DNA of 56,554 nucleotides from Thermodesulfobacteriota bacterium. Its GTDB lineage: Bacteria; Desulfobacterota; BSN033; UBA1163. The translations under genes were made by a program, and so were the position numbers. The stretch lies in assembly GCA_026415035.1 (NCBI GenBank), contig JAOAHX010000021.1, positions 1 through 56,554 of the forward strand. The letters are read 5' to 3'. The notes beneath the pieces are model-generated. The model had not been told where the DNA came from. It saw nothing but the letters and a program-made list of their open reading frames with translations, and made no database searches. Shown here piece by piece: positions 1 through 56,554 of this stretch (position 1 is the first letter of the stretch; every line of letters begins with the position of its first letter).

Positions 1-2
1 GC

Positions 3-140
3 AGCTGGACTGCGGCTGCCACTCGTTTTACGATGACGGTAAGGGGAAATATTTACACATTTACGTTGACCCCGACCCCACAGCCCCCATTGACCATCGG
101 GAGTATCACCGCAGGGACCGGAACCTTTAGCACTTGGTAA
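3..140 (+). CDS. C-terminal fragment of a secreted or pilin-like protein (partial, 5' end outside window)
   Basis: An open frame of 45 codons runs in from the left edge and stops at TAA 138-140. Its product is rich in Thr, Ser and Gly with alternating beta-strand-like stretches, as in C-terminal domains of type IV pilins or other exported proteins, and the neighbouring cluster encodes a pilus. A second frame (from base 2, stop TAG 128-130) is also open, so the frame choice is not secure. The next gene starts 18 bases downstream in the same frame. Function is inferred from composition and context only. Confidence 0.35.
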   Translation, partial: SWTAAATRFTMTVRGNIYTFTLTPTPQPPLTIGSITAGTGTFSTW

Positions 141-158
141 CGCCATAAGGACTGGGGT

Positions 159-2612
159 TTGGTAAATCGGTCCTCGTTTTTTAAAGGTAGAATCGACCCA
201 ACTGATTTCGTGGCTGGTCTGCTCCTTTTGGCCACGGCGATTCTTTTTTTTTGTGATCTGCTGGTTGAGAGATCCCTCCTCACGGAAAGGGATCTGGCTG
301 CCTATTTTATTCCTCCCAGGTTTTTCTGGGTGGAAAGTCTGAAACGATTCGATTTCCCTCTCTGGAATCCTCATCAATTTACCGGCCACCCTTTCCTGGC
401 CAATCCCCAACACGGCTTGTTATATCCCCTGAATATCCTCCTTTTGATCCTCCCTTTCGACATAGGCTTCAACACCGTCATCGTCCTTCATTTCTTTTTA
501 GCCGGGTGGTTCACCTACTTCCTCATGAAGGAATGGGGGGGGAGTTTCACCGCCTCTCTGATATCAGGGTTCACGTTCATGCTCGGGGGCTATCTCCTCT
601 CTGTCCATAGCCTTCTCAATATTCTTCTTTCCGTGACCTGGACGCCTTTGATCCTCCTTTTCTTTAGAAGAACGATGAGGAGTTTCGGGTTCAAGAACGT
701 CCTCTTCACCGCCGCCCTCATGACCGTTTCCTTTCTGGGCGGAGGCCTGGAGGTGGTGTACGGGAATTTTTTCGTTCTCTTCCTGGTGATGATCCTGCTT
801 CCTCCGGTTTCTTCCCATCCCTTTGGAAAAAAGGGGAAAGCCCTTTTTTCCCTTTATCTCCATCGCCTCAAATTTTTTTCGGCCCTGACCTTGGCCTTCC
901 TCTTCTTTTCCGCGATTCAGCTCATTCCTTTTCTGGAGCTCTGGATGCACTCCATCAGGGGGCAGGGGATCACCTATCAAGAGGCGACAATCTGGAGTTT
1001 TGCACCGAAGGACATCCTTCTCTTCTTCCTGCCCGACGCCTATGGTTATTTCCTGGACATGCAGAAGTACTGGTCGGTCCAATGCTGGCTCAAGACGATG
1101 TATACCGGAGGGCTCCCTTTTATCCTGACCGGTCTCTTCTTTGTTTTCGGCTCTCAACGCAAGCTCTTCCTTGCCCTGATGATCTTCTCCCTTTTTCTGG
1201 CCCTCGGCCAATTCAATCCCCTATACCCTTGGGTCTATGGATACCTTCCGTTCTTCAACGGGATCCGTTATCCAGTAAAGTTCCTTTACATCTTTATCCT
1301 TTGTCTTTCCCTCACGACAGGTCTGGGTTTCGATAGGATCCGGCAGTTCTCCCCAGTGGGGGGCCATCCGGTGCTGAAACATCTTCTGATCGCCTTCTCT
1401 CTTGTTTCCGGTCTGGGACTTCTGGGCCTTGTGGTGGGTCACGAGGAGGTCGAGGCTTTTCTCAGGGCCAAAGGGGTGGACCTTCCTGAGTTCAATCATC
1501 TTTCCATCAATCTTCACCATGCCAAGCGATTCCTCTTCTACCTGACCCTTTTCTTCCTCCTGCTGAGGGTGGGTTACGAAACGGGTTGGAAAGGGTGGGT
1601 CCAAGGGCTGCTCCTCCTGTTTCTGGTCGGCGACCTCTTCGGGAACATGGGCTTTTATGGGAAGGAGAAGACGTCGGACTATTTCAAAACAACGAAGGTC
1701 ACCGAAATCATCGCCTCGGATTCTCCCTCCTTAAGGGTCTTCTCCACGGCCAAGACCACCCAGATGGAGACGCCCGTGCTCTTCGTCAGCGAGACTCCCT
1801 TCGATGTTATTAAGGAGACGAACCTTCCTTCGTTCAGTCTCCTTTATCGGTTTCACGATATCTGGGGTACCGATGTCATTCGATTGAAAAGGAACGACGA
1901 TCTCTACAGAGCGTTCATTGGGCTTCCTTCCATCTCGGCCAGCAACCTGCCGCTCCTTTATGGGATCCGATATATCGTCTCGGTGACTTTTATTGAGGAT
2001 CCCGATTATGAACTTGTCTATGCGAGGCTCGAAGGTCTGGAGGGGAGGCGGGAAGACCTCCTGAAACAAAATACCATCAAGCTTTACCGCTACAAGCCCC
2101 CGGTCCAGAGGGCCTGGTTCGTCAAGGAGTTCGAGGTGATGGACCCCCAAGGTCTTCTGGCGACCTTGTTGACAAAAGAATTTTCTCCCCTCCGAAAGGT
2201 TCTGCTCGAAGACCCTCTCCTTTGGGAGAAGGTTCCGCCTGGCCCCGGGGCAGGGGGAGGGAAGGTCGAGATCCTCCAAGAGACCAATAACCGGCTGTCC
2301 CTGAGGGCTGAGACGAAAGAAGAGGTTTTTTTGGTTTTAAGTGACACCTATTTTCCGGGTTGGAAGGTCTATGTAAATGGACGAGAGGAAAGGATCCTTC
2401 GGGCTAACTACCACTTTCGAGCGGTTCCTCTCACCAAAGGGACCCACCGAATCGATTTTCTATACGATCCCCTCAGCTTCAAGCTGGGCATCACCCTCAC
2501 TTTCTTGGGAATCATGGGGGCTTTAAACCTGGCCTTTTATTTCAAGCAGAGAAGATGTCCTCAGGAAGGGGGAGGAAGGGATGAAACTCTCGATCATCAT
2601 CCCGGTATATAA
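159..2612 (+). CDS. YfhO-family multi-pass membrane protein
   Basis: An 817-residue inner-membrane protein with about a dozen hydrophobic segments between residues 18 and 500, an extracytoplasmic region of roughly 270 residues, and a final transmembrane helix near 785-805. The N-terminal part (an early acidic-aromatic loop, then a PLWNPHQFTGHPF-type motif) and the C-terminal beta domain (FPGWKVYVNG, then HRIDFLYDP) are hallmarks of the YfhO family, which has a GT-C-like fold and is linked to glycosylation of cell-envelope polymers. The start is TTG at 159 with AAGG at 147-150; no ATG lies between it and the upstream in-frame stop at 138. It overlaps the next glycosyltransferase gene by 32 bases, so the two are probably translated together. 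A joint role in transferring lipid-linked sugar, perhaps to pilin or surface glycan, is inference. Confidence 0.8.
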   Translation: MVNRSSFFKGRIDPTDFVAGLLLLATAILFFCDLLVERSLLTERDLAAYFIPPRFFWVESLKRFDFPLWNPHQFTGHPFLANPQHGLLYPLNILLLILPFDIGFNTVIVLHFFLAGWFTYFLMKEWGGSFTASLISGFTFMLGGYLLSVHSLLNILLSVTWTPLILLFFRRTMRSFGFKNVLFTAALMTVSFLGGGLEVVYGNFFVLFLVMILLPPVSSHPFGKKGKALFSLYLHRLKFFSALTLAFLFFSAIQLIPFLELWMHSIRGQGITYQEATIWSFAPKDILLFFLPDAYGYFLDMQKYWSVQCWLKTMYTGGLPFILTGLFFVFGSQRKLFLALMIFSLFLALGQFNPLYPWVYGYLPFFNGIRYPVKFLYIFILCLSLTTGLGFDRIRQFSPVGGHPVLKHLLIAFSLVSGLGLLGLVVGHEEVEAFLRAKGVDLPEFNHLSINLHHAKRFLFYLTLFFLLLRVGYETGWKGWVQGLLLLFLVGDLFGNMGFYGKEKTSDYFKTTKVTEIIASDSPSLRVFSTAKTTQMETPVLFVSETPFDVIKETNLPSFSLLYRFHDIWGTDVIRLKRNDDLYRAFIGLPSISASNLPLLYGIRYIVSVTFIEDPDYELVYARLEGLEGRREDLLKQNTIKLYRYKPPVQRAWFVKEFEVMDPQGLLATLLTKEFSPLRKVLLEDPLLWEKVPPGPGAGGGKVEILQETNNRLSLRAETKEEVFLVLSDTYFPGWKVYVNGREERILRANYHFRAVPLTKGTHRIDFLYDPLSFKLGITLTFLGIMGALNLAFYFKQRRCPQEGGGRDETLDHHPGI

Positions 2613-3258
2613 CGAGGCGAGGACCATCCTCGAAGTCCTACGAAGGGTGAGGGAATCTCCTCTCGAAAAAGAGATCATCGTCGTTGACGACGGTTCTACG
2701 GACGGGACAGCCACGCTCCTCTTGGAACAGGGCAGGGGGCTCAAGGTCCTTCACCACGAAAAGAACCGCGGGAAAGGGGCGGCCATCCGCACAGCACTGC
2801 CTCACGTCACCGGAGACATCGTGATCATCCAGGATGCGGACCTGGAATATCATCCCTCCGAATACCCAAAGCTCATCGGGCCGATTTTAGAGGGGATGGC
2901 CGATGTGGTCTATGGCTCCCGTTTTCTGGGAGGACCCCACCGGGTTCTCTATTTTTGGCATTACGTAGGGAATAAGGTGGTCACCACCTTCTCCAACATG
3001 CTTACCGATCTCAATCTCTCGGATATGGAAACAGGTTATAAAGTCTTTCGTTCCGAAGTGTTAAAGAAGATCAAGATTGAAAGTAATCGGTTCGGGTTTG
3101 AACCTGAAATCACAGCCAAGATCGCGAAGATGGGATGTCGGGTTTACGAGGTCCCCATCTCCTACTGGGGAAGGGACTATTCCGAGGGAAAGAAGATCAA
3201 CTGGAAGGACGGGCTCGCCGCCCTTTACTGGATCGTCAAGTTTAATCTTTTCCGCTAA
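2581..3258 (+). CDS. Family 2 glycosyltransferase, polyprenyl-phosphate sugar synthase type (DPM1-like)
   Basis: This 225-residue GT-A enzyme lacks C-terminal membrane helices, like the soluble dolichol-phosphate-mannose synthase class. It shows the nucleotide-binding N-terminus (LSIIIPVYNEARTI), the VVDDGSTDGT motif near residue 36, a QDADLEYHP metal-binding motif near 80, and the GYKVFR and ESNRFGFEPEITAKIAK acceptor-side motifs. Members move a sugar from a nucleotide donor to polyprenyl phosphate on the cytoplasmic face of the membrane. A strong purine-rich ribosome-binding site (GGGGGAGGAAGGG) precedes ATG 2581. It overlaps the YfhO-type gene, which could be the flippase/GT-C partner using the lipid-linked sugar. 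It ends tail-to-tail with the pilus motor gene with a 4-base overlap and no room for a terminator. Confidence 0.88.
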   Translation: MKLSIIIPVYNEARTILEVLRRVRESPLEKEIIVVDDGSTDGTATLLLEQGRGLKVLHHEKNRGKGAAIRTALPHVTGDIVIIQDADLEYHPSEYPKLIGPILEGMADVVYGSRFLGGPHRVLYFWHYVGNKVVTTFSNMLTDLNLSDMETGYKVFRSEVLKKIKIESNRFGFEPEITAKIAKMGCRVYEVPISYWGRDYSEGKKINWKDGLAALYWIVKFNLFR

Positions 3259-4979
3259 TACGCCACTCGATCCACTTCCTCCCGAGTGGTGATTCCCTTG
3301 ACCACTTTTAACAATCCGTCCTCTCGAAGCGATTTCAACCCGGCCGTCTCACGGGCCTTTAAGCGAATGAGCTCGGCGGAGGCCCTTTCCGAGATGAGGC
3401 GCTTAATCCTTTCGTCCACCGAAAGAAGTTCATAGATTCCTGTCCGGCCTAAGTAACCGGACTGCTTGCACTGCTTGCACCCTTTGCCCCGGTACAAAGA
3501 AAGGGAGCCCTCTGGTTTGGGGATGACCCCTCTTAGTTCCTTAAGGGTCGCCTCGTCGGGAGGATAGGAGGTTTTACACTGGGAGCAGATGGTCCGGACC
3601 AGCCGCTGGGCCAGGACCCCGATCACCGAGGAGGAGATGAGGTAAGGCTCGACGCCGATATCGAGAAGGCGGGTGATGGCCTCCGGGGCATCGTTGGTAT
3701 GGAGGGTGCTGAGGACCAGATGCCCGGTGAGAGCGGCCTGAATGGCAATCTGAGCGGTTTCGAGATCTCGGATCTCTCCCACCATGATCACATCCGGATC
3801 CTGCCGGAGGATGGAACGGAGGCCGGTGGCAAAGGTGATCCCGGCCTTCGGGTTGATCTGGGTCTGACGAATTAAAGGAAGGCGATATTCGACCGGATCT
3901 TCGACGGTGATGATGTTTTTGTCCACGGAGTTGATCAGGTTGAGGGAGGCGTAAAGGGTGGTCGTCTTCCCGCTTCCCGTAGGCCCTGTCACCAGAATCA
4001 TGCCCGCCGTCCTTCTGAGGAGCCGTTTAAATTGACCCAACATCTCTTCCGAGAACCCCAGCTCCTCGAGGGTGAGAAGGGGGCTGGTTTGGTCGAGGAG
4101 ACGGAGGACCACATTCTCTCCATAAATGGTGGGAAAGGTGGAGACCCTGATTTCGAACCCCCTCTGGTCCATTCGGACGTTGAAGTTCCCATCTTGGGGA
4201 AGCCGGGTCTCCGCGATGTCCATCTCGGCCAGGATTTTGATGCGTGCCGTGATCGAAGGATGGACCGCTTTGGGCAGGGTCATGGTTTCATAGAGGAGGC
4301 CATCGATCCGGAAACGAATCCGCAAGGACTTCTCGTCCGGCTCGATGTGGATGTCGCTGGCCCGGTCTGAAATGGCCTGCATCATCACGAGATCTAAAAT
4401 CCTGGCTGCGGGCGCACCCTCCACCGGCCCCGCGATCGGTTCCTTTCCTTGGAGGTCGTAGGTTTTCCGATATTCCGCAGGCTCCCTTACGGGCTCGGTG
4501 AGGGGTTGCGAAAGACTTTGCCGGACGGTGCTATCCAACGAGGTTCCCCTCATTCCATAATATTGTTCAATCGCTTTCTTGATCTTTTTCTCCGTGCTGA
4601 TCGCGATTTCGACGTCGGTCTTGATCCGATTTCGCAGCTCGTCCAGGGCGGCGATGTTGAGAGGATTGTCGATGGCCACCGTGAGGGTCGTCCCTATTTT
4701 AAAAAGGGGGATGAGGGTGTGTCGCCTGGCCAGCTCCTCCGGTATGCTCTGCACGATTCCCTCGTCAATTAAATAGGTGTCGAGGTCCACGTAGGGGAGA
4801 TCGAAATAGTCCGCAAGGCATTGGTAGAGAGGTTCCTCCTTCACATAGCCTTTTCGGATGAGGGTCTGTTCGAGTCTTTCGCCTCCCTGTCTCTGTTCCT
4901 GGATCGCTTTTTTTAACTGGTCTGCCGTGATTACCCCACAATCCACCAGAAATTCCCCAAAACTCTTCTTCTGAGCCAT
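3255..4979 (-). CDS. mshE: Type IV pilus / type II secretion assembly ATPase (GspE/PilB/MshE)
   Basis: A 574-residue cytoplasmic hexameric motor that powers pilin polymerisation. Residues 5-140 form an MshEN domain; residues 190-570 form the GspE core with Walker A GPTGSGKTTT (332-341), Asp box ITVEDPVEY (about 357), Walker B DPDVIMVGEIRD (394-405), His box STLHTND (424-430) and a zinc tetracysteine C465, C468, C501, C504. MshEN domains of related motors bind c-di-GMP through repeated RLG-type motifs; here these read SFG and RLE, so binding is uncertain. ATG 4979 follows GGAGGAGTT. It is the last gene of the pilus operon, after the TPR gene, matching the MshM-MshN-MshE order. Confidence 0.95.
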   Translation of the reverse strand: MAQKKSFGEFLVDCGVITADQLKKAIQEQRQGGERLEQTLIRKGYVKEEPLYQCLADYFDLPYVDLDTYLIDEGIVQSIPEELARRHTLIPLFKIGTTLTVAIDNPLNIAALDELRNRIKTDVEIAISTEKKIKKAIEQYYGMRGTSLDSTVRQSLSQPLTEPVREPAEYRKTYDLQGKEPIAGPVEGAPAARILDLVMMQAISDRASDIHIEPDEKSLRIRFRIDGLLYETMTLPKAVHPSITARIKILAEMDIAETRLPQDGNFNVRMDQRGFEIRVSTFPTIYGENVVLRLLDQTSPLLTLEELGFSEEMLGQFKRLLRRTAGMILVTGPTGSGKTTTLYASLNLINSVDKNIITVEDPVEYRLPLIRQTQINPKAGITFATGLRSILRQDPDVIMVGEIRDLETAQIAIQAALTGHLVLSTLHTNDAPEAITRLLDIGVEPYLISSSVIGVLAQRLVRTICSQCKTSYPPDEATLKELRGVIPKPEGSLSLYRGKGCKQCKQSGYLGRTGIYELLSVDERIKRLISERASAELIRLKARETAGLKSLREDGLLKVVKGITTREEVDRVAY

Positions 4980-5034
4980 AACTCCTCCGGATCCTCACCC
5001 CAAAACAACCTCAGCCCATCTCCGAGCCTCTCCC

Positions 5035-6189
5035 TCATCTTTTTGGTTTGATCTGTTGAAGATGTCCTCTCACCCTCGAGGCCAGTTCGGGATAGGTGCC
5101 CGAGGCAAGGAGAATAAATTGTTCATAGTGATGGGCGGCTTGATCCCGGTTTCCCATCTGTTCGTAAAGGAGCGCCAAATTGTAATGGGTTTCCCCATGG
5201 CGGGGATTGAGGGAGAGGGCTTTCTGATAAGATTCGAGGGCTTTCTCCAAGAACCCTTTCTTTTTATAGAGGGTTCCGAGATTGATCAGGCTTTCGATGT
5301 GCTTTGGATTGAGGGCAAGGACCTTTTGGAAGGCCTCGATCGCCTGATCCGTTTCACCCCGAAGATGGAGAAGGATTCCGACGTTGTTGAAGGCTTTATC
5401 GTATTTTGGATTGATTTCGATCGCTTTCTGGTAATTCTGAAGGGCCTTTTCAAAATCCCCGATTTCCTGGTAGAGGATCCCAAGATTATTATAGGCCTCC
5501 ACGAAGGAGGGATCGAGTTCAAGGGCCCTCTGGTAGGCCAGGATGGCCTCGGTCATCTCCCTCTGTTTATGAGAGGTGACCCCCATATTGAATAATCGGA
5601 TCACCTCGAGGGAGAGAGGGTTCTCCTTGCCCGAGATTTCCACAACCGACAGGGGTTTGGAAGGGGGTTCGGGTTTGGGAATAGGGGGAGGGGGAGGAAT
5701 CATATCCCAACCTTCTTTTAACCCCATACCCGCCTCTTCTCCCTTTTTAGCCAGTTGAGTTTTTTCTTTCACCGGAAGGGAGGTTACCGAAACGCCCTCC
5801 CTCCCCCCCTGATTCTGAATTGCCATCATTTCGTATAGAGAGAGCCTGAAAGAGGGTGGGACCTCAGAGGGAAGGGATTTCGGTTCCTCTATGGCCGTGG
5901 GTTTCTCGGCATCTCGGTGACTCTCTGGAGTCATCGGAAAAGATCGGACCAGAACGGATTCTTTCCCTTCAGACCCTCCGGTTTGAGAAGGAGGGGATGG
6001 GGAAGAGGGAAAGAAAAGCCACCCGAGGGCCAGTAAAAGGATCCCGAGACTTACGCCTGCCCCCGCCATGAGGAACCCTCGCCTTTTTTTTTCCTTCCGC
6101 TTCGACCCCTTTTTAAAGAAAGGCCCTCCTGCGACCTCCTGGCTTCGTTGTTGCTGGACCTTCTTGAGGGCCTCCATGATCAAGCTCAT
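5035..6189 (-). CDS. TPR-repeat pilus biogenesis protein at the MshN position, one membrane anchor
   Basis: A 384-residue protein beginning MSLIMEALKK, the short N-terminal signature seen in GspB/MshN-type proteins. A basic stretch and one transmembrane helix follow at about 33-58, then a proline-rich linker with a PPPPPIPKPEP run, then about five tetratricopeptide repeats from residue 200 to 375 (recurring AYNNLG, AFNNVG, SLINLG and HYNLA motifs). The predicted topology is cytoplasmic N-terminus and periplasmic TPR domain. The start at 6189 was preferred to an upstream in-frame start at 6213 because GGAGG lies 7 bases before it and its ATG overlaps the stop of the upstream ATPase gene (ATGA). 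It probably scaffolds secretin or platform assembly. Confidence 0.85.
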   Translation of the reverse strand: MSLIMEALKKVQQQRSQEVAGGPFFKKGSKRKEKKRRGFLMAGAGVSLGILLLALGWLFFPSSPSPPSQTGGSEGKESVLVRSFPMTPESHRDAEKPTAIEEPKSLPSEVPPSFRLSLYEMMAIQNQGGREGVSVTSLPVKEKTQLAKKGEEAGMGLKEGWDMIPPPPPIPKPEPPSKPLSVVEISGKENPLSLEVIRLFNMGVTSHKQREMTEAILAYQRALELDPSFVEAYNNLGILYQEIGDFEKALQNYQKAIEINPKYDKAFNNVGILLHLRGETDQAIEAFQKVLALNPKHIESLINLGTLYKKKGFLEKALESYQKALSLNPRHGETHYNLALLYEQMGNRDQAAHHYEQFILLASGTYPELASRVRGHLQQIKPKR

Positions 6190-7271
6190 CTTAATTCCTC
6201 CGAGAAAGCCCAAATCGTTTCCCTTTGGGCGTCCCCATGAGGGGTCGAAGGATTGAAGAGGGAGGGTTTTTCTTCTGCCCCTTTCCTGTAGAGTTTTCCG
6301 AACCGATCATGGATGAACTCTTGGGCCTCCCGAAGAGAGGAAGGCGGTCCAAAGTTCAGAATCAACATCCCTGTCAGGAGGAGACAGAGGATCGTGAGGA
6401 GAACGATGCGGAGGGGCGGGAAAAACCTTTTCCAGGTCGAAGGGGAGGAGAATCGGGAGTCTTTGCCATTGCCCCCGAGATCTTCGATCGCCCTCTTCAC
6501 CAGGCGGCGATCGAAATGGAAGACCTCCTCCACGAACCCTCCGAGGAGGATGCGATCGCAGAGAAGATTGATCAACCTCGGGATCCCCTTCGAATAACGG
6601 TAGATCTGGTCCAGAGCAGCCTTGGAGAAGGTGATCCCTCCATGCGAGCCGGCGACCGCAAGGCGTTGATAGATATAGGCCTCGGTCTCCTTCCGGTCGA
6701 GGGGGAGGAGGTGTTGCCGGAGGGCGATCCTCTGGTTCAGTTGTTTCAATTTGGGAGACCGGAGTTTCTGGTCGAGTTCGAGCTGCCCGAACAGGATGAC
6801 CTGGAGCAATTTCTCCTTGGTCGTTTCAAGATTGGAAAGCATCCGGATCTGTTCCAGAACCGGGACGGAGAGATTCTGGGCTTCGTCGATGATGAGAAGG
6901 ACCTGGTGGCCTTGGGAGAGCTGATCGAGGAGATAGCGGTTAAGGGCATCGATCCTTTCGGCCTTCGTCCTCCCGATGGCCTTGAATCCAAGGTCCTGGA
7001 GGATCGCCCGTAACAACTCTCCCTCCGTGAGAAAGGAGTTGAAGATCACGGCCGTTTTGACCCTGCCATCCAGTTTTTCGATGAGGGCCCGACAGAGGGT
7101 CGTTTTTCCCGTCCCGACATCGCCGGTCACGACCATAAAGCCTTCCCTCTGCCGGATGCCGTAAAGCAGGGATTCGATGGCCGTCCGGTGGTTTTCGCTC
7201 AAATAGAGAAACTGGGGGTCGGGCGTAAGGGAGAAGGGCTTCTCTTTCAAACCATAAAAGTCAAGGTACAT
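6186..7271 (-). CDS. ExeA/GspA/MshM-type AAA ATPase with membrane anchor
   Basis: A 361-residue AAA ATPase. The N-terminal MYLDFYGLKEKPFSLTPDP motif is typical of the ExeA/MshM family, followed by Walker A GDVGTGKTT (50-58), Walker B LLIIDEAQNL (about 128-137), and one transmembrane helix around residues 273-293 near the C-terminus. Relatives energise secretin multimerisation or its passage through peptidoglycan. The C-terminal tail lacks an obvious full peptidoglycan-binding domain. ATG 7271 has GGGGAA just upstream. It shares an ATGA overlap with the following TPR gene, so translational coupling is likely, and it lies just after the secretin gene, as mshM follows mshL. Confidence 0.9.
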   Translation of the reverse strand: MYLDFYGLKEKPFSLTPDPQFLYLSENHRTAIESLLYGIRQREGFMVVTGDVGTGKTTLCRALIEKLDGRVKTAVIFNSFLTEGELLRAILQDLGFKAIGRTKAERIDALNRYLLDQLSQGHQVLLIIDEAQNLSVPVLEQIRMLSNLETTKEKLLQVILFGQLELDQKLRSPKLKQLNQRIALRQHLLPLDRKETEAYIYQRLAVAGSHGGITFSKAALDQIYRYSKGIPRLINLLCDRILLGGFVEEVFHFDRRLVKRAIEDLGGNGKDSRFSSPSTWKRFFPPLRIVLLTILCLLLTGMLILNFGPPSSLREAQEFIHDRFGKLYRKGAEEKPSLFNPSTPHGDAQRETIWAFSEELR

Positions 7272-7283
7272 CGCTTCCCCATC

Positions 7284-7320
7284 CGATTCGAAAGTCCGAA
7301 TGCGAAATCCGTGACGAATT
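7284..7320. repeat. Degenerate heptad-like (AATCCGA-type) repeat between secretin and ATPase genes
   Basis: The spacer between the secretin stop and the ATPase start contains several A/T-TTCGAA and TCCGAA-type words spaced about seven bases apart. They resemble the cleaner AATCCGA tandem at 13551-13581 and the heptads at 44170-44204. The copy is degenerate and is called only because similar words recur at other gene junctions in the window. Confidence 0.4.
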
Positions 7321-7327
7321 CAACCTC

Positions 7328-8980
7328 TCATCTTTTTGGAATCTCTTCGATCTTCTTACCTACCTGAAGGGTAGGGGTGATCATGATGACCAGCTCGGCC
7401 GTTTTCTTTTTCTCCGTTTTGTGGCGGAACAACCCGCCTAGGATCGGAATCGATTGCAGGACGGGAACGCCCACATAGGCCTCCTCCTTCTTCTCCTGCA
7501 TCAGGCCGGCGATGATGATGGTCTGTCCATCCTTGACCCTTACCGTGGTATCGGTCTCCCTGATGCTCAAGAGGGGAAAGGTAGTTTTCCCGTCCGGCGT
7601 CACCTTCTCCCCGGTCTTTTCGGTGATGCTGGGATGGATGTTCATGATGATCGTCCCATCCTCGGCGATCTGGGGGGTGACATCCAGAATGATGCCCACA
7701 TCGATCGTCACGGGATGATAGGTCTGGATCACCGTATCCCCACCTGCCGCCACCACTCCGGAGATGAAGAAGACGTCCTGGTTTCCCACCCGGATGATGG
7801 CCTTCTGGTTGTTCAGGGTGGAGATGGTGGGGCTGGAGAGGACTTTGACATCTCCTTGCTCGGCGATGGCCGACATGATATCGGAGAGGGCTACGTCCGT
7901 TCCGATGGCAAGGGTCCCACCAAAAGGTCTGATCTTGAAAGTTCCTGGGGTATCGATGGTGGTGCCGCTGGTGGTATCGCCGAGGGTAAATCCCCCTACG
8001 ATCCCTGGAAATCCAGTGGTCCCCGCCTTGTTGACCAACCCCCAGGAGAGGTTCGAGATCCGCGGAAGCCCCTCGATCACCTTCCAGTTGATGCCTTCTT
8101 TGTTTTCATCCGAAAGGATGACTTCGAAAATCTTGGCCTGAATGGTGACCTGCCTCTGAGAACTTCCTTCGACCGTTTCGAGATAGGAGGCGATCTTATT
8201 GAGGTTGATCGGATAATCCGTCACTAGGATGAGGCCGGTCGATTTATTGATGATCAGTTTTTTGCCCGTCTTGTCGGCCCGCGTCCAAGAGGTTTTTTCG
8301 GGTTCCGAAGGGGATCGCTCTTCCGCCGAGCCGAAGACGATTGTCTCCAGCCCCCTCTGGATCTCTTTCCAGAGGTCCATCTCATCCACGCTCACGAGAT
8401 CGCTGAAACCCGTCCTCCCCCCCGGTGAAAGGGGCATGATTCCGGCCCCTGGTTGCGATCCGGGGAGAACGATGTTTTGCTGTCCTCCACCCGTGCTGGC
8501 ATAGATCTCCCTTTTCCCGCTCCGTCGGGTAGCGAGGTAGTTGAGCGTAAAGAGGCGGGTTTCCATCTGGGGCCTCAGGATCCGGATAAATTTGTCTTCT
8601 ATTCGATAGGTCCAACCTAAGGGGGTGAGGAGGGCATCCAGAGCCTCTGTCAAGGTGACCCGTTTAAGATCGATGGTGATCTTGCCCGTCAATTCCGGAT
8701 CGATGACAATATTGAAGTCGCTTTCTTTGGAGAAGGCCAAGAGGATCTCCTGAATATTGGCATCCCGGGCGAAGAAAGAATAGAGCTTTTCTGGAGCCTT
8801 CCGGGCCTCTTCTTTTTGGGGAATCATCAATTCCTTCAATTTCGTCTCAGAGGGAGGCTGGGGTTTGGCGAGTTCCAACTTTTGAGAGGGCAGGGGGGTC
8901 CGCTCCTTTTTGGGAGGGGAAGCGCAACTTGCCATTCCTATCTGAATTATCAGGCAGATTAAAAAAATCTTCGTTCTCAT
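7328..8980 (-). CDS. mshL: Outer-membrane secretin lipoprotein (MshL/PilQ/GspD family)
   Basis: A 550-residue secretin, the multimeric outer-membrane channel through which the pilus exits. It has a lipoprotein signal peptide ending in a lipobox (MASC, about residues 16-19), an STN/N0 domain at about 65-135 (SFFARDANIQEILLAF onward), and a C-terminal secretin core at about 330-545, including the strands before a PILGGLFRHKTEKKKTAELVIMITP-like end (motif spread over about 510-535). There is a Gly/Gln-rich stretch near 160-190. ATG 8980 follows AAAGGAGAAAGG. It sits between the MshK/PilP-like and ExeA/MshM-like genes as in MSHA loci. Confidence 0.93.
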   Translation of the reverse strand: MRTKIFLICLIIQIGMASCASPPKKERTPLPSQKLELAKPQPPSETKLKELMIPQKEEARKAPEKLYSFFARDANIQEILLAFSKESDFNIVIDPELTGKITIDLKRVTLTEALDALLTPLGWTYRIEDKFIRILRPQMETRLFTLNYLATRRSGKREIYASTGGGQQNIVLPGSQPGAGIMPLSPGGRTGFSDLVSVDEMDLWKEIQRGLETIVFGSAEERSPSEPEKTSWTRADKTGKKLIINKSTGLILVTDYPINLNKIASYLETVEGSSQRQVTIQAKIFEVILSDENKEGINWKVIEGLPRISNLSWGLVNKAGTTGFPGIVGGFTLGDTTSGTTIDTPGTFKIRPFGGTLAIGTDVALSDIMSAIAEQGDVKVLSSPTISTLNNQKAIIRVGNQDVFFISGVVAAGGDTVIQTYHPVTIDVGIILDVTPQIAEDGTIIMNIHPSITEKTGEKVTPDGKTTFPLLSIRETDTTVRVKDGQTIIIAGLMQEKKEEAYVGVPVLQSIPILGGLFRHKTEKKKTAELVIMITPTLQVGKKIEEIPKR

Positions 8981-9000
8981 GCCTTTCTCCTTTCAGGGCG

Positions 9001-9456
9001 TTACCTGTCCTCCACCTTGATTTGGATCGGACTCTGGTCCAGATAGAGGGTCCTCTTTTTCCCTTCCTTTTCAAGAATCACCCGGTCGGGTCGAATCTCC
9101 ACCACTTTCTCGCCTTCCACCGTGTCCCCGATGGTGACGAGAGAGCGTCCAATAGAGGCAAGGCGCACATGGTCTCGGATCAGAATGGCTTTCAGTTTGA
9201 AAGTGGGCTCCGGGGACTGGGTTTCGGCCGGTTTTATCTCCGCGGGAGGTTGGGAGGGGCTCCCCACCGGGATGGAAGGGGTCTCCTGGGAGTGATGACG
9301 GATGCCCGGAGGGAGGGCAAAAGGATCCCTTCGCGGTGGCCCAGGGTCTCTCTTCTTGGGCTGGGTAAAACCGACCTCTTGGGTTAAAAGGGCGATCCAT
9401 CCCGCCATCATCACCCCTGCTAACATAGCAATCGATAGGACTCTTATACGTTTCAT
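9001..9456 (-). CDS. PilP/MshK/GspC-like periplasmic pilus protein
   Basis: A 151-residue protein with one N-terminal hydrophobic segment (about 5-26), a proline-rich linker containing RRDPFALPPG (the RDPF-type motif common in PilP/GspC relatives), and a C-terminal small beta domain of about 60 residues (FKLKAILI, then GDTVEGEKVVEI, then VILEKEGKKRTL). This is the homology-region-like domain by which PilP, GspC and MshK connect the inner-membrane platform to the secretin. It overlaps the upstream PilO-like gene by 4 bases and lies 20 bases before the secretin gene. Confidence 0.82.
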   Translation of the reverse strand: MKRIRVLSIAMLAGVMMAGWIALLTQEVGFTQPKKRDPGPPRRDPFALPPGIRHHSQETPSIPVGSPSQPPAEIKPAETQSPEPTFKLKAILIRDHVRLASIGRSLVTIGDTVEGEKVVEIRPDRVILEKEGKKRTLYLDQSPIQIKVEDR

Positions 9457-10031
9457 GTCGGCCTCTGTCCTTGTATATACATCTTCAGAGCCAGGGTCAC
9501 TTTTAGGAGAGGTTGGACCTCTTCAGCCCTTTCGATCTGGAGCCTCTCTACATGAACGGGGAAAGGAAGCTCTTCCACCCCTTTTAAATAAGATTCGATC
9601 TTGGAAAAAGTGGCGTGAAGAACCAATTGGACGGTCACCTTCCGTAATCTCGAGGAGGAGGGGGTTTCCTTTTTTTCTTCGGGGAGGGCGATTTTCTCTT
9701 CGAAAGGAGTGATCGAAATCACCTTCATCTGAAAAGGGTCGCTCTCCCGGGCAAGGTGTTTCAGGAACGTTCTGAACTCTTCCCCCCTGTGTGTCCGTGC
9801 TGAAAGCCTCTCCAGTTCCTCTTCCCGTTTGAGGAGTTCCGCCTCTGCCGTTTCGGCTTCTTTGGCCAGAAGGGCAAGTTCGCTCAATTTGGCCTCCGCC
9901 GATTGAATTTCCCCCCTCAGGGCCGAAATCTTCCGGTTCGCAGGGGTATCGAAAATCCGGTCGAAGAGGAAGATCGCCACCGCGATCGACAAACCCAGCA
10001 ACAAGATCTTTTCTCGCCTTTTCAACGCCAT
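9453..10031 (-). CDS. PilO/MshJ/GspM-like inner-membrane platform protein
   Basis: A 192-residue bitopic protein with a short cytoplasmic basic start, one transmembrane helix (about 8-24), a heptad-rich coiled coil from about 35 to 85 and a ferredoxin-like C-terminal domain. This is the architecture of PilO, MshJ and GspM, which pair with PilN/GspL. The gene begins 3 bases after the PilM-PilN fusion and overlaps the PilP-like gene, so the PilM-N-O-P order is complete. Identification rests on architecture and gene order, because the family is weakly conserved in sequence. Confidence 0.85.
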   Translation of the reverse strand: MALKRREKILLLGLSIAVAIFLFDRIFDTPANRKISALRGEIQSAEAKLSELALLAKEAETAEAELLKREEELERLSARTHRGEEFRTFLKHLARESDPFQMKVISITPFEEKIALPEEKKETPSSSRLRKVTVQLVLHATFSKIESYLKGVEELPFPVHVERLQIERAEEVQPLLKVTLALKMYIQGQRPT

Positions 10032-10034
10032 GAT

Positions 10035-11747
10035 TTACGGTTTCTCCTGTGAGATTTGAGTATCCTCGATTTCACAAAGGATTTCGAATTCAACCGCTGA
10101 ATGGTTAAATACCCTATTCTCATTGGTCGAGTTCAGTTTCACGTGGTGGAAGAAAGGGGACCTTTCAAGTCCTTCGATGATTTGAGCAATGGCCGTGAGG
10201 CCGTGTTGGACAGGACCGAAGGCAAGGGCCTTAAGGTGGAGAATCCTCTTTCCAGGAACGGTCTCCTGGATTTTTGGGTCTTGGCCCGTCTTGGTCAAAG
10301 GGGGTGAGGTCGTTTGTACTTCCAGGCTCGTTAAGGTCACGTTTTCCGGGATGAGGCTGGTGATTTCTCGGAGCAATCTCCTGTAGGGAAAGGGGGGGGC
10401 GATGGCAGAAGGGTAAAGGGAAAGGTCCTGGGCGATTTTGGCCTCTTTTTCCTTTAAAAGGGCGAGCTTGGTTCTGAGGGCCTCCAGCTTCTCCACCTTG
10501 GCCATTTTTTCATCTCGCTCTCTCTGAAGCATGGCCACTTGATCGGTTTTGTATAGGTGGGTCCCCAAAAAGATAAGGCCTGTCAGGATAGGGACGGCCA
10601 CATAGAGGCTTTTTTCATTGGCCACTTTTAACCAGAGCGGTTCTTTCTCCGGTAGAAACTCGATTTGTTTCGGCCCCGAGAGGGCTACTCCGGCCGCAGA
10701 GGCAAACATTGAACCCCTCTGCTCCACACCTCCTGGATCGATGGATTTGGCCTCGAAAGGCATCCCCTTGAGGGGATTAAAAATCTCAACCGGAAGCCCC
10801 AGTTCTCCTTCGAGGTAGGGGGAGAGGTTTTTCAGATGGGCCCCGCCGCCGGTCAGAAGGACCCGATCGATCCGCTCTCCATAGAACTGAGTTTGGTAAA
10901 AGTCAAAGGAACGGCCGATCTCTGAAACCCATCTCTCCAGAACGGGTCGCATCAGAAAAGCGATCTTTGAGAGATCGATCTCCTCTCGCTCAGGAGTTCC
11001 CGCCCCCTGGACTTCGGATGGGATCCCCACTTCCTCTTTGATCTTCTCCGCTTTTTCAAAGAGAAAGGCGAGGTCTCTTTCGAAGGGGATTCCGTCGGTG
11101 ATCGCCCGGGTGAGGTCGGCTCCGGCAGGGGTGATCTCGCGGCTGAACTGGAGGGTCAAGTCCTTAAAAAGATAGAGGCTGATTTTCTCGGAGCCGAGGT
11201 CAATTAAAGCGGTCGTCTCCCCGATTTTTAACCGGTCTCCCAACAACAACAGGTTCCAAAGAGCAAAGGCATTCACATCGAGATGGGATACCCGCAACCC
11301 CGCGCCGGTAGCGATGGAAAGGGTTCGGTCGATCAAGGAATTCGGGCAAGCCACGACGAGCAGGTCAAGCCTTTTCGTCCCTTCCTCGACGAATTCTCCG
11401 AGGAGGTGTGATCGAATCTGGGCGGTTTCAGGGGGATAGGGGAGATGGCTTTTCATCTCCCAGGGGAGGGCCTTGGCGAGTTCCCTTTTGGGCATGGCAG
11501 GCAGGGTCAAACGTCGAATCTGGATTCCTGAACCGGAGACCGTCAGTCTGACCTTCTTCGTTTGGAGGCCTGTTTCCTCCATAAGATCTCTGAGGAGGAT
11601 GGCCAGAGCCTGGGTGTCCTCCCTATCGATCCCCTGGGGGATCCTCTTCAACCCCAGGCAGGAAAGAAAGGGCCCCCTTGAGGTCTTCTTTAACCCCACT
11701 AATTTAATGGAATGAGAACCAATGTCTAATCCGATCGTTTCTGGCAT
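10035..11747 (-). CDS. PilM-PilN fusion protein (MshI/GspL-like)
   Basis: A 570-residue protein. Residues 1-360 are an actin-like PilM domain (IGLDIGSHSIKLV at 4-16; phosphate loop ALIDLGSEKISLY near 190; VLLTGGGAHLKNL near 300). Residues 365-570 are PilN-like: EFLPEKE resembling the INLLP-type tail, one transmembrane helix at about 385-403, a coiled coil, and a periplasmic ferredoxin-like domain. In most type IV pilus systems these are two proteins; here they are one chain, like GspL or MshI. ATG 11747 was chosen because AGGTGG lies 5 bases before it; an upstream GTG at 11756 falls inside that ribosome-binding site. Confidence 0.9.
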   Translation of the reverse strand: MPETIGLDIGSHSIKLVGLKKTSRGPFLSCLGLKRIPQGIDREDTQALAILLRDLMEETGLQTKKVRLTVSGSGIQIRRLTLPAMPKRELAKALPWEMKSHLPYPPETAQIRSHLLGEFVEEGTKRLDLLVVACPNSLIDRTLSIATGAGLRVSHLDVNAFALWNLLLLGDRLKIGETTALIDLGSEKISLYLFKDLTLQFSREITPAGADLTRAITDGIPFERDLAFLFEKAEKIKEEVGIPSEVQGAGTPEREEIDLSKIAFLMRPVLERWVSEIGRSFDFYQTQFYGERIDRVLLTGGGAHLKNLSPYLEGELGLPVEIFNPLKGMPFEAKSIDPGGVEQRGSMFASAAGVALSGPKQIEFLPEKEPLWLKVANEKSLYVAVPILTGLIFLGTHLYKTDQVAMLQRERDEKMAKVEKLEALRTKLALLKEKEAKIAQDLSLYPSAIAPPFPYRRLLREITSLIPENVTLTSLEVQTTSPPLTKTGQDPKIQETVPGKRILHLKALAFGPVQHGLTAIAQIIEGLERSPFFHHVKLNSTNENRVFNHSAVEFEILCEIEDTQISQEKP

Positions 11748-11787
11748 ATTTACCACCTAAATTTTAAAAGGGCGCTGAACTCTAAAA

Positions 11788-12873
11788 TCATATTACTACC
11801 GCCCTAAAAGCAATGATCAAATAAACTCCAGGATCTCCTCCAAGTGTCGCCTGATTTTTGCTGACGCTGCCGGTAGCGCCTGGGGGCGCCATGACCCTAA
11901 AAGCATGGGATTGAGATAGATCTGCGCCCGAAGTGGTCCGGTATTGAGCCAAGCCCGGAGTAGTCCACCCGGCTGTCAGTGATCCCCAGGTATTGTTATC
12001 CGAGGAGGCCCATGTTGCAAAGACAAGAGCTCCGTCCGTGACTGTGGTAATCCCTGGGATTGTGACGGTAAACGGTGAAGAGGGAGCCGAATAGTTACCG
12101 GAGGCCTGCAACACATCTCGTTGCCACACCATATTGGTGCTGGGGGGACGGAAGACGTGCATGACGACTATATGAGGATTGTTGTTACCGAAAGAGACGC
12201 TTGGATTGGCAGTCCATGTGCCATTAAAGGTACACCAAAATAACCTTATCCGGCAGTTGGCAGTAGGATGGTTTACCTGATCCTCCGATGTCCAGCTTTG
12301 GCCTCCCAAGTTAGACATGGCGATTGATGCCGAAGTGTCGCGAGATGCACCGATCATCAGGACAAGATCGCCTGCCCGCATATTTCCGGGAGGAGTAACC
12401 TCAGTTGGATTGCTGGTATTTGGACCATTATCGGGGGGATTAGAGGCTGAACCAAAATAAGTGATCAAGAAACTGGTAAAATTAGAGACAACAATTCGCC
12501 TTTTTTCAGTACCGATAGGGACTTCTCCTATAGAAGTTAGGATATCAGGAGTGTAGGAGATGGTGAACCGTCCAGCCCCCAAGTTTCTCTGCCTGTTTGC
12601 CGCGGCATTCAGATTAGCGTTGAGATCAGTAGCTGTCAACCAATTTTGAACCGTTGCCATACGAATAGCGTACTCCACTCCAGATTGTGCCAGGAAATAG
12701 GCTTGCGTTGATTGTATAGAAAAGATCACGGATTTCTGCTTTGTAGGGATCAAATAAGAAAAGACATAACCGATGGTCACCATCAAAAACATGGCAATGA
12801 CTAGAAAGAGAACAGAGAGGCCTTTAGAATTAAATAAAATCCATCCCTGCCTCCCCTTGTTTCCCAATTTTGT
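11788..12873 (-). CDS. PilX/MshP-like minor pilus protein with a large C-terminal beta domain
   Basis: After the start come a hydrophobic helix (SVLFLVIAMFLMVTIGY) and a YFLAQSGVEYAIR segment matching the FYxAEAGIEYA region of PilX-type proteins. The remaining 230 residues or so are rich in Ser, Thr, Gly and Asn, with AGDLVLMIGASRD and a final AFRAV motif, a jelly-roll-like pattern seen in secreted or phage-tail-associated domains. This suggests a tip or adhesive function. The upstream open frame reaches 12993 but that stretch is a mobile palindromic repeat, so I placed the start at ATG 12871-12873, itself in the repeat end; TTG 12862-12864 is an alternative. No clear ribosome-binding site decides between them. 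Confidence 0.65.
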   Translation of the reverse strand, partial: TKLGNKGRQGWILFNSKGLSVLFLVIAMFLMVTIGYVFSYLIPTKQKSVIFSIQSTQAYFLAQSGVEYAIRMATVQNWLTATDLNANLNAAANRQRNLGAGRFTISYTPDILTSIGEVPIGTEKRRIVVSNFTSFLITYFGSASNPPDNGPNTSNPTEVTPPGNMRAGDLVLMIGASRDTSASIAMSNLGGQSWTSEDQVNHPTANCRIRLFWCTFNGTWTANPSVSFGNNNPHIVVMHVFRPPSTNMVWQRDVLQASGNYSAPSSPFTVTIPGITTVTDGALVFATWASSDNNTWGSLTAGWTTPGLAQYRTTSGADLSQSHAFRVMAPPGATGSVSKNQATLGGDPGVYLIIAFRAVVI

Positions 12874-12947
12874 CATTCCCGTGAAGACGGGAATCCAGTT
12901 TTGTTTTCTATAAAAAGATATGGATTCCTGCTTTCGCAGGAATGACA
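12871..12947. repeat. REP/REPIN-type palindromic element, 77 bp, with 9-bp terminal inverted repeats
   Basis: The ends TGTCATTCC (12871-12879) and GGAATGACA (12939-12947) are perfect inverted repeats. Inside are two hairpins: ATTCCCG/CGGGAAT (12875-12894, loop 6) and ATTCCTGC/GCAGGAAT (12924-12943, loop 4). This is the layout of a doublet REP element. Read through, it encodes the RKQESI and WIPVFTGMT-type peptide that such elements often add to gene models in bacterial genomes. It lies between the PilW-like stop and the PilX-like coding region. Confidence 0.85.
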
Positions 12948-12989
12948 ACCTATCTGAAAAAATACTTCCTTTATTTTTAAAATCACTTC

Positions 12990-13649
12990 TCAACTGCTTG
13001 GTACCTCACGCCAGTTTTGTTTAAAATTTTTATTTGTTAAACTGGTTGGGAGATTCTTCGGATAAACCCTGGTCTGTAAAATGACTTCTTCACCGCTTGT
13101 CCTTTGTAGTTTTAATCGAAGTTGTATCTCGTTTGCCGTATTTGTCACAGCAAATTCAGTGACATTATTGGCCATTGTGGCGGTGGTTGCAGGAGAAGTC
13201 TTAACCTTTTGCAGAATGGTGTTATTCATGGGGTCCAGCCTAAAAATGATGGTTTCATCTGCACTGTCCTGAGCTGTTGGATTGGTTCTTACAAAAGTGA
13301 TCGAACTGGCTGTGACCGACGTGATGCTCCTTGCATCCCTGATGTCTCTCACCATTCTCTCCAATGCCAGTTTTCCTTCATCGTAGAGCATTTTCTGATT
13401 GACGGTCATTGTATAGATTTTCAGGCTGTCAATCAAGAACTTTATGGTGATTGCCGAGACGACGGATAGGATGACGATTACCACAATGATTTCGATGAGG
13501 GTGAACCCCTTATCGAATGTGGAATGCAGATTGCGGATTGCAGAATTTCGAATCCGAAATCCGAAATCTGAAATCCGAAATAGGGGGGACGTATTCTGCC
13601 CCTGTTTACGGAAACCTTGTGACCACCGAATAGATTTCATAAATGTCAT
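12990..13649 (-). CDS. PilW/MshO-like prepilin with an unusually long leader
   Basis: The type III signal KGFTLIEIIVVIVILSVVSAI, with prepilin-peptidase cleavage expected between G and F, is followed by a typical PilW-like body (GKLALERMVRDIRDA, then a beta-rich domain of about 130 residues). From ATG 13649 the leader would be about 48 residues, far longer than the usual 6-25. Part of it, FRISDFGFRIRN, is encoded by a 7-base tandem repeat. No ATG, GTG or TTG lies closer in frame, only a CTG. The start overlaps the PilV-like stop. Either the long leader is real and removed, or translation starts at a non-standard codon. Confidence 0.75.
   Translation of the reverse strand: MTFMKSIRWSQGFRKQGQNTSPLFRISDFGFRIRNSAIRNLHSTFDKGFTLIEIIVVIVILSVVSAITIKFLIDSLKIYTMTVNQKMLYDEGKLALERMVRDIRDARSITSVTASSITFVRTNPTAQDSADETIIFRLDPMNNTILQKVKTSPATTATMANNVTEFAVTNTANEIQLRLKLQRTSGEEVILQTRVYPKNLPTSLTNKNFKQNWREVPSS
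13551..13581. repeat. Tandem heptad repeat, AATCCGA x 4.4
   Basis: Units AATCCGA (13551), AATCCGA (13558), AATCTGA (13565) and AATCCGA (13572) plus AAT make a 31-base tandem with one substitution. It lies inside the 5' part of the PilW-like reading frame, between the likely start and the pilin signal, and reads FRISDFGFRI on the coding strand. Confidence 0.85.
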
Positions 13650-14067
13650 TCTGAGGGTCTCTCACCTGAACCCGGATTCTCTTGTACCCCCTGTCATTGC
13701 CGGGCTGGATCCCGTCCCCGACCACTTGGAAGTCGCTATTCACATATAAGATTTCCCATCGCCATTGGTATGAGGGGAAATTGATTGGATCGATATCCGA
13801 GAAGGACGGAGGAAGGGAAGCGGGGTTGAGAGCAGCATTGGTATAATGAAATTTCATCAACTCTTCCATTTTCTGATGGGCAAGATAGATGGCCGTCGTC
13901 GCCATTTCCGGCTTTTGGCTTCCCTTAATGCCTGTGGCAAAAGGAACGACAATAACCGGTAAAAGAATCGCCGCCATCACAATCAGGATGATGATTTCGA
14001 TGAGAGTAAACCCCCTGTTCTTGACGGGGAAGGGTAGGGTCGAGATGATAGAGGTCAAGGTTTTCAT
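13606..14067 (-). CDS. PilV/MshD-like prepilin
   Basis: A 153-residue prepilin. The leader ends NRG, followed by FTLIEIIILIVMAAILLPVI, so cleavage is predicted after Gly19, leaving Phe1 and Glu5. The rest is a short pilin body with an ATTAIYLAHQKMEEL helix and a WRWEILYV strand, typical of minor pilins that read as PilV, GspI or MshD. A longer open frame in this register extends to 14673 but that part is the shadow of the FimT-like gene; the real start is ATG 14065-14067, two bases after the FimT-like stop. The stop is overlapped by the next gene. Confidence 0.85.
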   Translation of the reverse strand: MKTLTSIISTLPFPVKNRGFTLIEIIILIVMAAILLPVIVVPFATGIKGSQKPEMATTAIYLAHQKMEELMKFHYTNAALNPASLPPSFSDIDPINFPSYQWRWEILYVNSDFQVVGDGIQPGNDRGYKRIRVQVRDPQNDIYEIYSVVTRFP

Positions 14068-14069
14068 GC

Positions 14070-14492
14070 TCAATTTACGCTCACCTTCCCGGTATATTGG
14101 GCCACACTGATCGTTTTGCTTCCTCCGCTTCCGGAGACGATCACTGAGGCCCCTCCTCCTGCGATCGGTTCCCCGAGAGAATTGAAGGTGAAGGTGATGG
14201 TCGTCCCCACCGTCACTCCCGAAGGTAATCGGCCCGAAGGATCGAGGGAGTGGGAGGGGGTGAAGGTATAGAGGGCCGAGCCCGAAGTGAAATTGACGCT
14301 TTTCGAAACCCGATGGGCCATCGCAAATTCTTGGGCGTATCGGATATCGGAGGCCACCATTTGGGCTGCGCCTTCCAAGGAAGTCCTCGAAGGGGAATCG
14401 AAACCGAGGCGAGGGATGGCCACAGCGGCAAGGATGGCCAGGAGGAAAATGACGGCCACGGTCTCGATCAATGTCATTCCTCTTAAACCCAT
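14070..14492 (-). CDS. FimT/GspH/MshC-like prepilin
   Basis: A 140-residue prepilin that begins MGLRG and then MTLIETVAVIFLLAILAAVAIP, with cleavage after Gly5 giving N-methyl-Met as the first mature residue. A GspH/FimT-like body follows (EGAAQMVASDIRYAQEFAMAH, then beta strands ending near VSVN). The start at 14492 has AGAGGG 8 bases upstream and lies 5 bases after the GspF stop; it was chosen over an in-frame ATG at 14531 that would lie inside the upstream gene. It is the first of four consecutive pilin-class genes. Confidence 0.87.
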   Translation of the reverse strand: MGLRGMTLIETVAVIFLLAILAAVAIPRLGFDSPSRTSLEGAAQMVASDIRYAQEFAMAHRVSKSVNFTSGSALYTFTPSHSLDPSGRLPSGVTVGTTITFTFNSLGEPIAGGGASVIVSGSGGSKTISVAQYTGKVSVN

Positions 14493-14497
14493 TAGGT

Positions 14498-15718
14498 TTA
14501 CCCTCTGAACAACGAAGCCATGTTCCACCATGGAAGGAAAACAGCCAAAGCAAGAAAGAGGACCACCCCTCCCAAAACCAATGTAAGTAAAGGTTCGATA
14601 TAGGTCGGAAGTTTTTTGAGGGCGTGGTCGACCTCCAGGTCATAATAATCGGTGACCCGCCCCAACATCTCATCCAGGGTTCCTGAAGATTCCCCTACGT
14701 TGACCATCTGAATCACCAGGGGGGTGAATTGTTTGGTCTCCTTTAAGGCTTCGGTAAGACTGCTTCCTTCGGTCACGCTTTGCTGAATTCGGTGGATCGA
14801 TTGGGAAAGGATGACGTTATCCACCGTGGTCGCAGTGATTTCGAGGGCCTGCAGGATGGGGATGCCTGTCCGGTTTAACATGCCGAAGGTGTTTGTGAAT
14901 CGGGAAAGACCGATCTTCAGAAAGATAGGGCCCAAGATGGGAATCCTGAGCTTTATTTTGTCCCAGAGGTATCGTCCCCGTTCGGTTCCGAGGGCGCGCT
15001 TCAACACCAGAAGGCCACCAAGGAGGACGCCTAATATGAGGTACCAGAAGGACTGGAAGAGATCGTTGACCCTTATCATGATCCGGGTGGGGAGGGGCAA
15101 GGGCATGTTAAACTGGGCGAAGGTAGCGGCGAACCGTGGAATGACAAAGGCGATCAAGATGGCGAAGGCGATCAAGACCGCAAGGATGACAATTTTGGGG
15201 TACCTCGTTGCTTCCTTGAGCCGGCGGCGGGTGTCCAGCTCCCGGTTGGCCAGTATGACAAAACGGTCCAGGGATTCTCCCAGACGCCCCGAAGTCTCGC
15301 CCGCCCGAATCATATTGACATAGATTTCTGAAAAGACACCCGGATGTTTGGCCATGGAGGCGAAGAGGGGATTTCCACTCTCCACATCTTTACAAACCTG
15401 GTCGAGGACGGCCCGGAGTTTCTTGTTTTCCGTCTGCTCTTTCAAGCTGGCAAGCCCGGTGAGAAGGGGTAATCCGGCTTTATAGAGGGTGGAAAGTTGC
15501 TGACTGAAGAGGACGAGGTCTTCCAAGCCCACTTTTTTAAACCGTTCGGTCAGGGCCGAAACCAAAGGGGGAGAGGAGTTTTTGACTTCGTCGATCGAAA
15601 TCGGGAGATAGCCGAGGCCGTGGAGCTGTTCTCCAGCCGCCAAAAGGGTCGGGGCTTCCAGCCTTCCTTCCACCGCCTTGCCGTTGCGGTCCCGAACTTT
15701 ATATTGAAAGATGGGCAT
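14498..15718 (-). CDS. mshG: Inner-membrane platform protein GspF/PilC/MshG
   Basis: A 406-residue polytopic protein with two tandem GspF domains (about 70-195 and 270-395), three or four transmembrane segments (about 170-192, 220-242, 375-398) and the motifs QLSTLYKAGLPL and ALEITATTVDN. It starts with the family signature MPIFQYKVRDRNGKAVEG. It forms the core on which the motor ATPase acts. A GGAGGG ribosome-binding site lies about 10 bases before ATG 15718. It opens the pilus operon, 31 bases after the CheY-like gene. Confidence 0.94.
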   Translation of the reverse strand: MPIFQYKVRDRNGKAVEGRLEAPTLLAAGEQLHGLGYLPISIDEVKNSSPPLVSALTERFKKVGLEDLVLFSQQLSTLYKAGLPLLTGLASLKEQTENKKLRAVLDQVCKDVESGNPLFASMAKHPGVFSEIYVNMIRAGETSGRLGESLDRFVILANRELDTRRRLKEATRYPKIVILAVLIAFAILIAFVIPRFAATFAQFNMPLPLPTRIMIRVNDLFQSFWYLILGVLLGGLLVLKRALGTERGRYLWDKIKLRIPILGPIFLKIGLSRFTNTFGMLNRTGIPILQALEITATTVDNVILSQSIHRIQQSVTEGSSLTEALKETKQFTPLVIQMVNVGESSGTLDEMLGRVTDYYDLEVDHALKKLPTYIEPLLTLVLGGVVLFLALAVFLPWWNMASLFRG

Positions 15719-15749
15719 CGACTCAATACCCTCCGAAGCCTGAACCGGT

Positions 15750-16118
15750 CTACCTCAGATAGCCTTTCACTTTTTTTATCAATTCGTCCATGTCGAAGGG
15801 TTTGGTGATGTATTCGTTGGCCCCTGTCTCCAGGCCCATCGCTTTGTCCTTTTCCTGGGTCTTGGCGGTCAACATGAGGATGGGGATGTGTTTGTAGCGT
15901 TCGTCAAATTTCAACAGCCGGCAGACTTTATAACCGTCGAGCTTGGGCAGCATGAGGTCGAGGAGGATCAAATCGGGGTTCTCTTTCCGAGCCAGGTTTA
16001 ACCCGTCCTCCCCATTGTGTGCCACGAGCACCTCAAACCCTTCGAGTTCGAGAGAAAACCGCAACGTCTCCACCAGGTCCAATTCGTCGTCGACCACCAG
16101 AATCTTCTTTTGGCTCAT
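15750..16118 (-). CDS. Single-domain response regulator (CheY/PilH-like receiver)
   Basis: A 122-residue stand-alone receiver domain. Acidic pocket DDE is at 10-12, phosphoacceptor Asp54 (ILLDLMLP), the conserved Thr in MLTAKTQ and the Lys in [10 protein letters not shown]. There is no output domain, so it should act by protein binding or as a phosphate sink. It overlaps the upstream receiver-kinase gene by 4 bases and lies just before mshG, so a role in controlling pilus assembly is plausible but inferred. Confidence 0.92.
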
Positions 16119-17674
16119 GCGTCCCTCCTCAATCGTTCTCTGGCTTTTCTGAACAATTCATGTTTCGTGGAGGCCTCTTCGGGGAAGCTCGCCCATCCAA
16201 ATTTGACCCTCAAAGGTCCATCCGGGCCCGAGAGGGGGTTTTTTCGCAGGTCTTCCTCCATCCGTTGCCGGATCGATTGAACCCCCTTCGAATCGGCTTC
16301 ACACAGGGCGACCAAGGTGGCCTCTCCTTCCCTTCTCATGAGCATATCCGATTTTCGGCAGAGCGATTGTCTGATTCTATGTTCCAGCTCGACCAGGATG
16401 GCCTCCCCACCTTTTGGGCGCCGGTCGACAAATTCGATCAGCAAGAGGGAAAGGGGAAGATTCTTTTTTTGGGCGCGCCGGATTTCGGCCTCCAGAACGA
16501 ACCGAAAATGGGGCTCCCGCCGGACTTCCTCGTAGATGGGCAGGGTAAAGGTGAAGGTGCTGCCCTTACCCACCTCGCTCTCCACCCAGATTTTTCCGCG
16601 ATGGGCCTCCACCAACCCTTTGGTGATGGCCAGCCCCAAACCGGTCCCTCCGGATGAGCGGTGGAGGGACCCTTCCACCTGAAAGAACTTCTCAAACACG
16701 GCATGGAGATGTTCTGCGGGAATTCCGATCCCTGTGTCTCTGACGGAGATGGCAATTTTGGGAGTTCCCCGGCAATCTTTTTCTTCGGAGAACCATTTCG
16801 CGATGACCGAAATCTTTCCTCCTTCGGGGGTGAATTTAATGGCATTGCCGATCAGGTTGACCAGGATCTGTTCGATCTTTTCTCTGTCTCCGTAGACAGG
16901 GGGGAGGCCTTCGGAGACCTCCGTCTCCAGGCGAAGCGATTTCCCATCGGCCTGCGGTTTGATGGACAGGAGGGTGTGGTCTATCAGGGGCTTTAAATCG
17001 GTCCGTTCCAGTTTTAGCTCGATTTTCCCGGATTCGATCTTGGAGAGATTCAAAAGGTCGTTCAAGATGTTGGTAAGCCGGGTGATGTTTCGATCGGCCA
17101 TCGAAAGAAACCTTGTCTGGTGTTCGTTGATCGGTCCTGTTTTTCCGGAGAGGATGAGCTGGATGGCATTCTTGATCGCGGCCAGGGGAGTCCTGAGTTC
17201 GTGGGAGGCGATCGAGACAAACTCCGATTTCATGGCGTCGATCTTTCTCAGTTCCTGATTGGCTTTTTCGAGCTGTTCGACATAATCCCTCATCCTCACA
17301 AAACGTTGCCTCTCCTCCAGGGCCTTTCTTAACCGGAGTAGCATTTCGTCTAAATTGAGGGGCTTGGTGAGGTAATCGCTGGCCCCCTGTTTCATCGCCT
17401 CGATTGCCGAGTCGATCGTGCCGTGGCCGGTCATCAGCACCGTGAGGGTCTCCGGCCTTAATCGGGAGATTTCGGTGATGAGCTGAAGGCCGTCGAGGAC
17501 GGGCATTTTCAGGTCGGTCAACACGAGATCGAACTTCTCCTGGGCGATCTTTTTCAACGCTTCCTCTCCATTCTCTGCCAAGGAGACCCGAAAGCCTCCG
17601 AGTCGGGTGAGAGCTTTGAAGAGGAAGTCGCGGATCTCTTTCTCGTCGTCGACGACCAGAATCTTATCTTCCAT
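16115..17674 (-). CDS. Receiver-histidine kinase with degenerate GGDEF-like C-terminal domain
   Basis: A 519-residue cytoplasmic protein with no membrane segment. Receiver domain is at 3-118 (DDEKE, TDLKMP with phospho-Asp, TKPLNLDE); HisKA at about 152-220 ([14 protein letters not shown], catalytic His in SHELR); HATPase at about 262-375 (N box [34 protein letters not shown]). Residues 375-519 follow a diguanylate-cyclase pattern ([14 protein letters not shown], final [12 protein letters not shown]) but the catalytic GGDEF position reads REGEAT, so cyclase activity is not expected. ATG 17674 is preferred to an in-frame start at 17719 because GGGAGG precedes it and it overlaps the previous stop (TAATG). 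Confidence 0.88.
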
Positions 17675-17886
17675 TATTTCTTGTCCTCCCGGAAAAGCGT
17701 TTCTCTCCCGGAGAGCCACTCGTCCAGCGCCTGCTTTTGAAACCGCCAGCTACCCCCCACCTTCCGGCCAGGGATCTCTCCGTTTTTGGCAAGTCGATAG
17801 AGGGTCCGGACATGGACGCTTAAATATTCGGCCGCTTCTTTTGGGGTCAACACTTCTTTCGTTCGGGGTTCCGAAGATCGATTCAT
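17674..17886 (-). CDS. Excisionase-family (MerR-like) helix-turn-helix DNA-binding protein, 70 aa
   Basis: A short winged HTH_17 protein. The core [24 protein letters not shown], then [12 protein letters not shown], matches the excisionase/BldC fold that reads DNA with a helix-turn-helix plus a beta-hairpin wing. There is no integrase gene nearby, so a phage excisionase role is unlikely. It overlaps the hybrid kinase gene upstream (ATGA) and the receiver-kinase gene downstream (TAATG), so all are probably made together. It could be the DNA-binding output for the two kinases, which themselves have none; that is inference. Confidence 0.85.
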
Positions 17887-20800
17887 TTTGGGTCTCCCAC
17901 TTCTCTGTCCAGTATCTCTCTCACTCTCTTTACCAGGGTTTCAGGGGAAAAGGGCTTCTGAAGGAGATCGACCCCCTCCCTCAGCACCCCGTGGCGGAGG
18001 ATCGAATCCTCCGTGTAGCCGCTCATATAGAGCACTTTCAGGTTGGGCATGGAGGATTTGAGCACGTCGGCGATCTCCCGGCCGCTCATCCCGGGCATGA
18101 CCACATCGGTGAGGAGGAGATCAAAGGTCATCTGGGGTTGATTTCGAATCACAGCCAAAGCCTCATTTCCATCCTTGGCGACCTCCACCCGATACCCCCG
18201 CTCCCGGAGGACCCGGGCGGCCAGCTCTCGGACCGCAGGCTCGTCCTCCACAAGAAGAACGGCCTCGGTTCCCCCTTTTACCCCGTTCGACCTCTCTTTT
18301 CGCCAGAGAGGGTCCTCCTCCTCTTCGACTCTGGGGAGGTAGATCTTAAACGTCGTGCCAAGGCCCAATTCACTGAAGACGGCGATGTGGCCACCGCTCT
18401 GCTTTACGATTCCATAGACTGTAGACAACCCCAACCCCGTGCCCTTCCCTTTCTCTTTGGTTGTGAAGAAGGGTTCGAAGATCCTTTCCTTGACCTCGGG
18501 CGACATCCCGACTCCATTGTCGCTGACGGTAAGTCTCACATAGGGGCCAGGCTTCATCTCGAGGCGGTTGCGGACCTCCTCTTCCGTTAGGTCCACATTG
18601 GAGGTTTCGATGATGAGCCTTCCCCCGTTCGGCATGGCATCCCTGGCGTTGACCGCCAGATTGAGGAGGACCTGCTCCATCTGCCCGGGATCGGTCTTGA
18701 TCTTACCGAGATCCTCGGAAAGGTGATAATCCAGTTCAATGTCTTCTCCGAGAATTCGGTGGAGCATCTTGTTAAGGTCCTTGAGAAGGGTATTGAGATT
18801 GATCACCTTGAATTCGAGCATCTGGCGACGGCTGAAGGCCAGAAGCTGACGCGTCAGGGTGGAGGCACGCTCCGAAGCTTTCAGGATCTCCTCGAGGTTT
18901 CCATAGAGGAGATTGTCCCTGTCCAGATGCAAGCAGGAAAGCTCCGCATATCCTTTGATGACGGTGAGGAGATTGTTGAAGTCGTGCGCAATCCCGCCTG
19001 CCAGACGTCCAATGGCCTCCATCTTCTGTGCATGTCGGAGCTGTTCTTCGGTCTGGCGCAAAGCTTCCTCCGCCCGTTTCAGCTCGGTGATGTCCTCACA
19101 GGTCATAAGATGTTCGCCAGTATCCAAACGGACGATCATGAAGTTGACGATCTTTTGGGTCCCGTCTTGGCATTTAACGGAAAAGATGCGGGACCTTTTC
19201 TCTCCCGAGGCCAACCAACGCGAATCCTCCAGCCAGGTGGAGATAACCTGGCGTCGATAGTCAGGATCGGGATGGGCCTTTCTGAACCAGGTTCTTCCAT
19301 CGGGAATATCCTGAGAATCGTATCCGAAAAGCTCCACGAATTTCGAATTGATATACCGGAATGTCCCTTCCTGACCGATCAGAACCATCCCGAAGGGAGC
19401 ATTTTCCAAAAGGGATTTGAATCGTTCTCGTTCGGTCCTGAGGATCTCTTCGGCTCTTTTGCGGAGGGTAATGTCCTCGATAAAACCTTCCAGGAAAAGC
19501 ATGGCCCCATCCTTTCCGAAGACAGCCCGGGCGCTATCCCGGATCCAGATCTTTGTCCCATCCTTTCGAAGGGCTTCATATTCGAGGCCAAGGACTTTTC
19601 CGGCCCCCTCTTTCAAGGCCTGGATGAAGATCTTCCGTTGATAGGGTTCGGCATAGAACTGTGCAGCGATGTCCTTAATCTCTTCGATCATCTCCTCAGG
19701 CGATTCATATCCGAAGATGCGGGCCATGGCGGGGTTGACCTCCAAGAAGCGCCCTTCGATCGAACTCCTGTAGATGCCCTCCACAGCATTTTCGAATAGG
19801 CTCCGATATCTCTTTTCGCTTTCTCTCAAAACCTCTTCTGCCCTTTTTCGCTCATCGATGTCCCTGGCCCAGACCTGAATTCCTGGCTCTTCCAAGTAAC
19901 TGATCACTTTGGCGTTGATCTCTCCCCAAAAGGAGGTGCCATCTTTACGAAGGAATTTCACCTCGTAGGTGGAAGGGGGAGATTCCCCTCGCAATCGGGC
20001 CATCGCCCTTTCCCGGGTGAGACTCTGGTAGTCGGGATGATAAACCCTCCAGTGGTCGAGGCCGATCAACTCGCCTTCTTCATATCCCAGCATCTCGTAG
20101 AGCCGACGGTTTGCAAAGATAATCTTCATCCCCTTCTGGATCCAGATTCCATCGAAACTCTCCTCGACCAGAGTCCGGTAGCGCTCCTCGCTGGCCTTCA
20201 AGGCCTCTTCGGCCCGTCTGTGGCGAATCGCTGCCCCAAAAATCTCGGCCGCGTAGCGAAGGGCTTCTACCTCGGCCTTGGTCCAGGTCCGTTCCCTGCG
20301 ACACTCGTCGAATCCGATGAACCCCCACCATCGCTCTCCTACAAATACCGGGACGACCAGGATGGATTGAATATCCTGGAGACCTAAAAACTCTCTCTCT
20401 TTTTCTGGAAATTCTTTCACATGGCCCTGAATCACCTCGCCTCGACCCAAGAGCTCTACCCAGCGTGAAAAGCCCATTTTCAGGAAGGAGAAGTTTTGAA
20501 GTTGGGGATTGTCGATCTGGGGTTCTATCCCCTCATCGACCCATTCATACCTTTGGCTCGTCAAGAGGTCACCCTCCGGCCCAAGATGATTCTCGAAAAT
20601 ATAGACCCGACTCACCTCGGAGGCCTTCCCCAGTCTCCTCAATACCTCCTCGATGCTCTGAAGCCATCCGGTCCCTCCTAAAAACGATTTTGAAGCAAAG
20701 CCCAAGGCCTCCAGGATGGCATCCTTCCGGCGGAGGGATACTTCATCTTCGATGGAAGAGGTGATATCACGGATATATTCGATCACCCCCCTGATCTGGT

Positions 20801-21182
20801 TCGTCGCAGGGTCGAGTAAAGGGAAGGTGTGGAGCTCCAGCCATGCCGTTATTTCGGCATTTTCCCCCACCTTTGGCACCACTGCGGTGGCTTTCTGGCC
20901 TGTTTGGAGGGTTTGGTGGGCGGGGCAGATCTCACACCGTTCGGCCCTTTTACAATAGACTTCGTAGCATTTTTTACCCACAAGGGGCATGGCATGGGCA
21001 TACCAGCGTTCCACGGTGGGATTGACGCGAATGATCGTCAACTCCCGATCGAGGATGCTCAGACCATCCTGGATGGAGGCGAATATGTCCGAAAGGAGAT
21101 GTTCTGTCTCAGGCTGGGGGAAACGTTCTTCTTTTTTGACCTTTTTGTTCCGAGACATCTTCTCGATTTTAGGAAAATGCAA
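17883..21182 (-). CDS. Multi-PAS/GAF hybrid sensor histidine kinase with C-terminal receiver
   Basis: A 1099-residue soluble sensor with no transmembrane helix. Domains in order: PAS with a cysteine cluster C72, C77, C83, C86; GAF at about 160-315; three further PAS/PAC units at about 325-705, each followed by an RAEE-type linker; HisKA with [18 protein letters not shown] near 735; HATPase at about 835-950 ([22 protein letters not shown], split between sub-motifs; [13 protein letters not shown]); receiver at about 970-1090 ([21 protein letters not shown]). The start is TTG 21182, supported by AAGGA 7 bases upstream; an in-frame ATG at 21158 has little spacing. It heads the four-gene signalling module. 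Confidence 0.9.
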
Positions 21183-21245
21183 TTTCTATTCCTTTTTGGC
21201 CTAATTTTTCCTAAAAAGGGTGTAAGAAGACCTAACTATTCAAAA

Positions 21246-21343
21246 TTAAGGCAATTTTTGAGGTTTTTTTCAAGGGGACTCTGGGGCAAGTCGGAATGGA
21301 AGATAATGGAAAAAGTGGATAAATTGTGATAGAATTGCCTAAG
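21246..21343. promoter_or_regulatory. AT-rich upstream region of the kinase gene with a spaced inverted repeat
   Basis: The 179-base gap between the molybdenum hydroxylase stop and the kinase start is AT-rich and holds TTAAGGCAATT (21246-21256) and AATTGCCTAAG (21333-21343), an inverted pair about 76 bases apart, plus several TTAGG words. This is where a promoter for the signalling module should lie. No good -35/-10 pair was found, and the repeats may be chance. Confidence 0.3.
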
Positions 21344-21361
21344 AAATGACAAATTTGGACA

Positions 21362-23656
21362 TCAATGTCCTTTATCCTTCAGGGCCTTTAAAATCTTTTC
21401 AGGGGTAATTGGGAGATCCTTGATCCTGACGCCAATGGCGTCAAAAATGGCATTCGCAATGGCAGGCGCTGTGGGGACGAGCCCTGGTTCTCCAATCCCT
21501 TTCGCCCCAAAAGGGCCGGTGGGGTCGTCCGTTTCGATGACGACCGTTTCGATAGGAGGCATGTCAGCCGCCGTAAGTATCTTATAATCCCGGAAGTCGG
21601 GATTGAGGACTTTTCCTTCCTTTAGGACAAGTTGTTCCATGAGGGCGTATCCGATTCCCATGGCCGCCCCTCCATAGACCTGTCCCTCCAGTAACATTGG
21701 ATTGATTGCCCTCCCGACGTCGTGGGCGGCGATATATTTGAGGATTTTCACCTGGCCGGTCTTTCGATCCACCTCCACCTCGACGCCATGGGTCCCGTAG
21801 GCATAGGTGACCGAAAGATTCCCCTTAAATTCTTTGTCCAGGTTTTCGTTGGGCGGATCGTAAAAATGTTCAGCCATCACCATCCTTCCAGCCGTGCTGT
21901 AGTGAGAGGCCCTGAGGATCTTCCCAAGAGGAGACTTTTTTTCGGGATCGACTTTGGAGTAGATCACCCGATCCCGGATATCGAGGTGTTCTGGGTTTTC
22001 TCCGAGGACCCGGGAGGCCACCTCGAGGATCTGCTCCTTCACTTTTTTTGCAGCGATCCGGGCGGAGTTGCCCGCCACATAAGTCGTCCGGCTGGCATGG
22101 GCCCCTACATCCCAAGGACAGATGTCCGTATCCGTATGGGTGATCACGACATCCTCGACTCGCACGCCCAGCTCTTCGGCAACGATCTGGGCGATCACCG
22201 TATCGGCCCCCTGTCCCATATCGGTGGCGCCGGTGATGACATTGACCGTTCCAAAGTCATCGACCTTGATGATCGTCCCGCAGCCGTCCGATTTATACAC
22301 CCGGGCTCCGCCGCCAACGTGGATGAGGGAGGCCATCCCGACGCCCCTTCCGTTCCTCCTCCCCCTTTTCTGCCGCCAATCCAGTTTCTGTGCCACCGCA
22401 TCGATACACTCGCCCAACCCACAGGTCAGGATGTGAAACCGCTGCGGAGTGACCTCGCCGGCCGTATTCGCATTTCTCATCCTGAAGTCGAGCGGGTCGA
22501 TTCCCGCCATCTCCGCAAGGATGTCCATTTGAGACTCGATGGCAAAAGTCGCCTGGGGGTTTCCATATCCCCGGAAGGCCTGGCAATAGGTGTTGTTGGT
22601 ATAGACGCATTTGGCCACATATCGAACATTGGGGACTTTGTAGAGGGAAGAGGTGGGCATCATCATGACCGAAGGGGTGGTGGCGCCCCAGGAGGTGTAG
22701 GCCCCGTTGTCAAGCACCATTCGGACATCCCTGAAGGTCAGCAAGCCCTCCTTGGTACAGCCCTGGGCGATGTCGATGATGGCGGGCTGTCTCGGAGAGG
22801 TGGCGAAGAACTCTTCTTCACGGGTGAAGACGATTTTGACGGGCTTTCGGGTCTTGTGGGCCAGGAGGATGGCGATATATTCATAGGCATAGGTGTCCAA
22901 TTTGCTTCCGAAGGCCCCTCCTATTTTGGTCTTGATCACCCTTGCCCTTTTGCCTTCGAGCCCCATGGCGGCAAGGGCCTCGGTAAAGTCTCTCTGAGCT
23001 AAGGAGGGGATCTGCGTATTGCTGTAAAGGGTGAGGTTGTCCCTCGGATCGAAAAGGGCGATGCATCCACTTGTCCCCATACAGCAGTGGTTGACCCAGG
23101 TGAGTCTAAACCGATCCTCTGCAATGTATGCCGAATTCTTTCGCGCCTCCTCCACATCTCCGGCCACCAGTCTCCAGGGGAGGTTGAGGACGTTGGTCGG
23201 TTTCTTTTCCTTTCCGCCCAGGTGGTCTTCGTGGATCAGGGGAGCCCCTTCCTTCATCGCCTCTTCTGGATCGAAAACCGCCGGAAGAAGTTCATACTCG
23301 ACCTTGATCCGTTCGATGGCCTCCGCAGCGATGTCGGGATCGGTGGCCGCCACTGCCGCCACTTCGTCGCGGCAGGAGCGAACCTTGTCCCGTTTGAGGG
23401 GCATATTGTCTTTATAAAACCCGAACTTGATCAAGGGGGTGTTATATCCGGTGAGGACCGCCTTGACCCCAGGCAGCCGCTCTGCCGCCGAGGTGTCGAT
23501 GTGAAGGATCCTCGCATGAGGGTAGGGGCTGTAAAGGATTTTTCCCCAGAGCATGCCCGGGATTTTCAGGTCCTGAATATAGACGGCCTTTCCGGTGACC
23601 TTCTCTTCGGCATCGATCTTGGGAATTCGCTTTCCGACGGCAAAAAATTCCGACAT
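21362..23656 (-). CDS. Molybdenum hydroxylase large subunit (xanthine dehydrogenase/aldehyde oxidase family)
   Basis: A 764-residue Mo-pyranopterin subunit. The a/b-hammerhead domain is at about 15-125, followed by the two molybdopterin-binding domains. Visible motifs are IGGAFGSK (cofactor loop, about 245), QAFRGYGNPQ (active-site loop, about 365), GATDMGQGADTVIAQI (about 490) and GAKGIGEPG (about 720), the last holding the catalytic Glu. The active-site loop lacks the AYRCSFR signature of aerobic CO dehydrogenase, so this is a hydroxylase or reductase of an organic substrate. ATG 23656 follows AGGAGG. It works with the FeS and FAD subunits encoded just upstream; the order is FAD, FeS, Mo. 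Confidence 0.9.
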   Translation of the reverse strand: MSEFFAVGKRIPKIDAEEKVTGKAVYIQDLKIPGMLWGKILYSPYPHARILHIDTSAAERLPGVKAVLTGYNTPLIKFGFYKDNMPLKRDKVRSCRDEVAAVAATDPDIAAEAIERIKVEYELLPAVFDPEEAMKEGAPLIHEDHLGGKEKKPTNVLNLPWRLVAGDVEEARKNSAYIAEDRFRLTWVNHCCMGTSGCIALFDPRDNLTLYSNTQIPSLAQRDFTEALAAMGLEGKRARVIKTKIGGAFGSKLDTYAYEYIAILLAHKTRKPVKIVFTREEEFFATSPRQPAIIDIAQGCTKEGLLTFRDVRMVLDNGAYTSWGATTPSVMMMPTSSLYKVPNVRYVAKCVYTNNTYCQAFRGYGNPQATFAIESQMDILAEMAGIDPLDFRMRNANTAGEVTPQRFHILTCGLGECIDAVAQKLDWRQKRGRRNGRGVGMASLIHVGGGARVYKSDGCGTIIKVDDFGTVNVITGATDMGQGADTVIAQIVAEELGVRVEDVVITHTDTDICPWDVGAHASRTTYVAGNSARIAAKKVKEQILEVASRVLGENPEHLDIRDRVIYSKVDPEKKSPLGKILRASHYSTAGRMVMAEHFYDPPNENLDKEFKGNLSVTYAYGTHGVEVEVDRKTGQVKILKYIAAHDVGRAINPMLLEGQVYGGAAMGIGYALMEQLVLKEGKVLNPDFRDYKILTAADMPPIETVVIETDDPTGPFGAKGIGEPGLVPTAPAIANAIFDAIGVRIKDLPITPEKILKALKDKGH

Positions 23657-23869
23657 GTAACCTCCTGTTATCCCAGCCGAAACTGGAAGCTCGAAATCGG
23701 AAACAAATTCAAATTTCGGACGACTAACTTTTCGAACCGTTTTCGAACTTTCTTAAAATAGATCCGAGGATAACCGTCGACCCCGAAGCTTCCCTTTCCA
23801 ATTCCTTGCGTTCTTTTTTCGGACCCATCTCGTCACTAGTCCCCATAATTTTCAACTCATTCAACCGCT
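23657..23869. other. 213-bp repeat-rich spacer between hydroxylase subunit genes
   Basis: No gene is seen. The half nearest the large subunit is full of TTCGAA, TTCGAAC and AAATTTCGG words (23690-23760), related to the heptad repeats elsewhere in the window. The other half has no recognised signal. Such a long gap between subunit genes of one enzyme is unusual and suggests repeat insertion. Confidence 0.5.
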
Positions 23870-24337
23870 TTATCCTTTTTGACTGGCCGCCTGGATTGCC
23901 TGGATGATCTGGATGTATCCGGTGCACCGGCAGAGGTTACCCGATATGGCTAGGCGGATCTCCTCCTCAGTGGGATGGGGGATTTCGTCGAGGAGGGCCT
24001 TCGCCGATAGGATCATCCCTGGCGTGCAGAACCCACACTGAACCGCCCCGTTCTCTATGAAGGCCTTCTGAAGGGGATGGAGTTTTCCATCTACCTCCGC
24101 CAGCCCTTCGATGGTCATGATCCTGGTCCCCTCTGCCTCAAGGATCGGAAAGAGGCAGGAGTTGACCGCCTTTCCATTGACCAAAACCGTGCAGGCCCCA
24201 CATTCTCCCATGCCGCATCCTTCCTTGGTACCGGTCAGGCCCAGATCGTCTCTGAGAACCTCCAGAAGGGTGCGGTGGGGCTCCACCTCAATCCCAACGG
24301 AATCTCCGTTCAATACAAAATGGACAGTCTGTTTCAT
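23870..24337 (-). CDS. Molybdenum hydroxylase small subunit, two [2Fe-2S] clusters
   Basis: A 155-residue ferredoxin-like subunit of normal family length. The plant-type cluster is bound by GCGMGECGACTVLVNG plus the Cys of NSCLF (about 40-65); the second by CGFCTPGM (about 104) and NLCRCTGY (about 140). It passes electrons between the Mo subunit and FAD. An in-frame start at 24511 would add 58 unrelated residues lying inside the FAD-subunit gene, so ATG 24335-24337 is taken. AGGA lies about 10 bases before it. Confidence 0.92.
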   Translation of the reverse strand: MKQTVHFVLNGDSVGIEVEPHRTLLEVLRDDLGLTGTKEGCGMGECGACTVLVNGKAVNSCLFPILEAEGTRIMTIEGLAEVDGKLHPLQKAFIENGAVQCGFCTPGMILSAKALLDEIPHPTEEEIRLAISGNLCRCTGYIQIIQAIQAASQKG

Positions 24338-24408
24338 GGTGGACCCGTCCTTTCTCATTCCAGAAATGGACGATTTCGTGGGGGAGTCGTGGCTCGACCT
24401 TTTGACAT

Positions 24409-25269
24409 TTATGACCCTTCGATCGATTGGCGGATGGCTTTTTCGACGAGGACGCCGACCATCGCTTTTCGGTACTCTGCCGACCCCCGGATATCGGTTA
24501 TGGGATGGCACTCCTGCCTCGCCTCTTCCGCTGCTCGTTCGATGAGGCGATCCTCCAAAGGGTTTCCCTCGAGGACCTTTTCGGCCTTCTTCGCCCGGAT
24601 GGGAGTGGGGGCGACCGCCCCGAGGGCGATGCGAGCCCGTTCACAGATTCGGGTGGAGGGGTTGAGCGTCAATAGGACCGCCACATTGACGACGGCGAGA
24701 TCGACGCTCCTTCTCCGCCCCAGTTTCAAATAGACCCCCCTGCTATGGGTTGGAGGGTAGGGGAGAAGGACCTCCTTGAGGACCTCCTTTTTGCCCAGTG
24801 CGGTTTCGCCAGGGCCAAGGAAGAAGGTTTCGAGGGGGAGGCATCTCTCCCCCTTTTCGCTGACCAGATGAACCTGAGCTTCATAGACGAGCAAGGCAGG
24901 GGCCGTCTCCGCAGAGGGCGAGGCGGTGCAGAGATTTCCTCCGAGGGTTCCGACATTGCGGACCTGAACAGAGCCGAGCTGACCCGAGGCCAAAGAGAGG
25001 ATAGGGAAATACCTTCGGATCTCCTCGGACTGCTCGATCCTCCGGTGGGTGACCAGGGCGCCTATTTTAAATTCTCCGTTGGACTCCACATGATCGAGTC
25101 CAGGGATCCCCCTTAAAGAGATGAGGACATCGGGAGAGAGTTTCTTCTGGCGGATCATCACCAGGAGGTCTGTGGCCCCGGCGATCAATCTGGCCCGATC
25201 CCCGTATTGATCGAGCAGCCGGAAGACCTCCTCCAGGGTTCGGGGTTTGAGGTAGTCGAATCGGTTCAT
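24409..25269 (-). CDS. Molybdenum hydroxylase FAD-binding subunit (CoxM/XdhB-like)
   Basis: A 286-residue subunit with an N-terminal PCMH-type FAD domain (LLDQYGDRARLIAGATDLLVMI; FAD loops RNVGTLGGNLCTASPSAET, about 100-118) and a C-terminal CO-dehydrogenase flavoprotein domain ending near KAMVGVLVEKA. It takes electrons from the 2Fe-2S subunit to an external acceptor. ATG 25269 is preceded by GAGGAG at 6 bases; an upstream in-frame start at 25323 would overlap the transporter gene. It follows the TRAP transporter genes closely, suggesting one transcript. Confidence 0.92.
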   Translation of the reverse strand: MNRFDYLKPRTLEEVFRLLDQYGDRARLIAGATDLLVMIRQKKLSPDVLISLRGIPGLDHVESNGEFKIGALVTHRRIEQSEEIRRYFPILSLASGQLGSVQVRNVGTLGGNLCTASPSAETAPALLVYEAQVHLVSEKGERCLPLETFFLGPGETALGKKEVLKEVLLPYPPTHSRGVYLKLGRRRSVDLAVVNVAVLLTLNPSTRICERARIALGAVAPTPIRAKKAEKVLEGNPLEDRLIERAAEEARQECHPITDIRGSAEYRKAMVGVLVEKAIRQSIEGS

Positions 25270-25291
25270 AACGCTCTCCTCGGGAATCTCT

Positions 25292-26587
25292 CTACTTGAC
25301 CAACCCCGGCAGAAAGAGGGCAATTTGAGGAAAGAAGATCATCAAGGCCATGGTGACGACATAAGCAGGGATGAACCAAAATACGCCTCGGAAGACCGTC
25401 GAGAGGGGGATGTCCGGGGCCATGCCCGAAACCACATAGGCGCAGATCCCCACGGGTGGGGTGACCGCCCCCAGCGTGGTGACCACCGTCAGGATACAGC
25501 CGAACCAGACGGGATCGTATCCCAACTTCACCGCCATGGGGAAGAAGATCGGGATCGAGATCAGGAGGAAACCGAGGGCATCCATCACCATCCCCGCAAT
25601 GGCATAAATGAGGAGGATGCAGGTCAAGATCATGTAGGGAGGAACCTGAAGGGTTGAAACGAAATCGACCGCCTGGAAGGGAAGTCGGCTGATGGTCAAG
25701 AATCGGCCGAAGATCACCGCTCCCCAGACGATGACGATGACCATGCAAGTGACCCTCAAGGCATCGGTCAGGGCAGAGAGGAATCCCCTCCAGGTCAGCT
25801 TCCTCCGGATGGTCCATGCGATCAACAGGGCGAAGAAGGTTCCCGCTGCCCCGGCTTCGGTCGGCGTATAGGCGCCTGAATAGAGTCCTCCCATCACCAA
25901 ACCGAAGAGGATGACCATCTCGGCCATTCCGGGCGTGGCCTTGATCTTATCGAGGAGATTGACCTTCGGCCCTCCAGGTCCCCATTCCGGATGTCTCAGA
26001 CAGATGAGGTAGACGGTCAGCACGAAGAGAAACGCCAAGAGAAGGCCCGGGAGCGTCGATCCCCAGAAGAGCTTTCCGATCGACTGGCCGGTCTGGATCC
26101 CGTAAACGATCAGCACCACGCTCGGAGGAATGACGACCCCAAGGGTCGAGCCGCAGGCGATGGCTCCCGAAGAGAGGGCCTTATGATATCGATACTTCTC
26201 CATCTCCGGCAGGGCCACAGTCGACATGGTGGCCGCCGTCGCATTGTTGGAACCGCAGATGGCCGAGAACCCTGCGCAGGCCATGATCGTGGCCATCGCC
26301 ACCCCTCCCCGGGTGCGGCCGAACCACTTGTAGGCCGCCTCGTAGAGGTTCTTGTTGACCCCGGAATAGAAGCAGATCGTGCCCATCAGGATGAAAAGGG
26401 GGATGACGGTCAGGCCATAGGAGGAGAAGATCGACCAGGTCTCCGTCCCGAGGATGGAGAGGGCAGAATCGATCCCGGTCACATACCAGAGGCCGAGAAA
26501 ACCGACCAGCGCCATGGCAAAGCCCACGGGCATCTGGAGGAGGATCATCAATCCGAGGAGGACGAGGATGCCGATCAGACCGACCAT
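25292..26587 (-). CDS. dctM: TRAP transporter large permease (DctM)
   Basis: A 431-residue DctM subunit with about 12 hydrophobic segments over its whole length and family motifs near the start (MLGIL-like first helix, LFILMGTICFYSG) and in the middle (GVVIPPSVVLIVYGI; TEAGAAGTFFALL). It is the Na+-coupled translocating subunit of a tripartite ATP-independent periplasmic transporter. An AAGGAG site precedes ATG 26587. The stop of DctQ lies immediately before its start. It completes the set with the DctP and DctQ genes upstream. Confidence 0.95.
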   Translation of the reverse strand: MVGLIGILVLLGLMILLQMPVGFAMALVGFLGLWYVTGIDSALSILGTETWSIFSSYGLTVIPLFILMGTICFYSGVNKNLYEAAYKWFGRTRGGVAMATIMACAGFSAICGSNNATAATMSTVALPEMEKYRYHKALSSGAIACGSTLGVVIPPSVVLIVYGIQTGQSIGKLFWGSTLPGLLLAFLFVLTVYLICLRHPEWGPGGPKVNLLDKIKATPGMAEMVILFGLVMGGLYSGAYTPTEAGAAGTFFALLIAWTIRRKLTWRGFLSALTDALRVTCMVIVIVWGAVIFGRFLTISRLPFQAVDFVSTLQVPPYMILTCILLIYAIAGMVMDALGFLLISIPIFFPMAVKLGYDPVWFGCILTVVTTLGAVTPPVGICAYVVSGMAPDIPLSTVFRGVFWFIPAYVVTMALMIFFPQIALFLPGLVK

Positions 26588-27079
26588 CTATCGATCTCCT
26601 TTTTGGGACCGAAGGGCGTTAAACACATCGGTCAGGAGGATAAAAGCCAGGACGAGGCAACAGAGGCCCACCACATAGACGAAAGGGAAATAGATGATTC
26701 TCAAGGTTTCAGAGGTCTCACCCCTTTTCCAGATGGCGGTCCCATAGGCCCCGGTCTGCCAGGCCACCAGGACGAAGAGGACAGAGCAGACGAGGGAGTT
26801 GAAAGCGTTCACCCATCGGAGGGTTTTTCTGGAATACCGCCGCGTCAGGATGTCCACGGCAATGTGGGCCCGGTTGATCTGGGCGTATCCGAGGGGCAGG
26901 GCGACCACAAGGGCTCCGAAGAACCCGACGAGCTCATAAGCCCCTTTGAAGGGGGAACCCACGATCCGCATGAACATGTTGAGGCAGGCGATCGCGGTCA
27001 GAAGGATGAGGGCGATGGCACCGAACAGGTTGAACCACCTGCTGAGATCTTCGCGGAATCTGTTCACTTCGATCCTCAT
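26588..27079 (-). CDS. dctQ: TRAP transporter small permease (DctQ)
   Basis: A 163-residue membrane protein with four predicted transmembrane helices (about 15-37, 50-70, 90-110, 130-155) and the family motif FKGAYELVGFFGALVVALPL. DctQ scaffolds the large permease. It lies between the DctP and DctM genes in the usual order. Its ribosome-binding site is weak (GGGGC before ATG 27079). Confidence 0.92.
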   Translation of the reverse strand: MRIEVNRFREDLSRWFNLFGAIALILLTAIACLNMFMRIVGSPFKGAYELVGFFGALVVALPLGYAQINRAHIAVDILTRRYSRKTLRWVNAFNSLVCSVLFVLVAWQTGAYGTAIWKRGETSETLRIIYFPFVYVVGLCCLVLAFILLTDVFNALRSQKGDR

Positions 27080-27150
27080 GCTTTGCCCCGGTCATGGCGT
27101 GAATGGAGATCTTTGAGGAGGGCCCCTCGGAGAGAAGCCCTCCTGAGATC

Positions 27151-28185
27151 TCAATCCGGGAACTGTTTGCTATACTTCTCTTTCAGTTTCATCATGTCGT
27201 CATAGATGGCCTTGGCGGGAAGGCCCTTGGCCTCCACATCCTTGAGATGTTTATCAATCATGGGCCGCAGCATCGCCTCCCATCTCGAAATCTCTTTGGG
27301 CGACAGCCGGTACACCTGAACATTGTGGGTTTGTTCGGACCATTTCATCGCTTCCTTCACGTGGTTATCCACATACCGGCCGGTCCAGATCGCCTGATCC
27401 AGGCGGAGGTCGTCCATCACCTTCTTCACATCGGGCGGAAGGGCCTCCCATTTCTTCTGGTTCATCACCACGGCGAAGGAGACGACGAAGAGGTTGAGAT
27501 TGGCCGTGACGTGTTTGCAATATTCGGCATATTTGAAATCCTTCAAGACCTCGAGGGAGGAGACGTTGCCTTTGATCACGCCCTTCTGGATCGCCTCAGG
27601 GACGTCGGATTGGGGCATGCCCACGGCGGAGGCCCCGAGGAGTTCGAGGATCTTGGCGCCCGTCCCAGAGGCCCTCAGCGGATAGCCCTTCAGGTCTTCC
27701 AGGCTGAGGATGGGCTTCATCGACATGATGTTGGCAGGTGGGCATGTGAACATGGTGAGGACTTTGAATTTCTCCAGCTCTTTCGGTTTATATTTCTCTG
27801 TCAGATCCCAGAGGGCAGCGCTGGCCACGGTGGCGTTGGGCCATCCGACAGGAAGGTCGACGAATTCAATCACGGGAAACATCCCGGGAAAGTAAGAGGT
27901 CGCCGTGTTGCCGATATCCGCGGTTCCAGCGGCCACCCCGTCGAACATGTTCTTGGCTCCCAAGAGGGTGCCGCCCGGGTAGGTATCGATCTTTACCTTT
28001 CCGGCCGTCCTCTTCTCCACCTCGGTCTTCCACCTCTCCATCTGGACGCAGGGGAAGGTCGGAGCGGGTGGAAAGTTAGCATAGCTGAGCTTGATCTGGG
28101 CATGGGCGGGCGCGATCCCTGCCCCTCCTCCCGAGACATAGGCCATCAGCATGGCAATCAGGACCCATAGAAAAATCCTTCTCAT
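27151..28185 (-). CDS. dctP: TRAP transporter substrate-binding protein (DctP/TAXI-like family)
   Basis: A 344-residue periplasmic protein. A signal peptide ends near residue 29 (PAHAQ). The mature part has the DctP motifs TYPGGTLLGAKNMFDGVAAGTADIG (spread over about 70-95) and LEDLKGYPLRASGTGAKILELLGA (about 150-173), including the Arg that normally holds the carboxylate of the ligand. The ligand is therefore probably an organic acid. It has a strong ribosome-binding site (AAAGGAGGTAAGAGGAG). It follows the PaaK gene after a 129-base gap with a direct repeat. Confidence 0.93.
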   Translation of the reverse strand: MRRIFLWVLIAMLMAYVSGGGAGIAPAHAQIKLSYANFPPAPTFPCVQMERWKTEVEKRTAGKVKIDTYPGGTLLGAKNMFDGVAAGTADIGNTATSYFPGMFPVIEFVDLPVGWPNATVASAALWDLTEKYKPKELEKFKVLTMFTCPPANIMSMKPILSLEDLKGYPLRASGTGAKILELLGASAVGMPQSDVPEAIQKGVIKGNVSSLEVLKDFKYAEYCKHVTANLNLFVVSFAVVMNQKKWEALPPDVKKVMDDLRLDQAIWTGRYVDNHVKEAMKWSEQTHNVQVYRLSPKEISRWEAMLRPMIDKHLKDVEAKGLPAKAIYDDMMKLKEKYSKQFPD

Positions 28186-28208
28186 CTCCTCTTACCTCCT
28201 TTCTGAAG

Positions 28209-28233
28209 CGTACCATTTCTTAAACGTACCATT
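28209..28233. repeat. Direct repeat CGTACCATT x2 upstream of dctP
   Basis: Two identical 9-base copies, CGTACCATT at 28209-28217 and 28225-28233, are separated by 7 bases in the gap between the CoA ligase and dctP. Start-to-start spacing is 16 bases, so it could be a protein-binding site or chance. On the coding strand each reads AATGGTACG. Confidence 0.45.
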
Positions 28234-28314
28234 CGTTTGATCGGAAATTTCCCCTGTCTCCAACATCGATCAAAAAGGCTTCCACCACCCCCTTTCCCCT
28301 CACGGGCTTTCCGT

Positions 28315-29607
28315 TCATTGGTCCCGATGGTCAAAGACCCGTTTGCTCTTTCGTTCGGAACGGGGGAGGGATCCATAGTCGACCACCTCCACCTTTCCAC
28401 TGACCAAGATCTGTTTTTTGATCTCTTCCTCGATGGTCCGCGCCAGATCGGGATCGCGATCTGGGCTTTCCCCTTGCCCCCTTTCGACCTTGATGGTCAT
28501 GTAATCCTTCCCGTCCTCTTTCCGTTCGAGATGGATCTGATATTCGCTCCCCACCCCCTGGGTGTGGGAAAGGATATGGTCGATTTGTCCAGGATAGATG
28601 TTGACGGCCCTGAAGATGAACATGTCGTCGGATCGCCCCAAGAGTCGGTCGTGGAGGGGAAGGATGGAACCGCAGCTGCACCGTTTTGGAATCAACCGGG
28701 TGAGATCCCGGGTGCGGTATCGGATGAGGGGAGCCGCCTCTTTACGTAGGGTGGTGACGACCATCTCGCCGGTCTCGCCCGGGGCGACAGGCTGGAGGGT
28801 TTCTGGGTGGAGCAACTCCAGGAGGTAGTAATCGGCCCAGTAGTGGATCCCCTCGTGGCGCTCGCAGTCGATCCCGGTGCCCGGACCGTAGAGCTCGGTC
28901 AATCCGGTGATGTCGAAGACATGGTCCACGCCGAGGAGTTCCTTCATCCTCTGTCGCATGGCATCGCTGGAGCGTTCAGACCCCATGATGACCTTCTTCA
29001 GACCGATCTTTTCCCTGAGGCCTCTCTTCGCCACCTCCTCCCCCATGAGAAGGGCCATCGAAGCGGTGGCACAAAGGACGGTGGATTGAAAATCCTCGAG
29101 AAACTGACACTGCATATCGAGATTGCCAGGCCCGACGGGAATGGCCAAGGCGCCAAATCGCTCGCACCCGATCTGGAATCCCACCCCTGCAGTCCATACC
29201 CCATAGCCGACCGCAATCTGGACCCGATCTTTCGATGTCAGGCCCGCCATTTCGTAACACCTGGCAAACATGTTGGCCCAGTCCTGGATATCTTTCTGGG
29301 TATAACAGAGGACTTTCCTTTTGCCGGTGGTCCCGGAGGAGGCGTGAATCCTCACAATCTTTTCGAACGGGACGGACCTCAACGGGAAGGGGTATCCTTC
29401 CTGGAGGTCGTTGGCGGTCGTGAAGGGGAGCTTTGAAATGTCCTTTAGGGATTTGATATGCCGGGGCTTCACTCCTGCCTCGTCGAAACGCTTCCGATAA
29501 AATTCGGAGTGCTCATAGGCATGGTTGACCGTCCATTGAAGCCCTTCCAGCTGGAGTTTTTTTAGCTCCCTCTCGGTCCTGATCTGTGGCATGAAGCTCT
29601 TTCCCAT
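28315..29607 (-). CDS. Phenylacetate-CoA ligase family (PaaK-like) AMP-forming CoA ligase
   Basis: A 430-residue adenylate-forming enzyme of PaaK size. Motifs: SSGTTGKRKVLCYT (ATP P-loop, about 92-105), FDITGLTELYGPG (about 230), YRTRDLT (about 305) and a C-terminal PaaK domain with GRSDDMFIFRAVNIYPGQID. PaaK relatives activate aryl-acetic acids, benzoates and other carboxylates to CoA esters. The substrate is not readable. GGAGGG precedes ATG 29607. It lies between HyuB and the TRAP transporter, fitting activation of the imported acid or of a product of the other enzymes. Confidence 0.9.
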   Translation of the reverse strand: MGKSFMPQIRTERELKKLQLEGLQWTVNHAYEHSEFYRKRFDEAGVKPRHIKSLKDISKLPFTTANDLQEGYPFPLRSVPFEKIVRIHASSGTTGKRKVLCYTQKDIQDWANMFARCYEMAGLTSKDRVQIAVGYGVWTAGVGFQIGCERFGALAIPVGPGNLDMQCQFLEDFQSTVLCATASMALLMGEEVAKRGLREKIGLKKVIMGSERSSDAMRQRMKELLGVDHVFDITGLTELYGPGTGIDCERHEGIHYWADYYLLELLHPETLQPVAPGETGEMVVTTLRKEAAPLIRYRTRDLTRLIPKRCSCGSILPLHDRLLGRSDDMFIFRAVNIYPGQIDHILSHTQGVGSEYQIHLERKEDGKDYMTIKVERGQGESPDRDPDLARTIEEEIKKQILVSGKVEVVDYGSLPRSERKSKRVFDHRDQ

Positions 29608-29652
29608 CTCGCCCTCCGGATGTGGGGTTGTGCGTCCCTTCGCAAGGTTCCT

Positions 29653-31395
29653 TCAGAAGGGTTTTAAACCGCCTTCCTTTTTCAAACTCTCTCTCAATTT
29701 TTGGGTCTTCTCTTCATCGACCCTCAGGGAGTCAGGGTCGAGGACGACACCGTAGTCCTCCCTTGCCTTTTCTGGACTTACATATCCTTCGAGGACGTCC
29801 CTGGCCACGGCCTCAGGATCGCGTTCCAGGGGAGACCCAAATCCTCCGCCGCCAGCCGAATCAATGGTGACCACATCCCCCAGATGGAGCTGGGTTAGGC
29901 CGTAAGGATTCCCTGGGACGCCATTGATCAGAAACTGGGCTTTGGATCCCGGTTTCCCTCCGAAGAGGCCCAAGGGAGGATAGACGTGTCTCCCTGCCTG
30001 GATTCCGAGGTTGACCGGGGGTTGAGGCCCATGCTCATCCTCCGGTATTATAAAGACTTCCCGTTGGCCGAGCCCCCCTTTCATCTTTCCTGGCCCACCG
30101 GAATCGGTCAAAAGCTCCCGTCGTTCAACGATGAGGGGGGTGTCGCTCTCGATGATCTCGATCGGTGTGTTGGCCCCGTTGGCAGGAAAGATGAAGACAT
30201 AATTTCCATCGGCAATGGCGCTGGCGCCCATTCCACCTCCCCGGATGATCACCGAATGCCAAGGCCTGCCATCCTTCCTCTTCCCGTAAAAGACGTTCAT
30301 CTGGGCCGGGGTTCCTCCGCTGGCCGCAATGACCCGGTCAGGGGCGACCTCCGCAAGGGCCCGATAGATGATCTCGGTAAGAAAGTGGCCGATGACGAGG
30401 CGGGCGGCCACGGCCGCTGGGAATTTGCAGTTGACCACCGTCCCTTCCGGGGCGACCAGGGTGATCGGGCTGGCACAGCCATCGTTGTTGGGGATGTCCG
30501 GGCCGAACATGCTCTTAATGGCCATGAAGACATAAGCATAGGTGAAGTTGTAGACGACATTTCCACCCCAGTTCACCTGAGGGGAAGATCCGTTCAGGTC
30601 CACGAGGATGTCACTCCCCCTGACCTCCACGGCAGCCCGGATCACCACATCTTGCTCGCCCTTCATCTGCTCGATCCTCCCTTCGGCCCGATAGAGGCCG
30701 TCCGGGATCTTCGCAATCTCCTCTCTCATGCTCTTTTCGGTGCGGCTGATGATCTGGTCGGCGAGGTCGTCGAGACTGTCCAGATCATTCTCCCTGAGCA
30801 TCTGGCAAATCTTCTCCGAACAGACATGGTTGGCCGCAATCTGAGAACGGATGTCGCCGATCACCTCCTCCGGCGTCCGGACGTTCCATCGGATCATTTC
30901 GAGCACAGAGGAGTTGAGGACGCCTCCCTCATAGAGTTTCACGAAGGGGATGAAGAGGCCCTCCTCGAAGACGTCATGATTGTCCGAGGAGACCCTTCCC
31001 CCGATGTCGGAATGGTGGAAGACACAGGCGGTGAAGGCGACCAGTCGATCTTTGTAAAAGACCGGGCTCATGACACAGACGTCGTTCAAGTGGCCTGCCA
31101 GGGCCCAGGGGTCGTTGGTGATGAAGATGTCCCCGGGTTTATAGTATTCGGGAGGATACTTTTTAACGAGGCCCTTGATGCCCAAGGCCATGGCGCCGGA
31201 CTGTCCAGGGGTGGCAAAGGTCCCCTGGGCCAGCTCCCGACCCTTCGGGTCGGTGAACATGCAGGTATAATCGTGGGCATCCCTGAGGAGGCTGGAGAAG
31301 GCGGTGCGGGCAACGGCGCTGTCGGCTTCGTCCACGATGGAGATCAGTCTCCTCCAGAGGATCTCGAGGGTGATGGGGTCGAAGGTCTGTCCCAT
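29653..31395 (-). CDS. Hydantoinase B/oxoprolinase family subunit (HyuB-like)
   Basis: A 580-residue HyuB domain protein. Family motifs include ARTAFSSLLRDAHDYTCMF (about 25-43), GDIFITNDPWALAGHLNDVCV (about 88-108), SDIGGR (about 130) and DSGGPGKMKGGLGQ (about 440). HyuB pairs with HyuA in ATP-dependent hydantoinases, 5-oxoprolinases and the acetone/acetophenone carboxylases. AAGGAG precedes ATG 31395. Its partner gene lies 57 bases upstream. The reaction cannot be fixed from sequence. Confidence 0.9.
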   Translation of the reverse strand: MGQTFDPITLEILWRRLISIVDEADSAVARTAFSSLLRDAHDYTCMFTDPKGRELAQGTFATPGQSGAMALGIKGLVKKYPPEYYKPGDIFITNDPWALAGHLNDVCVMSPVFYKDRLVAFTACVFHHSDIGGRVSSDNHDVFEEGLFIPFVKLYEGGVLNSSVLEMIRWNVRTPEEVIGDIRSQIAANHVCSEKICQMLRENDLDSLDDLADQIISRTEKSMREEIAKIPDGLYRAEGRIEQMKGEQDVVIRAAVEVRGSDILVDLNGSSPQVNWGGNVVYNFTYAYVFMAIKSMFGPDIPNNDGCASPITLVAPEGTVVNCKFPAAVAARLVIGHFLTEIIYRALAEVAPDRVIAASGGTPAQMNVFYGKRKDGRPWHSVIIRGGGMGASAIADGNYVFIFPANGANTPIEIIESDTPLIVERRELLTDSGGPGKMKGGLGQREVFIIPEDEHGPQPPVNLGIQAGRHVYPPLGLFGGKPGSKAQFLINGVPGNPYGLTQLHLGDVVTIDSAGGGGFGSPLERDPEAVARDVLEGYVSPEKAREDYGVVLDPDSLRVDEEKTQKLRESLKKEGGLKPF

Positions 31396-31452
31396 ACGTT
31401 CTCCTTAGAAAAGAGGAATAACACGATACCTCCCAAATGTCACGAAGAAACG

Positions 31453-33555
31453 TCATCCGCCCGATCCACTCCTTAGATCAATCCATAAAAAACCGAACTC
31501 GTCCACCCTCACGGTGGCGTCTTCTCCGACGACCACGGTGGATTCCTTCTCCTCGATGATGGCTGGCCCGCGGAAGGTGGCCTTCGGAAAGAGCTGGTAG
31601 CGATCGTAGACCGTAAAGGGGATGAACGTCCTGGCCAGCTGGGAGTAAGCCAGGCGACTGCCCTTCGTCGCCTTTTCAAGGGATTTTCCTTCCGGGTTAA
31701 GCCTCTGGAATTGAATCAGTCGCTCGGGGAGGCTCGCCCTCACCTTGAAGTTGATGAACTCCACCTCCGAATCGGGGTAGGTCCTTCCGTAAAGTTTCTC
31801 GTAGACCTCGTCGAACCGGCGCCGGATCTCTTCTTTGGTCATGTTCGTGAAGGGTTCGTTTGGAATCGGGACAGGGGTCTCAGAACCCTGGCCCACAAAA
31901 CGCATGTCGAGAGAGCGTTCACATCGGATCTCCGATTTGGAGGCCTGCTTCTGAAGGACCCTCATGGCCTCCTCTTCGAGCTGTCGGAAGATCCCCTCAA
32001 TCTCCTTGAAATCGGCGGCCCCTAAGGCCACCTTATGACTTCTCAGCACATCATAGGCCCTGGGGGCAGTGAAAAACCCGAGGGCCGATCCCACCCCGGC
32101 ATTGGGCGGAACGATGAGGCGGGGGGCCCCCAACTTTTTGGCGAGGCCATAGGCATGGACCGGCCCGGCTCCGCCAAAGGCTACGATGGTGACCAGACCT
32201 GGGTTCCCTCCCTTTTCGGCGATATGGGTCTTTGCCGCGGCCGCCATCGTCTCATTGATGAGGTCGTGGATGCCCCATACCGCTTGGATGTACGGGACCC
32301 CGAGGGGCCGGGCGACCTTCTCCTCGACCCCGATGCGGGCCGCCTCCTTGTCGAGTCTCATCTTGCCTCCGAGGAAGTAATTCTCGTCAAGGTATCCCAA
32401 GAGAAGGTCGGCATCCGTGACACAGGGTTCCGTGCCCCCGAGGCCATAGCAGATCGGCCCAGGATCGGCCCCTGAGCTTTCCGGACCCACCTGGAGCGTT
32501 CCCATCCGGCTCACCCTCGCGATGCTTCCCCCTCCGGCCCCGATCTCCATGAGATCGACCACAGGCACCTGGATGGTGAGGCCGCTTCCCTTCATGAACC
32601 TCTGGACCCGACCCACTTCGAAGGTGGGGACGATGCCCGCTTCTCCCTTCTGGATGAGGCAGGATTTTGCCGTGGTCCCGCCCATGTCGAAGCAGAACAT
32701 CTCTTGGATATGGAACAGCTTTCCGTAATATTGTCCAGCGATGACCGCCGCGGTCGGGCCGGACTCGATGATCCGCACGGGGAATTCCGAGGCCGTTTCG
32801 ACGGAGGTGACCCCTCCGCTGGAGAGCATGATGAAGAGTTTGCCTCGGAATCCGAGACCCTCCAGCCTTCCCGAGAGCTTGGAGAGGTATCTTCCAGTGA
32901 GGGGCTTGACGTAGGCATTGGTCACCGTGGTGCTCGTCCTCTCGAACTCCTTGATCTGGGGGAGGACCTTGAAGGAGATGGAGACCGAGACCTCCGGCGC
33001 TTCCTCCAGGATGATCTCCTCGAGCATCTTTTCGTGGACGGGATTTTCAAAGGAGTTGATCAGACAGACCGCGATCGACTCGACCTTTAACTTCAGAATC
33101 TTCCGAACGACCTCCCTGGCCTCCTGCGGATCCAAGGGCTTCAACACGCTGCCATCGCTGCGGATCCTCTCATCGACTTCGAAGCGAAGGTGGCGGGGGA
33201 TGAGGGGCTTGGGAAACTCGGCAAAGATATCGTAGGGGGCATATCGTAATCCCCTCCCGATTTCGAGGACGTCGCGGAACCCTTTGGTGGTGATCAAGGC
33301 CGTCTTGGCCCCTTTTCTCTCGATGATTGCATTGATGACCAGGGTCGTGCCGTGGATGACCTCGTCGAGCCTTTCCACGAAGCGGGGAAGGTCTTTCTCA
33401 AGGCCCCGGATTCCCTCCTCCACGGCGTCGGAGGGGTCCTTAGGGGTGGTGAGGCATTTGTAGGTCCTGACCTCGCCGGTCTGGTCGTTCAGAAGAACGA
33501 AGTCTGTGAAGGTCCCCCCGATATCGCAGCCCAACCGGTAAATTTGGTCCGACAT
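31453..33555 (-). CDS. Hydantoinase A/oxoprolinase family subunit (HyuA-like)
   Basis: A 700-residue HyuA subunit with an N-terminal actin/Hsp70-like ATPase fold (GCDIGGTFTDFVLL, 9-22; FDMGGTTAKSCLI, about 290; FGGAGPVHAYG, about 460). It phosphorylates the substrate amide or ketone with ATP. Length matches HyuA/AcxA relatives. GGAGG precedes ATG 33555. No third small subunit gene of the acetone-carboxylase type is seen next to the pair, so hydantoinase- or oxoprolinase-like amidohydrolysis is as likely as carboxylation. Confidence 0.9.
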   Translation of the reverse strand: MSDQIYRLGCDIGGTFTDFVLLNDQTGEVRTYKCLTTPKDPSDAVEEGIRGLEKDLPRFVERLDEVIHGTTLVINAIIERKGAKTALITTKGFRDVLEIGRGLRYAPYDIFAEFPKPLIPRHLRFEVDERIRSDGSVLKPLDPQEAREVVRKILKLKVESIAVCLINSFENPVHEKMLEEIILEEAPEVSVSISFKVLPQIKEFERTSTTVTNAYVKPLTGRYLSKLSGRLEGLGFRGKLFIMLSSGGVTSVETASEFPVRIIESGPTAAVIAGQYYGKLFHIQEMFCFDMGGTTAKSCLIQKGEAGIVPTFEVGRVQRFMKGSGLTIQVPVVDLMEIGAGGGSIARVSRMGTLQVGPESSGADPGPICYGLGGTEPCVTDADLLLGYLDENYFLGGKMRLDKEAARIGVEEKVARPLGVPYIQAVWGIHDLINETMAAAAKTHIAEKGGNPGLVTIVAFGGAGPVHAYGLAKKLGAPRLIVPPNAGVGSALGFFTAPRAYDVLRSHKVALGAADFKEIEGIFRQLEEEAMRVLQKQASKSEIRCERSLDMRFVGQGSETPVPIPNEPFTNMTKEEIRRRFDEVYEKLYGRTYPDSEVEFINFKVRASLPERLIQFQRLNPEGKSLEKATKGSRLAYSQLARTFIPFTVYDRYQLFPKATFRGPAIIEEKESTVVVGEDATVRVDEFGFLWIDLRSGSGG

Positions 33556-33640
33556 GAAATCCTCCGGCTATTCCACTTCGCCTCGTCGATCCCTCCTTCG
33601 AGAAAAGGATCGAACCCTCGACGACGGAGACGGATGAGGT

Positions 33641-35662
33641 TCATCGATGGACAAAGTTCGCATTGACCTTCGGCCCATTCTTGAGGAAGTTCTCGATCCC
33701 GATGGCCCTATCCTCGGTGTAGAAGCATTCGCCGAAGATCTTGGCCTCGATTTTGAGGCCTTCGCTTAACGTCGTCTTGGCACCTTCCAGGATCGCCTTT
33801 TGTAAAAGCTCGTCGATCTTCCGACTCAGGTGGCCGATATCGACTTCCGGAAGGGTCGGGGGGATCGGGATAGGCCCTTTCGGCATCGTGGGAGGGGTAA
33901 CCTTTTTCGATAGAAGGTCGTTCACCCATCGAATTCCGGCCTCGATCAGGTCGCCATCGACTTCCTCCTGAATCAGGCCGATCTCCTTGGCCTGGGCTGA
34001 CGAGATCGGATTGGCACTCCGGAGGATGGGCCAGGCCTTCTCCAGGCCGATCAGCCTTGGGAGCCTCTGGGTCCCTCCGGCTCCCGGAATGAAGCCGAGC
34101 CTCGGCTCAGGCTGGGCCACGAAGACCTTCTGCCCTTTTTTGGCAATCCGGACGGTGCAGGCCATGGCGATCTCGTTTCCACCGCCAAAGGCCAGCCCGT
34201 TCATGGCACAGACCACGGGCTTGCCGAGGTTCTCGATGAGGTCGAGGATGGCGTAATTCTTGAGACACGCCGCCTCCGCCTCCTCGGCCGTCTTTTGGGC
34301 GGCGAGCATGCCGATGTCGGCGCCGGAGACAAAGGCCCTCGTTCCAAAACCGGTGAGGATGGCCCCTTTGACGGCGGGATCTTTCTGAATCTCCTCGAAC
34401 GTCTCCTTGAGCTGTTGGAAGACCGCCTCGTTGAGGGCATTGAGAACTTTTGGCCTCCGAATCTTAACGATGGCGACCCCCTCCTTGTCTTCTCTCAAAA
34501 CGACGGGGATCTTCCAGGGCCCTCCTGTGGCGGCCTGTCGTTTCAGGATCTCATCGATCTTGAACCCGGGATTCTCTTTGGCATAGGCCTCCACCAATTG
34601 GAGGGACTTTTGGATCCCCAACTGGTTCATCAGGGTGAAGGGCGGGGTCATCACCAGACCCATCTCCACCCCGAGCTCGAGATCGCTGATGTTGGTGATG
34701 CCGCTTCCTACAATTTCGCAGGCCATCCCGATGTAGGCGCCGGTGACCCGGTCCACCACCGCCTGATAGGTCTCGGGAGAGTAGTCGACCTTCTCCCCTT
34801 TGGCAGCCACCTCCCAGGGTTTTCCGGACTTCACCTGGTCATCGAGGATCTTGGGGGATCGATACCAGGGCATGATCGTCGAGGTCATGCCATTGAGGCC
34901 ATGTTGGGTGAGGGGATTTCCTCCGGCCAAATTGTGGGCGGTGAAGGGGCCAACCCCCATGCCCAGGGCCTGTTGGACGATGGCGTCGGCCTGTTTGACC
35001 GTCGCAAGGCCTTTTTCAACCGTGAGGGCGGCGGCGAGAAAGACCCCTTCGAAGATCGGGTTCAGGGCGAAGCCGTAACGGGGCTTCACATGGATGGGGG
35101 CCTTTCCGATGAACTCGTAAAACTTCATCAGAAACTCCACCAGGCCGGGGTCGGTCTCTTTGGCCGGGATGATTTCGAGGGCGATGTTCCGATCGGCGGG
35201 GAAGAAGTAGTGGATCGCCAGACACCGGGCTCTGTCCTTCACCTTGGAGAAGATATCGTCAGGGACGATATGGGAGGTGTTGGTGGCGAGGATGGCAGTC
35301 TTTGGGCAGACCTCCTCGCAGCGGCTGAAGATCTTCTCTTTGACCTCGATGCTCTCGAAGGCGGCCTCGATGACGAGGTCGGCATCGCCAAGCATCGAAT
35401 AGTCGGTGGTGAAGATCAGGTTCTTGAAAATGGACTCCGCTACCTCCTTCTTATAAATCCCCTTCTCGGCGGCCTTGGCCATCTTCGACTCGGCCTTCTT
35501 TGACCCCGATTCCAGGGCAGAGGAAACGATATCGACGACGACCACCGGCACCCCGTAGGAATAGAGGTTTTGGCTGAAGTGGAGCGCGATGTCGGGGCCA
35601 ATGTTTCCCGATCCGATCACCCCCACTTTACGAATCGTTCGACCAAACATCGTCCATGGCAT
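33641..35662 (-). CDS. 3-hydroxyacyl-CoA dehydrogenase / enoyl-CoA hydratase fusion (dehydrogenase first)
   Basis: A 673-residue bifunctional beta-oxidation enzyme. Residues 8-195 are the NAD-binding dehydrogenase domain (GVIGSGNIGPDIA; catalytic His in HYFFPADRN, Glu in LEIIP). Residues 195-375 are the dehydrogenase C-domain. Residues 395-580 are a crotonase domain with both catalytic glutamates in GGGNEIAMAC and AQPEPRLGFIPGAGGTQRL. This order is the reverse of FadB, where the hydratase is first, and recalls the bifunctional proteins of some archaea and anaerobes. AAGGAGG precedes ATG 35662. It sits beside the acyl-CoA mutase, so it probably oxidises the rearranged CoA ester. Confidence 0.92.
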   Translation of the reverse strand: MPWTMFGRTIRKVGVIGSGNIGPDIALHFSQNLYSYGVPVVVVDIVSSALESGSKKAESKMAKAAEKGIYKKEVAESIFKNLIFTTDYSMLGDADLVIEAAFESIEVKEKIFSRCEEVCPKTAILATNTSHIVPDDIFSKVKDRARCLAIHYFFPADRNIALEIIPAKETDPGLVEFLMKFYEFIGKAPIHVKPRYGFALNPIFEGVFLAAALTVEKGLATVKQADAIVQQALGMGVGPFTAHNLAGGNPLTQHGLNGMTSTIMPWYRSPKILDDQVKSGKPWEVAAKGEKVDYSPETYQAVVDRVTGAYIGMACEIVGSGITNISDLELGVEMGLVMTPPFTLMNQLGIQKSLQLVEAYAKENPGFKIDEILKRQAATGGPWKIPVVLREDKEGVAIVKIRRPKVLNALNEAVFQQLKETFEEIQKDPAVKGAILTGFGTRAFVSGADIGMLAAQKTAEEAEAACLKNYAILDLIENLGKPVVCAMNGLAFGGGNEIAMACTVRIAKKGQKVFVAQPEPRLGFIPGAGGTQRLPRLIGLEKAWPILRSANPISSAQAKEIGLIQEEVDGDLIEAGIRWVNDLLSKKVTPPTMPKGPIPIPPTLPEVDIGHLSRKIDELLQKAILEGAKTTLSEGLKIEAKIFGECFYTEDRAIGIENFLKNGPKVNANFVHR

Positions 35663-35713
35663 AACGTCCCTCCTTAGATTCGAAAATCGAGCGTGAGATT
35701 CAGGACTTCCTTC

Positions 35714-37342
35714 TCAAAAGATGCTCGGCTCTTTGAACTCTCCGTAGACCTCTTTAAAGACCCTTGTCATCTCTCCCACGGTCGCATAGGCCTTGCAACA
35801 CTCGAGGAGATAGGGCATGACGTTTCTCTCCGCCCTGGCGGCGCTTTCGAGGTCTTTCAAAAGTTGGGCGACCTTTCGATTGTCTCTCTCGCGCCTCACC
35901 GCCTGGGTTCGTCGGATCTGCTCTTCGGCCGACTCCCATCGATATTCATGGAGCTCGACCTCCATCTCCTCCCCTTCGGTATATTTGTTCACCCCGACCA
36001 GGATCAATTCCCCTCTCTGGATGCCCTTTTCGTATTCATAGGCCTGTCGGGCCACCTCCCGTTGCACATAACCCGTCTCGACCGCCTGGATCATCCCGCC
36101 GATCTCCTCCACCCGTCTCATCTCTTCAAGGATCTTCTCCTCCATCTGCTTGGTGAGGGTCTCGATGAAATAGGAGCCGGCAAGGGGGTCGACGGTATCG
36201 CGAAGTCCTGTCTCCTCCATCAAGATCTGGAAGGTCCTGAGGGAGAGGAGGGCTGCCCTCGGGGTCGGGATGGTATAGGCCTCGTCGAAGGAGCAGAGGG
36301 CCGTGGTCTGGGCCCCTCCCAGGGCAGCGGCCAGGGCATAATACGCCCCCCGGATGATGTTATTCTCCGGCTGAGCCTTTGTCATCCCATAGCCGCCTCC
36401 GCCGAAGAGCCCACGGAGATAGAGCGAACGAGGATCTTTGGCCCCGTAGCGCTCTTTCAGGTTTTTGGCCCAGAGCTTGCGGGCGGCCCTGAATTTGGCC
36501 ACCTGTTCCCAGAGGTTTCCAAAGACGTTGAAATTGAAGGTGAAACCCCGAACGAAATCGTCCACCTGGTAACCCCTTCGGAGGACCTCGTCGATGTAGG
36601 TGTTGGCGATTTCGAAGGCGTAGGCGATTTCCTGGGCCGGGGTGCACCCGGATTCCCGGATATGGTAACCACAGACGCTGACCGGGTTCGTCCGGGGGAG
36701 TTCCTTCATGGAATATTCGATCGTGTCACCGATGAGCCTCACCGCAGGCCTGACCGGGAAGATCCACGCCCCCCGTCCGATCATCTCCTTTAGGATGTCG
36801 TTTTGAGGGGTGGCGCTCACCCGGTCTTTCTTGAATCCATACCTCTCTGCTGTGGCCTGAAACATGGCCAGCATGATACTGGCCACGGCGTTGATGGTCA
36901 GGCCGACCCCGATCCGGTCGAGGGGGATGTCTTTAAAGGCGATCTCGAAGTCTCTCAAGGTATCAACCGCCATGCCCACCCGTCCCACCTCCCCTTCTGC
37001 CAGGGGATCGTCGGAGTCGAGCCCCATCTGCGTGGGAAGGTCGAAGGCGACATTGAGGCCGGTCTGTCCGTGGGAAATTAAAAATTTGAAGCGTTCATTC
37101 GTCTCCTCGGGGGTGCCGAAGCCCGTATATTGCCGGGTGGTCCATTCCCTGCTCCGGTATCCCTGCGGATGGATCCCCCTGGTGAAGGGATAGACGCCGG
37201 GAAGGGCGAGATCTTTTTCGGGGTCGAACCCGACCTCCTCGAGGTCCTTCTGGGTGTAAACCGGCTTCACATGAATCCCGGATTGGAGGATCACATCGAG
37301 GATCTCGTCCTTTTCGTTCTTGATATATCTGGCCACGCCCAT
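35714..37342 (-). CDS. B12-dependent acyl-CoA mutase, large subunit (methylmalonyl-CoA mutase family)
   Basis: A 542-residue TIM-barrel subunit of the methylmalonyl/isobutyryl-CoA mutase family, without the B12 domain, which is a separate gene downstream in the window. Family landmarks: PGVYPFTRGIHPQ (48-60), RQYTGFGTPEETNERF, GLNVAFDLPTQMG, VCGYHIRESG (conserved His), KFRAARKLW and AQPENNIIRGA. The usual TQTAGS-type and HTNSxDE motifs read LFGGGGYGM and ALCSFDE, so the acyl pocket is altered. The Asp typical of 2-hydroxyisobutyryl-CoA mutase is Ala in NVAFD. A 1,2-rearrangement of an acyl-CoA is expected; the substrate is open. Confidence 0.88.
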   Translation of the reverse strand: MGVARYIKNEKDEILDVILQSGIHVKPVYTQKDLEEVGFDPEKDLALPGVYPFTRGIHPQGYRSREWTTRQYTGFGTPEETNERFKFLISHGQTGLNVAFDLPTQMGLDSDDPLAEGEVGRVGMAVDTLRDFEIAFKDIPLDRIGVGLTINAVASIMLAMFQATAERYGFKKDRVSATPQNDILKEMIGRGAWIFPVRPAVRLIGDTIEYSMKELPRTNPVSVCGYHIRESGCTPAQEIAYAFEIANTYIDEVLRRGYQVDDFVRGFTFNFNVFGNLWEQVAKFRAARKLWAKNLKERYGAKDPRSLYLRGLFGGGGYGMTKAQPENNIIRGAYYALAAALGGAQTTALCSFDEAYTIPTPRAALLSLRTFQILMEETGLRDTVDPLAGSYFIETLTKQMEEKILEEMRRVEEIGGMIQAVETGYVQREVARQAYEYEKGIQRGELILVGVNKYTEGEEMEVELHEYRWESAEEQIRRTQAVRRERDNRKVAQLLKDLESAARAERNVMPYLLECCKAYATVGEMTRVFKEVYGEFKEPSIF

Positions 37343-37360
37343 GTTATGCCCCCATGTGAC

Positions 37361-37762
37361 TCAAGGTCTCGGTTTGACGTTCTCGTTGATCCAGCGAATC
37401 GCCTCTTCGAAAGGGGTCCCCCCAGGGAAGATCCCTTTGATGCCCATCTTTTGAAGGAGAGGGATATCCCTTTTGGGAATGACCCCTCCGACCACAACGG
37501 TTTTGTCCTCCAGACCTTTCTCTTTCATCTTTTTCATCAGCTTTTCACAGATGGGCAGATGTGCCCCGGACATGATCGACAGGCCGACCACGTCCACGTC
37601 CTCCTGCAAGGCGGTCTGAACGATCTGGTCGATCGTTTGGTGAAGGCCGGTGTAAATGACCTCCATGCCGGCATCCCGGAGGGCCTGGGCAACCACCTTG
37701 GCTCCCCGATCATGTCCGTCCAATCCTGGTTTGGCGACCAAAATGCGAAGCTTTCTCTCCAT
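37361..37762 (-). CDS. B12-binding small subunit of acyl-CoA mutase
   Basis: A 133-residue cobalamin-binding domain in the base-off/His-on mode: PGLDGHDRGAK (DxHxxG, His ligand to cobalt), GLSIMSGAH, and VVGGVIP. This is the size of the HcmB/IcmB/MCM C-terminal domain. It pairs with the large subunit encoded 18 bases downstream. ATG 37762 follows GAGGAGAGAG. It is the first structural gene after the regulator. Confidence 0.93.
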   Translation of the reverse strand: MERKLRILVAKPGLDGHDRGAKVVAQALRDAGMEVIYTGLHQTIDQIVQTALQEDVDVVGLSIMSGAHLPICEKLMKKMKEKGLEDKTVVVGGVIPKRDIPLLQKMGIKGIFPGGTPFEEAIRWINENVKPRP

Positions 37763-37791
37763 CTCTCTCCTCGATGATCAGGAAGGTGGGC

Positions 37792-38478
37792 TTAAGGGAT
37801 AAGCCTCCCTTCCCGGATCTCCTTCAGGATAATCTCCCTCCCTCGTTCCAGATGGGCCCGGACAAGGCTCTCCACGAGGCGAGGCTCTTTCTTTTTCATG
37901 GCGTCGAGCATCTGCCGATGGTCCGAAACCGAACTCTTGAACCCATTGCGGGTATGGAGCAGGGCCGATCGATAACGGAAGAAATAGTCTCGATACCCAT
38001 GGATCATCTCGATCAATTTCCTGCTTTTGCAGGACCGATAGAGGAGGTCGTGAAATTCGGTGAAGAGACGAACCGCCTTCTTATCGTCCCCCTCCTTAAA
38101 GGCCGTCTCCGATTCGGTTATCTTTTTTTCGAGGGCGGAGAGGTCATCGGGGGTCATGTGTATCGTGGCGAGGTAGGCGGCATAGCTCTCCAGGGCGATG
38201 CGGATGCCGAAGATCTCCTCGACGTCCTCCTTTGTGAACTCGCGGACGGCGAATCCTCCTCTGGGAAGGCGCCTGATCAGATCGTCCTGCTCCAGCTTAT
38301 GGAAGGCCTCCCGGACGGGCGTGCGGCTGATCCCCATTTGCCTGGCCAGGGCCTCCTCGACAAGCCTCTGGTTGCCCTTCAATTTCCCGTGGAGGATCGA
38401 CCTTTTTAAGGCCTCGTAGACGACTTCACGAAGGGGTTTCCGCTTTTGGAGGTTGAGGCCGCCGAGCAAATTTTCCAA
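37792..38478 (-). CDS. GntR-family transcriptional regulator with FCD domain
   Basis: A 228-residue FadR-subgroup regulator. The winged helix is at about 15-80 (LVEEALARQMGISRTPVREAFHKLEQDDLI) and the FCD ligand-binding domain at about 85-220 with metal-binding-type histidines (TEFHDLLYR, SDHRQMLDAM). The start is TTG 38478 with GGAGG 8 bases upstream; no nearer ATG covers the domain. It is the first gene of a 13-gene same-strand cluster. FCD regulators usually sense the acid or CoA ester of the pathway they control, and a GTATAC site overlaps the predicted promoter just upstream, so autoregulated repression is likely. Confidence 0.92.
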   Translation of the reverse strand: MENLLGGLNLQKRKPLREVVYEALKRSILHGKLKGNQRLVEEALARQMGISRTPVREAFHKLEQDDLIRRLPRGGFAVREFTKEDVEEIFGIRIALESYAAYLATIHMTPDDLSALEKKITESETAFKEGDDKKAVRLFTEFHDLLYRSCKSRKLIEMIHGYRDYFFRYRSALLHTRNGFKSSVSDHRQMLDAMKKKEPRLVESLVRAHLERGREIILKEIREGRLIP

Positions 38479-38502
38479 AGGGAAGACCTCCGGGCTACCT
38501 AC

Positions 38503-38542
38503 CTGTATACTGTATCCAATTCTGCCCCCCTTTATACGTCAA
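38503..38542 (-). promoter_or_regulatory. Predicted promoter and GntR/FCD operator of the catabolic cluster
   Basis: On the minus strand TTGACG (38537-38542) is followed after 18 bases by TGGATA (38513-38518). Overlapping and just downstream lies TACAGTATACAG, containing the palindrome GTATAC (38505-38510), the half-site core of many FCD-class GntR operators. It lies 25 bases before the TTG start of the regulator gene. The promoter is modest and the operator is inferred from position. Confidence 0.5.
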
Positions 38543-38555
38543 TGGGGGAAGGTTG

Positions 38556-39266
38556 TCAAGGTTGAATTGGCGAGCAGTGGACTTTCCACCACCGGTAGGT
38601 CAGGGAGGGTGGTTTTAGGCGGCGTTTCAGGATATGGCCGGCCAGGTCGATCGCCCGACTGGCCAGGTTGAGGATGGCCGTGTCGCTCGTGGCCACTACC
38701 CCCGGAAAGGCGTTCAGGATGTTCTCTGGAACCTTCACGGCGTGGGCCTCACCCGAGATTCCCTCCCGTTTCAAACGGGCTTCGATCCTCCGAGCCAGCT
38801 CGCCGCTCTTCGAGATGGGCGCATCGAACAGGAAGAGGGTGTTTCCGGGTTCGGCCTTTTTCAGAAGGTCGAAGATCAGGGAGAGGGCCTCGTCGGTCTG
38901 GGTTGACGCCTTGTAGTTTTTGGAAAGGCCCGAGATGTCCCGGACGAAACCATCATCGCCGAGGACGAGGGGACGCCCGCGGAGCCCCGCTTCGAGGGTG
39001 ATGAGGACATTATGGCCATCTATGGCCAGATCCTTCCCCCGGAGATATGAGAGAGAGACCTGTTTGGCCCTTCTCCATTTCGATTCACTCTTCGAAAAGA
39101 TCGCCCGGTGAAGGAGATGGCGTTGAGCGAAGGTGAGTTGGTAGCGGTTTCCTACCAGTTCTAGAGACGGTTTTCTCGGAAACCCCCGGTTGAGGAGGTA
39201 ACGAAAGTCTCTGGCGGCCTCCAAGAGAGACTCGATGTCGTGTGGAAGGAGGTTCCTCTTTCTCAT
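38556..39266 (-). CDS. DUF434 family protein (uncharacterised, NYN/PIN-like C-terminal part)
   Basis: A 236-residue protein of unknown function. The N-terminal third (LLEAARDFRYLLNRGF, then SLELVGNRYQLTFAQRHLLHRAIFS) matches the DUF434 family, and the C-terminal part (DLAIDGHNVLITLEAGL, LFLFDAPISKSGELA, VVATSDTAILNLASRAIDLAG) has the acidic pattern of a NYN/PIN nuclease-like fold. ATG 39266 was chosen because the in-frame upstream stretch to 39353 crosses the neighbouring promoter region and is low-complexity. It lies between the catabolic regulator and the divergent flavoprotein operon, and may be unrelated to both. Confidence 0.75.
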   Translation of the reverse strand: MRKRNLLPHDIESLLEAARDFRYLLNRGFPRKPSLELVGNRYQLTFAQRHLLHRAIFSKSESKWRRAKQVSLSYLRGKDLAIDGHNVLITLEAGLRGRPLVLGDDGFVRDISGLSKNYKASTQTDEALSLIFDLLKKAEPGNTLFLFDAPISKSGELARRIEARLKREGISGEAHAVKVPENILNAFPGVVATSDTAILNLASRAIDLAGHILKRRLKPPSLTYRWWKVHCSPIQP

Positions 39267-39340
39267 TTCCCCCTGTTTGGGTTTACTTGGTTGAGGGGAG
39301 GGGTATGTGTTAATAATAGACCCTTCGAGAAGGAGAAGCA

Positions 39341-40783
39341 ATGGGGATCGCAAAAAAATTATTGGATCGATTCGGTCCCGAGAGGTTTATCTGCGACCCC
39401 TTGAGATTGGAGCCCTATTCGAGGGATTTTAGCCTTTCGCCTCCTCAAAGGCCGGAAGGGGTGGTCAAGGTGAAGACCGCCGAAGAGGTTCGATTTGTCC
39501 TCGGGGTTGCACGAGACTATTCGGTTCCGATCGTTCCCTCCAGCTCGAGGGTCCATTTTTATGGCCTCACGATACCACAAAAGGGGGGGCTTGTCCTCGA
39601 CCTATCGGAGATGGACAGGATTCTGGAGATCGACGAGTCGAACCGAAGGGTCAGGATCGAAGCGGGTGTATCGTGGGGGAAACTCTGTCCGGCTTTGAGG
39701 GAGAAGGGATTAAGGGTGATGATGCCACTCTTCCCCCATCCCTTAAGGTCGGTGATCACCGACCTCTTGGAAAGGGAGCCGCTTGTGAACACGGTCTACG
39801 AGTACGGGGAGCCCCTTCAAGGGATGGAGGTGGTCTGGCCCAACGGCGAGATCTTCCGGACAGGTTCGGCCAGCACGCCAGGGTATCCTGATTCGATCGC
39901 AGGAGGGGTCAACCCGACCGGCCCCGGAATAGATTTCTACCGGCTTTTACAGGGCGCCCAGGGAACCCTGGCCGTGGTGACCTGGGCCAGTCTCAAGATC
40001 GAAACCCTTCCGAAGATCGATAAACTTTTCTTCGTACCCCTTTCGAACCTCTCACAAGGGTTGGCCTTTCTCTCAACAATCCTGAGGCTTCGGGTGGGGC
40101 AGGAGTGTTTTCTGCTCAACCGGAGAGTCCTCTCTTTAATCCTCAACAGGGGGGGAGGAGGGGCCGACGGGGAACTGCCGACCCATGCCATCTTCATCGT
40201 CCTCAGCGGCCTTCAACGACGTCCTGAATTGAAGATCGCCTACGAGGAGGCCCTCTTGAGAGAGGCCCTCAAAAATTGGTTTCCCGAAGAGAGGGTCCTT
40301 GAGGAGATTCCTCATGGCCCTCCACCCGGGGAGTTTGTGAAAGGCCTCCGAAGCCCTTGGCCCGATCCGGAAACGTATTGGAAGCACCGGTGGAAGAAAG
40401 GCTGTCAAAGCCTCTTCTTCCTCACCAAGCCCTCCCGGGTCGAACGGTTCGCGGAGATCGTCAAGGATATGGCGAACTCCTTTGGATACGAGGGGGAAGA
40501 CATCGGCCTCTACCTTCAGCCCATCGAACACAACCGGGCCTGCCATCTGGAGTTCCATTTCTACTACGATCCTGAGGACGGATCCGAAAGGGAACGAATC
40601 CAAATACTCTTCCGGGAAGGGGTACGACGTTGTTTGGCAGAGGGGGCTTTCTTCACCCGGCCGTATGGAGAGGCCTCAACGCTCGTCTTCGAAAGGGCGT
40701 CGGCATATGCGAGGGCGCTCAAAAAGGTAAAGGCCGTCTTCGACCCACTTCAACTGATGAATCCTGGTAGGCTCTGTTTTTAG
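39341..40783 (+). CDS. FAD-linked oxidase (PCMH/GlcD-VAO family)
   Basis: A 480-residue flavoprotein with an N-terminal PCMH FAD-binding domain: RPEGVVKVKTAEEVRFVL (38-55), VPSSSRVHFYGLTIP in place of the usual PRGxGT loop, GGLVLDLSEMDRI, and GAQGTLAVVTWASLKIE (about 210). A C-terminal substrate domain ends DPLQLMNPGRLCF, the family tail. Relatives oxidise 2-hydroxy acids or phenolic and benzylic alcohols and pass electrons to an FeS or cytochrome partner. AAGGAG lies 5 bases before ATG 39341. Eight bases separate its stop from the FeS/FAD fusion, which probably is its partner. Confidence 0.85.
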   Translation: MGIAKKLLDRFGPERFICDPLRLEPYSRDFSLSPPQRPEGVVKVKTAEEVRFVLGVARDYSVPIVPSSSRVHFYGLTIPQKGGLVLDLSEMDRILEIDESNRRVRIEAGVSWGKLCPALREKGLRVMMPLFPHPLRSVITDLLEREPLVNTVYEYGEPLQGMEVVWPNGEIFRTGSASTPGYPDSIAGGVNPTGPGIDFYRLLQGAQGTLAVVTWASLKIETLPKIDKLFFVPLSNLSQGLAFLSTILRLRVGQECFLLNRRVLSLILNRGGGGADGELPTHAIFIVLSGLQRRPELKIAYEEALLREALKNWFPEERVLEEIPHGPPPGEFVKGLRSPWPDPETYWKHRWKKGCQSLFFLTKPSRVERFAEIVKDMANSFGYEGEDIGLYLQPIEHNRACHLEFHFYYDPEDGSERERIQILFREGVRRCLAEGAFFTRPYGEASTLVFERASAYARALKKVKAVFDPLQLMNPGRLCF

Positions 40784-40791
40784 AGGATAAA

Positions 40792-43770
40792 GTGGCTGAA
40801 AGGATCGAACTCGACATCAACCGGATCGAAAATTTCCTCTACGAACTGAAGGGATGCGTCCGGTGCAAGGGGTGCCTCTGGGTCGATCATATCTATATGC
40901 CAGGGGTCCGGTTCTCCACGAGGTGTCCCAGCGCCGCCCACTTCCTCTACGACGCCTTTGGCGCTTATGGAAAGATGAGGATAGGGCTGGGTTATGTAGA
41001 AAGGCGACTCCCTCCCTCCGAGACGCTTCGCCATCTCTTCTACGCCTGTCCCCTCTGTGGCGCCTGCGATGTGGGATGCAAAAGGAACCTCGACCTCGAG
41101 ATCGGTCTCGCCCTGGAGGCGATTCGGGTGAAGCTGGTCAAGGATGGCCTGGGTCCCATGCCGGTCCATCGGGAGATCGCCCATCAGATCGAAAAACAGG
41201 GGAATCTCTTCGGGCTTCCTTACGAAGGGAGAAAGGGATGGCTCTCCCGTGCCATCCGTCTGACCGAAGGAGCGAAGGTCCTCTATTTTGTCGGGTGTTA
41301 TGGTTCCTATTATCATTCTGAAATCCCGCAGGCCACGGTGAAGATCTTGGAGGCCTCCGGGGTCCCTTTTCAGCTCATGGAAGATGAGAGGTGCTGCGGA
41401 AATCTCCTCTTCTCGGTCGGGATGATTGAAGAGGCCAAAAGAGAAGCCGAGCTTAACCTCCAGAGCATCAGAAAGTCCGGAGCCACCACGCTTTTGACAA
41501 CCTGCGCCGAGTGTTACCGGATGTGGAAGGTCGACTACCCCAAAATCTTCGGCCTCTCCACCCATGAACTGGGTTTCGAAGTGAAACATCTGGCCGAGTT
41601 TGTTTACGAGGGGATAATAGAGGGGAGGATAAGTTTCAGCCATCGTTTGGAGAAGAGGGTTGCTTATCACGACTCGTGCAGCCTTAGCCGGCTGAGCGAA
41701 CCCTGGACGAGATGGTCGGGAGAACGGAGGCGATGGGGTGTGCTCGATCCCCCATTGGTTAGGAGGCGCGGGACTTTCGGGGTCTATCATCCCCCCAGGG
41801 AAATTTTGGATCGGATTCCGGGAATACACTTGATGGAGTTCCACAGGAATAGAGAGAATAGTTTCTGTTGCGGGGCAGGCAGGGGGACCTTGGAGGCCTT
41901 TCCCGATTTTGCCCTTTGGTCTGCGGGCCAGAGAATAGAAGAGGCCTTCGACCTTGGGGCCGAAGCCATCGTTTCGGCCTGCCCTCGCTGCAAGAGAAAT
42001 TTTCTAAACGCGGCGAAGGAGAAAAAGGGAGAATTACAGCTCCTCGACCTTTCGGAGGTCATTTCCTCAGCGATGGGAGGAGGACCCATGGGGGTTCGAG
42101 CCGCGAGGTGTCGAAAGATGATACCGAAAGAGGCTTCAAAGGAATTGGAATCGATCGTGGGGAGGGAATATTTTACGATGGATCCGGTGCTCTGCGAGGG
42201 ATACCGGGCAGGCCCCCGGGGATATGAATGCGGGCTTGGCTATGAGAAGGTGATGGCCCGGGTTCCAGCGGCGGTCGTCCTTCCGGCGGAGACCCCCGAG
42301 GTCCAGGCAATCGTCCAGACGTGTTATCGATTTCAGATCCCCTATGTCCCTTACAGCACCGGTTTCTATGGTGCCAAATCGGCACCCCACGTGGAGGGAG
42401 CCCTCCTTATCGATCTCAAGAGGATGGCCCATTTCGAGATCGACGAGGACCACCTTATGGCCGTGGTAGGGCCCGGGATCGTCTATTCCCAGCTTCAGGC
42501 CGAGGCCCTCAGGAGGGGGATGTACGTCCTGGTAGGAGGTGGAGGGGGGCAGGTTTCGGTCATCGCCAACATGATCAATGACGGGACCTCTCCCCATAGC
42601 TACCGCTTTGGCCTTGCCCAGCGAAGGATCCTCGGGACGGAGCTCGTCCTTCCCGATGGAGAGGTCCTCCGCTTAGGGTCTCTGAGCACGGAGGAGGACC
42701 CCTTTTGGGGAGAGGGTCCGGGCCCCGATCTTCGCGGGCTGTTGAGGGGAGGGACGGGCTGGAGAGGGTCCTTCGGAATCGTCACGAAGATGGCCCTGAA
42801 GCTGATGCCCTTCCAACCCGAACCCCTTCGACCCGAAGGGATTTCGCCCCACACCGCCTTGAGGCTTCCGCAGGAGAGGGTGAAATGGGTCAATATCCGG
42901 ATGCCAGACCGGGAGTCGCTGGTAAAGGCCGTCTACGAGATCGGAAAGGCCGAGATCGGGGCGGCCGTGATGAGGGTTCCGCTTTTCTGGAGGACCGTGG
43001 CGAGGTCAGAAAGCAAGGAGGAGTTCTGGAAACGGTGGTCCGAGGAGAGCGAGGAAAGCATCGAGAAGTTCCATCTCCTGAGGGTTCTCCTCATCGGATA
43101 TGGATCTGAAGAGCAGATGGCCTATGAAGAAAAGGTGCTTTACGATATTGTTAACGAGCTCGGAGGGGAAATCCGGAGGACGAAACCCACCGACGAGTCA
43201 TGGTTCAAGAATGCGGACTCGGCCGGGATGTGGCTCATGTGCGGAGGGTACCTTTCGGTCGAATATAGTTCCGATACTCTAAACCATGCGATCTTACAGG
43301 GAGAGGCCATGGCCGATTTGAAACAGGGCTACACGCCTCCCCTGATGCCCGACTACGGGGAGAGGGGATGGTTTCAAAGCATCGAGATGGGGCATCTGGG
43401 TTATTCGGAGTATCTGATCTATTGGGACCCCGAGGAGGTTTTGGAGGCGGCAGACCGGTTTTTCTTGAAGAGCCTTGAGGAAAACATTCGAAATCGATTC
43501 TATACCGCGATGCTCGGTCCCAATCAGCCCCTCTCTCTCACCGGCCCGGCGTATGGTCCCAACTATCATCGTTGGCTCCTTGCCATCAAGAGCCAGTTCG
43601 ATCCTCAATGGCTCTGTCATCCGCCCCACCCCCTGGCCCACGATCGATTCCTTGAAAGAAGGGGGTGGGCGAGGCCGAAAGAAAGTTCAGAGGGTTCCCC
43701 GACCGGTGAAGAAAGGGGGCGGGAGGGCGAGGTCGACCAGAGGTTGACAGGGAAGAGCGAAAGGGGATAA
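40792..43770 (+). CDS. Fusion of HdrD/GlcF-like iron-sulfur protein and FAD-linked oxidase, 992 aa
   Basis: Residues 20-100 bind two [4Fe-4S] clusters (C22, C25, C28 with C45-Pro; C86, C89, C92, C96). Residues 165-410 hold two CCG repeats (RCCGN and CAECYRMW; SFCCGAG and CPRCKR). Residues 450-960 are a second PCMH FAD oxidase (VLPAETPEVQAIV; STGFYGAKSAP; SVIANMINDGTSPHSYRFG; TGWRGSFGIVTKM). A 27-residue Arg/Trp-rich insertion at 302-328 splits the second CCG motif. The start is GTG 40792 with AGAGGA just upstream. The protein resembles a one-piece GlcD-GlcF and could move electrons between a hydroxy acid or phenolic substrate and a thiol or quinone acceptor. Confidence 0.85.
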   Translation: MAERIELDINRIENFLYELKGCVRCKGCLWVDHIYMPGVRFSTRCPSAAHFLYDAFGAYGKMRIGLGYVERRLPPSETLRHLFYACPLCGACDVGCKRNLDLEIGLALEAIRVKLVKDGLGPMPVHREIAHQIEKQGNLFGLPYEGRKGWLSRAIRLTEGAKVLYFVGCYGSYYHSEIPQATVKILEASGVPFQLMEDERCCGNLLFSVGMIEEAKREAELNLQSIRKSGATTLLTTCAECYRMWKVDYPKIFGLSTHELGFEVKHLAEFVYEGIIEGRISFSHRLEKRVAYHDSCSLSRLSEPWTRWSGERRRWGVLDPPLVRRRGTFGVYHPPREILDRIPGIHLMEFHRNRENSFCCGAGRGTLEAFPDFALWSAGQRIEEAFDLGAEAIVSACPRCKRNFLNAAKEKKGELQLLDLSEVISSAMGGGPMGVRAARCRKMIPKEASKELESIVGREYFTMDPVLCEGYRAGPRGYECGLGYEKVMARVPAAVVLPAETPEVQAIVQTCYRFQIPYVPYSTGFYGAKSAPHVEGALLIDLKRMAHFEIDEDHLMAVVGPGIVYSQLQAEALRRGMYVLVGGGGGQVSVIANMINDGTSPHSYRFGLAQRRILGTELVLPDGEVLRLGSLSTEEDPFWGEGPGPDLRGLLRGGTGWRGSFGIVTKMALKLMPFQPEPLRPEGISPHTALRLPQERVKWVNIRMPDRESLVKAVYEIGKAEIGAAVMRVPLFWRTVARSESKEEFWKRWSEESEESIEKFHLLRVLLIGYGSEEQMAYEEKVLYDIVNELGGEIRRTKPTDESWFKNADSAGMWLMCGGYLSVEYSSDTLNHAILQGEAMADLKQGYTPPLMPDYGERGWFQSIEMGHLGYSEYLIYWDPEEVLEAADRFFLKSLEENIRNRFYTAMLGPNQPLSLTGPAYGPNYHRWLLAIKSQFDPQWLCHPPHPLAHDRFLERRGWARPKESSEGSPTGEERGREGEVDQRLTGKSERG

Positions 43771-43801
43771 ATTGGAAGTAAAGTTTCCGAGGAGGGTTCC
43801 T

Positions 43802-44062
43802 ATGGCCGCCGAAGAGATCAAAGTCTATACGACGCCCACCTGACCCTATTGCAAGATGGCGAAGGAGTTCCTTTCGCAGAAGGGCTATGCCTTTACCGAG
43901 TACGACGTGACCAAAGATCGGGCCGCCCTCGATGAGATGGTGAGGATCTCGGGGGCCCGGAGCGTCCCGGTCATCGCCGCCTGCAACGAAGTGATGATCG
44001 GCTTTGATAAGGCCCGCCTCGAGCAGATGCTGAGCTGCCTGAAACAGAGGACAGAGATTTAA
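43802..44062 (+). CDS. Selenocysteine-containing glutaredoxin (in-frame TGA, Sec-Pro-Tyr-Cys active site)
   Basis: Frame from ATG 43802, preceded by GAGGAGGG (43789-43796), reads 13 codons, TGA at 43841-43843, then runs open to TAA 44060-44062: 86 residues if TGA is Sec. The context is VYTTPT-U-PYCKMAKEFL, the exact place of the first Cys in the CPYC motif, and the rest is a full thioredoxin fold with the cis-Pro loop SVPVI and GFDKARLEQML. Gene callers would report only residues 19 onward (from 43856). It follows the FeS/FAD fusion by 31 bases. It should be a dithiol/selenol oxidoreductase; its substrate is unknown. Confidence 0.9.
43859..43877 (+). promoter_or_regulatory. Candidate bacterial SECIS hairpin for the glutaredoxin TGA
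   Basis: GCGAAGG (43859-43865) pairs with CTTTCGC (43871-43877) in a 7-bp stem with one G-U pair and a 5-base loop AGTTC. It begins 15 bases after the TGA at 43841-43843, inside the coding sequence, which is the normal position for a bacterial SelB-binding element. The loop carries a G as expected, but bacterial elements vary widely, so this is a positional prediction. Confidence 0.6.
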
Positions 44063-44114
44063 AATCTTGGGGCAAGAAATTCGGATTCCGAAGCTTTATT
44101 GAAATCCGGACCTC

Positions 44115-44132
44115 GAGGGAAGCCCTCTTTCT
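44115..44132 (+). terminator. Weak hairpin with T-rich tail after the selenoprotein gene
   Basis: GAGGG (44115-44119), loop AAG, CCCTC (44123-44127) then TTTCT. The stem is short (5 bp) and the T-run is broken, so termination would be weak. It is the only candidate between the plus-strand operon and the convergent UvrA-family gene. Confidence 0.3.
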
Positions 44133-44169
44133 CAAAAAGGGAGGGAGGAGGTTCGGAAGGGCCCATCGG

Positions 44170-44204
44170 TTCGGATTTCGAACTGCCGATTTCGGATTTA
44201 TGAA
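44170..44204. repeat. Degenerate heptad tandem at the uvrA-family 3' end
   Basis: Seven-base units TTCGGAT, TTCGAAC, TGCCGAT, TTCGGAT and TTATGAA run from 44170 to 44204, related by reverse complement to the AATCCGA tandem at 13551. The last unit overlaps the stop codon of the minus-strand UvrA-family gene. Confidence 0.6.
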
Positions 44205-46957
44205 TTTTGAAGCCTCCGTCTCAAAAACTGCCCGGTGTAAGATCGAGGCGAGGCCATGATCGCCTGAAGGTCTCCCTCGGCGACGATCCGGCCGCCTTCC
44301 TCCCCGCCTTCGGGTCCGAGGTCGATGATGTAATCGGCCCGGCGAATCAGGTCGAGGTTATGTTCGATGATCAGGAGGCTGTGGCCCTGGTCGAGAAGCT
44401 CCTCTGCGGCGTTCAGGAAGACCTCGATATCGGCCAGGTGGAGGCCGGTGGTGGGTTCGTCGAAGATGAAGAGGTTCCTCCCTTTCGCACCCTCCCCGAG
44501 ATGGAGGGCCAGCTTGAGCCGCTGAGATTCTCCTCCGCTCAGGGTATTGGTCGGCTGTCCCAGGGTGAGATAGCCCAGGCCGACCTTCTTTAAGAATTCC
44601 AGTTTTGAGACGATTTTAGGGTGATTCTGGAAGAAGGAGAGGGCCTCCTCCACGGTCAGGTCCAGGACCTCGGAGATGTTCTTGTCTTGGTACCGGACCT
44701 CCAGGATCTCGGCGCGAAATCTCTTTCCCTCGCAGGCCTCGCAGGTGATGATCACGTCCTCAAGGAATTGCATCTCCAAAACCTGGATGCCCGCGCCTTG
44801 GCAGGCTTCGCATCTCCCTCCGGCCGTATTGAACGAGAAGTGGCGGGGCAGAAAACCGTACCGCTTCGCCTCCCGGGTTCTGGCAAAGAGGTCCCGGATG
44901 TCGCTGAAGACCTTGATATAAGTGGCTGCATTCGACCGGAGGCTTTTCCCGATGGGGGATTGATCCACCAGGATGAGGTCATCGATCTTCTCCAAGCCCT
45001 CGATCGAATCGAAGGAACCCCTCTCGAGGCCCGCCTCTCCATTCCGTTTCCATTTGAACCCCGCATAGAGGATGTGGTGAACCAGGGTCGTTTTTCCGGC
45101 GCCCGAGACGCCGGTGACGCAGGCCATGACATTGAGGGGGATCCGGACGTCCACCCCTTTGAGATTATGGTGCCGGGCGTTTCGGATCAGAATCCAACCC
45201 GATGGGTTCCGGTGGGGCTTGAACATTCCCGAGCAGAGCCCATCTCTCAGGTATCGGGCAGTGAGGGAATCCTCTCTATTCAGAAGGGCTGAGACCTCCC
45301 CCTCGAAGACGACGTTTCCGCCATCCTTCCCTGCACCGGGGCCGAGATCGATGATGTGATCGGCAGACCGGATGACCTCGGGATCATGCTCGACCACGAC
45401 GATCGTATTCCCCCTCGCCTTGAGATGGCCCAGGGCCTTGAGCAGACGGTGGGTATCCCTCGCATGGAGACCGATGCTCGGCTCGTCAAGGACGTAGAGC
45501 GTATCGGTGAGGCCCGATCCCAAGGCCCTCGCCAGGGTGATCCGTTGATACTCGCCGTTCGAAAGGGTTCGGGTCTGCCGGGAAAGGGTGAGATAATCCA
45601 GTCCCACATCGAGCATGAACCGGATCCGGTCCCGAATCTCCTTGAGGAGCCTTCCGGCGATCTTCCTCTGAAATTCCCCCAGGGAGAGGCCCTCGAAAAA
45701 CGCGTAAAGGTCGGAGACGGGCATGTCCGAAAGCTGGGCGATGTTCTTTCCGGCCACCCGGACATAGAGGGCCTCTTCTTTGAGACGGGTGTTTTGGCAG
45801 GTGGGACAGGGCGTATAATCTCGATATCTGCTGAGAAAGACGCGGTAATGGACCTTGTAGCGTTTGCCCTCCATCCATTCGAAGAACCCCTTGAGGCCGA
45901 TGAATTCTTCTTTCCCCTGGAGGAGGACCTCCTTCTGTTCGGGGGAGAGCTCCTGGAAGGGCCTATCGAGGGGGATTCGAAAACGACGGCAGGCCTTGAA
46001 AAGGTAGTCATAAAGGTCTTCGTAAGCAGGCGTGTTCCAGGGGGCGAAGGGCCTCTCCTTGAGGCTCTTTTTAGGATCGGGGATCACCTTCTGCCAGTCG
46101 ATCCCGATCACCCTGCCGAATCCCTGACAGGTGGGGCAGGCTCCCAGGGGGCTGTTAAAGGAGAAGAGGAGGGGTTCGGGTTCGGCAAATTCTCTCCCAC
46201 AGAGATTGCAGGAAAAGCTACGGTTGAATCCCATTTTCCGGCCGTCTTCGGTGATCACCTCAATCCTTCCCCCTCCCAAAGCGAAGCCGCTCTGGACGGC
46301 CTCGTTGAGCCTGGAACGGTTCTTCTCTTCGGTGGAGATCCTGTCGATGATCAGATGAAGGGTCTGACCTTTCTTGAAATGGGAGGGGGGGAGATCGGTC
46401 AGGTTGAGGATTTCTCCCTCTTGGTAGATCCGGTAATATCCATTCTGGATCAGTTCGTTGAGCTTTGTTTCGGCCTTCTCTTTTGGCAACGGGACAGGAG
46501 AGGTGAGGATCACCTTCTGGCCTGGATAACGGGTTAAGATCGTCTCCGTCGCACTTTCCACGGTATCTCCCGAGACCTTGACCTCACAGGCTGGGCAGAA
46601 GACCTCGCCGATTTTGGCGAAGAGGAGCCGAAGATAGTCGTAGATTTCAGAGGCGGTGCCCACGGTAGAGCGGGCGTTCTTTACCGTGTTCTTCTGTTCG
46701 ATGGCGATCGCAGGAGGGATGCCTCGTATGGCCTCCACATCGGGCCGGTCCATCTTCTCGAGGAACTGTCGGGCGTAGGTCGAGAGGGACTCGATGTAAC
46801 GCCTCTGCCCCTCGGCAAAGAGGGTATCGAAGGCGAGGGTGGACTTGCCTGAGCCTGAAACCCCCGTGATGACGGTCGTCTTCCCCCTCGGAATCCGACA
46901 GGAGATATTCTTCAGGTTGTGGGATTTGGCACCGATGATTTCGATGAATTTCTCCAT
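44198..46957 (-). CDS. UvrA-family excinuclease ATPase, probably a UvrA2-like paralogue
   Basis: A 919-residue twin ABC ATPase. Walker A motifs are GVSGSGKST (about 35) and GVSGAGKTT (about 600). Zinc-binding CxxC pairs occur in CPAC, CNLCGREF, CPTCQGFG, CPTCQNTR and CEACQGAG/CEACEGKR. The first signature reads LSNGEYQRI and the second LSGGESQRL. SPIGKSLRSNAATYIKVF departs from the canonical SPIGRTPRSNPATYTG-type sequence, and IEQKNTVKNARSTVG also differs, pointing to a paralogue rather than housekeeping UvrA. ATG 46957 is preferred over an upstream in-frame start at 47050. It is divergent from an ABC-2 exporter pair. Confidence 0.85.
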   Translation of the reverse strand: MEKFIEIIGAKSHNLKNISCRIPRGKTTVITGVSGSGKSTLAFDTLFAEGQRRYIESLSTYARQFLEKMDRPDVEAIRGIPPAIAIEQKNTVKNARSTVGTASEIYDYLRLLFAKIGEVFCPACEVKVSGDTVESATETILTRYPGQKVILTSPVPLPKEKAETKLNELIQNGYYRIYQEGEILNLTDLPPSHFKKGQTLHLIIDRISTEEKNRSRLNEAVQSGFALGGGRIEVITEDGRKMGFNRSFSCNLCGREFAEPEPLLFSFNSPLGACPTCQGFGRVIGIDWQKVIPDPKKSLKERPFAPWNTPAYEDLYDYLFKACRRFRIPLDRPFQELSPEQKEVLLQGKEEFIGLKGFFEWMEGKRYKVHYRVFLSRYRDYTPCPTCQNTRLKEEALYVRVAGKNIAQLSDMPVSDLYAFFEGLSLGEFQRKIAGRLLKEIRDRIRFMLDVGLDYLTLSRQTRTLSNGEYQRITLARALGSGLTDTLYVLDEPSIGLHARDTHRLLKALGHLKARGNTIVVVEHDPEVIRSADHIIDLGPGAGKDGGNVVFEGEVSALLNREDSLTARYLRDGLCSGMFKPHRNPSGWILIRNARHHNLKGVDVRIPLNVMACVTGVSGAGKTTLVHHILYAGFKWKRNGEAGLERGSFDSIEGLEKIDDLILVDQSPIGKSLRSNAATYIKVFSDIRDLFARTREAKRYGFLPRHFSFNTAGGRCEACQGAGIQVLEMQFLEDVIITCEACEGKRFRAEILEVRYQDKNISEVLDLTVEEALSFFQNHPKIVSKLEFLKKVGLGYLTLGQPTNTLSGGESQRLKLALHLGEGAKGRNLFIFDEPTTGLHLADIEVFLNAAEELLDQGHSLLIIEHNLDLIRRADYIIDLGPEGGEEGGRIVAEGDLQAIMASPRSYTGQFLRRRLQNS

Positions 46958-46964
46958 CGATCCA

Positions 46965-46970
46965 ATTATA
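46965..46970 (-). promoter_or_regulatory. Consensus -10 (TATAAT) directly upstream of the UvrA-family start
   Basis: On the minus strand TATAAT lies 7 bases before the ATG at 46957, with no good ribosome-binding site and only a poor -35 (TTTCAA) at 17 bases. If used, transcription would begin at or next to the start codon, giving a leaderless message. The match may be chance in an AT-rich stretch. Confidence 0.3.
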
Positions 46971-47079
46971 AAATATCCCGACCGGGCTTGAAACTTCCTC
47001 TCCTCCACGGTCCCTTGTTTCGCATCCCTCCATGTTTTAGAAATATCCATCCGAGGAGAGAATCGCCCTTGGACGGAAG

Positions 47080-48051
47080 ATGAACCTGGCCATCGAAGCC
47101 AAAGGAATCACCAAATCCTTTCGCGTGGGTTGGTGGAAGAGGAGAGAGAAAGAGGTCCTCAAAGGGATCGATCTCGAGGTCCATCCGGGAGAGATCTTCG
47201 GAATCTTGGGGCCCAACGGAGCAGGGAAGACGACCCTCCTTTCGATCCTCTCGGCCCTCCTGCTGCCCGACCAAGGGGAGGTCCGCCTCTTCGGGATCGA
47301 CCTTCTCCAGAACGGAGATCGGGTCCGGGGGATGATCAATCTCTCCAGCGGAAATGCCAATTTTGTCTGGAGCCTCTCGGTGGAAGAAAACCTCCGGTTT
47401 TATGGGATGCTCTACGGTCTTTCGAGGAGGGAGAGGGAGGAGAAGATCGACCAGTTGATCGACCTCTTCGATCTTCAGGAACACCGCAGGGTTCCCTTCG
47501 ATCGCCTCTCCACGGGCATGAAGCAGAGGCTCTCCCTTGCCAAATCCCTGCTCAACAATCCTTCCCTGCTCTTCCTTGATGAACCCACGGTCGGTCTGGA
47601 CCCCAGTGTCTCGGGCAGGATTCGGGATCAGATCCGGAACATTCAGAAGGGGAATGGGATGACCATCCTCCTGACCACCCACAACATGAGAGAGGCGGAA
47701 TTCCTCTGCCACCGGATTGCCTTTCTGAAAGAGGGGAAGATTCTCGCGATTGGAACCCCCCAGGAATTGAAGCGGGCCATCCGGGTGGGCGACGTGATCC
47801 GGATCGAGTTTGAAGGCCCCCTTCCGGAAGATGAGCTCCTTCGATTCGAAGGGGTCATCACCTATTCGATCACCAGCGGAATCTGCGAGGTTCTCGTGGA
47901 TGAGGCCGAACAGAGGGCAGGCCCCTTGATCGCCCACCTCTCGGAGGGCGGGACACGGATCAAAAGGATCGGCCTGCGGCAGACGGATCTCGAGGATGTC
48001 TTTATCGAATTTTCAAAAGAGATGGATCCAGATCAAGGCCTTCTCCTATAA
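47080..48051 (+). CDS. ABC-2 type exporter ATP-binding protein (DrrA/NodI-like)
   Basis: A 323-residue ABC ATPase: Walker A GPNGAGKTTLLS (about 47-58), Q loop, signature LSTGMKQRLSLAKSLL (about 143-158), Walker B LLFLDEPTVGLDP (about 163-175) and H-loop TTHNMREAE. A C-terminal extension of about 80 residues is typical of DrrA/CcmA-type exporters. It overlaps the permease gene by 56 bases. The divergent UvrA-family gene starts 122 bases away and shares the intervening promoter region. Confidence 0.9.
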   Translation: MNLAIEAKGITKSFRVGWWKRREKEVLKGIDLEVHPGEIFGILGPNGAGKTTLLSILSALLLPDQGEVRLFGIDLLQNGDRVRGMINLSSGNANFVWSLSVEENLRFYGMLYGLSRREREEKIDQLIDLFDLQEHRRVPFDRLSTGMKQRLSLAKSLLNNPSLLFLDEPTVGLDPSVSGRIRDQIRNIQKGNGMTILLTTHNMREAEFLCHRIAFLKEGKILAIGTPQELKRAIRVGDVIRIEFEGPLPEDELLRFEGVITYSITSGICEVLVDEAEQRAGPLIAHLSEGGTRIKRIGLRQTDLEDVFIEFSKEMDPDQGLLL

Positions 48052-48799
48052 GAACTGGATCATCACCCGAAGGAACGTCTTCAGCCTTTCGGAGATCCTC
48101 TTCTGGCCCCTCATCGCCCTCTTCTCCGTTGGCCTGCTGACCGTCTTTCTTGGCCTGGATGAAGCGATGAGGGGGTTCATCCTGATCGGGGTCATGTCGA
48201 TGAGCCTCATCCAGGTCTGTCAGATCGACGTGGCCTATGCCCTTCTCTATGACCTTTGGGCCAAGGCGATGAAACACACCTTCATCGCTCCCATCCACCC
48301 CTATCAGCTCATCGCTGGGGCCTGGTTGATCGGCATGGCGCGCTCCTTACTCGTCTTTTTCCTCCTCGCCCTATTTAGCGGCCTCGCCTTTGGGTTCAAT
48401 TTCTTCCATGGGGGCGTTCTTCCTCTCGTCACCCTTCTTTTGGGCCTCTTTCTCGTCTCCGTCTCGATCGGGATCGCGGTCTGTCTGCTCGTCCTGCTCT
48501 TCGGCTACAAAGCCGAGGTGGCGGCCTGGTCCATCACCAGCCTGACGGCCTTGATCTGCGGGATCTACTATCCGGTCTCCATCCTGCCCTCCCCGCTGCC
48601 AGAGATCGCCCGGGCCATTCCTCTGACCTATTTTCTCGAGGCCTTTCGATCCTTCTACGGCTTCCAAGGGGAGGGGGGCGTCCTGATGGGTTGGGGATTC
48701 GGTTTGACCGGATTCTACTTGGCCCTTGAGGCCTTCCTTATGAGATGGGCGATCCGTCATGCCAGAAGGAACGGCACCTTTATCAAACTCTCCGAGTAG
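47996..48799 (+). CDS. ABC-2 type exporter permease
   Basis: A 267-residue membrane protein with six hydrophobic segments (about 35-55, 60-80, 110-135, 140-165, 170-190, 230-250) and the motif YYPVSILPSPLPEIARAIPLTYFLEA, a common end motif of ABC-2 permeases. It pairs with the overlapping ATPase. The substrate is unknown; NodJ/DrrB-type relatives export lipids, oligosaccharides or drugs. ATG 47996 is the only plausible start in frame before the first helix. Confidence 0.88.
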   Translation: MSLSNFQKRWIQIKAFSYKNWIITRRNVFSLSEILFWPLIALFSVGLLTVFLGLDEAMRGFILIGVMSMSLIQVCQIDVAYALLYDLWAKAMKHTFIAPIHPYQLIAGAWLIGMARSLLVFFLLALFSGLAFGFNFFHGGVLPLVTLLLGLFLVSVSIGIAVCLLVLLFGYKAEVAAWSITSLTALICGIYYPVSILPSPLPEIARAIPLTYFLEAFRSFYGFQGEGGVLMGWGFGLTGFYLALEAFLMRWAIRHARRNGTFIKLSE

Positions 48800-48817
48800 G
48801 GAGGGGAATTTTCTGGG

Positions 48818-48846
48818 GCCGAGAGGGGCTCAATATCCCTTTCGGC
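48818..48846. terminator. Stem-loop between convergent genes, possible terminator
   Basis: GCCGAGAGGG (48818-48827) pairs with CCCTTTCGGC (48837-48846), a 10-bp stem with one G-U pair and a 9-base loop, located between the tail-to-tail ABC permease and isomerase genes. No T-run follows on either strand, so intrinsic termination is unproven; it may stop transcription with Rho or protect 3' ends. Confidence 0.45.
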
Positions 48847-48875
48847 GATCAGGGCGGATCGACCAGGGATCCTCT

Positions 48876-49670
48876 CTAAAGGGCCTCCCACATCCTCTGA
48901 ATCTTCTCCTTGCTGATCCGAAGGTAATCCCTGTCCCTCGAAAAGACCTCAAGCGTCAGGGTCTCATCGTAGGGGGTCTGCTTCAGGGCCTTGAGGATCT
49001 TCTCAAAGTCGATGAGGCCGGCCCCGATGGGAAGGTGATTATCTTCCTTGCCGAAATTGTCATTGGCATGGACATGGCCGAGTCGGTGTCCGTATCGTTG
49101 GACAAATTCGAGGGAGGCGTTCCGGTTCCCTCCGAGGTTGGCATGTCCGATATCGAGGGCAAGACGGAGTTCGGGAAAGGCATCGAAGAGTTCCTTGAAT
49201 TCCTTGGGGTCGGTGAGGAAGTGGGCCTGGGGGAACATGTTCTCGATACAGAGCGTGATGTCGAGTCCGTTGGCCTTTTTCAAGAGGATCTCGATCGATT
49301 TCAATCCATGGGCCTTCGCCTTATCGATGATGAACTTTCCCATCCCCGTGATATAACCAGGATGGAGGACGACTTTCTTGATTCCGAGCTCCGCTGAGGC
49401 TTCGATGGCCTTCAGATTTTCCTGAAGGGAGGCCTCCCGGAGGCTATCATACAGGTCGGCGGTCCAGACGAAGGTGGGAAGATGCCCGAGGATTCCAAGG
49501 TGGTATCGGTCGAGGAGTTCGAGGAGGGACCGCCGCTGACTTAATACCTTCTGGGGGGTCGCCTCGGGGGGATCGAAGGTCAGCTCGACATAATCGAAGC
49601 CCAACCTTCCGATTTCTTCAACTTCTTGAAGGATCGGTTTAACCGGGAAGTTCATCGCACCATATCTCAT
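48876..49670 (-). CDS. Sugar-phosphate isomerase/epimerase-like TIM-barrel protein (AP endonuclease family 2 fold)
   Basis: A 264-residue xylose-isomerase-like barrel. Metal-binding residues of the fold are visible: LGILGHLP (His), VVLHPGYITG (His), CIENMFP (Glu), LALDIGHANLGG (Asp, His), LGHVHANDN (His-His-type) and TLEVFSR (Glu). Relatives isomerise sugars or inosose, or process abasic DNA. ATG 49670 is chosen rather than an in-frame ATG at 49748 because the extra 26 residues overlap the upstream gene and are not part of the fold. It is in the same direction as, and 45 bases after, the membrane-protein gene. Confidence 0.82.
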   Translation of the reverse strand: MRYGAMNFPVKPILQEVEEIGRLGFDYVELTFDPPEATPQKVLSQRRSLLELLDRYHLGILGHLPTFVWTADLYDSLREASLQENLKAIEASAELGIKKVVLHPGYITGMGKFIIDKAKAHGLKSIEILLKKANGLDITLCIENMFPQAHFLTDPKEFKELFDAFPELRLALDIGHANLGGNRNASLEFVQRYGHRLGHVHANDNFGKEDNHLPIGAGLIDFEKILKALKQTPYDETLTLEVFSRDRDYLRISKEKIQRMWEAL

Positions 49671-49714
49671 CTCTAACCCCGAAACCGGCAAGCCCGTTAA
49701 TGAAGAGAAGAGCC

Positions 49715-51064
49715 CTAGGGGAGGTTTTTCCTCGCCTCTTTGATCCAAATCTTCAGCTTCGCCTTGCTGGGGATGGGTTGGCCTGGGAAATGGGTTTTTA
49801 ACCTATCATAGAGGCGATCCGCCTCCTCCGAGGCCAGGGAGGCGATGGAGCGAATCCCGATCTCTTCGAGGAGGCGGAGATTCTTCACTCCCAATCCCTT
49901 TAACAGGACGAGGGCCGACATCTCCCTCCAATGGTTCAATTCTTCCTTCGAAAGGAGGATCCTTAAGGCAAGCTCCTCCCTCTCTTCTTTGGTGCGGGTC
50001 TTCTTCAAAAGGTCCTCCAGCCTCGCAATCCCGACCCTTGGAAAATCCTCCCGCCATCTAAGATCGATCCAGTAGGCATCTTGGAGCCGGGTTTCAAACG
50101 AATCGACCGTCTTTCGGTCGATGGCGTCGAAGATAAGAAGTGAAAAGGAGGCGATGAGAAGGGAGGCGAGGGCAACGGTGAGGGGCCTCGTCTTCCTCTC
50201 GGGATTGAGGCAGTAGGTGGCCTCTTCCCAGCCTCTTCCGAAGCGGAAGAGGGAGATCGTATTATACATCCCATAGACCTGAACCGCGAAGGGTGGGAAG
50301 CCCAAAAAACCGAGGAGGGGCATCTCGAAACCCTTCAGATCCTCAAAATAGGGGACCGTGTAAACCCATTTCGCGTGGGCCCAGAAGTTCCAGAACTCCC
50401 AGAGGAGGCCGCAGATCAGGCCGGCCCAGAGAAGGAGGTAGATTTTCCTTGGATTTCCCCCTTCGATCTCCCTTAACAGAGACCTTCCCCCGAATCGGTA
50501 GAGGAGCGGCTCCAATAGAAAGATGAATCCCACCCAGATGAGGGGAAAACCGTATCGGGGAAAAACGATCGAGAAGACAAGGCAGAGGGCACCAAGGCCG
50601 ATCATGAAATTGAGCCTTTTCGGGGAAAAGGAAATCTTTTTCATGGAGGCGTGTTTGAACAGTCCCAGCGTCTCCAAAAGCTCGGTCGTTTCAAAGATTC
50701 CGGGAAGGACCGTTCCGTAGGCGACAAAATACCCGAGCCACCTTTCCATCCTCGAATGCGGGAGGTTGATGTAATACCAGTTTTCGAGGGAGAGGTTGGC
50801 CGCCTCGAAGATGAGCCACAGGAAGACCGACCAGGGGATCATGAGGAAAAATTCTTGTCTTCGGCTCATCAAGAGGGAGTTGCCCTTCAAACGGTAGATG
50901 AGGCCGTCGATGAAGAGGATGTAGGACCACCAGGCAAAACAGTAAAACCAACGATAAAAAGGCTCGACCTTCCTGAAATGGAGGACCTCGGAGACAACCA
51001 GTAGAAAAAATCCAAGGATGCCATGGATAGGGATCGTCTTTTTCATCCAAGGGAAATTTAGCAC
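49715..51064 (-). CDS. Unrecognised polytopic membrane protein with a C-terminal helix-hairpin-helix-like domain
   Basis: A 449-residue protein. Residues 1-310 hold about eight transmembrane segments with many Trp and Tyr residues (FYRWFYCFAWWSYILFIDGL; LLWEFWNFWAHAKW). After residue 325 the protein is soluble and helical; EMSALVLLKGLGVKNLRLLEEIGIRSIASL (about 382-411) looks like a helix-hairpin-helix of the DUF4332 kind. I do not recognise the N-terminal family. The start is GTG 51064 with GGAAGG upstream; an in-frame ATG lies six codons later. Function unknown. Confidence 0.75.
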   Translation of the reverse strand: MLNFPWMKKTIPIHGILGFFLLVVSEVLHFRKVEPFYRWFYCFAWWSYILFIDGLIYRLKGNSLLMSRRQEFFLMIPWSVFLWLIFEAANLSLENWYYINLPHSRMERWLGYFVAYGTVLPGIFETTELLETLGLFKHASMKKISFSPKRLNFMIGLGALCLVFSIVFPRYGFPLIWVGFIFLLEPLLYRFGGRSLLREIEGGNPRKIYLLLWAGLICGLLWEFWNFWAHAKWVYTVPYFEDLKGFEMPLLGFLGFPPFAVQVYGMYNTISLFRFGRGWEEATYCLNPERKTRPLTVALASLLIASFSLLIFDAIDRKTVDSFETRLQDAYWIDLRWREDFPRVGIARLEDLLKKTRTKEEREELALRILLSKEELNHWREMSALVLLKGLGVKNLRLLEEIGIRSIASLASEEADRLYDRLKTHFPGQPIPSKAKLKIWIKEARKNLP

Positions 51065-51396
51065 ATTCTCCTTCCGGGGACAATTGACCCAAATCCTGAT
51101 TTAAAAGGGTTTCATTGTCATTTTCATAGGCGAAAAGGGAATGCCTGGTCTGGGGAATCCTGCCTCGGAAGAGGCCTCGAGGCTTTGGTCGATTTCGGGA
51201 GGCATCTCCTGGCCAAAGGTTAGGGAACCGGCCTGTCCGAATTTAAGGAAATCGTCCTAAGTCTTGGCGATCTCGACGGGTTGTCCCAGGAGGAGGCAGG
51301 CATTTTAGGAGTTCTGGCGGGGTTGCGGAATCGGCCGATCCCTTTCTCTCATAAATGTTTTCTCCTTGTTGGGAGGGAGCTCCGTGAGCCCCGATC
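51065..51396. other. 332-bp intergenic region upstream of the membrane-protein gene
   Basis: No convincing gene or RNA is seen. A 62-codon open frame (51243-51431, minus) overlaps the end of livF, has no ribosome-binding site or family match, and is not called. A short hairpin GGAGCTC/GAGCCCC (51376-51392, loop CGT, one G-U pair) lies just after livF and could help end its message, but has no T-run. The region must hold the promoter of the membrane-protein gene; no clear -35/-10 pair was found. Confidence 0.5.
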
Positions 51397-52113
51397 CTAC
51401 CTGCCGAGATAGAGGTGTTTGACCTCTTCATTATTGAGAAGGCCTTCTCCCGTATCCTCTAACCGGTTCACGCCAAGATCGAGAACATAAGCTCGATGTG
51501 CCAAGCGAAGGGCCTTTCGAGCATTCTGTTCCACGATGAGGAGGGTGACTCCCTCCTGGTTGGTGACATAGATGTGATGATACATCTCGTCGATGACCTT
51601 GGGAGCCAGACCGATGGAGGGTTCATCCAAAAGGATCAGTTTGGGTTGGGTAAGGGAGGCACGGGCCATGGCGAGGACTTGTTTCTCGCCTCCGGAAAGG
51701 GACCCGGCTTTTATCTTCCTTCTCTTCTCCAGGACGGGGTAACGTTCCCAGATCTCCTGAACGGCCTTCCTGAGTAAAAACGAATCTTTTAAGAGAATCC
51801 CCCCCATCTCGAGATTTTCCATTACGGTCAGGGAAGGAAAGATGTTTTTCCCCTGAGGGATATAGGCCATGCCCAACTTTACTTTTTCTTCGGGTCCTTT
51901 ACGGGAGATTTCAGATCCGCAAAATTGGATGGAGCCTCGGGTCGGTTGGATGAGACCAAAGATGGTTTTAAGAAGGGTGGATTTTCCCGATCCATTTGGT
52001 CCAATAATACAGACGATCTCCTTGGAGGCCACGGAGAGGGAGACCCCGTGGAGGACTTCGATCCTCCCATATCCAGAATAAACCTCCCGGACTTCTAAAA
52101 AAGACTCTGCCAT
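51397..52113 (-). CDS. livF: Branched-chain amino acid-type ABC importer ATPase LivF
   Basis: A 238-residue ABC ATPase of LivF size: Walker A GPNGSGKSTLL (about 38), signature LSGGEKQVLAMARA (about 138), Walker B LILLDEPSIGLAPK (about 158) and the LivF tail (YVLDLGVNRLEDTGEGLLNNEEVKHLYLGR region). ATG 52113 is taken rather than an in-frame TTG at 52167 that has no ribosome-binding site. It is the last gene of the operon, 103 bases after livG. Confidence 0.94.
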   Translation of the reverse strand: MAESFLEVREVYSGYGRIEVLHGVSLSVASKEIVCIIGPNGSGKSTLLKTIFGLIQPTRGSIQFCGSEISRKGPEEKVKLGMAYIPQGKNIFPSLTVMENLEMGGILLKDSFLLRKAVQEIWERYPVLEKRRKIKAGSLSGGEKQVLAMARASLTQPKLILLDEPSIGLAPKVIDEMYHHIYVTNQEGVTLLIVEQNARKALRLAHRAYVLDLGVNRLEDTGEGLLNNEEVKHLYLGR

Positions 52114-52216
52114 GGTCTCTCTATTCGGGATCAGGGATGAAAGGGTCCTGACCTTCCACAGAAGCAATCGGTTTTCCCTTAACCCCCGAGTGCTGGATAC
52201 CTTTAATCCTCGTCAT

Positions 52217-52966
52217 TCACACGCCCAGATAGGCTTCGATCACCCTGGGGTTTTGTTGAATTTCTTTGGGTTTTCCTTCCGCAATCTTTCTGCCGTTATC
52301 CAGAACAAAAACCCATTCACAGAGCTCGATGACCACATCCATATTGTGCTCAATGATAAAGAAGGCCACCCCCCATTCCTTCATCTTGAGGATCAACTCC
52401 AGGATCGTCCGGATCATCATCGGGTTGATCCCAGCAGTGGGTTCGTCAAGAAGGATCATCTTGGGGTTGGCCATCAAGGCCCTCGCCAGCTCCAATAGTT
52501 TTTGTTGTCCGTAGGAAAGATTTCCAGCCCATTGATCTTTCAGATGGGAAAGCCCCACCCACTCGATCAACTCTAAGGCCCTTTTGCGATGGGCCTTCTC
52601 TTCTTCCTGGATGGCCTTCGATTTGAGAAAGAGGGAGCGAAGGGTTTCCCCCGTCTGTCGGGGGCAGGCGATGAGCATATTGTCCAGAACCGTCATTTTG
52701 GCCAGGACACGGGTCATCTGGAACGTTCGGACCATTCCCGCCGAGGCGACCTCGTGAGGGAGACGACCGTCGATCCGTTTCCCCTTAAAATAGATCTCCC
52801 CGGAATCCGGCAGAAGAAATCCCGTGATAAGATTGAATAGGGTCGTTTTTCCGGACCCGTTGGGACCGATGAGACCCGTGATGGCATGTCCGTTCAGGGA
52901 GAAGGTACAATCCGACACCGCTTGGACCCCTCCAAACGACTTGCTCAGACCTTTGGTCTCGATCAT
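52217..52966 (-). CDS. livG: Branched-chain amino acid-type ABC importer ATPase LivG
   Basis: A 249-residue ABC ATPase: Walker A GPNGSGKTTLFNLI (about 35-48), LivG insertion after VRTFQMTRVLAKMTV, signature LSYGQQKLLELARAL (about 147), Walker B MILLDEPTAGINPMM, C-terminal NPRVIEAYLG motif. ATG 52966 has GGGAGGGGG before it and overlaps the livM stop (ATGA); an upstream in-frame start would lie inside livM. Confidence 0.95.
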   Translation of the reverse strand: MIETKGLSKSFGGVQAVSDCTFSLNGHAITGLIGPNGSGKTTLFNLITGFLLPDSGEIYFKGKRIDGRLPHEVASAGMVRTFQMTRVLAKMTVLDNMLIACPRQTGETLRSLFLKSKAIQEEEKAHRKRALELIEWVGLSHLKDQWAGNLSYGQQKLLELARALMANPKMILLDEPTAGINPMMIRTILELILKMKEWGVAFFIIEHNMDVVIELCEWVFVLDNGRKIAEGKPKEIQQNPRVIEAYLGV

Positions 52967-53841
52967 CTTCCCCCTCCCTTTTCTCGGATCAGGCCTTCGG
53001 GACGATAGACCATTAAAAAGATGAGAAGGGCCCCGAAGATCATCTGTTGCAGAGGAGCCAGATAACGCCCCCATTCGGCAGGGAGTTTAAGAAATCTCAA
53101 GGATTCTTGGAAGAAAATTAAGACAAAGGCTCCCACCAAAGGTCCCCATTCCGTTCCTTTCCCTCCCAGAACCACGATGAGCAGAACGAGGATGGTTTCA
53201 GAAAGCGTAAAGTCACCCGGACTGATGAAGGTGGTATAGTGGGCCCAAAGGACTCCTGCCAGCCCTGCGAAGACCGACCCGATCAGGACCGATTTGATCT
53301 TGAAATGGAACGTATTCTTCCCCAGAGCCATCAGGGCGATCTCATCTTCTCGTATTCCCCTGAAGGTGCGCCCCAGGGGACTCCGGATGACCCTTCTGAG
53401 GATGAGAAAGGTGAGGAGGGTTAGCCCGAAGGTCAATAAAAGATACTGGGGGAGCGTCCCAAACCGGTAGGAGAAAAGGACAGGTTTGGGAATGCCCGGG
53501 AGCCCCATCGGCCCTTTGGTCAACCAGACTTCGTTTTGAGAGACCATTCGAATGATCTCACCAAAGCCCAGGGTGGCGATTCCAAAATAATCGCCACGAA
53601 GCCTGAGGCTGGGAATGCTGAGGAGAAAACCGCAAAGGCCCGAAGCCGCTAACGCCACCCAAAAGGCCAGAGCAAAAGGAAAGTGATGGAGGGTGAGCAG
53701 GGCAGACGTATAAGCTCCGATCCCGAAGAAAGCGATGTGACCAAAATTAAAGAGACCGGTATAACCCATCTGGAGGTTGAGGCTCATGGCAAAGATAGAA
53801 TAGATGAAAATCATGATCCAGAGATGGAGGAGGAGGTCCAT
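52963..53841 (-). CDS. livM: Branched-chain amino acid-type ABC importer permease LivM
   Basis: A 292-residue permease with about eight transmembrane segments and family motifs GYTGLFNFGHIAFFGIGAYTSA (about 30-51) and LRGDYFGIATLGFGEIIR (about 92-109); the cytoplasmic coupling loop is GRTFRGIREDEIALMALGKN. ATG 53841 has AAGGAA just upstream and lies 7 bases after the livH stop. It forms the membrane channel with LivH. Confidence 0.94.
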   Translation of the reverse strand: MDLLLHLWIMIFIYSIFAMSLNLQMGYTGLFNFGHIAFFGIGAYTSALLTLHHFPFALAFWVALAASGLCGFLLSIPSLRLRGDYFGIATLGFGEIIRMVSQNEVWLTKGPMGLPGIPKPVLFSYRFGTLPQYLLLTFGLTLLTFLILRRVIRSPLGRTFRGIREDEIALMALGKNTFHFKIKSVLIGSVFAGLAGVLWAHYTTFISPGDFTLSETILVLLIVVLGGKGTEWGPLVGAFVLIFFQESLRFLKLPAEWGRYLAPLQQMIFGALLIFLMVYRPEGLIREKGGGR

Positions 53842-53848
53842 CGCTTCC

Positions 53849-54712
53849 TTATTCCTGGTCCACCCCAAGGGTAGACGGTTTTAAAAGGAGGAGGAGCACC
53901 ATGATCCCAAAAGCGATCGAATCTTTGTATCCCGTCGAGATAAACAGTACCCCAAGATTCTCCGCCAACCCAATGAAAATCCCCCCCCAGAGAGCTCCCC
54001 ATACCTTCCCGACCCCTCCAAGAAGGATGGCCGCAAAGGCTTTGACCAGGTTGATCATCCCCATTCCCGGCTGGAGGTTCGTGTCGAGGGCCAGCAGAAT
54101 GCCCCCCACGCAAGCGAGGGCCGAAGAAATGATCCAGGTGAATTGGATGGTCTTTTTCACGTCGATTCCCGTCACCCGGGCTAATTCGAGATTGTCCGAG
54201 ACGGCCCGCATCGATTTTCCGATTTTCGACCGATAAAGCAGGAGATAGACCATCAGGATGCAAGCCAAGGTGGTGAGGATGATCGCCATTTGGTTCGCGG
54301 TGATGCGGATGTGAAAGATCTTCCACCCTCGTTGGATTTCGAACCCGTAGGTCCGGAGTTCGGCTCCCCAAAAGAGTTGAGCCCCGTTCCGGAGAAAAAA
54401 CGAGAGGCCCAGGGCCGCGATGAGGAGGGTGAGGCGATTGGCCTGGCGGAGGGGTTGAAACGCAACCCGGTCCATCCCCAAACCGAGCAACATCGTGGAG
54501 CCAAGCGCAGGGAGGAGAGCCACATACAGGGGAAAGTAAAAGGGGCTGCCCATGAATAAGTAAAGGAAATAGGCGCCCCACATGATCAATTCTCCATGGG
54601 CGAAGTTGACAAAGTTCAGAACCCGATACACCATGGTGAGTCCCATGGCAAACAGGGCATAGATACAACCCGCCAATAAGCCGTTAAAGAGGGATTGGAA
54701 AAGATAGGACAT
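53849..54712 (-). CDS. livH: Branched-chain amino acid-type ABC importer permease LivH
   Basis: A 287-residue permease with about eight transmembrane helices and family motifs GLLAGCIYALFAMGLTMVYRVLNFVNFAHGE (first 42 residues) and GKSMRAVSDNLELARVTGI (coupling loop). ATG 54712 has no purine-rich ribosome-binding site: the bases before it are the T-run of a terminator hairpin, so its translation may be weak or depend on read-through. Confidence 0.94.
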   Translation of the reverse strand: MSYLFQSLFNGLLAGCIYALFAMGLTMVYRVLNFVNFAHGELIMWGAYFLYLFMGSPFYFPLYVALLPALGSTMLLGLGMDRVAFQPLRQANRLTLLIAALGLSFFLRNGAQLFWGAELRTYGFEIQRGWKIFHIRITANQMAIILTTLACILMVYLLLYRSKIGKSMRAVSDNLELARVTGIDVKKTIQFTWIISSALACVGGILLALDTNLQPGMGMINLVKAFAAILLGGVGKVWGALWGGIFIGLAENLGVLFISTGYKDSIAFGIMVLLLLLKPSTLGVDQE

Positions 54713-54715
54713 TTC

Positions 54716-54756
54716 AAAAAATTAGGTTCTGAAGAAGAGATCTCTTCAGAACCTAA
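54716..54756 (-). terminator. Intrinsic terminator between livJ and livH
   Basis: On the transcript TTAGGTTCTGAAGA (54756-54743 reading minus) pairs with TCTTCAGAACCTAA (54735-54722) in a perfect 14-bp stem with a 7-base loop, followed at once by six T (54721-54716). The T-run ends 3 bases before the livH start codon. It lies 27 bases after the livJ stop. Partial termination here would make the binding protein more abundant than the membrane subunits. Confidence 0.85.
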
Positions 54757-54783
54757 CTCCCTTCAATTCCGAGGGGAATCCCC

Positions 54784-55899
54784 TTATTTTTTATAATCGA
54801 TAATCTGCCCGTCCTTAATGGTCCAGACGCCATATTCACTGCCAACGCCTCGGTCTTGATCGAAGGTTTTGTCCCCTGTGACTCCTCGATATCCCCTGGC
54901 CACCTCAAAGAGGGCCTTTCGGATCCCATCAGAGGTATACCCTCCTCTTTCGATGGCTTTGGCGATGAGATGGACCATATCGTAGTTATATTCCGCGAAG
55001 ATGGGAATCTTAGCGTCTCCATATTTCTTTGTCCAGAGAGACCGGAAAGCTTGATACTCCTTGGTCTCCTGAGAAAACACAGGATAAGTGCCGATAATCC
55101 CTTCCACCGCTTTCCCCGCCAATTCCACTAATTTTGGGGCTTTTGCCGCCGAGCCGACGATCCATTGGGTTTGTATGCCCATTTCGTAGGCCTGTTTGAA
55201 CATGACCGACCCTTCGACGATATAGGTGAGATTGACGACCGCCTTCGGATTTCCCTTGGTCGCCCGGAGCAGTTCGGTCCGGTAATCGGTTTTCTTCTCT
55301 TCGTAAGGAATTTCGTCTAACACCTTTCCACCCGCCTTTTTGAAGTTTTCTACAAAAACATTCTTGAGGCCAAGTCCCCAATCGTTGTTCACATACATGA
55401 TAGGGACTTCCATAAATTTCAACTGGAGGCAAAGGTCCGAAATTCCTTTCCCCTGCAAGACATCGGAGGGGAAGACCCTGAAGATATACTCTCCGGCTTT
55501 AGTCAGGCCGGGGGCGGCTCCCTGGGCCGAGATCATGACGACCTTACTTTCTTGGGCGACGGGCGCAGCGGCCATGAAATTGGAGCTTGCAGCCGGCCCG
55601 ATGATCACGGGCACTTTATCGACGGTGATCAGCTTTCGAACGGCATTGACACAATCCTTGGGAGTGCTTTTGTTATCTTCATAGATGATTTCGAGTTTCT
55701 TTCCTTTAATTCCGCCTTTGCCATTGATTTCCTCGGTGGCCAGATCGATCGCTTTTTTGAATCCTTCTCCATAAACGGCGATGCTTCCTGAAAGGGCAAT
55801 GGCTGCCCCGACTTTGTAGGTCTCCTGGGAATTTACGACGGGGGCAAAAATGAGTGAGAAGCCAGAGAAGATGAAAAATAAGTAACGGATTTTCCTCAT
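54784..55899 (-). CDS. livJ: Branched-chain amino acid-type ABC importer substrate-binding protein (LivJ/K family)
   Basis: A 371-residue periplasmic binding protein with a signal peptide (about 1-24, cleavage near NSQ) and the type I fold motifs VGAAIALSGSIAVYGEGFKKAIDLATEEINGKGG (spread over about 30-63), VPVIIGPAASSNFMAAAPVAQ and YVNNDWGLGLKNVF. The family binds branched-chain amino acids, amides, urea or aromatic acids; the ligand is not readable. ATG 55899 has GGAGG 6 bases upstream; an in-frame upstream extension to 56127 crosses the promoter region and is rejected. Confidence 0.94.
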   Translation of the reverse strand: MRKIRYLFFIFSGFSLIFAPVVNSQETYKVGAAIALSGSIAVYGEGFKKAIDLATEEINGKGGIKGKKLEIIYEDNKSTPKDCVNAVRKLITVDKVPVIIGPAASSNFMAAAPVAQESKVVMISAQGAAPGLTKAGEYIFRVFPSDVLQGKGISDLCLQLKFMEVPIMYVNNDWGLGLKNVFVENFKKAGGKVLDEIPYEEKKTDYRTELLRATKGNPKAVVNLTYIVEGSVMFKQAYEMGIQTQWIVGSAAKAPKLVELAGKAVEGIIGTYPVFSQETKEYQAFRSLWTKKYGDAKIPIFAEYNYDMVHLIAKAIERGGYTSDGIRKALFEVARGYRGVTGDKTFDQDRGVGSEYGVWTIKDGQIIDYKK

Positions 55900-55918
55900 G
55901 GTCAGCCTCCTTCGATAG

Positions 55919-55958
55919 ATTATAGGGTATTTTTTTAAGATGAGAGACGATGTGTCAA
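55919..55958 (-). promoter_or_regulatory. Promoter region of the liv operon
   Basis: A perfect -10, TATAAT, lies at 55919-55924 (minus strand), 20 bases before the livJ start. A perfect -35 hexamer TTGACA is at 55953-55958 but the spacing is 28 bases, too long for the two to be one promoter. The -10 may be used with a poor -35, or with an activator. Confidence 0.45.
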
Positions 55959-55975
55959 TAGCCAGGGGTTGGGTT

Positions 55976-56004
55976 TTGACCCAGCCATTTTTTTCATTTA
56001 TGAT
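55976..56004 (+). promoter_or_regulatory. Sigma-70-type promoter of the gamma-glutamyltransferase gene
   Basis: TTGACC (55976-55981), a 17-base spacer, and TATGAT (55999-56004) make a near-consensus promoter on the plus strand, about 25 bases before the GAGGAGGG ribosome-binding site of the next gene. It is divergent from the liv promoter. Confidence 0.75.
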
Positions 56005-56034
56005 GGCTTTAATCCAGAAAGAGGAGGGCTGATC

Positions 56035-56554
56035 TTGCGTTTCACTTACACACAGAAGCGGGAATGGAAGAATTCGGCACAACGCTCTGTGGCAATGGGT
56101 ACACAGGGGATGGTTGCGGCCAGTCAACCTCTGGCGACCCTTTCGGGGTATAAGATCCTGGCAAAAGGAGGCAACGCCATTGATGCGGCTGTTGCCATGG
56201 TCAGCACCCTGAGTGTGGTTGAGCCTTATAATGTGGGAATAGGAGGCGATGCCTTTGCCCTGATTTATCTGGCAAAAGAGAAGCGTTTAATCGGAATGAA
56301 TGCGAGCGGTCGAGCTCCTTATGGAGCAAGGCTCGAGTGGTTTCATCAGCAAGGGATGAAGGAGATGCCCGAAAGAGGAATATTATCCGTCACTGTCCCA
56401 GGAGCGCTTCATGGATGGAATCAGGCTTTGGAACGATACGGAACCATGAGACTTTCAGACGTTCTGCAGGATGCGATTCAATATGCTGAATATGGATTTC
56501 CTGTTACAGAAGTGATTTCCGGGGAATGGAAGGAGGCAGAAGAAATTCTAAGAT
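56035..56554 (+). CDS. Gamma-glutamyltransferase family protein, N-terminal part (cut by window end)
   Basis: An open frame from TTG 56035, with GAGGAGGG 6 bases upstream, runs off the right edge (173 codons seen). It shows the GGT N-terminal motifs MVAASQPLAT, GGNAIDAAVAM, NVGIGGDAFALIY (usual GIGGGGF position), GRAPYGA and SVTVPGALHGW. The family is made as a precursor that cleaves itself before a catalytic Thr, which lies beyond the window. The motif IGGDAFAL rather than the bacterial GGT GGGGFML suggests the YwrD/cephalosporin-acylase-like branch. No signal peptide is visible, so the protein is probably cytoplasmic. Confidence 0.88.
   Translation, partial: MRFTYTQKREWKNSAQRSVAMGTQGMVAASQPLATLSGYKILAKGGNAIDAAVAMVSTLSVVEPYNVGIGGDAFALIYLAKEKRLIGMNASGRAPYGARLEWFHQQGMKEMPERGILSVTVPGALHGWNQALERYGTMRLSDVLQDAIQYAEYGFPVTEVISGEWKEAEEILR

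Follow-up and report, generated by a model that had tools for sequence, protein, structure and literature searches.

A probable GlcDEF-plan flavin/iron-sulfur dehydrogenase cassette beside an apparently older, independent selenocysteine glutaredoxin in a Thermodesulfobacteriota contig

Genes and features of the locus

The window is a stretch of 56,554 nucleotides from a Thermodesulfobacteriota metagenome-assembled genome (MAG; assembly GCA_026415035.1, contig JAOAHX010000021.1, positions 1 to 56,554 of the forward strand). It contains three genes, all on the + strand and separated by gaps of 8 and 31 bases, which encode a flavoprotein (OX1), a fused iron-sulfur/flavin protein (FES-FAD) and a selenocysteine (Sec) glutaredoxin. 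The arrangement, the motifs and the in-frame UGA of the third gene, all described in the original prediction, were confirmed. The features of the locus and its surroundings are as follows.

39341–40783, + strand: OX1, VAO/PCMH-fold flavoprotein and subunit 1 of the cassette; 480 aa, ATG start (domain match, AlphaFold2, Foldseek)
40792–43770, + strand: fused FES-FAD open reading frame; 992 aa, GTG start (two genes at all other loci examined)
40843–41088, + strand: ferredoxin-type region (Fer4_8), residues 18–99, with eight Cys for two [4Fe-4S] clusters
41278–42003, + strand: two CCG motifs, Cys 169/201/202/238/241 and 296/359/360/397/400
42077–42090, + strand: GGAGGAGG and in-frame ATG (42088) ahead of the FAD part, a possible independent FAD start (sequence, comparison with congener G007)
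42118–43770, + strand: FAD, second PCMH-type flavoprotein and subunit 3, with FAD_binding_4 at 42265–42678
43802–44062, + strand: Sec glutaredoxin of the Uxx-star/YruB type, 86 aa if UGA is read, with its own AGGAGG at 43790; apparently an independent ancestral gene
43841–43843, + strand: UGA probably read as selenocysteine, U14 in TUPYC (class-wide conservation, SelB, tRNA-Sec)
43859–43877, + strand: SECIS-like hairpin with a 7 bp stem and a 5 nt loop (AGUUC), beginning 15 nt past the UGA
38556–39353, − strand: DUF434/DUF5616 gene, ancestral divergent neighbor of the glutaredoxin (context)
44198–47050, − strand: uvrA, ancestral convergent neighbor of the glutaredoxin (context)
21362–25323, − strand: genes for XDH-type Mo hydroxylase, some 14 kb distant from the cassette on this contig (context)

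OX1 was recognized by an FAD_binding_4 domain of the PCMH type (1.4e-20), while the second gene encodes Fer4_8, CCG (in two stretches) and FAD_binding_4 domains. All 18 cluster-type Cys residues of the latter are in place, comprising the complete ferredoxin-type set (8/8; residues 22, 25, 28, 45, 86, 89, 92 and 96) and the complete CCG set (10/10). In the FES alignment, several relatives have Gly (CAEG) in place of the final Cys of the first CCG motif (CAEC, window residue 241); the ligation of the cluster may thus differ between members of the cassette family.

The glutaredoxin as a selenoprotein

The third gene encodes a glutaredoxin with the motif T-U-P-Y-C, in which U corresponds to an in-frame TGA. 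This UGA is kept in all 20 close homologs from the class of the window, and each of them also has the hairpin 15 nt past it; two G-U wobbles and, in one sequence, one mismatched pair are the sole deviations. The stem is almost invariant and thus offers no covariation as additional support. The genome of the window encodes the elongation factor SelB (365.9 bits, cut-off 242) and has a tRNA-Sec (79.4 bits, cut-off 47). As judged from these sequence features, the selenocysteine is evidently real and the UGA not a chance occurrence. The protein scores above the curated NCBIfam cut-offs for Uxx_star (NF041212; 75.1 vs 66) and YruB (TIGR02196; 89.2 vs 88.55), and therefore belongs to an already known kind of selenoprotein; UxxC selenoglutaredoxins are listed among the known selenoprotein families in a 2026 review (PMC13188914).

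Relationship between the glutaredoxin and the flavoprotein genes

The original prediction had treated all three genes as one electron-transfer unit, in which the selenoglutaredoxin would serve the oxidase and the FeS/FAD protein as their thiol/selenol carrier, with electrons flowing to or from a disulfide. This proposal accords with the shared strand and the 31-base gap in the window, and with the presence of the glutaredoxin close by in both known carriers of the cassette within the class, i.e. the window and its congener G007. The distribution of the genes argues against it: the glutaredoxin is encoded in 19 of 23 genomes of the class versus 2 of 23 for the cassette, and it is present in 17 of the 21 genomes that have no cassette, including G006. 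In cassette-less relatives, the gene order is HyuB-HyuA-HADH-MCM-GntR-(DUF434)-glutaredoxin-uvrA; the glutaredoxin keeps its site between DUF434/GntR and uvrA, and in the window the cassette has DUF434 on one side and the glutaredoxin on the other. The cassette and the glutaredoxin of G007 lie about 640 bases apart, with unrelated ORFs in the gap. The cassette loci fetched from beyond the genus (flanks up to 8–10 kb, shorter on small contigs) yielded no glutaredoxin, and a homolog was undetected at E 1e-8 in 16 of 24 cassette genomes of other classes.

A tree of six flank genes groups the window with G006 and leaves G007, where cassette and glutaredoxin are both present, outside this pair. The simplest history would be a gain of the cassette in the common ancestor followed by its loss in G006, where the glutaredoxin was kept; independent insertions of the cassette in the window and in G007 are also conceivable. 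Presence and absence, synteny, the flank-gene tree and the search of cassette genomes led to the rejection of the glutaredoxin as a partner. Its location beside unrelated genes in relatives is what the original prediction had itself named as evidence against the proposal, and a role as carrier for the cassette is now extremely unlikely. The selenoglutaredoxin is, by all appearances, an older and independent neighbor and not part of the machine.

Further observations concern the surroundings of the glutaredoxin. The DUF434/DUF5616 gene is its divergent neighbor in families f1 and f3 of the class (window 38556–39353, L177, L179), and may be a better candidate for its partner than the cassette. 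Between the FAD gene and the glutaredoxin of G007 (L015:12877–13516) lie two small + strand ORFs that look toxin-antitoxin-like by eye (DUF4258/DUF2283 type). Upstream lies the HyuB-HyuA-HADH/ECH-methylmalonyl-CoA-mutase-like-GntR block (window 29653–38478), which the family retains throughout, unaccompanied by the cassette.

The OX1-FES-FAD cassette as a unit

In 57 loci including the window, the genes for OX1, FES and FAD are adjacent, co-oriented and in the same order, and the pairwise distances of the three subunits correlate with r = 0.90–0.92 across these loci, a value to which shared ancestry contributes, since the genes travel together. Thus, of the proposed three-gene unit, the association of the oxidase with the FeS/FAD protein stands and the glutaredoxin falls away. 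OX1, FES and FAD evidently form a real unit on these genomic grounds, and their products would be expected to assemble into a complex.

The host MAGs are labeled Desulfobacterota, Chloroflexota, Clostridia (Bacillota) and Spirochaetes (Spirochaetota), and members of these four phyla intermingle in the cassette tree, which is consistent with horizontal transfer of the cassette. The window and G007 together make up a long branch with full support. The family also has members in Clostridia MAGs, among them some from chicken gut, and its cultured hosts include Desulfonema magnum and Desulfosporosinus. Two tandem OX1-FES-FAD cassettes are found in the uncultured Desulfobacterium TRIP AH-1 (L067:7974–16904; L141 is the same contig). 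The class of genome G055 has solitary FES-type genes with no flavoprotein partner nearby (L199, L200, L202, L203), and several of the genomes with such genes also have full cassettes.

Fusion of FES and FAD in the window

The description of the FeS/FAD protein as a single chain is valid for this contig and does not extend beyond it, as FES and FAD are separate genes in the other 56 of 56 loci. This indicates that the fusion is private to the window MAG and may be due to one indel. The distance between the separate genes is usually −4 to +23 bases, and in the congener G007 the two are split and overlap by four bases. Together with the GGAGGAGG-ATG retained in frame at 42077–42090, this suggests that the fusion either arose by a small change not long ago or reflects a mistake in the MAG. 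That assembly or sequencing wrongly joined two genes through a single indel is a real possibility, if somewhat short of an even chance, and would be compatible with the interpretation of the locus given below; against it, the 992-codon frame is open from end to end and the linker has no obvious homopolymer error. An AlphaFold2 model of the fused chain based on an unpaired alignment was weak (pLDDT 69, pTM 0.48), too weak for conclusions on an interface.

Folds and catalytic residues

The AlphaFold2 model of OX1 (pLDDT 84.6) had its best Foldseek matches among VAO/PCMH proteins, LDHD and LctD, a subunit of the Ldh-EtfAB complex, and the combination of an FAD_binding_4 domain with a VAO-type fold identifies OX1 as a VAO/PCMH flavoprotein. 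The alignment with PCMH covers the full length (8e-32), and the folds agree (TM 0.81). In PCMH, Tyr384 links the FAD and Tyr473 binds the phenolate. Neither residue is conserved in OX1: in a profile alignment to 1wve, Tyr384 corresponds to the variable OX1 position 349 and Tyr473 to a Thr.

A second candidate function is that of a 2-hydroxyacid dehydrogenase of the GlcDEF/LDHD type, as OX1 matches LDHD in sequence (9.5e-33) as well as in fold, and two flavoproteins with a GlcF-like FeS protein correspond to the GlcDEF plan. The Glu-His pair of the TGEHG sequence is the metal-site and catalytic motif of 2-hydroxyacid dehydrogenases, and TGEHG of the D-2-hydroxyacid dehydrogenases LDHD and GlcD aligns with TRPYG in OX1. 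In addition, the NCBIfam equivalog cut-offs for GlcD (63.2 vs 567.9 bits) and GlcF (24.6 vs 333 bits) were missed by far. A 2-hydroxyacid dehydrogenase is therefore unlikely. For both the GlcD/LDHD and the PCMH assignment of OX1, the fold fits and the catalytic residues do not, and with these residues absent neither chemistry transfers directly.

For FES, profile comparison with solved relatives placed Mycobacterium EtfD first and HdrB second. The original prediction had taken the CCG domains as a sign of disulfide reduction. This sign is non-specific, since GlcF, GlpC, LdhH and TfrB share the CCG architecture, and with EtfD rather than HdrB as the best solved relative the argument for disulfide chemistry lapses. 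No evidence from this analysis supports thiol or disulfide chemistry, and hence the proposed flow of electrons to or from a low-molecular thiol or a protein disulfide.

Genomic setting of the cassette

Among 39 named cassette loci of 15 kb or more, 20 also encode an XDH-type Mo hydroxylase with at least two of its three subunits. The chance expectation for stretches of this length is about 5%, a one-genome control that uses the window's own genome (3.06 Mb, six large-subunit genes). Acyl-CoA ligases are encoded in 12, acyl-CoA dehydrogenases (ACADs) in 10, and CoA transferases in 6 of the same 39 loci. This setting points to catabolism of a CoA-activated organic acid or aromatic compound, and the Mo hydroxylase in about half of the longer loci suggests that the likeliest role of the cassette would be the oxidation of a catabolic substrate.

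One distant cassette (L079:8004–14352) reads OX1-EtfB-EtfA-FES-FAD; its operon includes the ETF genes, and ETF is therefore a candidate electron acceptor at this locus only. Among 129 loci, just 1 had ETF genes detected in its vicinity, and ETF as a general partner was rejected on this basis.

Proposed function and significance

Taken together, the locus is with good probability a dehydrogenase cassette of the GlcDEF plan, OX1-FES-FAD, beside an older and independent Sec-glutaredoxin. Most likely, OX1-FES-FAD would be a GlcDEF-like flavin/iron-sulfur dehydrogenase for a catabolic substrate and a relative in design of the proposed benzene-activating enzyme. The predicted reaction would start with OX1, the protein of VAO/PCMH fold, which may accept a hydride from the organic substrate of a catabolic pathway for carboxylic acids or aromatic compounds. 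FES would then hand single electrons to the second flavin, from which they may pass on to a cellular acceptor such as ETF, quinone or ferredoxin. FES and FAD would act as one chain in the window MAG as it reads. Before the arrival of the cassette, the Sec-glutaredoxin was presumably flanked by DUF434 and uvrA, and it would owe its downstream position to the insertion.

The activation of benzene without oxygen is a long-standing question, and two papers from 2026, which describe a GlcDEF-like heterotrimer under the names 'benzene dehydrogenase' and 'Magic', point to a heterotrimeric design (PMC13416013, PMC13101534). The OX1-FES-FAD family is far wider than the benzene clade described there. 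Its occurrence in lineages and settings unlikely to use benzene provides cultured hosts and a fused chain for testing the design, and limits the value of the cassette as a marker of benzene degradation. A more speculative and rather doubtful extension is that the family represents flavoprotein complexes which, as a general class, activate C-H bonds independently of oxygen and start several anaerobic catabolic pathways, often together with a Mo hydroxylase, with benzene activation as one specialized branch; in that case, the fused FES-FAD chain of the window would be a ready-made simplified model. The separation of the glutaredoxin from the cassette is a caution against deriving function from adjacency in one MAG.

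Comparison with known systems

The glutaredoxin shares the glutaredoxin fold and UxxC motif of the Uxx-star/YruB selenoproteins and passes the cut-offs of both models; no notable difference from these proteins was seen, and the window gene appears not to be tied to the cassette. As to an HdrB/D-like disulfide reductase, the CCG Cys are complete in the window, but HdrB is second to EtfD among the solved relatives of FES. PCMH/VAO flavoproteins share the fold of OX1 and are combined with a cytochrome c, whereas an FeS protein takes this place in the cassette. Glycolate dehydrogenase GlcDEF likewise consists of two flavoproteins and one FeS/CCG protein, but the window proteins score far under the GlcD and GlcF cut-offs, and OX1 has no metal-site motif.

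Published counterparts of the cassette are the putatively heterotrimeric flavoprotein BzS1_12970/80/90, which in BzS1 grown on benzene accounts for about one fifth of the proteome detected (PMC13416013), and the 'Magic' proteins 24–26 of ORM2a, modeled by their authors as a GlcDEF-like heterotrimer (PMC13101534). The window cassette could accordingly be read as an anaerobic hydrocarbon-activating enzyme whose substrate would be benzene or a comparable unsubstituted aromatic compound, given that it has the order, domain plan and similar sizes of proteins that dominate benzene-grown proteomes (PMC13416013, PMC13101534). Several observations make this very unlikely. The pair of type III CoA transferases and the MaoC dehydratase genes adjoining the ORM2a proteins were not recognized beside the window cassette among those window genes that were read. 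Syntenic homologs outside the benzene clade, in strain NaphS2 and Ds. variabilis, are 23–42% identical and have been judged to serve other functions (PMC13416013). Furthermore, the chicken gut and the habitats of other Clostridia that carry the family are improbable niches for benzene degradation. When the G055 class was searched for Magic-like loci, the matches were OX1-FES-FAD cassettes of a more distant kind and FES genes standing alone, and no benzene cluster was recognized.

As an enzyme for a catabolic substrate, the most likely reading, the cassette shares its design with both systems, with which it was compared by their published descriptions. From BzS1 it differs in the fusion of FES and FAD in the window and in its neighbors, which are β-oxidation genes and a TetR gene there; among the longer loci of the cassette family, half have a Mo hydroxylase, and a ligase and an ACAD occur in a quarter to a third. 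With ORM2a it shares the heterotrimer plan; conserved Cys are absent from two of ORM2a's four FeS motifs (PMC13101534), while none of the 18 is missing in the window. With BzS1_12970/80/90 the cassette has in common the order FAD-FeS-FAD, the PCMH-type domains around a CCG/FeS middle subunit, and the approximate sizes (54.5/46.5/65.8 kDa there vs roughly 480/440/550 residues here) (PMC13416013).

Follow-up and report, generated by a model that had tools for sequence, protein, structure and literature searches.

Structure of the locus and its reading frame

The window, the 56,554-nucleotide stretch of DNA from a Thermodesulfobacteriota bacterium that was analyzed here, corresponds to contig C21 in a MAG of 3.06 Mb and 97% completeness, whose closest named relatives are MAGs of Syntrophaceae / Deltaproteobacteria. 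On its forward strand lies a short frame that begins with an ATG at 43802, is interrupted by a TGA at 43841-43843 (codon 14) and ends with a TAA at 44060-44062. Translation of 43802-44062 with read-through of the TGA, which is the only in-frame stop before the end, yields a product of 86 residues, MAAEEIKVYTTPT-U-PYCKMAKEFLSQKGYAFTEYDVTKDRAALDEMVRISGARSVPVIAACNEVMIGFDKARLEQMLSCLKQRTEI, that matches Pfam PF00462 with E=7e-19. The features of the gene, henceforth grx, and of its immediate surroundings are as follows:

43744..43773, + strand: grx promoter, TTGACA, 18-nt spacer, TAAATT; the sole promoter-like site in 43600-44250
43789..43796, + strand: ribosome-binding site GAGGAGGG
43802..44062, + strand: grx, predicted Sec-containing YruB-type glutaredoxin, 86 residues, active site U14-P-Y-C17
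43841..43843, + strand: TGA codon 14, predicted to be read as selenocysteine
43859..43877, + strand: putative bacterial SECIS hairpin with GU in the loop; its stem has 7 bp here, against 8 bp in the majority of relatives

An earlier sequence-only reading of this DNA had described an otherwise intact frame with TGA at codon 14, a strong ribosome-binding site in front of its ATG, and the loss of the active site in standard gene calling. All these elements are indeed present in the sequence: the GAGGAGG ends 5-6 nt upstream of the ATG, AGGAGG-type sites likewise stand in front of the ATG in orthologues, and the earliest ORF without an internal stop in this frame, 43856-44062, codes for only 68 aa and lacks the active site. 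The gene thus represents a well-supported case of a selenoprotein shortened by standard gene calling.

Conservation of the TGA codon and the selenocysteine machinery

To place the TGA in an evolutionary context we drew on an orthologue search covering 59 genomes. Within the family, 15 of the 16 other members, all but G005, yielded an orthologue with 84-92% identity and exactly one TGA. When 26 distinct Sec genes were aligned, drawn from this family, from other classes and from a single Chloroflexi MAG, every one of them had TGA at codon 14. Three close homologues (L037, L066 and L067) have TGT or TGC at this position, and alignment with these, which had been suggested as a check of UPYC against CPYC, places their catalytic Cys precisely at the TGA codon.

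These observations bear directly on two explanations that dispense with selenocysteine. The first is that the TGA replaced an original Cys codon through mutation or error, leaving a broken or mis-assembled gene. The standard code does give a stop at codon 14 and the window is a MAG contig; but the identical TGA recurs in the 26 orthologues, which come from independent assemblies and have otherwise intact frames, and this excludes both a sequencing error, including the misreading of TGC or TGT as TGA that would have undone the earlier proposal, and a random nonsense mutation. Together with the synonymous constraint on the stem codons described below, it renders a pseudogene exceedingly improbable. 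No more credible is the second, in which the ribosome terminates at the TGA and initiates afresh at Met19 (43856) to give the 68-residue protein. The corresponding ORF exists, but codons 1-18 are conserved, including the motif VY.TPT-U-PYC, as are the ribosome-binding site and the ATG at codon 1; moreover, residue 19 is Ile in L020, L022, L023 and L024, and the Cys homologues L066 and L067 use the full length. A changed genetic code, with TGA standing for another amino acid, has nothing in its favor and is effectively excluded because TGA is the ordinary stop of many genes in the window, besides which the genome has the full Sec pathway.

This pathway comprises all of selA, selB, selC and selD, the four genes whose presence in the same genome had been proposed as a test: a tRNA-Sec (selC) detected with 79.4 bits and also called by ARAGORN, SelB, SelA (E 6e-189), and two copies of selD, each of which itself has an in-frame TGA in a motif reading CGUAAKIGP or GUAAKIGP. 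Among the 15 other same-family genomes carrying grx, 13 have a tRNA-Sec; it was not found in G004 and G009 of this family or in G019 and G020 outside it, all of which are incomplete or fragmented MAGs. UGA 14 would accordingly be decoded as selenocysteine by SelB and Sec-tRNA in conjunction with an SECIS hairpin within the gene. By eye, one of the two Sec-type selD genes (L150, G000:C24:22000-37500) is flanked by a YeeE/YedE-like transporter gene and by TusA/YedF-like and class V aminotransferase-like genes, and is likely to lie in a selenium-metabolism cluster.

The SECIS hairpin

Folding recovers the hairpin that had been noticed after the TGA: in the window it has 7 bp and the loop AGUUC, with a free energy of -9.0 kcal/mol for the 25-nt element, and lies 22 nt after the UGA. 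Published limits for bacterial SECIS elements are a loop of 3-9 nt, a stem of 4-16 bp, a G among the first two loop nucleotides, a distance of 16-37 nt from the UGA and an MFE <= -7.5 (PMC13188914), and the window hairpin falls within all of them. In most relatives the stem comprises 8 bp at 19-26/30-37 (GCGAAAGA / UCUUUCGC, with the U of UGA as 1) and the loop is GUU. Pairing is found in 93% of the cells of the 26 aligned sequences, as against 33-71% when the partner strand is slid. Over the whole 48 nt the window hairpin is not more stable than shuffled sequences (z -0.75).

The pairs are almost invariant and no covariation was seen in the hairpin across the 26 sequences; for this reason we turned to synonymous constraint in its place. 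The codon of Leu24 is CTT in 26 of 26 Sec genes, whereas Leu43, taken for comparison, uses five codons and CTT only once. Likewise, all the genes have GAG for Glu22, and 23 of 25 in each case have GCG for Ala20 and TCG for Ser25. Of all stretches of six codons, 20-25 shows the largest excess of synonymous identity (permutation P 0.0007, 16 family genes), and since neighboring codons, which share the same tree, are free to vary, relatedness does not explain the frozen state of those in the stem. Hence, synonymous change is strongly constrained in the stem codons, and this codon choice is stronger evidence for the hairpin than the pairing itself. Frozen codons within an otherwise drifting gene make the SECIS signal unusually clear.

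Parts of the SECIS stem codons are also kept in the three Cys forms L066, L067 and L037, with CTT in all of them, and their genomes still have a tRNA-Sec. Because of these two features, the Cys forms would fit recent Sec-to-Cys replacements, as judged from the gene and genome sequences.

Family assignment and relationship to known selenoproteins

Profile comparisons place the product, scored with C for U, marginally above the curated cut-off of TIGR02196 (YruB; 89.2 vs 88.55 bits), and more comfortably above that of NF041212 (Uxx-star; 75.1 vs 66 bits). It falls below the cut-offs of the UXX-star families 1, 2 and 3; in the case of family 1 (NF041114, 54.8 vs 72 bits) the score agrees with the architecture, as that family has a C-terminal Sec-x-x-stop and the window protein ends QRTEI-stop. 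The scores against Grx3 (60.7 vs 90 bits) and TIGR02194 (NrdH; 51.9 vs 85.75) are likewise below the cut-offs. NrdH-redoxins resemble the window protein in size, fold and probable feeding by thioredoxin reductase, but differ in that no ribonucleotide reductase neighbor was seen here. The AlphaFold model (pLDDT 79) has a b-a-b-a-b-b-a thioredoxin fold.

In the PDB, the closest match in sequence (E 4e-16) as well as in fold (Foldseek on the AlphaFold model, E 2e-6) is cGrx1 of Clostridium (Alkaliphilus) oremlandii (7c10, 7c12), a native, characterised selenoprotein glutaredoxin (PMC7642778). The two share the glutaredoxin fold, the UPxC motif and Sec as the nucleophile, which in the window protein is predicted; they differ in that cGrx1, at ~44% identity, comes from the Clostridia and has UPHC, whereas the window protein has UPYC. 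In the UPYC redox center, Sec14 would act as the attacking nucleophile and Cys17 as the resolving residue. The partner of cGrx1 is a Sec-MsrA; such a partner was looked for, and the one MsrA found in the window's genome has Cys (GCFW).

That surveys of selenoproteomes already know Sec-glutaredoxins, as the sequence-only reading remarked, is borne out by the literature: lists from 2006 onwards include them, with Geobacter sulfurreducens and Alkaliphilus among the bacteria named (PMC1794560), a Grx selenoprotein family also figures in another survey (PMC9312934), and the UxxC glutaredoxins have been catalogued with biochemical support (PMC9312934, PMC13188914). This survey family has PF00462, UxxC and the occurrence of Sec in Desulfobacterota-type anaerobes in common with the window protein, the comparison with the G. 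sulfurreducens protein being at the level of the family. The protein type is therefore one already described and characterised in other anaerobic bacteria, to which the window gene adds a new member. Taking together the Sec machinery, the conserved TGA, the aligned Cys homologues and a SECIS hairpin with synonymous constraint, we identify the locus as a Sec-containing glutaredoxin of the YruB / Uxx-star subfamily with a probability of about 0.96, in agreement with the sequence-only reading.

The window's genome also codes for a second glutaredoxin-like protein (L133, G000:C13:69704-69892, minus strand), which resembles UXX-star family 1. Its first Sec is now Cys (GCPYT) and its C-terminal TGA is kept (GGSUDI-stop), while both codons are TGA in the relatives L134-L136, L138 and L139.

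Promoter and gene neighborhood

In the window grx follows, on the same strand and after a gap of 31 bp, a gene for a 992-aa oxidase (40792-43770), a fusion of Fe-S/CCG (HdrB/GlpC-like) and FAD-binding_4 (GlcD-like) domains. The two halves are separate ORFs in the congener G006, and elsewhere it is mostly the Fe-S/CCG half alone that matches. The stop codon of the oxidase gene falls inside the -10 box of the grx promoter. Promoters of the TTGACAATT...TGTGTAAAAAT type are found upstream of grx in the relatives L047, L050, L054, L055 and L057-L060, and judging by these sequences the promoter before grx is a conserved, apparently sigma-70-type element.

This arrangement raises the question of whether the FAD/CCG oxidase pair is the specific partner of the Sec-glutaredoxin in an oxidase-linked redox relay. 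The short same-strand gap and the presence of the pair upstream of grx in G006 (L056) as well speak for such a link. However, adjacency of the pair to grx is confined to these two genomes: across relatives with enough flanking sequence (e.g. L049, L050, L053-L055, L057, L058 and L060), grx usually has a divergent DUF434/DUF5616 gene and, where the contig reaches, a convergent uvrA downstream as its neighbors, and the pair does not adjoin it. Further, five genomes (G001, G002, G003, G010 and G014) have grx and no oxidase match at E<=1e-30, grx retains its own promoter, and in G006, where a similar promoter directly follows the oxidase gene, two small ORFs intervene between promoter and grx. We consider a specific partnership improbable, and synteny across relatives led us to reject the oxidase operon as a conserved functional unit. 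Of the earlier claim of an operon with flavoprotein oxidases, the adjacency on the map thus stands, and conservation of the arrangement does not; nor can the proposed novelty of this context be upheld for a neighborhood limited to two genomes in which grx has a conserved promoter of its own. The simplest reading would be that grx already had its promoter when the oxidase genes arrived in front of it. By eye, the two small ORFs in L056 (9300-10000) resemble a DUF4258/DUF2283 toxin-antitoxin-like pair.

Potential functional role of the Sec-glutaredoxin

Returning to the Sec-glutaredoxin itself, a classical glutathione-dependent Grx3 function finds no support in the low Grx3 score, and neither GshB nor either type of GshA was found in the window's genome, a result that bears on glutathione synthesis and not on import. 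One thioredoxin reductase was found there. At seven more distant orthologous loci with a Sec- or Cys-glutaredoxin (L061-L067), grx lies directly upstream of a gene for a 395-aa protein with an N-terminal glutaredoxin domain, which in the copy scanned (L063) is fused to a TrxR/AhpF-like reductase. Genes for rubrerythrin, desulfoferrodoxin, ferritin, an FprA-type flavodiiron protein or cytochrome bd occur in several of these clusters, and in the Chloroflexi locus L068 the gene immediately upstream codes for rubrerythrin.

In the window, neither the fusion nor the oxidant-defence genes adjoin grx. The portions of its genome examined yielded no Grx-TrxR fusion; what matched was a stand-alone TrxR, 37% identical across the reductase domain, and, weakly, a sequence with 24% identity. 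Given that no Gsh genes were found, the presence of TrxR, and the fusion and defence-gene clusters of relatives, we tentatively favor, as the most likely role, a GSH-independent redoxin. It would receive electrons from thioredoxin reductase or a Grx-TrxR fusion and hand them on to oxidised proteins or peroxidases, serving a strict anaerobe in its defence against oxidants; this role is carried over from the relatives' loci.

A broader and more doubtful possibility is that these proteins constitute a GSH-independent Sec-redoxin branch of anaerobic Desulfobacterota, kept reduced by a Grx-thioredoxin-reductase fusion dedicated to it and serving rubrerythrin/desulfoferrodoxin-type oxygen defence. 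We found no description of such a circuit of Sec-redoxin, fusion and oxygen defence in the literature searched, and grx may in this sense point to syntrophic anaerobes having a redox circuit that is free of GSH and centered on Sec-glutaredoxins. Two further Cys residues, at 61 and 79 or nearby, are absent from the other homologues aligned and conserved in most Desulfobacterota orthologues.

Follow-up and report, generated by a model that had tools for sequence, protein, structure and literature searches.

The window, the whole stretch of 56,554 nucleotides analysed here, carries five genes in the order livJHMGF, all on the minus strand. The features on which the argument turns, all minus strand, are:

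55929..55958, minus strand: sigma-70-like promoter before livJ, TTGACA with a weak -10, either TAAAAA (spacing 15) or AAAAAT (spacing 18)
54784..55899, minus strand: livJ, the operon's first gene, encoding a livJ-type substrate-binding protein (SBP) of 371 aa
54757..54783, minus strand: spacer of 27 nt from the livJ stop to the hairpin, with GGGAG directly 5' of the stem
54722..54756, minus strand: putative terminator hairpin, perfect 14-bp stem and 7-nt loop, with covariation over 14 sequences
54716..54721, minus strand: T6 run (U-tract), the predicted RNA 3' end
53849..54712, minus strand: livH permease, 287 aa (Pfam PF02653, E 2e-38)
52963..53844, minus strand: livM permease (PF02653, E 1.2e-49)
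52217..52966, minus strand: livG ATPase (PF00005 and PF12399)
51397..52113, minus strand: livF ATPase (PF00005)

The livJ product matches Pfam PF13458 (E 2.7e-55); among NCBIfam models it comes closest to one for a branched-chain amino acid SBP, scoring below that model's cut-off. UrtE and LivF are the best NCBIfam matches of the livF product, each likewise below its cut-off. At 49715-51064, also on the minus strand, lies a gene with a C-terminal DUF4332 domain and, by eye, hydrophobic stretches.

The livJ-livH junction is compact. The livJ stop codon, TAA at 54786-54784, is followed after the spacer by the 5' arm of the stem (54756-54743), the loop (54742-54736), and the 3' arm (54735-54722), with 14 of 14 positions paired. 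After the stem, the sense strand reads T6, GAA, and the livH ATG (54712-54710), so that only 3 nt separate the end of the T-run from the livH start. The preliminary description of this DNA was right that a perfect 14-bp stem and six T lie between the two genes. On the sense strand of livJ, a stable hairpin is followed directly by a U-tract, which is the sequence signature of an intrinsic terminator.

Such a structure is hardly expected by chance. Perfect stems with a T tail were sought on both strands of the window and in 100 dinucleotide shuffles. The window has a single perfect 14-bp stem whose next 7 nt include at least 6 T, and the 100 shuffles have none; stems of 12 bp with at least 5 T also number 0 in the 100 shuffles, and those of 10 bp with at least 5 T give 5 matches summed over all 100. 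No perfect stem other than the livJ-livH hairpin reaches 10 bp with at least 5 T anywhere in the 56.5 kb; the window's strongest candidate of this type is thus located within an operon. The fold of a 151-nt region around it (plus strand folded) has z = -4.1. A simple terminator scanner did not include the site in its minus-strand output, likely because G-U pairs let the stem extend into T6, as they do in the predicted fold; both the perfect-stem scan and the scan of relatives find it.

The preliminary description had proposed asking whether relatives keep the stem. A collection scan, made with peptide patterns of the window's own protein and so favouring close relatives, found 19 loci: 17 LivH orthologues (L058-L074; 64-88% identity) and two distant Sphaerochaeta loci (L075, L076), which were excluded from the counts. 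(L029-L034 are the same contigs as L058-L063 and were counted once.) These relatives come from metagenome assemblies carrying the labels Deltaproteobacteria, Syntrophaceae, Syntrophales, Syntrophobacterales, or uncultured bacterium. In all 17 orthologous loci livH is preceded by a LivJ relative (65-93% identity), and a U-tailed hairpin occupies the junction in 13 of them (L058-L065, L070-L074), a count that excludes weak hairpins such as that of L067 (-9.3 kcal/mol). The stem is thereby kept in most of these relatives, with covariation, and is retained down to about 66% LivH identity.

Position is kept as well as structure. Between the end of the T-run and the livH start lie 3 nt in 8 of the 13 loci, 6 nt in L063, 7 nt in L061 and L062, 9 nt in L065, and 66 nt in L060, a distance of 3-9 nt in 12 of 13. 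(For L063, L064, and L070-L074, the start was taken as an in-frame ATG 3 or 9 nt before the aligned codon 1.) The spacer from livJ stop to hairpin, measured from a stem base set by hand, is 22-30 nt in 13 of 14 hairpin sequences including the window, and 82 nt in L065; its sequence differs among relatives despite the kept length. The hairpin is absent from L066-L069 among the 17 orthologous loci and from the more distant L035, and so is not essential. In a LivH tree, from which the partial L074 was left out, L066-L069 form one clade (support 100/99) and L035 sits on a long branch; as judged from this tree, two changes are needed, a loss in L066-L069 and a change between L035 and the rest. In a more distant set of 21 livH loci (L037-L057), taken whatever gene precedes them, L042 and L054 show clear hairpins followed by 6-7 T, 35 and 46 nt before the livH start, respectively. 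Several of the others have only weak or distant hairpin matches.

Hairpins with T-runs occur elsewhere near livJ. On the plus strand, an 8-bp hairpin with T7 (55967-55994) lies between livJ and a divergent gamma-glutamyltranspeptidase gene (PF01019), upstream of the start of the latter, where a leader terminator is possible; as far as inspection by eye shows, L058 and L059 do not retain the stem of this hairpin. A small plus-strand hairpin with a T-run at 54771-54785 was taken as chance; its T-run consists of livJ coding bases and its stem, again by eye, is not kept in L058.

Compensatory change argues that the junction stem acts as RNA. The alignment comprised the window and the 13 hairpin loci, which are related and not independent sequences, and was compared with 500 shuffles. 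In the 14-pair stem, 92.3% of cells hold standard pairs, a share that falls to 33-55% when the partner is slid by 1-3 columns. Cells changed on both sides number 33, against 11.6 in shuffles (0 of 500 reach 33), and the covariation score is 0.480, against 0.210 in shuffles (0 of 500) and 0.05-0.16 in slid controls. Two of the five conservation measures are weak: the 7 pairs with changes on both sides are mildly above expectation (39 of 500 shuffles as high), and further pair types are not above the shuffles (208 of 500 as high). Taken together, the alignment indicates that this is an RNA structure kept by evolution. As an observation in its own right, the core GGTTC/GAACC (within 54725-54753) is near-fixed while adjacent pairs change by compensation.

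Promoter-like sites were sought before livJ and before livH. In a consensus scan, 16 of 18 loci have, upstream of livJ, a sigma-70-like site with 10 or 11 of 12 consensus bases, mostly at 58-64 nt from the livJ start; for each of the 16, 0 or 1 of 50 shuffles matches it. (Shuffles for the promoter scans, and for the SBP junctions considered below, were mononucleotide.) The exceptions are L065, which scores 9, and L062, where the sequence is a run of N. The site reads TTGACA-15-TATARR in 15 relatives and TTGACA-15-TAAAAA in the window; its short 15-nt spacing is itself kept among relatives. In the 300 nt before livH, the same sigma-70 consensus scan finds a promoter-like site above shuffles in 0 of 18 loci. 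Since a candidate promoter precedes livJ and nothing above chance precedes livH, expression of livHMGF most likely relies on readthrough.

These features suggest a leaky internal intrinsic terminator of the livJHMGF operon, setting LivJ well above LivHMGF; this is the best explanation, and very probably the right one. Transcription would start before livJ, and the nascent RNA would fold the 14-bp hairpin at the end of livJ while polymerase pauses in T6. The majority of polymerases would release there, leaving a short livJ message with the hairpin protecting its 3' end, and the minority reading through would go on to livHMGF. The outcome would be a periplasmic binding protein in large excess over its translocator. 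In an E. coli reporter, as described in PMC4824070, termination is repressed by a ribosome near the stop codon and is maximal beyond 27 nt, which places the window's 27-nt spacer at the limit; the hairpin would be about clear of the ribosome finishing livJ. From anatomy, conservation, covariation, and the placement of promoter-like sites, we infer termination, its efficiency, protection of the 3' end, and the resulting protein ratio. The earlier proposal that a predicted terminator here sets binding protein above permease is thus favoured by conservation and promoter placement, and by the precedent of PMC9045158, to which we return.

The closeness of the U-tract to the livH start raises a further question: do the hairpin and its U-tract also affect how livH is translated from the readthrough message, as a brake or as an open landing site lacking a Shine-Dalgarno (SD) sequence? 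The livH leader has an SD energy of +0.2 kcal/mol, with nothing SD-like in the usual place; of 41 window ORFs, 71% pair at -4 or stronger, compared with 34% of random 15-mers, the ORFs for this and the following comparison having been picked by length and first ATG, so that some are probably not genes. Opening the livH region from -18 to +13 would cost 20.0 kcal/mol, rank 2 of 40 ORFs (median 11.5), whereas opening only -9 to +13, downstream of the hairpin, would cost 4.6 kcal/mol. Whether the hairpin would act as a translation brake therefore depends on which of these costs the ribosome pays.

A role in translation added to termination is a tentative proposal, possible at best. It draws on these opening costs, on the T-run lying 3-9 nt from the start in nearly all hairpin loci, and on the lack of a clear SD before livH in all 17 relatives (strongest -3.5, in L059). 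Those 17 include the four without a hairpin, however, so the absence of an SD is independent of the T-run, and livH in L066-L069 is presumably translated with neither SD nor hairpin. Moreover, L060 keeps the hairpin with a T-run that ends far from the start; the -18 to +13 costs, 10.5-20.6 where a hairpin is near (12 loci) and 8.4-14.4 where there is none (4 loci), overlap; and the tight packing could be mere compactness. The statement in the preliminary description that the T-run takes the place of a livH ribosome-binding site accordingly stands in one half: no SD is there, but the relatives speak against the idea that the T-run displaced it. More doubtful is the proposal that a single element of about 45 nt both terminates most livJ transcripts and, through its open U-tract, provides the SD-less ribosome landing site of livH. 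If it did, the transcript and translation ratios of binding protein and permease would be tied to one sequence.

The preliminary description had also suggested control linked to readthrough through the overlap of T-run and translation start. At the moment when RNA polymerase either stops or continues in the T-run, the livH start is still to be transcribed or lies within the enzyme. Initiation at livH consequently cannot influence termination, feedback of this kind is unlikely, and the suggestion falls; the overlap could affect only translation of the readthrough message.

A hairpin after an SBP gene might instead serve as a 3'-end stabiliser or processing barrier, protecting livJ mRNA after endonuclease cleavage while transcription continues. 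Here the other SBP junctions of the genome are informative. The genome has 19 SBP matches (L026 and L027 share one frame), giving 18 loci and, once L025 and L026 were dropped for want of a recognised neighbouring permease gene, 16 junctions. Nine of these have a spacer of at least 45 nt, and 8 of the 9, livJ-livH included, carry a hairpin at least as strong as -18 kcal/mol that outdoes every one of 30 shuffles of its spacer; L023 is the roomy junction lacking such a strong hairpin. None of 14 other gaps in the window, hand-picked as controls and two of them convergent, reaches -18 kcal/mol (best -16.9). Of the 7 junctions with shorter spacers, 4 are too short for the test and 3 lack a strong spacer hairpin; at L012, one of the short ones, a strong hairpin lies just beyond the chosen start. 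Strong hairpins after SBP genes therefore look like a habit of this genome. The number of T in the next 8 nt is 5-6 at L009, L020, and L021 and 2-4 at L010, L014, L017, and L018. The hairpins at these seven junctions are very stable and mostly without a clear T-run, and may be stabilisers or weak terminators.

That resemblance is what recommends stabilisation for livJ too. The livJ-livH hairpin, though, has the cleanest T-run among the strong SBP-junction hairpins, and the T-run is retained with the stem in 13 loci; a stabiliser needs no T-run, and stabilisation without termination is an unlikely reading of this junction.

Less probable still is that the hairpin brings a distant SD to livH, the GGGAG before the stem coming to lie 9 nt from the ATG once the hairpin folds. 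In the window the pre-stem stretch pairs with the anti-SD at -7.2 kcal/mol, and in L058 at -10.7, at that 9-nt distance after collapse, and phage T4 genes 38 and 25 offer a precedent (PMC3014915). Yet pairing of -7 kcal/mol or stronger occurs in only 3 of 13 sequences (window, L058, L072; L060, with its hairpin far from the start, was excluded), and in the predicted fold AGGGAG pairs with the U-tract.

Equally improbable is a complete terminator with a separate promoter within livJ driving livHMGF. So strong a signal (14 bp, U6) might let almost no polymerase through, in which case a livH promoter invisible to the sigma-70 scan would be needed. A promoter-like site matching 9 of 12 consensus bases does exist (55035-55007, minus strand), but sites of this kind number 6 where 4.0 are expected (sd 2.0), which is close to chance; L058 alone has close matches to its hexamers (compared at a fixed offset, with indel rows unsure); and the scan of 18 loci described above speaks against it.

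A conditional attenuator, with an alternative antiterminator or a ligand-sensing fold, is very unlikely: the spacer, 22-30 nt in all but one sequence and variable in its bases, leaves little room, and neither a conserved sensing domain nor an alternative fold was found upstream of the terminator. Rfam, searched with 51000-56554, gave no family there and one sub-threshold match located elsewhere.

Least credible of all, a DNA operator or dispersed repeat could account for the nearly invariant five pairs GGTTC/GAACC, but half-site distance varies (18-20 nt in 13 of 14 sequences, 14 in L063), flanking stem bases change in compensation as expected of RNA pairing, and the exact motif GGTTCYG...CRGAACC occurs at one place in the window's genome, while five of the order's 17 genomes each have a single copy with a T-run (reversed control 0), in all five cases directly before a livH match. 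(The pattern is strict and misses, for example, the G009 hairpin, on the same contig as L059, which has GGACC.) A repeat was rejected on the single genomic place and on a single-arm search with 2 mismatches, whose 22 matches against 19 in the reversed control are chance.

The leaky internal terminator thus remains the preferred reading, and it has a close counterpart. Wu et al. (2022; PMC9045158) describe stem-loops downstream of SBP genes in the ABC-importer operons of cellulolytic Clostridia, with termination of 20.7-96.1% by Northern blot in a two-gene reporter (the two poly(U) types tested exceeded 90%), and predict stem-loops after at least 15 E. coli SBP genes. Their Type I terminators, as described there, share with the liv element a stem-loop between the leading SBP gene and the translocator genes, with a poly(U) tail; common to both are a single hairpin without an antiterminator and, for the liv element presumably, the purpose of SBP excess. 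The liv element differs in phylum (Syntrophaceae belong to the Thermodesulfobacteriota), in importer family, and in how near its U-tract comes to the permease start (3-9 nt in 12 of 13 loci). The main text of PMC9045158 contains none of the terms 'start codon', 'ribosome binding site', and 'branched-chain'. Among the titles and abstract openings surveyed, no description of a terminator abutting a livH start was found, which is no proof of absence in print.

Two other systems bear on the start itself. In T4, hairpins shorten the SD-AUG distance from 22 to 5 nt and from 27 to 11 nt (PMC3014915). A hairpin between an SD-like stretch and the AUG is likewise present in the window and L058; according to the same source for T4, the liv arrangement differs in that its SD-like stretch is not conserved, its hairpin is followed by a T-run, and the distance shortened is longer. 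SD-less initiation through locally unstructured RNA, as reported in PMC3121790, resembles the U-rich, open livH start without an SD, which differs in having a very stable hairpin directly upstream.

The mechanism is thus already known, and the liv element appears to display those of its features that are visible in sequence, which do not include termination or the transcript ratio. The unusual part, as seen across the aligned loci, is the conserved packing of a putative terminator against an SD-less permease start. With comparative RNA evidence, the range of the stoichiometry mechanism shown in Clostridia would come to include uncultured deltaproteobacterial genomes (Syntrophaceae-labelled). 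In the window's genome, most of the roomy SBP junctions examined carry strong hairpins. Moreover, the packing of terminator against start provides a testable case in which one element may affect both transcript and translation ratios.
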